Shown piece by piece: positions 1 through 35,700 of a stretch of 35,700 nucleotides of DNA (positions are counted from its first letter, which is position 1; every line of letters begins with the position of its first letter). The position numbers were made by a program, and so were the translations under genes. The stretch spans positions 1 to 35,700 of the IMG/VR virus record IMGVR_UViG_3300042691_014665; one strand, written 5' to 3'. This DNA is from a virus. The notes beneath the pieces are model-generated. The model made no database searches. It was not told the DNA's origin and was given only the letters and a program-made list of their open reading frames with translations.

Positions 1-586
1 TGAATCATCATTAGATGTTTCGTCCGACGCTGTTCCGTCAGATTTTTTATCAATGACTAAATTAATTATTGATAATATTGAAGGTGGGTATTATAATCCT
101 GACTGGCATTACGTTAGTGCTATGGGTCGTTCGGGGGAAACCATGTTTGGTATGGATAGAAAATGGGGATCGTATCTATTCAAAGACGGACTTGGTAAAA
201 TGTTTTGGGAAAAAATAGATCAAAATAAAAATAAAAATACATGGTTCCATAACTATAAAGGGGGTGAATTAAAAAATTCTCTACTCGAAATGGTTTCAAA
301 TATTATGGAAAAAGAATATGAAACTAATGTTAATGACTACTTATCACCCGAATCAAAAGAAATTGTAAATTCTAATAATGGGTTAAAGTTTCATTTCTTC
401 TACGCTTGTTGGAACGGTAAAGGGTTTTTCAAACTATTCGCTAATAAAATTAATAAAGCAGTTAAAGATGGTATCACTTCGCCAGATAAGTTGTTAAATA
501 TCGCAATTAATTCTAGACTTGATAGTAGTGCTATGAAAAAGAGTGGTGAAAAAATGATAAAAATGTTTAGTAAGAATAATGTTTAA
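1..586 (+). CDS. Muramidase-like protein, 5'-truncated
   Basis: The reading frame is open to the left edge, so the N-terminus lies outside the window; the Met at 53 is probably internal. Near the start of the visible part is IEGGYYNP followed by SGETMFGMDRKWG. This resembles the EGGY...GGxTxxGI active-site region of GH108-type phage muramidases, where the Glu is catalytic. A later FYACWNGKGFFKLFANKIN segment and a C-terminal SPDKLLNIAINSRL also fit a lysozyme-like helical fold. If so, it cleaves peptidoglycan during entry or lysis. It sits upstream of the head genes without an obvious holin, so a virion-associated role is possible. The family assignment is from motif memory only; the fold could be something else. 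Confidence 0.45.
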   Translation, partial: ESSLDVSSDAVPSDFLSMTKLIIDNIEGGYYNPDWHYVSAMGRSGETMFGMDRKWGSYLFKDGLGKMFWEKIDQNKNKNTWFHNYKGGELKNSLLEMVSNIMEKEYETNVNDYLSPESKEIVNSNNGLKFHFFYACWNGKGFFKLFANKINKAVKDGITSPDKLLNIAINSRLDSSAMKKSGEKMIKMFSKNNV

Positions 587-615
587 TAAAAACATCTTAA
601 ATAATTGATAATAAC

Positions 616-629
616 GATATATTTATAAA
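616..629 (+). promoter_or_regulatory. Putative late promoter motif
   Basis: GATATATTTATAAA lies about 46 bases upstream of the ATG at 676. It is one copy of a recurring ATATTTAT(A) element found before late genes in this window. Confidence 0.4.
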
Positions 630-675
630 GAAAAAATCTAAAAAAGATTATTAACTTTTTTAAAAAAAGAAAAAA

Positions 676-2067
676 ATGGGAAAACTTAAACCTATAGGAA
701 GTGAAAAATTAGAAGGTCAAGAAAAATTATCTAGAATTTTAGAATTAGCTAGATATAAAGAAACGACCCCATCTTCAATTAATGAAAATACCTCAAATGA
801 ATATAATATCACATTACCTGATGGTAATACTTACCATATTGATAGAGAAAAAAACGGATATGTCATTAAAAGAACGATAAGCGAGGGTAATACAGAATAT
901 CTTGAACCTATGAAAAATAGAAAATTCTATTCTTCATATTCCCAAGCCTTTAAAAGATTGAATTTAATTGCTAAGGAAATAAATGTTTCCACAGGTAATG
1001 ATGAAGGTATTTCATTATTTGGTGAGCAAAAAAAATTCGTATTAAAAACTCCTAAACCTGAACCACCGCCAGCACCTGAACCGGCACCACCTGCTCCGGC
1101 ACCTGAATTGCCTCCGGCTCCTATGGGAGATACTCCAAGTCCCGACATGGGTATGGAAGATCCTGAGATGGGTGGCGATATGGACATGCCGTCGGATGAT
1201 ATGGGTATGGATGACATGGGTATGGATGAACCTGAAATGGGTGATGGTGAAGATATGTCAGAACCAGATGGTGAAGGTGTCGTATCTTTTAAAATGATTC
1301 AAAAACTTACAGGTAAATTAGGTCAAAAATTAAGAAAAATTAATCAAGGCGACGAACCAATATCTGCCGATGATACGAAATATGTTATTAATTCAATATT
1401 GTCAGCACTCGATTTATCAGTATTGAGTGATGAAGATGTTGAAGAAATTATAGGTAGATTAGAAGATTCTGAATTTGAATCTGAAGACGAAATGGATATG
1501 GAGGAACCGTCTGACGACGATATGGAGTTTGACGACACTGAAATGGATGACACTGAAATGGAGGAACCTGTAGGTGATATGGACATTCCCGAAGGTGAGA
1601 TGTTTGAAGGAGAAAACGATGAACAATGGGAAGGAACAATGGCTGGAAAATATGATTTAGGGTTTAATAAAAAACCTAAAAACAAATTTTCAATGGATAT
1701 GAAAGAGAAGATGGGCGATATGATGGAAGATAATGACATCGAAGGTTTAGGTAACATATTTGACAGTATTTTCTCAGAATCTAAGGTTGATAGTATCATC
1801 AAGTCTTATTTCAAAGAAACTGAATCTGAGAAGAAATTCATTCAAGAACAAAAAAATGAAAAGTTTTTAATTGAAAAATCAAGAAAAATTAAAACAATGA
1901 AAAACGTTAAAACTCTTTCGGAATCTATCCAACAAGAATTAACGTCATCAAAGTTTTTAGATAGATATAATAAAGCACAGTTTATCGGAAAAACCAACAA
2001 GAAAAATTTGGTTTTTGAGGTAAATGGTAAACAATACAAAATTACCCCAGACGGAGCAATTCTATGA
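676..2067 (+). CDS. Acidic low-complexity virion protein
   Basis: This 463-residue protein has no recognised domain. A Lys-rich N-terminal part (about 1-125) is followed by a Pro/Ala-rich hinge (about 129-155), then a Met/Asp/Gly-rich stretch built on variants of MGMDD and PEMGD (about 152-195). A second Asp/Glu/Met-rich stretch follows at about 270-315. The last 100 residues are Lys-rich and helical, and the end is compact (NLVFEVNGKQYKITPDG), like a small beta domain. The composition resembles prohead core or scaffold proteins and the gp22-like protein at 10648. A core or internal head protein is therefore plausible but unproven. Its stop overlaps the next start (ATGA), so translation is probably coupled. 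An A-rich leader precedes the ATG. Confidence 0.75.
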   Translation: MGKLKPIGSEKLEGQEKLSRILELARYKETTPSSINENTSNEYNITLPDGNTYHIDREKNGYVIKRTISEGNTEYLEPMKNRKFYSSYSQAFKRLNLIAKEINVSTGNDEGISLFGEQKKFVLKTPKPEPPPAPEPAPPAPAPELPPAPMGDTPSPDMGMEDPEMGGDMDMPSDDMGMDDMGMDEPEMGDGEDMSEPDGEGVVSFKMIQKLTGKLGQKLRKINQGDEPISADDTKYVINSILSALDLSVLSDEDVEEIIGRLEDSEFESEDEMDMEEPSDDDMEFDDTEMDDTEMEEPVGDMDIPEGEMFEGENDEQWEGTMAGKYDLGFNKKPKNKFSMDMKEKMGDMMEDNDIEGLGNIFDSIFSESKVDSIIKSYFKETESEKKFIQEQKNEKFLIEKSRKIKTMKNVKTLSESIQQELTSSKFLDRYNKAQFIGKTNKKNLVFEVNGKQYKITPDGAIL

Positions 2068-2477
2068 GTTATTTAATATATGTTAATGGACTTGGTCCTA
2101 ACTATAAAGGAGATAACATCTATGAATTTATTTTTTCTGATGTAAAAGAAGATGTTTGGGGTGAAAATTGGGAATCAAAACCATCTAATGGAAATCCTCT
2201 ACCCCCTAATATAGAGTTTATTAAAAAAGTCGGGGTCTTGAAAAATTCGGAAATCAAATTTTCTTTAATTCAGGACTCCGATTTCTTTTCCATGATTGAT
2301 TCATTGGATGATGTAATAGCCTTGGCGTGGGAAAGTGAAGATTCTGACGTTAATTTTGAAATGGAAAAAAGATTAGTTTTCAGATTTGGTGAAGACGAAA
2401 AAACTATAAAAAACAAACTATATGAACGAGATATAGTATTAGAATTTGATAAACAAGTTGTTTATGAAAAAGAATAA
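2064..2477 (+). CDS. Conserved phage protein of unknown function
   Basis: This 137-residue protein begins MSYLIYVNGLGPNYKGDN and continues with a Trp-rich segment (VWGENWESKP). Later parts include SGN/PPN-type turns and IALAWESE. It looks like a small globular alpha/beta protein with an acidic C-terminus. No enzyme motif, signal peptide or membrane segment is visible. I recall similar small proteins in large T4-like phages of marine origin but cannot name a family. It starts inside the stop of the preceding gene (ATGA overlap), and the next gene starts inside its 3' end, so the three are probably translated together as part of the late virion operon. Confidence 0.7.
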   Translation: MSYLIYVNGLGPNYKGDNIYEFIFSDVKEDVWGENWESKPSNGNPLPPNIEFIKKVGVLKNSEIKFSLIQDSDFFSMIDSLDDVIALAWESEDSDVNFEMEKRLVFRFGEDEKTIKNKLYERDIVLEFDKQVVYEKE

Positions 2478-3228
2478 ACTAGCATTTGAATTAATTGACA
2501 TGGGACTTAAAGCTGAAACATTAGCAAACTTAACTGAATCTCAATTAAGATTATTATATAATAAATTGAACGAACAACCTTCGCCATCAGTGACAAAACA
2601 ACAAAAAACTGTTACTTCTTATAATGTACCAGCAGGTGCGGAAACTGAGATACCGACAGGTGGGAAAAATGTTGTTGTGTCTACAAAAGGTGGTAAAACA
2701 TCTGTAACACCTATGGAGTCAGAAATGAAAGAAGGTAAAAAGAAATCAAAAAAATATAACCCTTGGGCAATTTGTACCTCATCTGTCGGTAGAGAAGATA
2801 AGGAAAAATATGAAAAATGTGTCATGGATGTTAAAAAATCCATTAAAGAAGGTAAAGACCCCATTAATTTGTTTTTAGAAGAAAAAATTGTATCTTTGTT
2901 GGAAAAACATGTTCAACCAAAAATTTCTAAAAAAGAATTTATTGAGATGATATCTGAAATTGAAACCGCTCCCGCAAAACCCAAGGAAAAAGAGAAAGAA
3001 CGAGTTAAACCAAAAACTCCGTTTAACCCAAAACCAGGTGTTAAACCGGCACCAAAGGCTAAAAAGAAAGAAACTAACGAAGCCGAAACAGCGGAACCTA
3101 TTGTAAAACCTAAAACACCAACAACTAAACCAAAAACACCTTTTAGTCCAAAACCTGGTATTAAGCCGGCACCAAAGGCGGGTAAAAAATCAATACCTAC
3201 TTGGTTAAAGTGGGATAATTGGTCTTAA
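2464..3228 (+). CDS. Lys/Pro-rich protein, candidate packaged protein
   Basis: I chose the ATG at 2464 over 2446 because it shortens the overlap with the upstream gene and starts the helix MKKNKLAFELIDMGL. The N-terminal helix runs through LTESQLRLLYNKLNE and ends in LNE, which fits the (L/I)xE cleavage consensus of gp21-type proteases. The middle holds NPWAICTSSVGREDKEKYE followed by a Cys, a two-Cys motif I recall from other environmental phage proteins but cannot name. The C-terminal third carries two copies of a Lys/Pro repeat of the form KPKTPFxPKPGxKPAPKA. The protein is strongly basic overall, so contact with DNA inside the head is plausible. No enzyme motif is seen. Confidence 0.7.
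   Translation: MKKNKLAFELIDMGLKAETLANLTESQLRLLYNKLNEQPSPSVTKQQKTVTSYNVPAGAETEIPTGGKNVVVSTKGGKTSVTPMESEMKEGKKKSKKYNPWAICTSSVGREDKEKYEKCVMDVKKSIKEGKDPINLFLEEKIVSLLEKHVQPKISKKEFIEMISEIETAPAKPKEKEKERVKPKTPFNPKPGVKPAPKAKKKETNEAETAEPIVKPKTPTTKPKTPFSPKPGIKPAPKAGKKSIPTWLKWDNWS
3007..3189 (+). repeat. Two direct repeats encoding Lys/Pro-rich units
   Basis: Copies begin at 3007 and 3127, exactly 120 bases apart and in frame. Each encodes about 20 residues (KPKTPFNPKPGVKPAPKA and KPKTPFSPKPGIKPAPKA). The differences are mostly third-base or conservative, so the repeat is kept at protein level. Confidence 0.75.
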
Positions 3229-3244
3229 TTTTCAATAAAAAGTC

Positions 3245-4501
3245 ATGGCAAAAAATAGAAAAAACATCAGTGAAGCACCGATTGATTACGAAGGTCCTGA
3301 AAGAATGGACCCAAGTATCGAGAGAAAGATTACAACTAAAACTACACCATACGCTGAACATCCAGGTCTACCTGAATTAGATAGAGATATTGTAGAAATT
3401 ATATCATCTAAGAGATTTAAACAATCTGTTGACAACGTAAGACGTTTTATGGGTGACACAACATCAATTCAAGGGCCGCCGCAAATGGTTCTTATGAGAT
3501 TGATGCAGATGGCTATGGGATTGTTCCCAAGAATCTCTCAAATTGAGAGTAATAATAAAGAATTTTTGGAAAACCTTGCCGTTGAATTGGTTAAACGTGA
3601 GATGGCGATTCCCGAAGGGGCGTTACAGTTTGACGCTAAATTAGTGTCAAATATGATGAGTGCCGCCGAAGGTATGAGAGGAGAAGGAGAACAACCATCA
3701 CCTGACGAAATTAAAGATATTTTCGGAGAGGCTAATGAAAACGCTGATGAATTAGAAGCGTTTATGGATGCGATGGAAAAATTTGACCAACAAAAAGCCA
3801 AACGTCGTTTCATAAATGCGTTAATTGGCGGAGCGTCAAAGAAAGGTCATTACATGTATCAATTAGTTGCCGATGAATTGGAGAGAATTCATCCTGAACT
3901 TATTCGTTTGTATGGTATGTCTCAATCTATTTTGGACCACTTATATTGGATTTACCCCGAAGATATGTCATCAATGATGGCGTCGTCTGGTGAAGGTCAA
4001 GCAGGTCAATCAGAAATAGACACTGAAACCGACCCACCAACAGTTAAAGCTCGCGGTATTACTTTTCCAATTTTATTACACGAATTAGTTAAAGGTGTAT
4101 TTGAGGTATTGGGTACTCACGGTTTACCTGACGATCCACGTCAAGCTGAAATGGTAATGAGTAGTGAAGATACATTACCTGCGGAAATTTGGGATTTAAG
4201 ATTAGGTCCTATTTTCTGGGAAAAATTCACCGAGTCTTATCCTGATGAGTTGTTTGAAGAAGATAAAAAATTTATCCAACATTACCTATTTCAGAGATTT
4301 TCAGCTCTTGAACCTAAGAAGTTCTTTAAACTAACCAAATTTATATTATCGGGTGACCCGAAAGGTAAACAGGTATTACAAATTATGGTTGATGAGATTA
4401 TTGAAGAATTAAATAAAGATGATATGGATTCTCGTTTTGGTGGTAACGATGACGAGGATGGAGATTATGACGGACCACCATTAAGTGGTTTGGGTATATA
4501 A
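3245..4501 (+). CDS. Putative virion or packaging protein, unknown
   Basis: This 418-residue, mainly helical protein has no family I recognise. It opens with a short polar region (ISEAPIDYEGPERMDPS). A helical core follows, with FMGDTTSIQGPPQMVLMRLMQMAMG at about 72-97 and Glu-rich connecting segments. The part from about 270 (ITFPILLHELVKGVFEVLGTHGLP) is hydrophobic enough to be a buried helix bundle. The last 30 residues are acidic and Gly-rich. It sits directly before the terminase, with only a two-base spacer after its stop in the same frame, so a role in packaging or the neck/portal region is suggested by position only. No signal peptide or enzyme motif is visible. Confidence 0.75.
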   Translation: MAKNRKNISEAPIDYEGPERMDPSIERKITTKTTPYAEHPGLPELDRDIVEIISSKRFKQSVDNVRRFMGDTTSIQGPPQMVLMRLMQMAMGLFPRISQIESNNKEFLENLAVELVKREMAIPEGALQFDAKLVSNMMSAAEGMRGEGEQPSPDEIKDIFGEANENADELEAFMDAMEKFDQQKAKRRFINALIGGASKKGHYMYQLVADELERIHPELIRLYGMSQSILDHLYWIYPEDMSSMMASSGEGQAGQSEIDTETDPPTVKARGITFPILLHELVKGVFEVLGTHGLPDDPRQAEMVMSSEDTLPAEIWDLRLGPIFWEKFTESYPDELFEEDKKFIQHYLFQRFSALEPKKFFKLTKFILSGDPKGKQVLQIMVDEIIEELNKDDMDSRFGGNDDEDGDYDGPPLSGLGI

Positions 4502-4504
4502 TCT

Positions 4505-6280
4505 GTGAGTTATACAAAAGAACAAGTATTAATAGAATATGTGAAGTGCGTTAAGGATACCCCTTACGCACTTCGCACATACTTACAAACCTACGATAAC
4601 ACGGTTTCTAAGTACGTTCCGTTGGAATTATTTCCGGACCAAGTAACTTTGTTAGAAGATTACGAAAATTTTAATGAAAATATCGCATTAAAATATCGTC
4701 AAGCGGGTGTGTCCACAGTAACCGCCGCCTGGGCGTCTAAAAAATTAGCCTTCGCGAAAAAAACAAAACCTGAGAAAATACTGATTATCGCCAACAAACT
4801 TGATACAGCACAAGAAATGGCGAATAAAATACGTGGATTCGTAGATCAATGGCCGTCTTGGGTAGACATCGGGTTTACCAAAGAGAAAAATTCACAAAGA
4901 CACTATAAACTAACAAATGGTTGTGAAGTTAAAGCGGTTGCTACATCTAAGGACGCTTTACGTGGTTATACACCAACAATATTAATTTTTGACGAGGCGG
5001 CGTATATTGAGGCAGACGCAGATTTTTGGTCAGCGTGTATGGCTTCATTATCTACGGGTGGTAAGGTAATCGTGATATCAACACCAAACGGTCACGACCC
5101 AATTTATTACGAGATTTACGATCAAGCTAACAGAGGAATGAATGATTTCAAAATCTCTGAAATGTATTGGTATAAAGATCCAAGATATACGAAAGATTTG
5201 TATTTGGTTCAAACCGAAGACATCATTGATTATTTCCTGAATAAAGAAAATTATGGTCAGGATTTAATTAAAGTTTTGGATAATTACGATGTTACAAATG
5301 AAGAACATTACGAGAAAATAAAACATTACATGTCCATTGGTTACAAACCTAGTTCGTCTTGGTTTGAAGCGATGGTTAAAAAACTAAAATACGATAAGCG
5401 AAAAGTTTCTCAGGAGTTGGAGTGTAATTTTTTAGGTTCAGGTGATAACGTTTTTGACTCAAAAATATTACAGAAAATAAGAGAAAATTCTTTGTCCGAA
5501 CCTCAAAATAAAATGATGTCAAACTCATTATGGATATGGGATGAACCTGTTACTGGACATAAATACGTTATGGGTGTTGACGTTTCACGAGGGGATTCCG
5601 AGGACTTCTCAACTTTTCAAATTATCGATTTTGACACTAGGGAACAAGTGGCCGAATTCGTTGGTAAAGTACCACCCGACATAATGGCGGAGATCTGTTT
5701 TAAGTGGGCAAATATGTATTCCGCATTTGTTGTAATTGATATCACCGGTGGTATGGGTGTTTCCACATCAAGAAAAATGCAAGAACTTGGTTATAAAAAC
5801 CTATATGTTGATGGTGTCGATTATCAGAATAAATGGAAATATGATCCAAAACAGGCCGAAAAAATACCGGGAATAAATTTTAACTCAAAACGAGTTCAAA
5901 TTATCGCCGCATTTGAAGAAGCGGTTAGACATGAGTTTAAACTCAAAAGTTCCAGACTTTTAAATGAAATGAATAATTTCGTTTATATAAATGGTAGACC
6001 TGACCACCAAAAAGGTGGACATGACGACTTAATTATGTCGTTTGCTATGGCGTTATATGTTGCTGAATCATCTTTTAGTCAATTAACAAAAGTGACGGAA
6101 CAAACCAAGGCAATGATTAATTCATGGACCATACAATCTGACGATACCTCATCAAAATCGGTGGTATTTAATCCACAAATACCTAATTTTACATCAAGAT
6201 ATCAAGACCCAAATTTTAATTCAGGACCGTCAAGAGATGATTATGCGAAATATGGTTGGTTATTTGGCGGAATGAGATGA
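4505..6280 (+). CDS. terL: Terminase large subunit (gp17-like)
   Basis: This is the ATP-driven motor and nuclease that packages DNA through the portal. The ATPase half has a Walker A-like YRQAGVST at about 64-71 (the usual Lys is absent, as in many RQ-type terminases), a Walker B ILIFDE at 159-164, and a coupling motif STPNG at about 192-196. The nuclease half has acidic clusters in MGVDVSRGDSEDFS (about 357-370), VVIDITGGMG and GGHDDLIMSFA (about 504-514), which fit the RNase H-like metal sites. The length of 591 is near T4 gp17 (610). The start is GTG: it follows the upstream TAA by one codon in the same frame, so no earlier start is possible. The portal gene follows directly, without the sheath and tube genes found between them in T4. 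Confidence 0.95.
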   Translation: MSYTKEQVLIEYVKCVKDTPYALRTYLQTYDNTVSKYVPLELFPDQVTLLEDYENFNENIALKYRQAGVSTVTAAWASKKLAFAKKTKPEKILIIANKLDTAQEMANKIRGFVDQWPSWVDIGFTKEKNSQRHYKLTNGCEVKAVATSKDALRGYTPTILIFDEAAYIEADADFWSACMASLSTGGKVIVISTPNGHDPIYYEIYDQANRGMNDFKISEMYWYKDPRYTKDLYLVQTEDIIDYFLNKENYGQDLIKVLDNYDVTNEEHYEKIKHYMSIGYKPSSSWFEAMVKKLKYDKRKVSQELECNFLGSGDNVFDSKILQKIRENSLSEPQNKMMSNSLWIWDEPVTGHKYVMGVDVSRGDSEDFSTFQIIDFDTREQVAEFVGKVPPDIMAEICFKWANMYSAFVVIDITGGMGVSTSRKMQELGYKNLYVDGVDYQNKWKYDPKQAEKIPGINFNSKRVQIIAAFEEAVRHEFKLKSSRLLNEMNNFVYINGRPDHQKGGHDDLIMSFAMALYVAESSFSQLTKVTEQTKAMINSWTIQSDDTSSKSVVFNPQIPNFTSRYQDPNFNSGPSRDDYAKYGWLFGGMR

Positions 6281-6324
6281 TATTTATTTCAGAACTACAA
6301 ATCTAATGTTTATCTATTTATAGT
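6279..6324 (+). promoter_or_regulatory. Putative late promoter region before portal
   Basis: Two copies of the motif occur: GATATTTATTT at 6279-6289, overlapping the terminase stop, and CTATTTATAG at 6314-6323, about 20 bases before the portal ATG. Either could be active. Confidence 0.35.
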
Positions 6325-6342
6325 TGTAGTTAATTTTATTAT

Positions 6343-8196
6343 ATGGAAAATAATCAAAATCTTACAGTTTGGCAAAGGCTGACCAAAACATTCGGACCCT
6401 ATTCATTATTAGGTCAGGACTATCCAACTTATCAATATGACAAAACGGAATTATTAAAAACTAATTCCAAACAACAATACGACAAAGAAAAGTTACAGGC
6501 TCAACAAACTTTCTATCTTGCCAATCAATGGACTAAGATAGAAAATAATTTATATACTCAGGCAACATATTACGAACCAACGAGATTAGCGTCGTTCTAT
6601 GATTTTGAATCTATGGAGTATACCCCTGAAATATCGGCGGCACTTGACATTTATGGTGAAGAATCCACAACGGTAAATCAAGACGGTCAAATGGTTCAAA
6701 TATATTCCGATTCGCAAAGAATAAAATCTATTCTAACTGATTTATTTAATAATTCACTTGATATAAATACAAATTTACCGATGTGGACAAGAAACACTTG
6801 TAAATACGGTGATAATTTTGTGTATTTGAAACTTGATCCTGAAAAGGGTGTTGTTGGTTGTATGCAGTTACCTAATATTGAAATCGAAAGATTAGAAATG
6901 GGTATGGCTTCTAAAACTTATAACAAAGAAACAGACCCAAGAAATACAGGTTTGAAATTTACTTGGAAAGCTCGTGATATGGAATTTAATTCTTGGGAAA
7001 TTGCTCATTTCAGATTATTAGGTGACGATAGAAAACTTCCATACGGAACATCGATGTTGGAAAAAGCCAGACGTATTTGGAAACAATTGATATTGGCGGA
7101 AGATGCGATGTTGATTTATCGTACATCAAGAGCACCTGAAAGAAGAATTTTCAAAGTATTTGTCGGTAACATGGACGACCAAGATGTTGAGTCGTATGTA
7201 AATCGTGTTGCTAACAAATTTAAACGTCAACAAACCGTAGACCATAAAACAGGAAATGTGGATATGAGATTTAATCAAATGGCTGTTGACCAAGATTATT
7301 TTGTTCCCGTTCGAGACCCGGCAGCACCAAGTCCAATTGATACATTACCAGGTGCTCAGAACTTAGCGGAAATTGCCGATATTGAATACATCCAAAAGAA
7401 ACTATTAACCGCACTTCGTGTCCCAAAAGCGTTTTTAGGTTTTGAGGAACCTGTTGGTGATGGTAAAAATCTATCCTTAATGGATATTCGTTTTGCGAGA
7501 ACTATTAATAGAATTCAAAAATGTATGTTGGCGGAAATGAATAAAATCGCCATCATTCACTTATTCTTATTAGGGTTTGAAGATGAACTAAGTAATTTTA
7601 CATTGGGGTTAAATAACCCATCTCGTCAGGCTGATTTATTGGCAATTGATGTTTGGAAAGAAAAAATGTTATTATATAAAGACGCGGTTGGGGCTATTGA
7701 AGGAATTGCTCCTGTCTCAGTTTCTTGGGCTAAGAAACATATTTTAGGATTCTCTGATGAGGAAATCAAACTTGACTTACAACAACAAAGAATTGAAAAG
7801 GCTGTCGGTGCTGAACTTACTAACACCCCAACCATAATTGTTCATACAGGAATTTTTGACAATGTTGATAAATTATACGGTCAACAAACAGGAACAACCG
7901 CCGCTTCTGCCGTAACTCCACCACCTCCACCCGAAGGAGGAGGAATGGACTTAGGTGGAGGTTCTGATTTAGGAGGTATCGGAGAAATACCTCCACCACC
8001 ACCTCCGTCAGCACCACCAGGTCCTGAGCCAGGTGGAGAGGCGGGAGTGACACCTGAATCTAAAACAAGAGATGGTATGAATATTCTATTGGAAAATAAT
8101 ACCTTAATTAGTGAGGATGACTACATTGATTTATCAAAAGGTAGAAATTCTTTGGGGGATATTGGAGATGAACTCGATAGAATATTAAAAGATTAA
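6343..8196 (+). CDS. Portal protein (gp20-like)
   Basis: This protein forms the dodecameric ring at the packaging vertex and is the docking site for the terminase. The family features are clear: an N-terminal arm, then YTPEISAALDIYGEEST (about 90), WTRNTCKYGDNFVYLKLD, the WEIAHFRLLGDDRKLPYGTS stem region, and LRVPKAFLGFEEPVGDGKNL (about 360-380). Together these match gp20-type T4 portal proteins. The length of 617 is longer than T4 gp20 (524). The extra is mostly a C-terminal Pro/Gly-rich linker (about 526-566) and a short acidic helical tail ending GDELDRILKD. That tail is unusual and may reach into the head interior. It is followed by head genes, as in T4, although the intervening small genes differ. 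Confidence 0.93.
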   Translation: MENNQNLTVWQRLTKTFGPYSLLGQDYPTYQYDKTELLKTNSKQQYDKEKLQAQQTFYLANQWTKIENNLYTQATYYEPTRLASFYDFESMEYTPEISAALDIYGEESTTVNQDGQMVQIYSDSQRIKSILTDLFNNSLDINTNLPMWTRNTCKYGDNFVYLKLDPEKGVVGCMQLPNIEIERLEMGMASKTYNKETDPRNTGLKFTWKARDMEFNSWEIAHFRLLGDDRKLPYGTSMLEKARRIWKQLILAEDAMLIYRTSRAPERRIFKVFVGNMDDQDVESYVNRVANKFKRQQTVDHKTGNVDMRFNQMAVDQDYFVPVRDPAAPSPIDTLPGAQNLAEIADIEYIQKKLLTALRVPKAFLGFEEPVGDGKNLSLMDIRFARTINRIQKCMLAEMNKIAIIHLFLLGFEDELSNFTLGLNNPSRQADLLAIDVWKEKMLLYKDAVGAIEGIAPVSVSWAKKHILGFSDEEIKLDLQQQRIEKAVGAELTNTPTIIVHTGIFDNVDKLYGQQTGTTAASAVTPPPPPEGGGMDLGGGSDLGGIGEIPPPPPPSAPPGPEPGGEAGVTPESKTRDGMNILLENNTLISEDDYIDLSKGRNSLGDIGDELDRILKD

Positions 8197-8210
8197 TATT
8201 TATTATAAAA
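8195..8210 (+). promoter_or_regulatory. Putative late promoter motif
   Basis: AATATTTATTATAAAA overlaps the portal stop and ends 9 bases before the ATG at 8220. Any transcript starting here would have a very short leader. Confidence 0.4.
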
Positions 8211-8219
8211 TAATAACAA

Positions 8220-8945
8220 ATGAAAATAGGTGTTTTAAAATCAAAAATAGAAAAACTTCTTTCCGAATCATACGGTAAAGGGACATTCAAGGAAGAAATA
8301 AAAAACTTTAACAGAAATGTCTTGTCTAATAAAAACATTTCCAAAATATTCTATCTTTATGATGAACTATCCACAAATAAGGGTTATGACCAAAATTTGG
8401 CGGAGGATTTTGTTTTCGAATCTATCACAATGTTTGAAAACATAATTAATAAAACCGATAAAAAAGATTTAGATAAACTAAAAAAATGGGTAATCGGAGT
8501 AAATTCACATAATAATTATGGTGATATTGATAATTTATTTTATGGTTCTTCTGATGTGTTACAATTAGAAAATAAAGTTAGAAGTAAAAAAAATATTGTT
8601 GAGGTTCTTAAAAAAGAACCGATCGTCGAGAATAAAGAACCTATACTGTTACCTTTAAGTTCTATGGTTAAAGTCGCAAATAAAACAATCGATGATTTTA
8701 TTTCTAATCTTAATGAATCCGAGAAAAAAGAGTTAAATAACTTATTGAAGGAAGATGAATCTGTTTTAATTGATAAATTTTCAAAACTTAAAGACGAGGC
8801 TGTCGTTAAATTAATTGTTATTATGGAATCTGAACCTAGTGATGAAATTAAAAAAACTATTTCAGAAACGGTAGATAATATTAAATCGAAAGTTTTTGAT
8901 AGAATAGAATATTTCCGTTTGAAGAACTTGGTTAGTTCTATATAA
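8220..8945 (+). CDS. Helical head-region protein, unknown
   Basis: This 241-residue protein is rich in Lys, Asp, Asn and Ile, and no family is recognised. It begins MKIGVLKSKIEKLLSESYGKG, an amphipathic helix ending in LSE. This resembles the N-terminal helix of the protein at 15776-16267 and fits a gp21 cleavage site. The rest is predicted to be mostly helix, with a charged, coiled-coil-like second half (about 160-235). It lies between portal and protease, where T4 has the small prohead core genes 67 and 68. A core or inner-capsid role is therefore a reasonable guess from position and composition. It is longer than either T4 protein, and no sequence match is claimed. Confidence 0.7.
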   Translation: MKIGVLKSKIEKLLSESYGKGTFKEEIKNFNRNVLSNKNISKIFYLYDELSTNKGYDQNLAEDFVFESITMFENIINKTDKKDLDKLKKWVIGVNSHNNYGDIDNLFYGSSDVLQLENKVRSKKNIVEVLKKEPIVENKEPILLPLSSMVKVANKTIDDFISNLNESEKKELNNLLKEDESVLIDKFSKLKDEAVVKLIVIMESEPSDEIKKTISETVDNIKSKVFDRIEYFRLKNLVSSI

Positions 8946-9013
8946 TTTTTTGACAATTTACCAAATTTATCTTAATTTTTTTTTAGATAAATAAACTTGG
9001 AAAAAATGAGAGA

Positions 9014-9466
9014 ATGAAGAAGGGAAAGACCGCCAAAATTGGTGGGTTTAAAACGTCAAAAGTAAGTTATGGAACGGTAGATTCAAAAAATTTAAAATCA
9101 ATTTACATTAATATTCAAACTTGGGTCGAACCCAATGAGGAATACGACAATTGGACTCGAATAGTCCTTAATATGTCTAGGTCAGTTAAACACGCAGTTT
9201 TTAATTGTATTGACCGTAATTTATTTGATGATAAATTTATAGTTGACTTGGATTTAAGAACAAGTGGGATACAATATAAAAAAAGGTCTTTTATGAATTT
9301 AGAAATTAATTTATTTCTATTAGAGGATACGGATTTTAAATCTCAAATGTTAAAAAAATCGGTTAGGAACATCGTAAATTGTATTCATAAGGATATTTTT
9401 AAAAATAACGAATTCTTTAATTTTTACATAAGTAAAAAAGACAAAACTGAGTTAGTGGAGGTATAA
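9014..9466 (+). CDS. Conserved head-region protein, unknown
   Basis: This 150-residue protein starts at the second of two nearby ATGs, because the first (at 9006) stops after three codons. The N-terminus is basic (MKKGKTAKIGGFKTSK), followed by a beta-rich segment (IYINIQTWVEPNEEYDNW) and a compact alpha/beta body. A conserved-looking LDLRTSGIQYKKRSFMNLEI segment lies near residue 79. No catalytic motif is visible. Its place between portal and prohead protease suggests a capsid assembly role, perhaps replacing a T4 gp67/gp68 function, but the sequence alone does not show this. The leader is A/T-rich, with a weak 8-base-pair hairpin at 8965-8992. Confidence 0.7.
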   Translation: MKKGKTAKIGGFKTSKVSYGTVDSKNLKSIYINIQTWVEPNEEYDNWTRIVLNMSRSVKHAVFNCIDRNLFDDKFIVDLDLRTSGIQYKKRSFMNLEINLFLLEDTDFKSQMLKKSVRNIVNCIHKDIFKNNEFFNFYISKKDKTELVEV

Positions 9467-9494
9467 ATATAGAGTTCGTGGTATTTATATAAAA
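9462..9494 (+). promoter_or_regulatory. Putative late promoter region before protease
   Basis: GGTATTTATATAAAA at 9480-9494 ends 9 bases before the protease ATG and matches the recurring motif. A T4-type TATAAATA also occurs at 9462-9469, overlapping the stop of the preceding gene. Both orientations of the core therefore lie close together here. Confidence 0.45.
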
Positions 9495-9503
9495 ATATTT
9501 AAT

Positions 9504-10232
9504 ATGAACGAACTTAAAATATTAAAACCATACGAATCAGGTAGGGGGATTCTTATAGAATACGATGCCGGATATGTATCACCAAAAGAATTTGGAAATC
9601 AAAATATTTTAATGGAATCCAAAAATTTCTTGGATTATAGTAAACCTTTTGAGTTTTACGCGGTATTACAAAAATACGACACTCCAAATCGTAACGGAAG
9701 AATTTACCCTGAAAGGATTTTAAAAAGAGAATCTGAAAATTATAAAAAAATGATTAACAAGGGTGTTTCACTATCGGAGTTGAATCACCCTGAATCATCA
9801 TTAATTGATTTGGACCGAGTGGCTCACATTATTACAGATATATGGTGGGACGGTAAAATTTTAATGGGTAAATTAAGATTACTAACATCACCAGGTTTTC
9901 ACGAACGAGGTATTTGTTCAACAAAAGGAGATTTGGCCGCAAATTATTTAAGACAAGGTGTAACATTAGGTATATCATCAAGAGGTGTCGGTTCCTTAAA
10001 GAAGATAGGAGAACAAAACGAGGTTCAAGATGATTTTGAATTAATCTGTTTTGACTTAGTTTCATCACCATCAACACCCGGAGCTTACCTTTTTTCTAAT
10101 CCAGAAGATAGAAATAAATTTGAGGAGAATTTAGAAGAGGAAAATAAAATGCAAAGAGAGAGACATATTGGTCCCCAATCAAACAAATCGATAGACCTAA
10201 TGAATCGTTTAAATACTTATTTAAATAAGTAA
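9504..10232 (+). CDS. Prohead maturation protease (gp21-like)
   Basis: This serine protease cuts scaffold and capsid proteins after prohead assembly. Visible family features are VLQKYDTPNRNGRIYP at about 54-69, a catalytic His in ELNHPES (His95), the Ser motif GISSRGVGS (Ser158 or Ser159), and a CFDLVSSPSTPGA segment (about 182-194) that follows it in gp21-type proteases. The length of 242 is close to T4 gp21 (212). It sits two genes upstream of the scaffold and capsid genes that it should process. Proteases of this family cut after (L/I)xE, and such a site is present near residue 60 of the capsid protein here. The last codons and stop lie in a perfect 18-base palindrome. Confidence 0.92.
   Translation: MNELKILKPYESGRGILIEYDAGYVSPKEFGNQNILMESKNFLDYSKPFEFYAVLQKYDTPNRNGRIYPERILKRESENYKKMINKGVSLSELNHPESSLIDLDRVAHIITDIWWDGKILMGKLRLLTSPGFHERGICSTKGDLAANYLRQGVTLGISSRGVGSLKKIGEQNEVQDDFELICFDLVSSPSTPGAYLFSNPEDRNKFEENLEEENKMQRERHIGPQSNKSIDLMNRLNTYLNK
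10214..10231. repeat. Perfect 18-base palindrome at the protease stop
   Basis: TACTTATTTAAATAAGTA is fully self-complementary without a spacer. It spans the last codons and stop of the protease gene. It could be a dyad binding site or a chance A/T-rich palindrome; there is no following U-run to make it a terminator. Confidence 0.5.
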
Positions 10233-10281
10233 TTCTTGATTTTATAAAATGTTTTGATGATAATTTATAAAAAACTATATT

Positions 10282-10497
10282 ATGGACGAAAAATATTTTA
10301 TCACAAAACTTTATTACGAATTTCCTGATGAGGAAACTGGTAAAATCAAAAAAGTAAAAGAAGAAAAATTAGTTAAAGGTTATTCCCCAACTGATGTTGA
10401 GGCAAAAATAACCAAAAGGTATGAGGAATTAACGTGGGATTGGAGAATCACATCAATAGCTGAAAGTAAAATTGACGAAGTTATAGAAGTTAATTAA
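10282..10497 (+). CDS. Small DUF4494-like protein
   Basis: This 71-residue protein begins MDEKYFITKLYYEFPDEETG and continues with KIKKVKEEKLVKGYSPTDVE and a C-terminal WRITSIAESKIDEVI. The pattern is an N-terminal strand pair, a charged KV.E.YLV segment, a (S/T)xTxAE helix and a C-terminal V/ITxIxxAKxxEI strand. It closely follows what I recall of DUF4494, a family known mainly from Bacteroidota chromosomes. Its function is unknown. It lies between protease and scaffold and is followed by a strong terminator, so it closes the first half of the head operon. The A/T-rich leader contains GATAATTTATAAAA, a weak version of the late motif. Confidence 0.7.
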   Translation: MDEKYFITKLYYEFPDEETGKIKKVKEEKLVKGYSPTDVEAKITKRYEELTWDWRITSIAESKIDEVIEVN

Positions 10498-10522
10498 TAA
10501 TTTTTTTAATTAAAAATTAAAT

Positions 10523-10552
10523 AAGGGAACCCCAAAAAGGTTCCCTTTTTTT
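10523..10552 (+). terminator. Intrinsic terminator
   Basis: The stem AAGGGAACC (10523-10531) pairs perfectly with GGTTCCCTT (10539-10547) across a 7-base loop and runs into a T-tract. It separates the portal-to-DUF4494-like unit from the scaffold and capsid unit. Confidence 0.9.
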
Positions 10553-10610
10553 ATTTATTTAATTTTTTTTACGTAGAATATGTAATAAAATGAATTTTTT
10601 ACGAAAGTGA

Positions 10611-10622
10611 CAATATTTATAT
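10611..10622 (+). promoter_or_regulatory. Putative late promoter motif before scaffold
   Basis: CAATATTTATAT lies 25 bases before the scaffold ATG and after the terminator at 10523. Transcription of scaffold and capsid therefore needs a new start in this gap, which makes this one of the better-supported motif copies. Confidence 0.5.
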
Positions 10623-10647
10623 GAAAAAATAAACATTTACGTAAAAA

Positions 10648-12114
10648 ATGGGAAAAGAAAAAAATTTGGTTGAGGACGCTCTTATACAAATGAAAAATTT
10701 GGAAGAAGCGGTAGCCGAAAATGCAAAAGGAATACTTGCGTCAACAATGAAGCAAGAAATCAAAGATTTAGTAAAAGAATCTATCGTATCTGAACAAGGT
10801 GATGATGAGATTGAAACAGATGATGAAATGGATATTGACATGGATTCTGATGAAATGGATATTGACATGGATTCCGATGAGGAAGAGATGGACATTGACA
10901 TGGATTCTGATGAGATGGATTTTGATATGGATTCTGATATGAGTGACATTGGAATGTCTGATGACGAAGTAATTGACTTATCAGGTGATGAAATATCTGA
11001 TGAAGACCTTTTAAAGGTTTTCTTGGCTATGGATGAAAATGACGGTGTTATAGTAAAAAAAGACAATAAAATGGTTAACCTAAAAGACGAAAACACTGAC
11101 AAAGAGTACATGATTCAAATGGAATCCGAAGAAGAAATGGATGAATCTATGGAAGAAGAAATGGATGAATCTATGGAAGAAGAAATGGATGAATCTATGG
11201 AAGAAGAAATGGATGAATCTTACGAAGAAATGGATGAAGAAGACGAAGACATGAGTATTGACGCAATCGTTAATTCTGTTTTTGGAGAAAGATCGCACGA
11301 CATGGATGAATCGGAAGAAGAAGACGAAGAAGTTGTCTATGAAATCGAAATGGATGAAGAGGAAGAAGATGATGATGATGATGAGGAAGAAATACAAACC
11401 GAATCTATGAAACCAAAAGTTGGCAAAGGTGCTAAAATTGGTAAACCTAAATTTTCTTACAAAAAATCTTCAGGAGGATTCAAAGAAGATAAAAAACAAG
11501 GTACTAGAGGTGTTGGAATGGGTAAACCTAAATTCGAATTTAAAGAAGGTAAAAAAGATATTTCCAATGCGGTGAAAAAAGAAATGAAACCTTTTAAAAA
11601 GAAAGAAGAAACCAAAGAAGCGGCACGTACTTACGGTATGGGTTCAAAAAGCGGACGTGGTTTAAGAAAAGGTATCACACCGAACAGAAATTTAACCTTT
11701 GAAAACGAACAAAAATACGAAGAACAAATCAAGGTATTAAGAGAAAAAAACGAAGAGTATCGTAAAGCGTTAAACTTATTTAAAGATAAATTAAATGAGG
11801 TAGCTATCTTCAATTCAAACTTAGCTTACGCTACAAGATTATTCACCGAACATTCAACATCTAAACAAGAGAAAATTAACATTTTGAGAAGATTTGATGG
11901 TGTTGAAACTCTTAAAGAGTCTAAAAATTTGTATCGTACAATAAAGACAGAACTTTCACCAACAAATACAAAAGGTTCATTGAGTGAGTCAATAGAGGAA
12001 AAGATTGATAAGTCACCTTCATCAGGTTCGGCGGTAAATCTAATCGAATCTAAGACTTATGAAAACCCTCAGTTTTTGAGAATGAAAGACATTATGTCAA
12101 AAATAACAAAATAA
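10648..12114 (+). CDS. Prohead scaffold/core protein (gp22-like)
   Basis: This is the internal scaffold on which the capsid shell assembles and which the gp21-type protease later degrades. The call rests on position (immediately before the capsid gene, after the protease) and composition. The N-terminal helix is followed by very acidic Asp/Glu/Met-rich blocks at about 50-110 and 160-250, including three perfect 24-base repeats. A basic Lys/Gly segment follows at about 255-340, then a coiled-coil-like helix at about 350-400 (KYEEQIKVLREKNEEYRKAL) with conserved gp22-like character. The length of 488 is much longer than T4 gp22 (269), mainly because of the acidic repeats. IKDLVKESIVSE and other (L/I)xxE stretches offer protease sites. 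Expression probably starts at the motif at 10611. Confidence 0.8.
   Translation: MGKEKNLVEDALIQMKNLEEAVAENAKGILASTMKQEIKDLVKESIVSEQGDDEIETDDEMDIDMDSDEMDIDMDSDEEEMDIDMDSDEMDFDMDSDMSDIGMSDDEVIDLSGDEISDEDLLKVFLAMDENDGVIVKKDNKMVNLKDENTDKEYMIQMESEEEMDESMEEEMDESMEEEMDESMEEEMDESYEEMDEEDEDMSIDAIVNSVFGERSHDMDESEEEDEEVVYEIEMDEEEEDDDDDEEEIQTESMKPKVGKGAKIGKPKFSYKKSSGGFKEDKKQGTRGVGMGKPKFEFKEGKKDISNAVKKEMKPFKKKEETKEAARTYGMGSKSGRGLRKGITPNRNLTFENEQKYEEQIKVLREKNEEYRKALNLFKDKLNEVAIFNSNLAYATRLFTEHSTSKQEKINILRRFDGVETLKESKNLYRTIKTELSPTNTKGSLSESIEEKIDKSPSSGSAVNLIESKTYENPQFLRMKDIMSKITK
11137..11220 (+). repeat. 24-base tandem repeat in scaffold gene
   Basis: Three identical 24-base units (11137-11160, 11161-11184, 11185-11208) and a 12-base partial fourth encode MDESMEEE repeated. 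The copies are identical at DNA level, which suggests recent expansion by slippage. Confidence 0.9.
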
Positions 12115-12145
12115 AAAATAAACTAAAAAATAAAAATCCAATAAA

Positions 12146-14008
12146 ATGGGAGCATTATTAGAATCAGGTCTTGTTGGTAACATCGGTTTAAAACACCTTA
12201 AAGTTATCAAAGAAGATACTATTAACAAATGGGACAAATTAGGGTTCCTAGAAGGTCTTAAAGGCCACCTAAAAGAAAATGTTGCGCAGTTGTATGAAAA
12301 CCAAGCGTCACATTTGATTAACGAAGCTACGTCTGACTCATCATCAGGTTCATTTGAAACTGTTGTATTCCCAATCGTTAGACGTGTTTTCTCTAAATTG
12401 TTAGCAAACGAAATCGTATCAGTTCAGGCGATGAACTTACCAATCGGTAAATTGTTCTATTTCGTTCCTAAAATTCAGGGATATTCAGGTGGTACTGTAA
12501 CCGACGGTTTAGGTATTACATCAGGAGATCACTACGCACCTGTAGGTGGTCCAGGAAACTATCCTGGTGACCCTAACGCAGGTTATGCGACAGGTAACGG
12601 TTCTTACAACTCAACTTACCAAAAAAATCTTTACGATTTATTCTATGAAGGTACTGAACCAGGTTTGAATCCAGCGGGTATTTTCGACTACTCAAAAGGT
12701 CGTTTCGTAACATTAACAGCGTCTACACCAACAGTTGCTTGGTCAAACGGAGCGTTAATCGCATCTGCTTACACATCAGGTGAATTCAGAAAAATTATCG
12801 TAGCTCTTTCAGGTTTCTCAACCGCAGGTATCGGTAAATTAATCGGTCCTGATGGTCAAGAACAAGATACTGAATCTTTCTTGTCTAATTTGGTACTTTA
12901 CACCGATAACGCAACTGCAGCTACTCAGTTAGGTACTTCAACATTTACTCCACTTCTTTTCAGAGTTGTTACTCAGAAATATGGTCAAGCAATGTATGGT
13001 CCACAATACACATCAACACAAGCGGCGTTCGGAACGTCTTCAACAGGTGGTAACGGAGGTTACTTCGACAACGTATGTAGTCAAACTGGTTTCATCTACT
13101 TAGAGATCGACGCACAAGTACCTGTTTGTGTATCTTGCGGTCAATCAACACCTGATGGTTACTCAGGAGCAACTATTACATCCGCTGTATGGTCAGGAGC
13201 TTCTGCTAACACTAACATCAAAGCGGCTTGGAGACGTTACGAAGAACTTGAGTTCGAAGATAAAATTGGTGAGGTTTCTTTCGACCTTGAGTCAGTTACA
13301 GTATCTGTAACAGAAAGAAAACTAAGAGCACAATGGTCACCTGAACTTGCTCAGGACGTTGCGGCTTTCCATAACATCGATGCTGAGGCTGAATTGACAG
13401 CTTTATTGTCAGAACAAGTTGCGGCAGAGATCGACCGTGAAATTTTACGTGACTTACGTAAAGGAGCGGCTTGGAATCTTCGTTGGGATTACAACGGATG
13501 GAAGAGACTGTCTTCAGGAACTACTCCATACACTCAAAAAGACTGGAACCAAACATTGATTACAACAATCAATCAGATTTCGGCTCAAATCCACAAGTCA
13601 ACTCTTCGTGGTGGGGCTAACTGGATTATTGTTTCATCTGAAATTTCAGCAATTTTTGATGACTTGGAATACTTCCACGTATCAAACGCTTCACCTGAAC
13701 AAGATCAGTTCAACATGGGTATTGAAAGAGTAGGTACTCTATCAGGACGTTACCAAGTATACCGTGATCCTTACTTCCCAGCAAACACTGTGTTGATTGG
13801 TCACAAAGGTACTTCGTTACTTGATACAGGTTACATCTACGCACCGTATGTACCACTTCAATTAACTCCAACAATGTACAATCCATTTAACTTTACACCA
13901 ATTAAGGGTATCATGACAAGATACGCGAAGAAAATGGTCAACAATCGCTTCTATGGACGCATTACTGTTGATGGTGTTCGTACATTTGACTTGAACGAAT
14001 TGAGATAA
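12146..14008 (+). CDS. Major capsid protein (gp23-like)
   Basis: This protein forms the head shell. Family evidence includes VRRVFSKLLANEIVSVQAMN and PIGKLFYFVPKIQG (about 75-110), matching the T4 gp23 region VRRAIPNLIAFDICGVQPMN. A later block at about 370-430 (FEDKIGEVSFDLESVTV, ELAQDVAAFHNIDAEAEL, VAAEIDREILRDL) also matches, and the end has RYAKKMVNNRFYGRI. The length of 620 exceeds T4 gp23 (521), with a Gly/Ser/Thr-rich insertion at about 130-330 that includes a CVSC pair near 330. The sequence around residues 51-66 (ENQASHLINEATSDSS) fits gp21 cleavage after Glu60, leaving a mature protein of about 560 residues. Codons are richer in G and C than in the glycan genes. A strong terminator follows. 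Confidence 0.96.
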   Translation: MGALLESGLVGNIGLKHLKVIKEDTINKWDKLGFLEGLKGHLKENVAQLYENQASHLINEATSDSSSGSFETVVFPIVRRVFSKLLANEIVSVQAMNLPIGKLFYFVPKIQGYSGGTVTDGLGITSGDHYAPVGGPGNYPGDPNAGYATGNGSYNSTYQKNLYDLFYEGTEPGLNPAGIFDYSKGRFVTLTASTPTVAWSNGALIASAYTSGEFRKIIVALSGFSTAGIGKLIGPDGQEQDTESFLSNLVLYTDNATAATQLGTSTFTPLLFRVVTQKYGQAMYGPQYTSTQAAFGTSSTGGNGGYFDNVCSQTGFIYLEIDAQVPVCVSCGQSTPDGYSGATITSAVWSGASANTNIKAAWRRYEELEFEDKIGEVSFDLESVTVSVTERKLRAQWSPELAQDVAAFHNIDAEAELTALLSEQVAAEIDREILRDLRKGAAWNLRWDYNGWKRLSSGTTPYTQKDWNQTLITTINQISAQIHKSTLRGGANWIIVSSEISAIFDDLEYFHVSNASPEQDQFNMGIERVGTLSGRYQVYRDPYFPANTVLIGHKGTSLLDTGYIYAPYVPLQLTPTMYNPFNFTPIKGIMTRYAKKMVNNRFYGRITVDGVRTFDLNELR

Positions 14009-14029
14009 TCAATTTAATTTTTAAATACG

Positions 14030-14058
14030 AAAAGGGACAAGAAATTGTCCCTTTTTTT
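14030..14058 (+). terminator. Intrinsic terminator after capsid gene
   Basis: An 11-base-pair stem (14030-14040 with 14045-14055, core AAAGGGACAA/TTGTCCCTTT) closes on a GAAA tetraloop and runs into a T-tract. It ends the scaffold-capsid transcript. Confidence 0.93.
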
Positions 14059-14076
14059 GTTTTTTTTAGGTATTAA

Positions 14077-14092
14077 GATATTTATTATAAAA
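14077..14092 (+). promoter_or_regulatory. Putative late promoter motif
   Basis: GATATTTATTATAAAA lies just after the capsid terminator and 9 bases before the ATG at 14102. It is the best match to the consensus and the only possible start for the next gene. Confidence 0.55.
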
Positions 14093-14101
14093 GTAAATAC
14101 C

Positions 14102-14485
14102 ATGGCAATAAGACTAATGACAGGAACCACATGTGGTGCTGGTACGACAATCACCTTTATCGCGGACGATACAATCGTTGCCGCAAATCCACTTAATAGA
14201 GTATATCAATTAGACACAGGTGTTTGTTTCACATTAACCGCCTCAGGTGCTACAACAACAAATGAATCAACCGAATTTATCGCTTTTGGTCCATATACGA
14301 CATGTACTCAATGTATAACCCCAATAAATTCAGGAGGTGTTGCCTCAACTAATTGTAAAGACTGTGGTACAGGTTCGTTTACCGCAACATCATTCACACA
14401 ATCGGTTTACACTAATGGACAAAATAGGTCTATCGCACAGAATAATACCGTAGCCTTAGGTGGTTTTAATGGTTTAAACAATTAA
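14102..14485 (+). CDS. Small Cys-rich protein, possible virion decoration protein
   Basis: The ATG at 14102 is chosen over an upstream TTG because the longer version would begin inside the capsid terminator. The 127-residue product is rich in Thr, Gly, Ala and Cys, with Cys in TGTTCGAG, TGVCFTL, TTCTQC and NCKDCG. The CTQC and CKDC pairs could bind metal or form disulfides. The sequence looks like a beta-sandwich with little charge. It has its own late-type motif directly after the capsid gene, and T4-like phages often encode head decoration or vertex proteins nearby, so that role is a guess from position. No family is recognised. Its TAA stop shares bases with the stop of the opposing gene. 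Confidence 0.75.
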   Translation: MAIRLMTGTTCGAGTTITFIADDTIVAANPLNRVYQLDTGVCFTLTASGATTTNESTEFIAFGPYTTCTQCITPINSGGVASTNCKDCGTGSFTATSFTQSVYTNGQNRSIAQNNTVALGGFNGLNN

Positions 14486-14703
14486 GATTCTTTAGACAGA
14501 ATTCTGATACATTTAGAAAGAACCTCAGTTTCTCCAATATTGTATATCCCACGTTCATATCCGTGTTTAACCGCATGTATTAAAAATACCGTTGCGATAC
14601 TTTTATCCATTGTTTGTAGTATGTTGTCTAACTGCTCCTCTGTATTTATTTCTAATCTCCCAAACAAAACTGCTAGGGATTGGTTTGATTCGTCTTCCTT
14701 CAC
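14482..14703 (-). CDS. Small helical phage protein, unknown
   Basis: This 73-residue protein starts at GTG (14703). It reads as an all-helical unit: LDNILQTMDKSIATVFLIHAV, then KHGYERGIYNIGETEVLSK and a C-terminal IRILSKES. The hydrophobic pattern is regular, which supports a real gene. I recall similar small proteins in phages of Bacteroidota but know no function. It overlaps the gene at 14603-14833 by about 100 bases in another frame, so one of the two reading frames may be shorter or one gene may carry a sequence error (see findings). Its stop shares the bases TTAA with the convergent gene at 14102. Confidence 0.6.
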   Translation of the reverse strand: MKEDESNQSLAVLFGRLEINTEEQLDNILQTMDKSIATVFLIHAVKHGYERGIYNIGETEVLSKCIRILSKES

Positions 14704-14833
14704 GATTACTTAGTTTTATAAAAAAAAATTCAATAGTTGCTGCATCGATATTTTCAATACAGTGATAGTTGTCCAATACAACCTTAGAGAATTCTTGGTT
14801 TATTTCTTCTGTCCAAATAAAATCTTCATTCAT
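14603..14833 (-). CDS. Small protein, C-terminus doubtful
   Basis: The first 40 residues (MNEDFIWTEEINQEFSKVV, then LDNYHCIENIDAATIEFF) look like a genuine helical protein. The part after the Phe run (NREGRRIKPIPSSFVWEIR) overlaps the next gene and looks like out-of-frame sequence. The change happens at a run of nine T on the coding strand. One extra T would end this frame a few codons later, just before the GTG of the downstream gene, giving two tidy adjacent genes. A homopolymer error or ribosomal/polymerase slippage could explain this; as written the frame stays open to 14603. The function is unknown. Confidence 0.5.
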   Translation of the reverse strand: MNEDFIWTEEINQEFSKVVLDNYHCIENIDAATIEFFFIKLSNREGRRIKPIPSSFVWEIRNKYRGAVRQHTTNNG

Positions 14834-14850
14834 AAATTAGTGATTAACTT

Positions 14851-14860
14851 GATATTTATA
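14851..14860 (+). promoter_or_regulatory. Putative late promoter motif in divergent gap
   Basis: GATATTTATA lies 22 bases before the ATG at 14883. Read on the other strand it contains the T4-type TATAAATA about 20 bases upstream of the divergent gene starting at 14833. One element may therefore serve both directions. Confidence 0.45.
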
Positions 14861-14882
14861 AGTATAAAAAAAAATTTGATAA

Positions 14883-15311
14883 ATGACAAATACTAATATA
14901 ACAAATGAGTGGGTTGAGATAACCCAAAATACTGATGTTGATATTTTAACTGAGGATTTAGCAGTTTGGTTCGGAACTAAGAAGAAACCGAAAGGATCTA
15001 AACAACCAAAAGGCCCTTGGGTTAATATTTGTAGGAAAAAAGAAGGTGGTGGACATCCTCCTTGTGGTAGACCCGAAGCGTCATCAAAAGGATATCCTAA
15101 ATGTAGGGCAGCAGGGGTCGCTTCTAAAATGACAGATTCTCAAAAAAGATCTGCCTGTCAACAAAAAAGAAAGGCCGAAAAATCAAATCCGAAAACGGGA
15201 ACTGGTAATAAACCAAAAATGGTTTCGTACAAACCAAAAAAAAAGACCTACAAAAATGAAGGTCTTGAAAAGATTATTAGAGACGTTTTAAGAGAGTTTA
15301 AAACTTTTTAA
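14883..15311 (+). CDS. Small basic Cys-containing protein, possible packaged protein
   Basis: This 142-residue protein has an acidic N-terminal 30 residues and a strongly basic remainder. The central part reads KKPKGSKQPKGPWVNICRK, then GGHPPCGRPEASSKGYPKCR and MTDSQKRSACQQKRKAEK. Cys50, His58, Cys61, Cys74 and Cys92 could form a zinc site. I recall a YPKC(R/V)...MT..QKRSA...KRKAE pattern from proteins of large phages and giant viruses, but no function. The C-terminal helix GLEKIIRDVLREFKTF resembles the N-terminal helix of the protein at 15776-16267 (LSRIIKKVLQES) and contains an LRE site. Packaging with DNA is a plausible role. It is transcribed alone, from the motif at 14851. Confidence 0.75.
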   Translation: MTNTNITNEWVEITQNTDVDILTEDLAVWFGTKKKPKGSKQPKGPWVNICRKKEGGGHPPCGRPEASSKGYPKCRAAGVASKMTDSQKRSACQQKRKAEKSNPKTGTGNKPKMVSYKPKKKTYKNEGLEKIIRDVLREFKTF

Positions 15312-15717
15312 GGATGTCATTTAAAGAATGGCTAATTTGTGAGTGAATACTCACTTCATATTGCCTCCTACGACTTTCTATTTGATGATTAAATAAGTAG
15401 ATGGTTCTCTCCCATGTTCTTGGGTCTAAAACAATAGCATAATGGTAAACGTGATTGGTCACAAAGGCTTGTTGGTTTTGTAACGTTAGATAAATTCCCA
15501 ATCTCTCATTTTTGATAATTCTCTTTTGCGAAAGAGGTGCAAAGATAACTTCGGAGTCCTTTTGTTTTAAAAGTTTCCTACAGATATGAAAACAAACATT
15601 TTGATAGACCTGAGTTTCAGGGTCCAATCTATGGTCTAATGGTCTTTTCTTTAACCATTTGTAGTAATGAATACGTAACCTCGATGATTTGTGCTTGATA
15701 AATTGTAGTGGGGTCAT
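15298..15717 (-). CDS. Basic protein of unknown function with host-type promoter
   Basis: This 139-residue, Arg/Lys/His-rich protein has no recognised family. It starts MTPLQFIKHKSSRLRIHYYK, then RPLDHRLDPETQVYQN. The body alternates short strands and helices, with IYLTLQNQQAFVTNHVYHYA and a C-terminal RRRQYEVSIHSQISHSLNDI. No membrane or signal segment is visible. It is convergent with the gene at 14883, with which it shares its last 14 bases. Unlike its late neighbours, it is preceded by a good match to the Bacteroidota housekeeping promoter, and no ATATTTAT copy. It may therefore be expressed early or independently, for example as a host-takeover or accessory gene. That role is inference from the promoter only. 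Confidence 0.7.
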   Translation of the reverse strand: MTPLQFIKHKSSRLRIHYYKWLKKRPLDHRLDPETQVYQNVCFHICRKLLKQKDSEVIFAPLSQKRIIKNERLGIYLTLQNQQAFVTNHVYHYAIVLDPRTWERTIYLFNHQIESRRRQYEVSIHSQISHSLNDILKKF

Positions 15718-15736
15718 ATCTTTAGTTTTGTGAATA

Positions 15737-15767
15737 CAAAGATATGGAAATTTTTTTATTTAACAAT
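15737..15767 (-). promoter_or_regulatory. Putative Bacteroidota-type host promoter
   Basis: On the minus strand, TATCTTTG (15744 to 15737) matches the -7 consensus TAnnTTTG. It is preceded by ATTG (15767 to 15764) with a 19-base spacer, which fits the known TTG-N(17-23)-TAnnTTTG form. The ATG at 15717 lies 19 bases downstream. Confidence 0.6.
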
Positions 15768-15775
15768 TTGTAAAA

Positions 15776-16267
15776 TTATTTTTTAGTCCATTTACCCCCT
15801 TTACTTTTGTATCTCTTCGCGGCGGCACCATTACAATAAGCACTAGGACATACTTTATATCTTGATCTAGCCCATGCTAACGATTGTTGCCATAATTGTG
15901 GATTTGTTGGTGTGTTTTTTTTCTTCTTTTCAGTTATTTCAGAGGATTCTTCCATCACCCCCACAAAAGACATATCCTCAATATCTTGTTGACCATCACC
16001 TTTTATTTCATTCATTAAGAAATCAAAAACTTGGTCCATGTTGTTTTTCGCCTCGGCGATGTGATCTTGTGCCCAATCATGACCATTATCTAGTATCTGT
16101 TCTAACATTTGTGGGTCTTGTTCTAATAACATATCACATTGTCTTCTAATTTGTTCTAAGTTTGAGAAGAACATATATCTATCTGTATTACCTTCGTTTG
16201 ATTCTTGTAATACTTTCTTAATTATTCTACTTAAATCGTTTTCTGATAATCTAATCACTTTTTTCAT
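15776..16267 (-). CDS. Candidate packaged protein with N-terminal targeting helix
   Basis: This 163-residue protein begins MKKVIRLSENDLSRIIKKVL, then QES. I recall this helix, in the general form IRLTExDLxRIIKRVLxE, at the start of many unrelated environmental phage proteins. It ends in LQE, matching the (L/I)xE site of gp21-type proteases, so it may be a cleavable capsid-targeting signal like those of T4 internal proteins. The middle is acidic and helical. The C-terminus is basic and holds YKVCPSAYCNGAAAKRYKSK, a PSAYxNGxAAKxYK motif that I also recall from phage proteins of unknown function. It starts in the ATGA overlap with the large structural gene upstream, so it is co-translated with late genes. 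No enzyme activity is visible. Confidence 0.75.
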   Translation of the reverse strand: MKKVIRLSENDLSRIIKKVLQESNEGNTDRYMFFSNLEQIRRQCDMLLEQDPQMLEQILDNGHDWAQDHIAEAKNNMDQVFDFLMNEIKGDGQQDIEDMSFVGVMEESSEITEKKKKNTPTNPQLWQQSLAWARSRYKVCPSAYCNGAAAKRYKSKGGKWTKK

Positions 16268-17739
16268 TTTTTATTAACTATTTGAAATTTTATTTGTCTT
16301 TTATATGTACTAATTTCACCGTCGATACTTACCTTAATATCTATAAAATATTCATTCGGTATTTTATCACGAGTATCAAATATAAAGTAGTATTCGTTTG
16401 GTGTTTTATTAATTTGTGTCCAATCCTGAACTTGAACTTCTGTTTGACCCTCTTTTACATAAACTCTGTAATAAGCCTTTATTTTATTCAATGGTTGTTT
16501 TGAGGTGTATTCTTTTTTGATTATAACACCAACTTTTCTGATATCCGTGTTAAGAATTTTTTCATCTTGTTTAATACCATAATAATCAAATCCATAAACT
16601 GATGGGTCATTTGTTGATGTACCAATCGAAATTGCCGACGAATAAGGTCTAACGACTAATTCATTTTCAATATTAGGTAATGTAACTCCATTCAAAGTTA
16701 TTCCACTCCAAGTGTCCGTAAACGTACAAGGTGTTTTATATCCTAATAGTGCCGGTATTGTTACCTCATAAACCCCTTTGGTTCTTCTACATGTTGATAA
16801 TGACGTTAAACCTGATATTGGGTCACCATTACTATCTGAAATGGTAACATATGGGTTTGAATCCAAATTAACAGGATTTCCGTCTTCATATAGATACAAA
16901 TATAACTTATTTGACTTACCTAATGAAAACAAGTCTCTGTCGTCTTGAATTAAATCATTGTATGTTGTTTGTAAATATGGTTCATAAAATGTTTGGGTAT
17001 GTCGGGTAAAAAAGGCGACAGAATAATATTCGCTAGTTGCTGTATACGTTTCAATGTTGGGCTTATATGCGATTCCCCATCCTGTAACACCTGTAATAGT
17101 TCCATTTAATATCCCATTAATTTCTTCGGTCATATCAAAAGATATATTTTCGTTACCAAATTCAAAATGTTGTTCATCTATAATTGTAAGTGCTGAGTAA
17201 TTAAGACCTGTTAATCCTGTTAATGAGTTTAAGTTATCATAAATACCAGGATTAGACCAATCAAAAGTCAATTTTCTTTCAAACCAATTTGACGGATTAA
17301 TTGAATAGTTTTTTTCATCTCCAACACCTAAACCTAAATCATATTCTTTTCCGATACCTTCATCCCAAGTTTGTTGAGTTCCTGTGGTCCCTGATGATAA
17401 TGGTATTCTAAATAAAATTAGATCAAACGATGTTGCACGATTAACCGAAGTCCCAAAACGTTGTTCATTTAATAATGATTTTTCAAACGTTGTTGTGTTT
17501 GTCATTATTAAGGTATGAGTCATTGAACTTGAACATCCAGTTTGGATTATACCATCATTTATTTTTTCGGTTAGTAGGTCCAAATCAATGTCAAAAATAA
17601 ACCTTGAATATGTGTATTTTGGATCTAATGAATTTCTTAGACCGAATACTAACTCAGCGACAGGTTCTTGTCCTGTATTCTGATATGAGTTTAAAAAAAT
17701 GGTATTGTTTTTACTAAAATATGAATTATTTACAGACAT
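16264..17739 (-). CDS. Large beta-rich virion structural protein, unknown
   Basis: This 491-residue protein lacks enzyme motifs and is rich in Thr, Asn, Gly, Tyr and Ser, as is typical of tail or neck surface proteins. The N-terminal two thirds contain repeated beta-strand patterns such as NWFERKLTFDWSNPGIYDN and TSEYYSVAFFTRHTQTFYEPYL. The middle (about 275-310) has YLYLYEDGNPVNLDSNPYVT, which looks like an Ig-like domain. The last 110 residues alternate strands and charged turns (VGVIIKKEYTSKQPLNKIKA). A late-type motif precedes it, and the next gene starts within its stop. Position beside a gp5/OB-like baseplate protein suggests a tail, baseplate or neck part. I cannot name the T4 counterpart. 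Confidence 0.7.
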   Translation of the reverse strand: MSVNNSYFSKNNTIFLNSYQNTGQEPVAELVFGLRNSLDPKYTYSRFIFDIDLDLLTEKINDGIIQTGCSSSMTHTLIMTNTTTFEKSLLNEQRFGTSVNRATSFDLILFRIPLSSGTTGTQQTWDEGIGKEYDLGLGVGDEKNYSINPSNWFERKLTFDWSNPGIYDNLNSLTGLTGLNYSALTIIDEQHFEFGNENISFDMTEEINGILNGTITGVTGWGIAYKPNIETYTATSEYYSVAFFTRHTQTFYEPYLQTTYNDLIQDDRDLFSLGKSNKLYLYLYEDGNPVNLDSNPYVTISDSNGDPISGLTSLSTCRRTKGVYEVTIPALLGYKTPCTFTDTWSGITLNGVTLPNIENELVVRPYSSAISIGTSTNDPSVYGFDYYGIKQDEKILNTDIRKVGVIIKKEYTSKQPLNKIKAYYRVYVKEGQTEVQVQDWTQINKTPNEYYFIFDTRDKIPNEYFIDIKVSIDGEISTYKRQIKFQIVNKK

Positions 17740-17753
17740 CTTATAAGTTTATC

Positions 17754-17763
17754 TATAAATATC
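17754..17763 (-). promoter_or_regulatory. Putative late promoter motif (minus strand)
   Basis: Read on the minus strand this is GATATTTATA, 14 bases before the ATG at 17739. It has the same orientation relative to its gene as the plus-strand copies. Confidence 0.5.
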
Positions 17764-17776
17764 AAATAATGGTAAA

Positions 17777-19366
17777 TTAGTTAATCCTAATATTTTGATT
17801 AAGTATTGTATTTGGTGCGTCCAAAAGTTTTTGTAAAATATCAGCAGATTTTGTTCCATCTTGACCAACGGGTACTGGTGGTAATCCGTGATAAGGATGA
17901 ACGTGAGATAATAAAAACTTAACAATTAAATTCATTAAATCCAAAGTTTTTTCACCCCTCATCAATGGTTCCGTTTTTGACTCAATCTCATTGTATTTGT
18001 CTTGTGATATACCATAGATAGTATCCCTTAGATTGATTTTGTTAACACCAATACTGGAATCGTGTGAGACAAGATATACTTTTTGAGCTCCCATAACACC
18101 ATACGTAATGGGTTCACTTGTAACTTGTGGTTCTTGATAACTTGTTTTTTTTATCTTTAAAATAGGTCCTGTAAGATTTTTTGCGGTAACAACTCCGAAT
18201 CCAAATGAATTTGAACCGTCATTTATATTAACACCCTGATATAAAGTGTATATGTTATTAGATTCAAATGGGCCACCTTGGGCAGAAACCATTTTATTAT
18301 AAGTCGCTGGTGATGGTCTATAAACAAATGGAAATTGTTTACCTTCCTCAGAAGTAAACGTATTTGGATTGTGATTTTCCACCACAATTTTGTCATTATT
18401 TAAACCTCGGATGAAATTGTTAACTAAATCAATAACCTCCTGTAACGTCTTATTATTAAATTCATAACTAATCGGTAACTGACTACCTTTTAAAGATTCA
18501 ACATCAGTATTTAATTTAAAAGTATCGTAGTTTAACACAGGGTTTGGTCTTGTATTAAACTTATATAAATTAATATATCCCCTAAAATTATTCATTTCGT
18601 TTTCGGGATTATATAAATGATACTCAACTAAATACTTAATTTGTTTAACGTCAATAAAAAATGTATTCTGATTAAGAGTTCCACCAAATATTTTTTTGGT
18701 ATTAAAACGTGTTAACTCAACAAACGCTCTTTTATCATTTGCCGTCGGTAAGTTAGTAGTTGGACCGACCAAATCATTTGTTTTACCTGCCCTTAATAAT
18801 ACCGTATCTTCTTTTAGTATTAAGTCGGCGGATCCTCTACCTAATAAACTATTATCATCAGGTTCAGGAAAGACACCGAAAGTATCTCTTGGTATGTCAC
18901 CATTAACTTCTTTTAGGTTTTTTTGTTGTTTGTAATTATCACCCGATATCATATTTGTCTTTGATGCGGTTGAATTTTCATAAACAACTGAAAGAGGTGT
19001 TGACGGAGATACTGGTATATAGAACCTATTTCTATCAGATAAGAAATTAGTTTGACTTGACGGGTTTTGAGTATATGAATAAATAATATTAACTAACTCA
19101 CCCTTCTTAGGAGTTAAATTTAATGTGAACGGTAATAATGGTATAATTACAAAAGGATCGTCTTTGGTCCATTTGCAAATGTTCTTAATACCAGTTTCAA
19201 TATCAACTGTTGAGTTCTGAACATTACCAGATTTACATCTCTCAACAATAGTTTCTTTAATATCATTTAATTTGTAATTGTCTTCCAATACCCTTAACCT
19301 ACCCAATCTTAATGGGTCGTCAGAGTCTAAAACAGTTCCTTGATGTATTAATTTATAATTTGCCAT
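17777..19366 (-). CDS. Baseplate hub-like protein with OB-fold (gp5-type)
   Basis: The N-terminus reads HQGTVLDSDDPLRLGRLRVL (about 8-27) and later DPFVIIPLLPFTLNLTPKKG followed by ELVNIIY (about 70-96). This is the usual pattern of the gp5/VgrG-like OB-fold, in which a variable-length loop separates a (D)P.(G)RVRV strand from a P..GE.V strand. The rest is beta-rich, and the C-terminal LLSHVHPYHGLPPVPVGQDG is of a kind I recall from baseplate spike proteins. No lysozyme domain is present here, so any cell-wall cutting would come from another protein, perhaps the one at 1-586. Neighbours are large structural proteins on the same strand. The T4 number is uncertain; a baseplate role is likely. 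Confidence 0.55.
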   Translation of the reverse strand: MANYKLIHQGTVLDSDDPLRLGRLRVLEDNYKLNDIKETIVERCKSGNVQNSTVDIETGIKNICKWTKDDPFVIIPLLPFTLNLTPKKGELVNIIYSYTQNPSSQTNFLSDRNRFYIPVSPSTPLSVVYENSTASKTNMISGDNYKQQKNLKEVNGDIPRDTFGVFPEPDDNSLLGRGSADLILKEDTVLLRAGKTNDLVGPTTNLPTANDKRAFVELTRFNTKKIFGGTLNQNTFFIDVKQIKYLVEYHLYNPENEMNNFRGYINLYKFNTRPNPVLNYDTFKLNTDVESLKGSQLPISYEFNNKTLQEVIDLVNNFIRGLNNDKIVVENHNPNTFTSEEGKQFPFVYRPSPATYNKMVSAQGGPFESNNIYTLYQGVNINDGSNSFGFGVVTAKNLTGPILKIKKTSYQEPQVTSEPITYGVMGAQKVYLVSHDSSIGVNKINLRDTIYGISQDKYNEIESKTEPLMRGEKTLDLMNLIVKFLLSHVHPYHGLPPVPVGQDGTKSADILQKLLDAPNTILNQNIRIN

Positions 19367-19553
19367 TATTTCTTTCGTTGTACTCCTTTAACAATTTATC
19401 ATAAGATTTTTCAACCGTTTCTAAATAGAATGTTAATTTAATAATGGTATCTTTTGTTTTATCAAACTCATTACTAAGAGCGTCCATGGCTAAAACCAAA
19501 TCTTTATTCGGTCTATCTTTATATTCTGAAATAATATTTTTAATCTCTTCCAT
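19353..19553 (-). CDS. Small coiled-coil protein
   Basis: The ATG at 19553 (MEEIKNIISEYKDRPNKDLV) is preferred over an upstream GTG that would overlap the preceding gene by about 50 bases and add an untypical hydrophobic start. The 66-residue product is one long amphipathic helix, with heptad-like spacing in FDKTKDTIIKLTFYLETVEK. It overlaps the baseplate gene downstream by 14 bases and follows the 630-residue gene by one base, so it is translated within the structural operon. It could be a tail or baseplate assembly factor. No family is recognised. Confidence 0.7.
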   Translation of the reverse strand: MEEIKNIISEYKDRPNKDLVLAMDALSNEFDKTKDTIIKLTFYLETVEKSYDKLLKEYNERNNGKL

Positions 19554-19554
19554 T

Positions 19555-21447
19555 TTAAACAAATTTACCTGATATAGTAATAGGACTAGTTGCGGCCCCA
19601 CCAATTACAGGTATTGGTAGAACAAATGTTTCGGTCTTTGCATTTTCCCATAATTCTTTTCCTTGACCTTTTAAAGATGCGTATTCCCCAATTAAACCTA
19701 AATTCGGACTACCATCAGGTAATGGTCCTGTTGGTAGACCTAACTTTTGCATGTCATTAATTACGTTAATGAAAGAACGCTCAACTGAATATCCTGGTAA
19801 TAAATTTGAGGCTAACAATAAAGGTGTTGGTACGATATTTCTACCAATACCAGGTAGTCTTAATAAGGCCAATATTTGATCTAAAATATTTTTACATTGC
19901 CTCCAATCTTGAATTATTTTAATAACCTGTATTAACAATGCGACTAAGTTTAGGATTATTGCATATTTCTTATTTACCGTCTCTTTTGCTAAGTCTGAAC
20001 TAATACTTCTAATTAATGTAACAATATCTTTTTTAATTATCTTAAATAATTCCTTAATAAATAACCCACCAATTTTTGACGCTAAATTTACAAAAAAACT
20101 TTTATATTTTTTAGTAAAATCCGTCATTGACTCAATATCTATGTTTTGAACGGTTTGAGTTCCCGCTTTTAACATAGTGAAAATCGGTAAGAAAATCTTA
20201 GGACTTAATAATGATGTAATTAAAGAAAACGGTAATTTTTTTATAAATGAAAAATCAAAACTCAATTGAAAAGAAGGGTTTAACGATATCCCACCATTTT
20301 GTGTGAACGTGTTTGTAACAGAATCTATACCCTCAATTAAATCATCGTCATTATTTTCATCAACAAAATTCAACTTATCGATAGATTGTATGATTTCAAA
20401 CGAATTGACCGGAAATTTAACGTTGTCACAATCCTCAAATTCCACTGTTCTATTTTGTATATTATATACTTCTTGATCAATATTTAATAAATCAATTTCA
20501 TTAAATTCAAAAAAATCATCATCTAAATTATCTAATTCCCCTGTTTTAGCCACACCACTTACATCTATTTCATTTCTTGTGTCAAAACATAAACCGAGTA
20601 TTCTAGCAACAATACGTTCAAATTTTGTTTGATCTTTAACTTGATTTACCCCCAAATCTAATTCAGCCGAAATTGCACCCGTCAAAGAATTCAATAATTC
20701 TGAAATTATTAAATTAAATTCAACAAATGACATTCTTTGGTAATAATCTTTTAAGAAATCTACTATTTTATTAGCACCAGTAATTCTATTGTATAATGTT
20801 ATTTTAAAAAAGTCACCAGGTTGCCCTAAGTTATCTGACTGTTCATATGAAATATCAAATAAATCTTGACCCGAAGCTCCTTTAAAAGTGTAAGGTATTC
20901 CTTCTTCCGATATCCTTAAAAATAATTGTCTATTCATTGGATATTTAATATCCGTAGTATTTAAATTAACATTTTTTTCATACTTAGTTTTACCCACATC
21001 AGAATCGGGAGAAACCTTTAACAGTTGTTTAAAATCTACGTTTTTTAACTTAATATATATTACTTGATTTCCGTCGTAAGTTTGTTGTTGAGAACAACCT
21101 AATAATTTAACAATTTCGTCTTGTGTAATTTGTTCAATTTCAGGTTTTATCTTTTTAATGGTTTTTACAAATGTTCTTTTTAAGAACTTAGTACTGTCAC
21201 TACCATTTCCTCTATTTAAGGATATTAATTTAATTAATTGTTGAAATTGACTCTCAACTTCTTTTTGAAGTCTATTTTTTTGTTCTTCTATTGAAGACAG
21301 TGTATTTGCAATGTTTTTATCTGCCGGTTCGTCAGAATTATTGGCACCTGAAGTTAATGACCTAACAGAGCCTTTGATTTCTCTAAAGGTTTTAAGACTA
21401 TTGATTTTACTTTGAACTTCTTTATAACCCGTGTTTAAATCCGACAT
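19555..21447 (-). CDS. Large structural protein with hydrophobic helices, probably baseplate/tail
   Basis: This 630-residue protein is unrecognised. It starts with a helical, coiled-coil-like region (about 1-115). A mixed alpha/beta part follows, including LLGCSQQQTYDGNQVIYIKL and FFKITLYNRITGANKIVDFL. An acidic segment at about 290-385 comes next, then a strongly hydrophobic helical region at about 390-520 (LPFSLITSLLSPKIFLPIFT; IILNLVALLIQVIKIIQ). The C-terminus is Gly/Pro-rich (LPTGPLPDGSPNLGLIGEYA; VIGGAATSPITISGKFV), as in baseplate proteins. The hydrophobic helices could span a membrane, or lie buried in a tail complex. A short tape-measure-like role is an alternative, though 630 residues would imply a short tail. 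Position beside the gp5/OB-like gene favours baseplate. Confidence 0.65.
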   Translation of the reverse strand: MSDLNTGYKEVQSKINSLKTFREIKGSVRSLTSGANNSDEPADKNIANTLSSIEEQKNRLQKEVESQFQQLIKLISLNRGNGSDSTKFLKRTFVKTIKKIKPEIEQITQDEIVKLLGCSQQQTYDGNQVIYIKLKNVDFKQLLKVSPDSDVGKTKYEKNVNLNTTDIKYPMNRQLFLRISEEGIPYTFKGASGQDLFDISYEQSDNLGQPGDFFKITLYNRITGANKIVDFLKDYYQRMSFVEFNLIISELLNSLTGAISAELDLGVNQVKDQTKFERIVARILGLCFDTRNEIDVSGVAKTGELDNLDDDFFEFNEIDLLNIDQEVYNIQNRTVEFEDCDNVKFPVNSFEIIQSIDKLNFVDENNDDDLIEGIDSVTNTFTQNGGISLNPSFQLSFDFSFIKKLPFSLITSLLSPKIFLPIFTMLKAGTQTVQNIDIESMTDFTKKYKSFFVNLASKIGGLFIKELFKIIKKDIVTLIRSISSDLAKETVNKKYAIILNLVALLIQVIKIIQDWRQCKNILDQILALLRLPGIGRNIVPTPLLLASNLLPGYSVERSFINVINDMQKLGLPTGPLPDGSPNLGLIGEYASLKGQGKELWENAKTETFVLPIPVIGGAATSPITISGKFV

Positions 21448-21448
21448 A

Positions 21449-21811
21449 TTATTTTAATTTAAAGGATTTTTTACTTTCTGCATCCTTTTTTATTAAATCA
21501 TCAATTAAATCGTCATCCATGTCTGAGATTGAAAAACTTTCTTCCTTGCCCGATGATTTTTCCCATATCGATGATTGTAGTTTTGACAATTGTAGTTTTT
21601 TCTCTACGCAATCATTAATTATTTTCTGTTGCTTCTCAATAACAGGACCTATTAGTGTCATGTCTTCAGGGTCTTTCATCATTGATAACATTTTATTCTG
21701 AATTCTAATAGCGGTACTTCTTTGTTCAACTAATTCGTTGTATATCTCCTGCATTAAGGATAACATTGACTCTTTAGTTAATTCTATTTTCTTTTTTTGA
21801 GGTCTAGACAT
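21449..21811 (-). CDS. Helical coiled-coil protein, unknown
   Basis: This 120-residue protein has a basic start (MSRPQKKKIELTKESMLSLM) and is followed by long charged helices: QEIYNELVEQRSTAIRIQNK and VIEKQQKIINDCVEKKLQLS. Its tail is acidic (ISDMDDDLIDDLIKKDAESK). It ends one base before the start of the 630-residue structural gene. A late-type motif lies immediately before its ATG, so it probably heads the baseplate transcript. It could be a chaperone or assembly factor for that protein. I see no match to a small terminase, despite a similar coiled-coil look. Confidence 0.65.
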   Translation of the reverse strand: MSRPQKKKIELTKESMLSLMQEIYNELVEQRSTAIRIQNKMLSMMKDPEDMTLIGPVIEKQQKIINDCVEKKLQLSKLQSSIWEKSSGKEESFSISDMDDDLIDDLIKKDAESKKSFKLK

Positions 21812-21814
21812 AAT

Positions 21815-21826
21815 AATAAATATTAC
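21815..21826 (-). promoter_or_regulatory. Putative late promoter motif (minus strand)
   Basis: Read on the minus strand this is GTAATATTTATT, ending 3 bases before the ATG at 21811 and lying in the short gap after the sigma factor gene. If used as a -10 element the transcript would be leaderless, so it is weaker than the other copies. Confidence 0.35.
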
Positions 21827-22566
21827 TTAATTATGTTTTTAATCAATTCAAAATACGCTCGTTTATATTTTTTCATACTTGCACGTATTTCCTTAGTTGA
21901 TAAATTAGTCATCTCTCTTAATGATAATAATATTATATTTTTATTAAATTTATTATTATCGGTACTAATGAATATACTGTCGTAATTAACGAATAATTCA
22001 TATAGTGATTCACCTAATTTTCTCTCATTATCAGATAAATTTTCATCATCTAAAATTTCATATAAAATAGTTAAAAACCCATTAATAATGTCTTCAGTTT
22101 CTACCGTATCAGAATCCATATAATAAATAAGATCTTCCCTACCTTCGTTTTCTAAATCGGAAGATATGTCTTCATAGGATATTTTCCTATTTGTATCTTT
22201 CTGATCTTTAATTATTTGACCCATCAAATAATTTTTACAGATAGTTCCAAAATAAGAATAAGCCTTCTTCTCTTTGGAAGGCTTAAACTTATCAATTTTA
22301 GTCATTAAAAATGAGTGGGTGTCGGTATGAATTTCTTCAAAATCCATATCTTTTCTATATAATTTGTATCGTCTAATAATTGACGATATCATTTTGTCTA
22401 AAGGTTTCCTTAATGATTGATTATAGATTCTATTTTTTTCATCAAATGTAGTTGCCGTTAAATACATTCTAACAGCGAACTCTTCCCTTTCATCAAAATA
22501 ATTATCAGATTTTGGTTTTCTCCCTTTCTTTTTTAATTCTCCATTTGTGTCTCCACTTAATGTCAT
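21823..22566 (-). CDS. Late-transcription sigma factor (gp55-like)
   Basis: This protein redirects host RNA polymerase to late phage promoters. The diagnostic part is a sigma region 2-like block at about 55-130: a helical LDKMISSIIRRYKLYRKDMD, then HTDTHSFLMTKIDKFKPSKE followed by AYSYFGTICKNYLMGQIIKD. It has the spacing of the F.P.K...AY.YF..I..N....I segment in gp55-type factors. The C-terminus (about 210-245) reads LREMTNLSTKEIRASMKKYK, which looks like a helix-turn-helix of region 4. T4 gp55 lacks one and relies on a clamp-binding tail instead. The length of 247 exceeds T4 gp55 (185). The start overlaps the stop of the upstream glycosyltransferase by one base, so it is made as part of the glycan operon. 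Confidence 0.75.
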   Translation of the reverse strand: MTLSGDTNGELKKKGRKPKSDNYFDEREEFAVRMYLTATTFDEKNRIYNQSLRKPLDKMISSIIRRYKLYRKDMDFEEIHTDTHSFLMTKIDKFKPSKEKKAYSYFGTICKNYLMGQIIKDQKDTNRKISYEDISSDLENEGREDLIYYMDSDTVETEDIINGFLTILYEILDDENLSDNERKLGESLYELFVNYDSIFISTDNNKFNKNIILLSLREMTNLSTKEIRASMKKYKRAYFELIKNIIK

Positions 22567-23372
22567 TAAACTGTTTGTGGTTCATATTTTATCTGTCTAT
22601 CAACAGTAAAGAAATATTCTTTTTTTGCGGATTCAATCCAAAACTTAATTTCGTCAGGAACCATAACCTCTGAACCATTCTTATAATTCCAAAATATCGA
22701 CCCTTCACGTAGATTAAGATGTTTGTATCCAATTCTAGGAATTGTCATTATTTTTGTGGAATTATGAGTCATTCTTAACATAAATTCATACACGAAAGTT
22801 AGTTTGAATGATGGTTTGAATTTACCAAATTTTTCAAAAACAGACTTCTTAATAACCATACCCGAAGATTGAAAGTTCTGATAGTTCTGTAATGTTTCAT
22901 TTGTTAGTATTCCCATTTCAGGTGAAAAGTTCGCAGCAAAGGTTGCCTCGTTAGTGAAACCTGCGAAAACACCCTTATCGTCAATATCAACAACAATAGG
23001 TAAGAACGCGTCAACATCACCATAAGCGTTAGCGTAACGATTAACATTTTTAAACCAAATTGATGAGTATTCATCATCAAATTCAAAGAACGAAACCCAA
23101 TCTGACGAACAATTTTCAACCCCATAATTTATTTGTGATGCGTAATTAGGTTCGTCGGTCCATACTAATCTTTTAACATTTAGTTCCTCAAAATTATAGT
23201 TATCTAAAACATTAATTAGTTGATCTTCATCGGTATGAACAATAATCAACTCATCAAATGAAATTTTTTGAGTTTTTAAAGAGGTGATCGCTTTATCAAA
23301 AAGTTCATCAAAATCTTTAACCTTTGCGGATTTAATCGGTAAAATTACGGATAAATTTAGTACTTCATTCAT
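22566..23372 (-). CDS. GT2-type glycosyltransferase (GT-A fold)
   Basis: This 268-residue enzyme should transfer a sugar from a nucleotide donor. The N-terminal NLSVILPIKSAK (about 6-17) is the GT2 nucleotide-binding strand, and DWVSFFEFDDEYSSIWF contains the metal-binding DxD equivalent (FDDE, about 98-101). The remainder has the usual acceptor-side segment (SSGMVIKKSVFEKFGKFKPS, about 168-187). The length is typical for a soluble GT2. The acceptor and sugar cannot be read from the sequence. It is separated by one base from the GT-B gene upstream and overlaps the sigma factor gene downstream. Confidence 0.85.
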   Translation of the reverse strand: MNEVLNLSVILPIKSAKVKDFDELFDKAITSLKTQKISFDELIIVHTDEDQLINVLDNYNFEELNVKRLVWTDEPNYASQINYGVENCSSDWVSFFEFDDEYSSIWFKNVNRYANAYGDVDAFLPIVVDIDDKGVFAGFTNEATFAANFSPEMGILTNETLQNYQNFQSSGMVIKKSVFEKFGKFKPSFKLTFVYEFMLRMTHNSTKIMTIPRIGYKHLNLREGSIFWNYKNGSEVMVPDEIKFWIESAKKEYFFTVDRQIKYEPQTV

Positions 23373-23373
23373 A

Positions 23374-24435
23374 TTATTCTGTTGTTTGTAATTTATTAAA
23401 TTGTTCTTGGAATGGTTCTAATCTAGTTTGAATGTACCCCGTGAATAACTCTTCAACTTCACGTTCAAACTTATCGGTATTTGAATACTTTTCAGCAGTT
23501 TTCTGAATATTTTCGTATAACGATTCATTAATGTTATCTTCTAACCAATTGTGTAAGAAGTCAGATACAAAATCTACGATTTGGTTATGTTCTCTAATCC
23601 AAATACCGTTATCTTCGTTCATCCACTCAGGGAATAGATTTGGGATCTTACCGATAACTGGAACCCCAACTTTCATAGATTCCAATGGGAATGTCCCGAA
23701 TCCACTTGTGGGATCAATCCATACAGATAGGAAACAGTCCTTCAATGCGTTTGCAAATTCTTTTTCGGATAGACCTCTCATATCTCTGAATGTTACCCAA
23801 CGATATTGAGGGTATTTCAAATAAAATGTTTTAATTAAGGTCATTGTATCTCTTTGATCTCTTGTATGAATTGCAATAATCGGTTTTGGTGGTAAGGTTT
23901 GTTTTTTAAATGAATTTGAAATTACCGGTGTAACAATATCAAATGATACTCCTTTCATAAAAGAAGACACATATTGTTTTTGTTCCTCAGATGTGACGAT
24001 ACATTTAGTGAAACCTAATTGAGCCCATGTTTGACCTGGTTGTAATGTCTCCAATACGTGGTCATAAGCTTGACATAATACAATCTTAGCACAAGGTAAG
24101 TTAGTTAATTGTGGCATTACAAACCCGTATAATTCAGGAATGATAATAAAATCTTCGGGAGAAACTTCTAAATTCTGTCCCTCAATTGCTTTATGGGGCA
24201 ATTCATCCATGAATTCTTGACCCAACCAATTACCAACTCCCGAATAATCAGGTTTCTCGTGTAAAATGATTGGATTAAATCCGGTCCTTTTTAAGGTCAT
24301 AGCCATACGATAAATCTGCGCGATTGACGCTTTGGCATTACCTTTCGTATCCTGAACCATAAAATAAATCCTGACAGATTTGTTTTTTAAATTTTCAATA
24401 GATTTTTCTAATTTTTGAATTTGTTCTGGTGTCAT
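23374..24435 (-). CDS. GT-B fold glycosyltransferase
   Basis: This 353-residue protein has the C-terminal signature of retaining GT4-like enzymes: FLSVWIDPTSGFGTFPLESM followed by KVGVPVIGKIPNLFPEWMNE (about 246-285). In such enzymes this Glu-rich loop binds the donor nucleotide. The N-terminal domain (about 20-180) shows alternating strands and helices as expected for a GT-B fold, including RIYFMVQDTKGNAKASIAQI and DFIIIPELYGFVMPQLTNLP. No membrane segment is visible, so it acts in the cytoplasm, probably on a lipid-linked or protein acceptor. It lies one base from both neighbours, so it is translated with the GT2 gene. Donor and acceptor cannot be inferred. Confidence 0.8.
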   Translation of the reverse strand: MTPEQIQKLEKSIENLKNKSVRIYFMVQDTKGNAKASIAQIYRMAMTLKRTGFNPIILHEKPDYSGVGNWLGQEFMDELPHKAIEGQNLEVSPEDFIIIPELYGFVMPQLTNLPCAKIVLCQAYDHVLETLQPGQTWAQLGFTKCIVTSEEQKQYVSSFMKGVSFDIVTPVISNSFKKQTLPPKPIIAIHTRDQRDTMTLIKTFYLKYPQYRWVTFRDMRGLSEKEFANALKDCFLSVWIDPTSGFGTFPLESMKVGVPVIGKIPNLFPEWMNEDNGIWIREHNQIVDFVSDFLHNWLEDNINESLYENIQKTAEKYSNTDKFEREVEELFTGYIQTRLEPFQEQFNKLQTTE

Positions 24436-24436
24436 A

Positions 24437-24700
24437 TTAATATTTTTGAATTAATTTTTTATTAAGTAGAGAGTTAAAGGCTAATTTAAATGGAATTGTT
24501 AATCCGCTACCACCTTTTAACCCTAACGACTCATCCATTTCTTCGTCTTCGGTCATAATAACGTCCAACAACAATTTAACGGCTTCGTATTTAACAACGT
24601 TAATGTGCATTTCTGTACCACCTGTTTGTGATACAATGTTTATATATTTTTCAATTTCATCAATATCTACGTAATAATTGTCATTAAAAATTTTGAACAT
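24437..24700 (-). CDS. Small conserved phage protein, unknown
   Basis: This 87-residue protein begins MFKIFNDNYYVDIDEIEKYI and has an acidic middle (DVIMTEDEEMDESLGLKGGS) and a helical end (IPFKLAFNSLLNKKLIQKY). No motif is recognised. It is placed tightly between the degenerate HAD gene and the GT-B gene (2-base and 1-base gaps). The N-terminal FNDNYYVDIDEIEKYI recalls small proteins of T4-like phages but no function is known to me. It does not look like a glycan enzyme, so this part of the operon may mix phage core and glycan genes. Confidence 0.65.
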   Translation of the reverse strand: MFKIFNDNYYVDIDEIEKYINIVSQTGGTEMHINVVKYEAVKLLLDVIMTEDEEMDESLGLKGGSGLTIPFKLAFNSLLNKKLIQKY

Positions 24701-24702
24701 AT

Positions 24703-25368
24703 TTAAAATTTATTTAAGATGTTTTCCATCATAGAATCAAATTCTTTTAATGTAGAAATTGTATATGGTGAAGAAACGTGTTTATTGTATTGTGTTTCGT
24801 ATTTAACCACAATTTTATTTTGTGGATAATTTAATAATAAGTCAGGGTTTGCCGTAAGTAAAACATCTACTTCATTCCACATTGAATTTATTGTTAATTC
24901 AGAATAGAATTTTATTTTTTCTACTTGACAACCAAATTTTGATATAAAGAATAAGGAGGCGGGTTTTGATTTACCGATTTCATCAGAAACGATCAATATT
25001 TCATTTTCATCTCTGTATTTTATATAGAATTCTTGTAGGTCATGAAATGATGAATATTCAGAAGAACCCGCATGTCCAAATATTGACATTACATATTCAT
25101 CATACATGAATTTATACAACTCATCATTTGACGGAAATGCGAAATGATCCATTAGGTTTAATGATGTAACCTCACTTTTAATTTCGTATTTAAAATTGTC
25201 GTTGGATTCACCTCCAAAAATTTCATGGAATTCATCATCCCCGACGGACGATTCATACTGTTTTAATGGTAGTTGTTCTTCTTTATCAACTAACATCTTT
25301 TCATAAGTTTGAATAAACTTACCAATGGTATCTCTCAATACACCATTTAATTCAATACCAATTCTCAT
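24703..25368 (-). CDS. HAD-superfamily protein with altered catalytic motif
   Basis: The N-terminus MRIGIELNGVLRDTIGKFI has the HAD motif I layout, in which catalysis needs DxD. Here the sequence is E-L-N (residues 6-8), so both Asp residues are replaced (Glu and Asn). Motif II seems present as ILIVSDEIGKSKPASLF (about 132-148), with a Ser and Lys in the expected place. A motif III candidate is VDVLLTANPDLLLNYP, which lacks the usual acidic pair. The reading frame is intact and 221 residues long, so this is not a broken gene. It may be a pseudo-enzyme that binds a ligand, or a nucleotidase-like fold with a new role. It overlaps PhoH by 4 bases. Confidence 0.65.
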   Translation of the reverse strand: MRIGIELNGVLRDTIGKFIQTYEKMLVDKEEQLPLKQYESSVGDDEFHEIFGGESNDNFKYEIKSEVTSLNLMDHFAFPSNDELYKFMYDEYVMSIFGHAGSSEYSSFHDLQEFYIKYRDENEILIVSDEIGKSKPASLFFISKFGCQVEKIKFYSELTINSMWNEVDVLLTANPDLLLNYPQNKIVVKYETQYNKHVSSPYTISTLKEFDSMMENILNKF

Positions 25369-26093
25369 TCTTCGTATCTTTTTAAAAGTTTACTAATTAA
25401 TGGATTTCTCACAACATCTTTATCTGAAAATTCAAACACTCCGACATCATCAACTTGTTTAAATCGTTGCAATGCGTCCCATAATCCAGATTGTTTTTTG
25501 TCCTTATATCTATCGGTTTGTTCCAAGTCTCCTGATATGAAAAATTTGGAATTATAACCGATTCTTGTTAACAACAATTTCATCTGTTTTGGGGTTGAGT
25601 TTTGGGCTTCCTCAAAAATCAAAATTGTGTTATCGATGTTCATACCTCTCATGTACGCCAAGGCCATCACCTCAATAATTTCCGCCTCTTTTAATTTTTC
25701 TCGGGCTTCTTTTCCGATAATTTTATTTAAAAGATAATAAGATGGGAAAATATAAGGATCCAATTTCTCTTCCATATCACCAGGTAATGAACCTAATTTC
25801 TCTTCCGCTTCAACCGCAGGGCGAACAATAACCAATTTTTCATACGAATTGGTTGGGTCCAATAACAAATCAACCGCCGCTTTCATGGAAATATAACTTT
25901 TACCAACACCTGCTGGTCCTGAACACAGGACTATCTGATTATTAGTTAATAATTCATAATATGTCTTTTGACTTTCGGTTAGAAATTTATTTCTAATTTT
26001 TTTACTAACCAAAGAATTAATGTATTCTTTTTTTGTTAGTTTTCTGTCAACCTGTTCAGGTCGTTGAGTACTCTGTTTTTTTCTTTGAGTCAT
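25365..26093 (-). CDS. phoH: PhoH-like P-loop ATPase
   Basis: Walker A is GPAGVGKS at 59-66 and Walker B ILIFEEAQ at about 157-164. The surrounding RPAVEAEEKLGSLPGDMEEK, MALAYMRGMN and RIGYNSKFFISGDLEQTD segments are the standard PhoH signatures. PhoH is common in marine and T4-like phages. Its cell function is unclear, with RNA metabolism or phosphate stress proposed. The length of 242 is typical of the phage form. The likely start at 26093 gives a 38-base overlap with the epimerase gene, and no later Met is available before the P-loop, so the overlap is probably real. It interrupts the glycan genes but is not itself a sugar enzyme. Confidence 0.93.
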   Translation of the reverse strand: MTQRKKQSTQRPEQVDRKLTKKEYINSLVSKKIRNKFLTESQKTYYELLTNNQIVLCSGPAGVGKSYISMKAAVDLLLDPTNSYEKLVIVRPAVEAEEKLGSLPGDMEEKLDPYIFPSYYLLNKIIGKEAREKLKEAEIIEVMALAYMRGMNIDNTILIFEEAQNSTPKQMKLLLTRIGYNSKFFISGDLEQTDRYKDKKQSGLWDALQRFKQVDDVGVFEFSDKDVVRNPLISKLLKRYEE

Positions 26094-27123
26094 TTTTATT
26101 TACATTACTATTAATCCATTGATAAGTTTTTTCTAAACCATAAATCAATGGTTGAGAAACCGACCAACCAATTTTTTCACTATATAACTTATTGTCAGAA
26201 TTTCTACCTTTAACTCCAACAGGACATTTAAATCCGTATTTTTGTTTAAATTCGTCACCTGATATATTACTTATTTTAATATTTTTTCCTGAAATATCAA
26301 TAGCCATTTGTGCCAATTGATTAATAGTAACCATTTCTTCGGAACCTATATTTACAGGTCCTTTAAAATCACTATTCATTAATCTTAATACCGCCTCAAC
26401 ACATTCGTCAATATATAAAAATGACCTTGTTTGTAATCCGTCTCCCCAAACTTCTATTTCACCACCATCAGGAGTTTCAGAAACTTTTCTACACATAGCG
26501 GCAGGAGCTTTTTCTTTACCTCCCATCCAAGTACCATAAGGTCCAAAAATGTTATGGAATCTAGCAACCCTAACATCTAATCCATAGTTTCTATTAAATG
26601 CGAAATACAGTCTCTCACTAAAAAGTTTTTCCCAACCATATTCTGAGTCAGGATTTGCTGGGTATGCGGATGATTCCTCGCAATTTGGATTGTTTGGGTC
26701 TAATTGATTATGCTCGGGGTACATACATGCCGATGATGAATAAAATAATTTTTTGACCCCGAATATAGATGCATAATAGGATACATTAAGATTAATTAAT
26801 GCAGAATTGTGCATTACATTAGCGTCGTTATCACCTGTAAAAATATAACCAGCACCGCCCATGTCGGCCGCTAATTGATATACTTCATCAAAACTATTTT
26901 TTTTATCGTCTATTGAAAATTGATTTGGTGAGAACATTATTTTACTAACAAATTTCGGATCTCTCAAATCCCCCTGAATAAATTCGGAGCAAAACTCATC
27001 GATATTAAAATATTCGTGTTGTTTAATATCTACAACTCTAACGAAATTTCCCTCGTTAAATAATCTTTTGGCTAAGTGTCCACCTATGAACCCTCCACCA
27101 CCTAATATTAGTATATTTTTCAT
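26056..27123 (-). CDS. GDP-mannose 3,5-epimerase-like SDR
   Basis: This enzyme should convert GDP-D-mannose to GDP-L-galactose (and GDP-L-gulose). The NAD site is GGGGFIGGH at 8-16. The active site follows plant GDP-mannose 3,5-epimerase closely: SSSACMYPE (Cys133), EYGWEKL (Tyr162, Lys166), RFHNIFGPYGTWMGGKEKAPA (Lys205) and WGDGLQTRSFLYIDECVEAV. In the Arabidopsis enzyme the catalytic residues are Cys145, Tyr174 and Lys217. The spacings here (29 and 72 residues) are identical. The length of 355 is near that of plant GME (377). The C-terminal tail NKNDSKKKTEYSTT overlaps the start of PhoH. Related bacterial heptose 3,5-epimerases are an alternative substrate class. Confidence 0.85.
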   Translation of the reverse strand: MKNILILGGGGFIGGHLAKRLFNEGNFVRVVDIKQHEYFNIDEFCSEFIQGDLRDPKFVSKIMFSPNQFSIDDKKNSFDEVYQLAADMGGAGYIFTGDNDANVMHNSALINLNVSYYASIFGVKKLFYSSSACMYPEHNQLDPNNPNCEESSAYPANPDSEYGWEKLFSERLYFAFNRNYGLDVRVARFHNIFGPYGTWMGGKEKAPAAMCRKVSETPDGGEIEVWGDGLQTRSFLYIDECVEAVLRLMNSDFKGPVNIGSEEMVTINQLAQMAIDISGKNIKISNISGDEFKQKYGFKCPVGVKGRNSDNKLYSEKIGWSVSQPLIYGLEKTYQWINSNVNKNDSKKKTEYSTT

Positions 27124-28202
27124 ATTTTTTTAATTTCGTTTAAAACCATATCCTCAATTAAACTATTAAGTGATATTGTGATACCGGGCCAATCAGGATA
27201 ATCATTTTTAAATTTATTAAAATTCGTAACATAGTAAATGTGGTCACCAACTCTATTCTCATTTAAAATTGAGTATTTATCCCAAATCTTCCAATTAGGT
27301 ATTTTTTTAGAACAAATATTATTAACCAAATCTATTGATTCTAAAATAGAAATTGAATTATCGATACCTCCACCAGCATTGTACACTTCTCCTTTTTTTG
27401 GATTTAAGTGATAATACCAAAACATATTGACTAAATCATATGAATGTATATTATCTCTAACTTGCTTACCTTTATAACCAAATATTTTATAGTCTTTGTA
27501 TTGAACAATACACTTTATGAGATACGAAAGAAATCCGTGTAATTCCGCACCGGCGTGATTAGGTCCGGTTAAACACCCTCCTCGGAAACAAACTGTATTC
27601 ATACCGAAATACTTACCGTATTCTTGTACTAATATGTCAGCAGATAATTTAGATGAACCAAATAATGAATGTAAACAATTATCAATTGATAATGATTCAT
27701 CAATAGAATTTTCAAATTTATCATCGTTTAAAATATACCTCTTATTATCTTCCCTGATTTTAAGTTTATTTGGGTTATCCCCATAAACTTTATTGGTTGA
27801 TGTAAAAATAAAAGAAGCGTCTTTTGAATTTTGTCTAGTTAATTCTAAAAGATTTAAAGTTCCGATAGCATTAATTGAGAAATCAGTCATTGGTTCTTTA
27901 GATGCCCAATCATGAGACGGTTGAGCCGCAGTATGAATAATAACCTTTATACTCTCACCATATTTTTTATATATTTTTTGTAATGCCTCAAAATCTCTAA
28001 TATCAACGTTATAAAAATTAAAAAAATTACTATAATCATTTATTAATTTTTCTGTGTTTTTTTCGGTTGATGATTCCGGACCAAAAAAATAAGACCTCAT
28101 ATGGTTATCAATTCCAACCACTTGATACCCTTTGTCTATGAAAAATTTAACTGATTCGTACCCGATTAAACCCGAGCATCCCGTAATCAATGCTATATTC
28201 AT
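27120..28202 (-). CDS. NAD-dependent sugar epimerase (CDP-paratose 2-epimerase-like SDR)
   Basis: This extended SDR of 360 residues has the dinucleotide site TGCSGLIGYE (about 7-16), FTSTNKVYGD (about 133-142), a catalytic-site region CLHSLFGSSKLSAD (about 176-189) and GKQVRDNIHSYD. The layout matches CDP-paratose/tyvelose epimerases and related sugar SDRs (STNKVYGD, HSPYGCSK, GKQVRDVLH). The usual catalytic Tyr of YxxxK is Phe181 here, while Lys185 is kept. I recall relatives with HSLFGASK, so this may be a family feature rather than damage. The substrate is unknown. It overlaps the GDP-mannose epimerase gene by 4 bases, which suggests linked roles in making a rare nucleotide sugar. Confidence 0.8.
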   Translation of the reverse strand: MNIALITGCSGLIGYESVKFFIDKGYQVVGIDNHMRSYFFGPESSTEKNTEKLINDYSNFFNFYNVDIRDFEALQKIYKKYGESIKVIIHTAAQPSHDWASKEPMTDFSINAIGTLNLLELTRQNSKDASFIFTSTNKVYGDNPNKLKIREDNKRYILNDDKFENSIDESLSIDNCLHSLFGSSKLSADILVQEYGKYFGMNTVCFRGGCLTGPNHAGAELHGFLSYLIKCIVQYKDYKIFGYKGKQVRDNIHSYDLVNMFWYYHLNPKKGEVYNAGGGIDNSISILESIDLVNNICSKKIPNWKIWDKYSILNENRVGDHIYYVTNFNKFKNDYPDWPGITISLNSLIEDMVLNEIKKI

Positions 28203-28208
28203 AATATT

Positions 28209-28814
28209 TTAATTTTTAACGTATAGATAATCGATAAAGACATTAGTGTGGTATTGATAACCCCTCTCGTTGAAAAACTCATTAAACTTCTCCTCAAAAA
28301 AATTATTTTCAATACATATAACTTTTATATCATAATCATTAAAATTTATTCTTTCTAAGATTTGTAATTCTGACCCCTCAGTATCAATTGATAGAAAATC
28401 AATTTTTTTTCTACCGACCACAGATTCAAATTTTTTGGCGTCAATTTTAATTATTTCAGAATTTCCTCCATGTGTTCTTAATTCATTTAATATCCGATTA
28501 TAGTGTCTTGAGTCATATGACTCGTAAATACCGCTCAACATTTCGGTGTAACCCGATAAAGAAAGAAAATTAACCTCAGTGTCTTCGCTCCATAATGCAC
28601 AATTAACTTTTTGACATTTTCTATTTTTAATTAATTCTTTAAACACATTAGGGTGCGGTTCAATACAGATACCGTCCCACCCAAGGTCCTCTAATAATTT
28701 AGTATTACTCAATGAAATACCATTATGTGCACCAATATCAACAAAAAAACCATCAGTTTTAAAGTTAAATAACTCTTGTATTTTTTTTTCTAATTCGGGA
28801 TTGGTATATGACAT
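28209..28814 (-). CDS. FkbM-family methyltransferase
   Basis: This 201-residue enzyme is a SAM-dependent methyltransferase, probably acting on a hydroxyl of a sugar. Motif I is GFFVDIGAHNGISLSNT (about 19-35), followed by WDGICIEPHPNVFKEL and the conserved FkbM segment DFLSIDTEGSELQILERI (about 139-156). The length is short for the family but all main motifs are present. It sits 6 bases upstream of the epimerase gene and 5 bases downstream of the GT10-like gene. This is one of three FkbM-type genes in the block, each different in sequence. The acceptor is not indicated; O-methylation of the glycan made here is the simplest guess. Confidence 0.88.
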   Translation of the reverse strand: MSYTNPELEKKIQELFNFKTDGFFVDIGAHNGISLSNTKLLEDLGWDGICIEPHPNVFKELIKNRKCQKVNCALWSEDTEVNFLSLSGYTEMLSGIYESYDSRHYNRILNELRTHGGNSEIIKIDAKKFESVVGRKKIDFLSIDTEGSELQILERINFNDYDIKVICIENNFFEEKFNEFFNERGYQYHTNVFIDYLYVKN

Positions 28815-28819
28815 ATTAA

Positions 28820-29656
28820 TTATTTTTTTGTTATTTTATCTAAAACTTGATTAACTCTATCGGCATGAAATGCGTACTTTTTATTTGCTATATCATAATT
28901 TTCCAAAATAGCATCAATTCTATTATGATAATCTTTTTCGGTTAAGTTATTGAGTATATTATCTAATTCCTCTTTAGTTTCAAAAAATATAATACCATTA
29001 GTATTAAAATACTCTCCAATGTTAGGGCAACCCCAATATATTGGTATAGTATACGACATAAAACAATCTATAATTTTTTCACTAATATAGTTTATATTTT
29101 TAGTGTTTTCTATTGCAATATGAAACATAGTATCCTCAAATAATTTATATTTCTCCTCCATAGGGATTGAGGTTGGGAATATTAAATTGTAATTTCTTGG
29201 TTTAGAAATAATATCTTTAGATAGGTGTCTGAGCGAATGTCCGGGAAGGAAGATTTTACCACTCATAACAAAACTTAATTGAAATTTTTTATTAGTATTA
29301 AAAATATTAAAATATTCTGTTCTATGGTTAGCCCTAAATTTATCTTCTCTGGTTAGAATCCAACATGAAGCGTATAAAAATAATTCTGAATTTTCGCAGG
29401 ACGATAATACTTCAGGATATGAACTTAAAATTATATCAAAAAAATTTTTATTCCTAATAACTTCGTTAGAAATATTATTCAATTCTTTAGGTTCCATACC
29501 TTGTATTAGAACTAGTTTGTCAAAGTTTTCCCTATCGATATGTATTTGTTTATTAAAATAAAGATAATTTGGGTCTATTATTATTTTTATTTTATCATTA
29601 GTGTTACATTTAAAAAAATCTCCAGGGCATCCAAAAGGTGAGTACGTTGATATCAT
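28820..29656 (-). CDS. GT10-like fucosyltransferase
   Basis: This 278-residue enzyme has the C-terminal GT10 signature MFHIAIENTKNINYISEKII followed by CFMSYTIPIYWGCPNIGEYF (about 177-217). It parallels FxxxxEN...DYxTEK...A...G.VPVV.G of alpha-1,3/1,4-fucosyltransferases, which use GDP-L-fucose. Upstream, SLRHLSKDIISKPRNYNLIF includes part of the donor-binding region. No membrane anchor is present, as is usual for bacterial GT10 enzymes. GDP-L-fucose synthesis genes are not in the window, but a GDP-mannose 3,5-epimerase is. GDP-L-galactose is a close analogue, so the donor could be that sugar. The stop of the upstream GT11-like gene overlaps its ATG by 4 bases. Confidence 0.65.
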   Translation of the reverse strand: MISTYSPFGCPGDFFKCNTNDKIKIIIDPNYLYFNKQIHIDRENFDKLVLIQGMEPKELNNISNEVIRNKNFFDIILSSYPEVLSSCENSELFLYASCWILTREDKFRANHRTEYFNIFNTNKKFQLSFVMSGKIFLPGHSLRHLSKDIISKPRNYNLIFPTSIPMEEKYKLFEDTMFHIAIENTKNINYISEKIIDCFMSYTIPIYWGCPNIGEYFNTNGIIFFETKEELDNILNNLTEKDYHNRIDAILENYDIANKKYAFHADRVNQVLDKITKK

Positions 29657-30372
29657 ATTAATTGAGTATTAATCCAATTACTTTTCGGTTTATGCCAAAA
29701 AGGTAAATAATAAACTATGCCGTCAGATAATAATCCCGCACAATAACTAAATGAACCTTTAGACATGACTAATATATCAGATAATACCATATCTGTAAAT
29801 GTTTTTTCTATACTTTCATTTAAATGAAACTCAATATCATCACCTATAAAATTTTTAAAATTTTCCTTATCTCCTTGTGAGTATATTTTATATTTTTTAA
29901 TATCGGGATATTGTTTTCTAATTAAGTCAATTACTTTTATGAAATATTCGTCTTGTGTGTACCCATAATCCCCTATATCGTGACTGTTAGGTCTTCTGAT
30001 ATGAATTGCCACATATTTCTCATCAAACCTTCTCACTTTATTTTTTAAAAATAAATTTTTTATTTTCTTAAATGATTGTAGGGATAATGAATAATCTAAG
30101 TTATTTTCTATTTTATTATAAATAAAACCTAAATCAAAATCTTTTATATCACCTATATCAATTGAGTCTATTGAATTAAATTCATCTCTAATATTTATTA
30201 AATTTTCTTTATCCTTAATAAAGGTAGGATTTGAATCATAATTGTGTTCAATACTGGTAAATGGTCTGTACACGAATTCAATTTTTTCCAATTCTGCAAA
30301 TAATATTGTAAAAATTATTGTTTGGTATTGCGCCCCAAACCCATCATTTCTTAATTTATTAGTTATATACAT
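29653..30372 (-). CDS. GT11-like fucosyltransferase
   Basis: The N-terminus NDGFGAQYQTIIFTILFAEL resembles the GGLGNQ(M/L)FQYA start of alpha-1,2-fucosyltransferases. Further on, KYVAIHIRRPNSHD (about 119-132) matches the HxRRxD donor motif, although Asn-Ser replaces the usual Asp-Tyr. The C-terminal SDILVMSKGSFSYCAGLLSD (about 198-217) fits the SxxSxSxxAAxL motif of the family. The length of 239 is shorter than the typical 280-300. With the GT10-like gene and the GDP-mannose 3,5-epimerase it forms a GDP-linked deoxy/galacto sugar module. The donor is predicted from family only. It lies 3 bases after a FkbM gene and overlaps the GT10 gene by 4 bases, so it is co-translated. Confidence 0.65.
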   Translation of the reverse strand: MYITNKLRNDGFGAQYQTIIFTILFAELEKIEFVYRPFTSIEHNYDSNPTFIKDKENLINIRDEFNSIDSIDIGDIKDFDLGFIYNKIENNLDYSLSLQSFKKIKNLFLKNKVRRFDEKYVAIHIRRPNSHDIGDYGYTQDEYFIKVIDLIRKQYPDIKKYKIYSQGDKENFKNFIGDDIEFHLNESIEKTFTDMVLSDILVMSKGSFSYCAGLLSDGIVYYLPFWHKPKSNWINTQLI

Positions 30373-30375
30373 ACT

Positions 30376-31092
30376 CTATTCTCCTAATATTGAATATTTA
30401 ATGTTATTTTTAATGTTAATAAATTTTTTATTGAAAAAAGTTGCATTAATCCCCCAACTCTCACAATAAAAACCAGCGTTTTCCATGTAATTTTTAAGTT
30501 CCATTGGAGTCTCGTTATTAAGGTATTGCCCGTTAGTCGTAGTTTCAACATCAAGATATACAATTCGTTCAGACAAGTAATTACCCATACCTTTAATAAT
30601 ATTAAAATCCGATGATTGAGCATCAATCTTAATTTGTTCTATATACGGAATAGTTTCCCAAGGAAAGTAATCAAAAAACGATTCTAATGTTATAACAGGA
30701 ATTTCAATAATCTCTTTAACTGTTATTCTACTATCTATCGGTGTGAACAAACTTGATGTTCCACCATCAATGTTAGTACAGTAAAATTTTTCGCTTTCAG
30801 ATGTAAAATTTGACAGTGCGCAATTTAAATAAAAAAATGAATTATTAATTTTATTGGGGTTTATATGTATTGGCCATATTTTTTCACCGCCATGTAAATG
30901 TTTTATATTATATGTATTAGGTTCGAATGCGAATACACAAACTTCAGGGTCCTCATTAATCCAAACCTCAGAATTTGGAGCGGCAACTGAAGTACCGACA
31001 TCAATTTTAATTTTTTTTACCCAATTGGGGATAAAAATTTTATCATCTTTTAAAATTGGAGATAGTACTTTTCTTATTAGGTCATTTTTCAT
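30376..31092 (-). CDS. FkbM-family methyltransferase
   Basis: This 238-residue protein shows the FkbM layout. Motif I is KIKIDVGTSVAAPNSEVWIN (about 27-46), then VCVFAFEPNTYNIKHL (about 51-66), and a later IKIDAQSSDFNIIKGMGNYL (about 153-172), which takes the place of the DxEGxE...GA segment. The GTS and QSS variants differ from the other two copies here. The C-terminal segment has a Cys/Trp-containing strand (ENAGFYCESWGINATFF) typical of the family. It overlaps the third FkbM gene by 11 bases. O-methylation of a glycan residue is the likely role; the acceptor is unknown. Confidence 0.8.
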   Translation of the reverse strand: MKNDLIRKVLSPILKDDKIFIPNWVKKIKIDVGTSVAAPNSEVWINEDPEVCVFAFEPNTYNIKHLHGGEKIWPIHINPNKINNSFFYLNCALSNFTSESEKFYCTNIDGGTSSLFTPIDSRITVKEIIEIPVITLESFFDYFPWETIPYIEQIKIDAQSSDFNIIKGMGNYLSERIVYLDVETTTNGQYLNNETPMELKNYMENAGFYCESWGINATFFNKKFINIKNNIKYSILGE

Positions 31093-31780
31093 ATTTGTAT
31101 TCTATTAATACGTTATCTTCCTGAGCCCATACTATGTGATAATTTAATTCAGAGATTAAGTTGTCTAAATCTTTAATACTTAATCCGAATTGGTTCAAAT
31201 TAATATCATAGTATTCTAAAAATATTTTTGGTTTGTATTTCTCAATTATTTTTCTAGCGCCATTCAAAATATTATACTCACATCCTTCAGTGTCGATTTT
31301 AATTAAGTCTATTTTTATATCTGAAAAAATAGAATCCATAGTGTCAGATTTAATCAAAAACTCCTCAACATCATTTTCTCCAAACCTAATTAAATTAGAC
31401 CCTATAGTATTAAGACCTCTATGTGATTTGCATATGTTTAAAGTAACCTCACCCTTTACATCACTAATTGCAATGTTTTTTGGGGTGACATTATCTATCG
31501 AATTTAAGTCTATATTTTCCAATAAACACTCGTAGTTAATTGGGTCAGGTTCAAAACAAAACCAATTAGTTTTATTAAAAAATTTTGACATCAGTGAATA
31601 CGCCCCACTTTGAGCGCCAATATCTACAACTGTAAAGTTTTCTTCATTTTTTATTAGAGTTGAGAAAAACTCAACCGCCGATATTTGACCAACCACACCA
31701 TTTTCCCAAGTGTAATTATTATACAATTTACTTCTCTCAGAGACTTTAACTTCTTCGTTAAAAATATATTTAATTGTCAT
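31082..31780 (-). CDS. FkbM-family methyltransferase
   Basis: I start this at the ATG at 31780 (MTIKYIFNEEVKVSERSKLY), which gives a 4-base ATGA overlap with the UDP-sugar dehydrogenase gene; a more upstream Met at 31795 would overlap further. The 232-residue protein has NFTVVDIGAQSGAYSLMSKF (motif I, about 48-67), NWFCFEPDPINYECLLENI, and IDLIKIDTEGCEYNILNGAR (about 152-171), all classic FkbM features. The N-terminal YTWENGVVGQISAVEFFSTL probably contributes to the acceptor site. It is the most complete of the three FkbM genes. It shares its end with the next FkbM gene by 11 bases. Confidence 0.9.
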   Translation of the reverse strand: MTIKYIFNEEVKVSERSKLYNNYTWENGVVGQISAVEFFSTLIKNEENFTVVDIGAQSGAYSLMSKFFNKTNWFCFEPDPINYECLLENIDLNSIDNVTPKNIAISDVKGEVTLNICKSHRGLNTIGSNLIRFGENDVEEFLIKSDTMDSIFSDIKIDLIKIDTEGCEYNILNGARKIIEKYKPKIFLEYYDINLNQFGLSIKDLDNLISELNYHIVWAQEDNVLIEYKYEK

Positions 31781-33000
31781 ATTTCTATATTCCAAGGGTT
31801 TATTACTATTTTTGTTTTTAACTTATCCATTACTTCAGATAATATTTTTTTATTGTCATGAGTTATTACAATGACTTCGCATTTATCAATAAATTCTGAT
31901 ATATTTGAGTAATTAAAATCGGTAGTCACTAATTCATCACAACCGTATACTTTGTAATTATTATTTTTTAGATATTCGTATAAAAAATTTCCAGAGGATT
32001 CTGTGGTCACTGATGTATTAGGTTTAAAAGATAGACCAAGAATACCTATTTTTTTATCTTTAAAGATTAATAGTTTTTCTAATAAAAATTGGTTTTGTTG
32101 TTCATTTATTTTTTGAGTTGCTTTAATGTGTACCGCATCCAACCCTATATTTTCTGACATTTTAATAAACGCCCATGTGTCTCTTGGAAAGCAGGTACCC
32201 CCAAAAGGTAATCCACTCTTTATATAAAGAGGGGATATTCTTTTATCATACCCCAATGCCTTTGTGATATTATTTGGATTGCAACCAAATTTCTCAGAAA
32301 CATTACCGATAAAATTTGCAAAACTAATCTTCATTGTAATAAAAGCGTTTAAACTAATTTTCGTTATTTCGCTTTCAATTAAAGACATCCTAATAAAAGG
32401 GGCGTTATTTTTAATAATTTTAGAATATAATGCCTGAGCAATATCCCCATATTTTCCACCACTTTCACCTAAAATGACTACATCAGGATTTTCAAAGTCT
32501 TTAATAACGGTACCTAACGCAACTAAGTCAGGTATATAAACAAAACCAAAATCATCATTAAATTTTTTATTTGTCTTACTTTCGACTTTATTAATAATAT
32601 CAATATGTGTTCCAGGCATAACAGTAGAACTAAGTATTATTAAAAAATCTGATTTATTGGTCTCATTTATTTTTTTACATATTTCATCTATCGCATCAAA
32701 AATGTATTTATTAGAAAACCCTCCATCATCAGTTGATGGGGTATTAACTAATATAATAAAAACATCTGTGTCGTTAATGACATTGTTAAATGTTGTGTTT
32801 AAATCAATATTATCATAACCAAAATTCAAATAATCTATTAAATTAGGTTCAAAAAAAGGAATTTTTTTCTCTTTAAGTAGATTTATTTTTTCAACATCTA
32901 TATCTATACCAATAATTTTTTGATTATTTTTGGCAAAAGTAACTAATAAAGGTAATCCTAATTTACCCAAACCAATTAACGAAACTTTTTCAATATTCAT
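31777..33000 (-). CDS. UDP-glucose/GDP-mannose dehydrogenase family enzyme
   Basis: These enzymes oxidise a nucleotide sugar to the uronic acid, for example UDP-glucose to UDP-glucuronate. The NAD site is SLIGLGKLGLPLLVTFAKN at 7-25. The middle domain has ESEITKISLNAFITMKISFA (Lys214, Asn218), and the catalytic Cys270 is in GLPFGGTCFPRDTW. The C-terminal NAD-domain half is seen as KIGILGLSFKPNTSVTTES, where the S.TTESSG form matches the family's RxxP/S region. The length of 407 is normal. The NPEFL(R/A)EG segment is replaced by VYIPDLVALGTVIKDFENPD, which may point to a sugar other than UDP-glucose. It overlaps both neighbours, so it is part of the same translation unit. Confidence 0.85.
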   Translation of the reverse strand: MNIEKVSLIGLGKLGLPLLVTFAKNNQKIIGIDIDVEKINLLKEKKIPFFEPNLIDYLNFGYDNIDLNTTFNNVINDTDVFIILVNTPSTDDGGFSNKYIFDAIDEICKKINETNKSDFLIILSSTVMPGTHIDIINKVESKTNKKFNDDFGFVYIPDLVALGTVIKDFENPDVVILGESGGKYGDIAQALYSKIIKNNAPFIRMSLIESEITKISLNAFITMKISFANFIGNVSEKFGCNPNNITKALGYDKRISPLYIKSGLPFGGTCFPRDTWAFIKMSENIGLDAVHIKATQKINEQQNQFLLEKLLIFKDKKIGILGLSFKPNTSVTTESSGNFLYEYLKNNNYKVYGCDELVTTDFNYSNISEFIDKCEVIVITHDNKKILSEVMDKLKTKIVINPWNIEI

Positions 33001-34045
33001 ATATTTCTTTTATTGTATTTATAATAGTTATCATATCCTCAATTTCACCAATAGAAATTCTTACGCTATTTTCTAATCCTTCAAAACTAGACCTATCACG
33101 AACAAGTATACCCTTTTCTATAAGTTTTTTAATTAAAAACTTACTATCTTTGACTTTAATTAAAACAAAATTAGACATTGAGTCAATAAATTGAATATTT
33201 AATTTTTTTAATTCGTTCGTAAAAAATTCTTTATTATTATTAATAATATTAATTCTATTTTTTATATGGTGAATATTTTTTAAAGCAACAATCCCTAGGG
33301 ATTGTGCGAATGAGTTCACTTCTTTGGTGTTCCTAATTTTATTAATTTCGTTAATATTATTTTCGTTAGAACAAATATATCCTAATCTTATAGACGCCAA
33401 TGAAAAGGCTTTTGAGAATGTTCTGGTGATAATTATATTGTTATAATCATTAACTAAACTAACACATGTGATATCAGAAAACTCAAAATATGCTTCATCT
33501 ATTATAAATAATTTATTGGGGTACTTTATTAATAATTCTTTGATTACTGAACAATCAATAACTTTACCTGTTGGGTTATTTGGATTAGTTATGTATATAA
33601 CATCGTTACTGTTAATATCGTTAAAATTGTATGTGTGTTCTTCGAACGGATTAATAATTTTAGAGTAATTTAAATTGTTCGAATATAGTTGTATATAACT
33701 CTCAACTTGACTGTATGATGGATAATAAATTAACACGTTAGTCTCGGGATTAAGAAATGTTGCAAATATATAATGTAATGCTGAATCTGAACCGTTAAAA
33801 ATTTGTATTTTATTTTTATTAATGGAACAATAAGACGATAAAGCGTTAAGTAACTCATCATTGTTGATGTTTGGATATTCACTTAAATTGATTTTGTTGA
33901 ATGATGATTTTAATTCCGACAAATATTCGGAATCGAATTGTATATTACATTCATTCCAATCTAATTTTTTAATAGAATTATCACCTTCTCTATTTGATGG
34001 TAGATAATGTTTAATTTTTGATAAGTTTTTATTAGTTTTAATCAT
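32990..34045 (-). CDS. HisC-like PLP-dependent aminotransferase
   Basis: This is a class I/II fold aminotransferase of 351 residues. Visible features are YPNINNDELLNALSSYC, FNGSDSALHYIF (the phosphate-cup segment, about 83-94), ITNPNNPTG (about 152-160), LFIIDEAYFEF (Asp183, about 179-189) and TFSKAFSLASIRLGY, in which Lys212 binds PLP and Arg220 helps the phosphate. Overall it resembles histidinol-phosphate aminotransferases. In glycan clusters such HisC-like enzymes are unusual; sugar aminotransferases are normally of the DegT family. The substrate may therefore be an amino-acid-type compound rather than a keto sugar. It overlaps the CapK-like gene by 4 bases and the dehydrogenase by 11. 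A role in making an amino decoration is inference. Confidence 0.82.
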   Translation of the reverse strand: MIKTNKNLSKIKHYLPSNREGDNSIKKLDWNECNIQFDSEYLSELKSSFNKINLSEYPNINNDELLNALSSYCSINKNKIQIFNGSDSALHYIFATFLNPETNVLIYYPSYSQVESYIQLYSNNLNYSKIINPFEEHTYNFNDINSNDVIYITNPNNPTGKVIDCSVIKELLIKYPNKLFIIDEAYFEFSDITCVSLVNDYNNIIITRTFSKAFSLASIRLGYICSNENNINEINKIRNTKEVNSFAQSLGIVALKNIHHIKNRINIINNNKEFFTNELKKLNIQFIDSMSNFVLIKVKDSKFLIKKLIEKGILVRDRSSFEGLENSVRISIGEIEDMITIINTIKEIYEY

Positions 34046-35373
34046 TTTATTTCAGTAATAACACATCTAATTTTACCTGTACTGGGGTCCCTAGGTATTT
34101 CATTAACAACTAAAATCTCTATGGGAACATTTCCAATTCTTTGTATTATATCATTTTTTAACTTTAATGAAGTATTTTCATTAAATTCATTCGTTACAAC
34201 GATACTAACTATTATTGATTTATCAATTTTTTGATAAAATTGGAACATTTTAATTTCTTCTATTTTGGACATTACTGTATAAAAATTAACTGACGGTATC
34301 TTAGAATTTATTTCAGATACTATCATGTCATCAACCCTACCATCAATTTCTTTAATAGTTATTGGAGATGAAAATTTGTAGTCAGGAGTCTCCATTAATT
34401 CAACAATATCATTTGTTTTATATCTAATAAATGGCATTACGATATTCATAAATGACGTACCAATTATAGTATTATTATCGTATTCAGTAAAAGAATATGT
34501 CAAACTCTCATGATAGTTGTTACTATGCGATGATTGATACGCAAACGAAACTTTTTCAACTTGACCGTAATGCATCTTTAAATCAAAACCGAAGACATTT
34601 TTTATCTTACTAGACCATATCGGAAGACATTTCTCAGATGCACCGTGAATTGACCTAATATGTTTTAATGATAAGTTATTTTTTTCTAATAAACAAGATA
34701 ACCAATATGCAGTCGATGGATATGTAACAATTGTTTCACATTTGGAATTATTAATGATTTTTACATAATCTCGAATTGTTTCATCATTTAAATGAAACGC
34801 TGACAAATATATTCTTTTTAATTCATAATCAGTAACAATAATATCATTTTCATTTTTGGGTGAATGTCTCCTAATCCACACAGACCATTTATTATATAAG
34901 TCAACACCGTGAGATTTGAAACTATGTGATATATATGCGGCCTCTTTTTTAAACATAGAATCTTCACCATAAAATTCTAAACGTTTACCTGTTGACCCTG
35001 AAGTTTTAAATAAAATTTTATTCCCGTTATAATTTTTTGATATTAAATCATTAAAATTATCCATTATGATTGATTTAGTAAGAATCGGTAATTTTTTAAT
35101 ATCGTCAAAAGATTGTATCACAGGATTAAATTCGTGTTCAGCAAATAACTTACCGTAATATGGTACGTTCTTATAAGAATGAATTAAAACTCGTTTCAAT
35201 TCATTAAATTGATAATCTTTGGCTTGACTATAACCCCATTTTTCAACATCTTCTAAAAATTTAGAAGTATCATCAAATACTTTACCGTATCTTTTATTGA
35301 ACGGAACCAAATCATAATAAATTTTTTTTATCATGTTTGGTTGTTTTTTAATTATTCTTTGAACTATACCCAT
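34042..35373 (-). CDS. CapK/PaaK-like adenylate-forming enzyme
   Basis: This 443-residue protein is in the ANL superfamily and resembles phenylacetate-CoA ligase and the CapK capsule proteins. The ATP-binding motif is KTSGSTGKRLEFYG (about 123-136). Further features are TYPSTAYWLSCLLEKNNLSL, IHGASEKCLPIWSSKIKNVF, MHYGQVEKVSFAYQSSH and MPFIRYKTNDIVELMETP. It ends IPRDPSTGKIRCVITEIK, with the terminal catalytic Lys segment. CapK-type proteins occur in capsule and LPS clusters with an unknown substrate. A second Met at 35334 (MIKKIYYDLVPFNKRYG) would remove a 26-base overlap with the next gene, and is also possible. It may activate an acid for attachment to a sugar amine; the neighbouring aminotransferase and sugar dehydrogenase would fit this. 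Confidence 0.82.
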   Translation of the reverse strand: MGIVQRIIKKQPNMIKKIYYDLVPFNKRYGKVFDDTSKFLEDVEKWGYSQAKDYQFNELKRVLIHSYKNVPYYGKLFAEHEFNPVIQSFDDIKKLPILTKSIIMDNFNDLISKNYNGNKILFKTSGSTGKRLEFYGEDSMFKKEAAYISHSFKSHGVDLYNKWSVWIRRHSPKNENDIIVTDYELKRIYLSAFHLNDETIRDYVKIINNSKCETIVTYPSTAYWLSCLLEKNNLSLKHIRSIHGASEKCLPIWSSKIKNVFGFDLKMHYGQVEKVSFAYQSSHSNNYHESLTYSFTEYDNNTIIGTSFMNIVMPFIRYKTNDIVELMETPDYKFSSPITIKEIDGRVDDMIVSEINSKIPSVNFYTVMSKIEEIKMFQFYQKIDKSIIVSIVVTNEFNENTSLKLKNDIIQRIGNVPIEILVVNEIPRDPSTGKIRCVITEIK

Positions 35374-35692
35374 TGAAAAAATCTTCAGAGTTTATCCCTT
35401 TGTCGTCTATAAAGAAATCAGCATTAAATTTAACACCAGTTCTCAGTTCGTTAAATCTCAAACCAAATTTAATTAATTGTTCGTAAGTTTGTTCATACCA
35501 ATTTTTTTTTGATACGCAACCTCTCGCAGTTTCTATTATAATATAGTTACCTTTATCAAATAAACTATTAACAATCTCAATCCTATCTTTCATAGGTTCA
35601 GAATTTAAATAATCCCAATTACCATCTTCTTTTTTTTTAGTATCACATAATGTGTTATCTAAATCAAAAACAAATATTTTTTTACGCTCCAT
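35348..35692 (-). CDS. HAD-like phosphatase of capsule clusters
   Basis: This 114-residue protein shows HAD motif I KKIFVFDLDNTLCDT (Asp10, Asp12), motif II IIIETARG (Thr55) and a motif III-type FNADFFIDDKGINSEDFF (about 88-105). It lacks the large cap domain. Small HAD proteins with a TARG segment and a C-terminal DDK occur in capsule and LPS loci as sugar- or lipid-phosphate phosphatases. The motif I catalytic Asp pair is intact, in contrast to the HAD-like protein at 24703. It is the first gene of the glycan block visible here; its ATG is complete at 35692, only 8 bases from the window edge. The operon probably continues to the right. Confidence 0.8.
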   Translation of the reverse strand: MERKKIFVFDLDNTLCDTKKKEDGNWDYLNSEPMKDRIEIVNSLFDKGNYIIIETARGCVSKKNWYEQTYEQLIKFGLRFNELRTGVKFNADFFIDDKGINSEDFFNGYSSKNN

Positions 35693-35700
35693 ATAAATTT

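Follow-up and report, generated by a model that had tools for sequence, protein, structure and literature searches.

A conserved early-type gene with a predicted host-type promoter in the late block of a Far-T4-type phage, probably of Bacteroidota

Far-T4-type phages and Bacteroidota promoters

Far-T4 phages have been described from lake viromes, with Rhodothermus phage RM378 as an isolate (PMC4360716). That paper calls all host predictions for the lake phages spurious and inconsistent, states that transcription patterns might differ from those of T4, and does not contain the word “promoter.” A later in silico study predicted T4-like phages for marine Bacteroidetes (PMC7198788). For Bacteroidota themselves, PMC6847099 and PMC7366714 give a −33/−7 promoter pair consisting of TTTG and TANNTTTG (TAnnTTTG), with almost no G at either free position, a distance of 4 to 5 nt from the −7 box to the transcription start, and a −33 motif that is difficult to discern in Flavobacterium; for Flavobacterium johnsoniae, both the avoidance of G at the free positions and the weakness of the −33 motif are reported in PMC6847099.

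The DNA analyzed here, referred to as the window, is the whole 35,700-nucleotide stretch of IMG/VR record IMGVR_UViG_3300042691_014665. It is T4-type, encoding a Gp23 capsid protein, a gp20 portal, a gp21-type protease, a gp17-type terminase, and PhoH. The Far-T4 gene set (g23, g20, and g17 plus PhoH), which is common to the Lake Pavin contigs and RM378, is present in full, with Gp23, Portal_T4, Terminase_6N, and PhoH scoring above Pfam cutoffs. In a tblastn search against RM378 and other phages, the RM378 capsid protein matched that of the window at 35% over 55% of the query.

Among the late genes of the window lies a minus-strand gene, here called ORFX (Table 1). We consider it likely that a Far-T4-type phage of Bacteroidota here carries a conserved early gene, ORFX, which resides in the late block under a promoter of its own that is predicted to be read by the host polymerase. 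RM378 differs from the window phage in that a profile search found no ORFX there, nor was one found by profile in Microcystis phage Mel-JY01 or LR756508. T4 keeps early and middle genes near its late genes, for example, uvsY and uvsW near gene 23, and the ORFX case is alike in having an early or middle gene inside a structural block; no relation in sequence or fold is claimed. Our search, from which subscription journals were largely excluded, retrieved no literature on host-type promoters in this phage group. The kind of promoter is already known, but the embedded early-type unit and the ORFX family appear undescribed.

Table 1. Coordinates of ORFX, its predicted signals, and the other genes discussed, numbered from the first nucleotide of the window
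Feature	Position	Strand	Remarks
ORFX, 139-aa protein	15298..15717	-	Predicted 2 helices, five-strand beta meander, long C-terminal helix; basic N terminus
−7 box TATCTTTG, Bacteroidota-type (sigma-ABfr) promoter	15737..15744	-	Predicted start at ~15731-15732, from published 4-5 nt spacing
ATTG at −33 element position	15764..15767	-	19 nt 5' of −7 box
Predicted intrinsic terminator of ORFX	15236..15266	-	AAGACCT hairpin plus 7 T, within CDS of convergent gene
Convergent gene, 142 aa	14883..15311	+	ATATTTAT 23 nt 5' of ATG in window; 6/31 relatives have it
Upstream gene, 163 aa	15776..16267	-	Own promoter motif lacking in most relatives
Late gene	16264..17739	-	ATATTTAT 15 nt 5' of ATG; TATTTAT in 22/22 relatives; likely source of late read-through into ORFX
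Major capsid protein, Gp23 family	12146..14008	+	Synteny anchor
gp55-like phage sigma factor	21823..22566	-	Candidate reader of ATATTTAT promoters

The promoter box upstream of ORFX

Upstream of the ATG start codon of ORFX, 19 nt intervene before the box TATCTTTG, and the 70 nt 5' of the gene hold neither TATTTAT, the core of the late motif, nor ATATTTAT. The coordinates bear out the original prediction, which described a minus-strand gene with ATTG 19 nt 5' of TATCTTTG, lacking the late motif and convergent with a late gene; the 3' ends of ORFX and the convergent gene share 14 nt, and the latter carries ATATTTAT in the window. Of 40 window genes tested, 9 have TATTTAT within 70 nt of the start, and ORFX is the sole gene with a believable host-type box, an apparent box before gene 19353-19559 having been disregarded because the start of that gene was wrongly set.

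Counts within the window are close to expectation for the bare box: TATCTTTG occurs at 4 sites against 2.8 expected, and TAHHTTTG occurs 46 times against 44.6. The exact string ATTG-N19-TATCTTTG occurs once against 0.02 expected, a figure for a motif that was picked after being seen. Since the window alone leaves the bare box at chance level, relatives were examined, and it is the comparative evidence that carries the promoter claim.

The first scan gave five loci at 70 to 75% identity, in all of which the box is retained, and a second scan gave three more. A scan with the capsid protein then provided the best 80 of at least 578 loci, and a profile found ORFX homologues in 40 of those best 80, down to about 20% identity. 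From 51 hits we obtained 39 distinct proteins with upstream DNA, after dropping 12 (7 identical proteins, 1 duplicate record, and 4 cut at the 5' end). Of these 39 homologues, 35 have TANNTTTG no more than 70 nt from the start, a number that rises to 37 once two start codons are corrected; 300 dinucleotide shuffles of the 39 upstream regions averaged 2.5 and never exceeded 8. The exceptions are L103 and Flavobacterium phage immuto, where the gene is inside an operon. A second search, with a distant ORFX member as the query, returned 70 loci, 27 of which were used (36 had identical upstream DNA, 4 a protein already used, 2 no start, and 1 was cut) and which yielded 25 further nonredundant upstream regions once near-identical ones were removed. 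This set was gathered without the capsid gene, yet samples the same phage group; it has TANNTTTG in 22 of 25 (shuffle mean, 1.8; maximum, 6). Over both sets the box is absent in L103, L221, L265, and L268 besides immuto, and TATTTAT is found upstream in 0/39 and 0/25. The sequences are related, and these counts are not to be taken as independent events. Both sets nevertheless speak against chance, and on these two sets we reject the view that the conserved box is a chance string. The concern that such a match might be common by chance was thus borne out for the window and not for the homologues, where 37/39 compares with a shuffle maximum of 8.

The neighbors of ORFX present a different picture. 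In this comparison, ORFX has TANNTTTG in 36/37 loci and TATTTA in 0/37, whereas the core protein gene at 10648, in the same loci, has ATATTTAT in 55/56 and TANNTTTG in 0/56. TATTTAT precedes gene 16264 in 22/22 (TANNTTTG, 0/22) and the protease gene at 9504 in 43/44 (TANNTTTG, 1/44), and gene 14102 has ATATTTAT in 8/8. Other neighbors carry the late core less often and have no TANNTTTG, namely the capsid gene (TATTTAT, 1/64), the convergent gene 14883 (6/31), and genes 15776 (2/30) and 14603 (2/9); gene 14482, with TATTTAT in 2/40 and TANNTTTG in 5/40, is the only neighbor with more than one TANNTTTG. Five genes further downstream are represented by 1 to 4 rows each and are little informative.

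The late-promoter-like motif ATATTTAT was seen 4 to 27 nt 5' of the start codons of genes 8220, 10648, 14102, 14883, 16264, and 21449, and also in L109 and L111. It is close to the reverse complement of the T4 motif TATAAATA. In the immuto and Mel-JY01 pieces, ATATTTAT occurs in sense orientation at 5 and 4 genes and in antisense at 0 and 0, respectively; the reversed string is equally common.

The ORFX promoter resembles sigma-ABfr promoters in its −7 box TATCTTTG, which matches TANNTTTG and the refined form TAHHTTTG with T and C at the free positions, in a TTG 19 nt upstream, and in an AT-rich spacer. It differs from them in having ATTG for TTTG at −33 (that is, TTG and not TTTG), in lying on a phage between late units, and in being predicted from sequence. 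Among the 38 members examined, 37 bear the box, and TTG is located 19 nt 5' of it in 17 and 20 nt 5' of it in 10, with no TTG at either distance in the remaining 10. The TTG overlaps a TGTTAA-like (Cys-stop-like) stretch in 16 of the 37, and with those set aside, 11 of 21 have TTG at 19 to 20 nt; because the upstream gene ends at such a stretch in many relatives, part of the −33 conservation may be coding. Only 5/25 upstream regions of the second set have the bipartite form.

These gaps at −33 are what might be expected if the box only looked like the Bacteroidota −7 element and were in truth a middle promoter specific to the phage, or else an activator site, with the −7 box sufficing and ORFX being a middle gene transcribed by a modified polymerase. 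We regard this as improbable. In 27/37 members, the distance to TTG is precisely the 19 or 20 nt of the host geometry, and almost no member has G at either free position (G occurs in L036 and L227), as in Flavobacterium johnsoniae, where the −33 motif is also weak. The same bipartite motif moreover occurs in Cellulophaga phage phi17:2, an isolated phage with a known host, 5' of 6/167 genes, against 0, 0, and 0 in three controls.

A similar excess was found in a 261-kb relative (G001), where the bipartite motif precedes 14/353 genes against 2, 0, and 1 in three controls. TAHHTTTG alone is mildly enriched there over antisense (36 sense against 20 antisense, 3 reversed, and 17 complement), and the Escherichia coli sigma-70 −10 box TATAAT is not enriched (43 sense and 41 antisense). 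The motif was found 5' of 0/54 genes in 34 kb of Flavobacterium phage immuto and, in 12- to 26-kb pieces, of 0/18 in RM378, 0/18 in Mel-JY01, and 0/27 in LR756508. In G001, 26 other genes are listed behind a box; of the 10 that were scanned for families, five had no match and the others comprise an HNH endonuclease, a DUF932 protein, a DUF6576 match, a zinc-ribbon-like protein below the Pfam cutoff, and a PHROG of unknown function.

We therefore favor transcription by the host machinery. Host polymerase in its unmodified form, carrying the primary sigma factor, sigma-ABfr, would recognize TTG at −33 and, after 19 nt, TATCTTTG at −7, giving a transcript with a leader of 14 to 15 nt that starts at the position given in Table 1. 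The original prediction of a host-type promoter, and hence of early-type expression, is upheld at the level of motif statistics by the 261-kb relative and phi17:2. Its use of the promoter as support for a Bacteroidota host is likewise favored by phi17:2, which was isolated on Cellulophaga, and the conservation of a host-type promoter across most of the capsid-related phages examined points to Bacteroidota as the host. Mel-JY01, whose capsid protein is similar and which weakly matches the sigma factor of the window, is recorded on a cyanobacterium and calls for caution on this point.

Synteny and the transcription unit

Many of the 80 capsid-gene loci end before the ORFX slot, which leaves 37, those with at least 4 kb downstream, for judging presence; ORFX is found in 33 of them. 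The four without it are L039, L052, L057, and L107, and the record of L057 carries ORFX just outside the locus. All 40 hits in capsid loci are opposite in strand to the capsid gene and 0.7 to 5.8 kb away from it. Each of eight IMG/VR records searched whole has one ORFX match; in the whole-record search, one of nine matches (G008) shows one stop within the aligned stretch. For pairs whose synonymous sites are unsaturated, dN/dS is about 0.1. As to host chromosomes, no ORFX relative was found in GTDB contigs with two queries, whose patterns reach close relatives only.

The original prediction had suggested an accessory gene inserted between late units, and a recent insertion bringing its own constitutive promoter would explain why the promoter class of ORFX differs from that of its late neighbors. 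Insertion beside ORFX does occur: in L006 (L006:4450-4965) and L007 (L007:1953-2468), a gene that looks HNH-like by eye has entered directly 5' of ORFX, between it and its usual neighbor. For ORFX itself, we find this account very improbable. Its occurrence in 33 of the 37 informative loci, each time on the strand opposite the capsid gene, its single match per record, and its divergence in place to about 20% identity at a dN/dS of about 0.1 contradict an inserted accessory gene, and by these sequence measures, ORFX is a conserved resident under purifying selection. The −7 box is kept in both L006 and L007, yet no TTG is left at 19 to 20 nt in L006.

On the same strand, ORFX is preceded by two late-block genes, 16264-17739 and 15776-16267, the second of which ends 58 nt before it. 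No terminator was detected between 15776-16267 and ORFX in the window, which, together with the short gap, makes late read-through into ORFX likely there, besides early expression. The gene is therefore only in part the “lone” gene that had been proposed. Among the 38 members, a codirectional ORF ends within 250 nt 5' of ORFX in 31, and in 24 of these within 60 nt, so close that late read-through may supply much of the ORFX protein.

Terminator-like hairpins were found on both sides of the unit. In the window and in 4 of its 5 closest distinct relatives (not in L008), the ORFX stop codon is followed at a distance of 31 nt, inside the convergent gene, by a hairpin with a T run, whose stems vary between close relatives (AAGACCT/AGGTCTT and AATACTT/AAGTATT) but still pair. 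The ORFX transcript would end at this intrinsic terminator. A downstream terminator is not universal: a first scan found one in 9/38 members against 5/152 shuffles, and it was rejected as a general feature. In the larger set of 63 members, a terminator-like hairpin occurs 5' of the box in 16 (shuffles, 0/189) and 3' of ORFX in 16 (shuffles, 3/189), on both sides in 4 (L221, L243, L247, and L269), and on at least one side in 28. We give almost no weight to a last alternative, in which AT-rich DNA yields the promoter match by accident and ORFX is expressed like any other late gene, by read-through from 16264-17739, for even though TAHHTTTG is at chance level in the window and the upstream gene ends 58 nt before ORFX, the box is conserved in 37/39 and 22/25 homologues, and the terminator just upstream in 16/63 would hinder read-through.

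An early gene with a host-read promoter remains our preferred reading. With its own host-type promoter, ORFX could be made before late transcription; we propose that it is made once the DNA enters and, in the window, possibly again late by read-through. The surrounding late units carry ATATTTAT, probably read by the phage gp55-like sigma factor. Promoter activity, timing, and the assignment of a sigma factor to each motif are all inferred from sequence. A host-type promoter, a gp55-like sigma factor, and ATATTTAT together would make up a two-class transcription plan that is testable.

The late sigma candidate and the ORFX protein family

The protein encoded at 21823-22566 is likely a phage late sigma factor, judging mainly from its predicted structure. 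Of 229 candidate stretches in viral contigs, 222 encode a relative of it, and the best 80 of these 222 were kept. The model is of modest quality (pLDDT, 71.4; pTM, 0.45) and has a sigma region 2 fold, with T4 gp55 (7d7c_F) as the best VIA match (Z, 11.0; rmsd, 3.3; 107 aligned residues); the VIA rows listed are, by title, sigma factors or complexes holding one. The best Foldseek E value is only 6.2e-3, and by sequence all matches fall below cutoffs (TIGR02937, 16.9 bits against a cutoff of 42.9; gp55, E of 0.5; no Pfam or PHROG match). A phage late sigma would explain the two promoter classes, and this one probably reads ATATTTAT.

The ORFX protein of the window has no Pfam, PHROG, or NCBIfam match. 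Single members of the family give scattered weak matches, the best listed having E values of 0.00061 (PHROGs) and 0.0008 (Pfam), and none of the 25 families shown occurs in more than 4/38 members. Searches of the PDB by sequence reached E values of 0.031 with a small profile and 0.17 with a larger one. By fold, nothing in the PDB was found at an E value of ≤0.001 (best Foldseek E, 0.15; best VIA Z, 4.9, in tied rows); polo-box, SifA-SKIP, and similar folds, with VIA Z below 5, were treated as noise. The model itself, built from a 38-sequence alignment, has a mean pLDDT of 86.3 and a pTM of 0.67, with helices at residues 3-22, 33-51, 99-127, and 132-138 and strands at 56-60, 65-70, 75-80, 83-87, and 92-96. 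Family members are basic, with pI values of 9.1 to 10.1 and a median charge of +7 in the first 30 residues (38 members).

Among viral models, five matched at an E value of ≤0.001, namely two uncultured-phage proteins, a marine phage protein, immuto gp44, and R9ZWS4 of Cellulophaga phage phi17:2. The gp44 protein of Flavobacterium phage vB_FspM_immuto_2-6A (QQO91723.1) belongs to the same family (profile E, 3.2e-17 over positions 25-136 of 138; Foldseek E, 1.4e-7). Its gene (L010:7974-8318) differs in lying far from the capsid gene and without a TANNTTTG box of its own, in an operon that looks early by its annotated neighbors, which include thymidylate synthase and queuosine genes. R9ZWS4 (112 aa) has a similar predicted fold (Foldseek E, 2.3e-5; TM, 0.60/0.74) but is only 12% identical and was missed by the sequence profile; its gene was assigned by length and by eye, with gp151 likely and gp027 of equal length.

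The public label of gp44, ribonucleotide reductase beta subunit, looks wrong and is misleading; we correct it here. Ribonuc_red_sm is not among the Pfam families listed for six members including gp44, and among all 38 members it is matched by one, with an E value of only 0.0075. That family is a ferritin-like helical bundle, whereas the ORFX model is a five-strand meander plus helices, which the public model of gp44 matches.

What ORFX does can at present be guessed from its charge and position, which hint at a small basic host-takeover or regulatory protein whose positively charged N-terminal helix might bind nucleic acid or a host complex. As a conserved family that has no database entry and is set apart from its late neighbors by its promoter, it is a good candidate for a role in host takeover. 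We further speculate, though we think it doubtful, that ORFX is the first known member of a new family in Bacteroidota phages, small basic proteins expressed from a strict host promoter for early takeover of transcription, which would assist in replacing sigma-ABfr on the host RNA polymerase by the gp55-like sigma factor of the phage. If so, the importance of well-timed expression would account for its retention among the late genes behind a promoter of host type and, in 28/63 members, beside a terminator on one or both sides.

Beyond these genes, a minus-strand run of about 10 genes at 26056-35692, long for a phage, has the look of sugar-nucleotide and surface-glycan enzymes by eye, with apparent epimerases, a UDP-sugar dehydrogenase, FkbM-like methyltransferases, an aminotransferase, and a CapK-like ligase.
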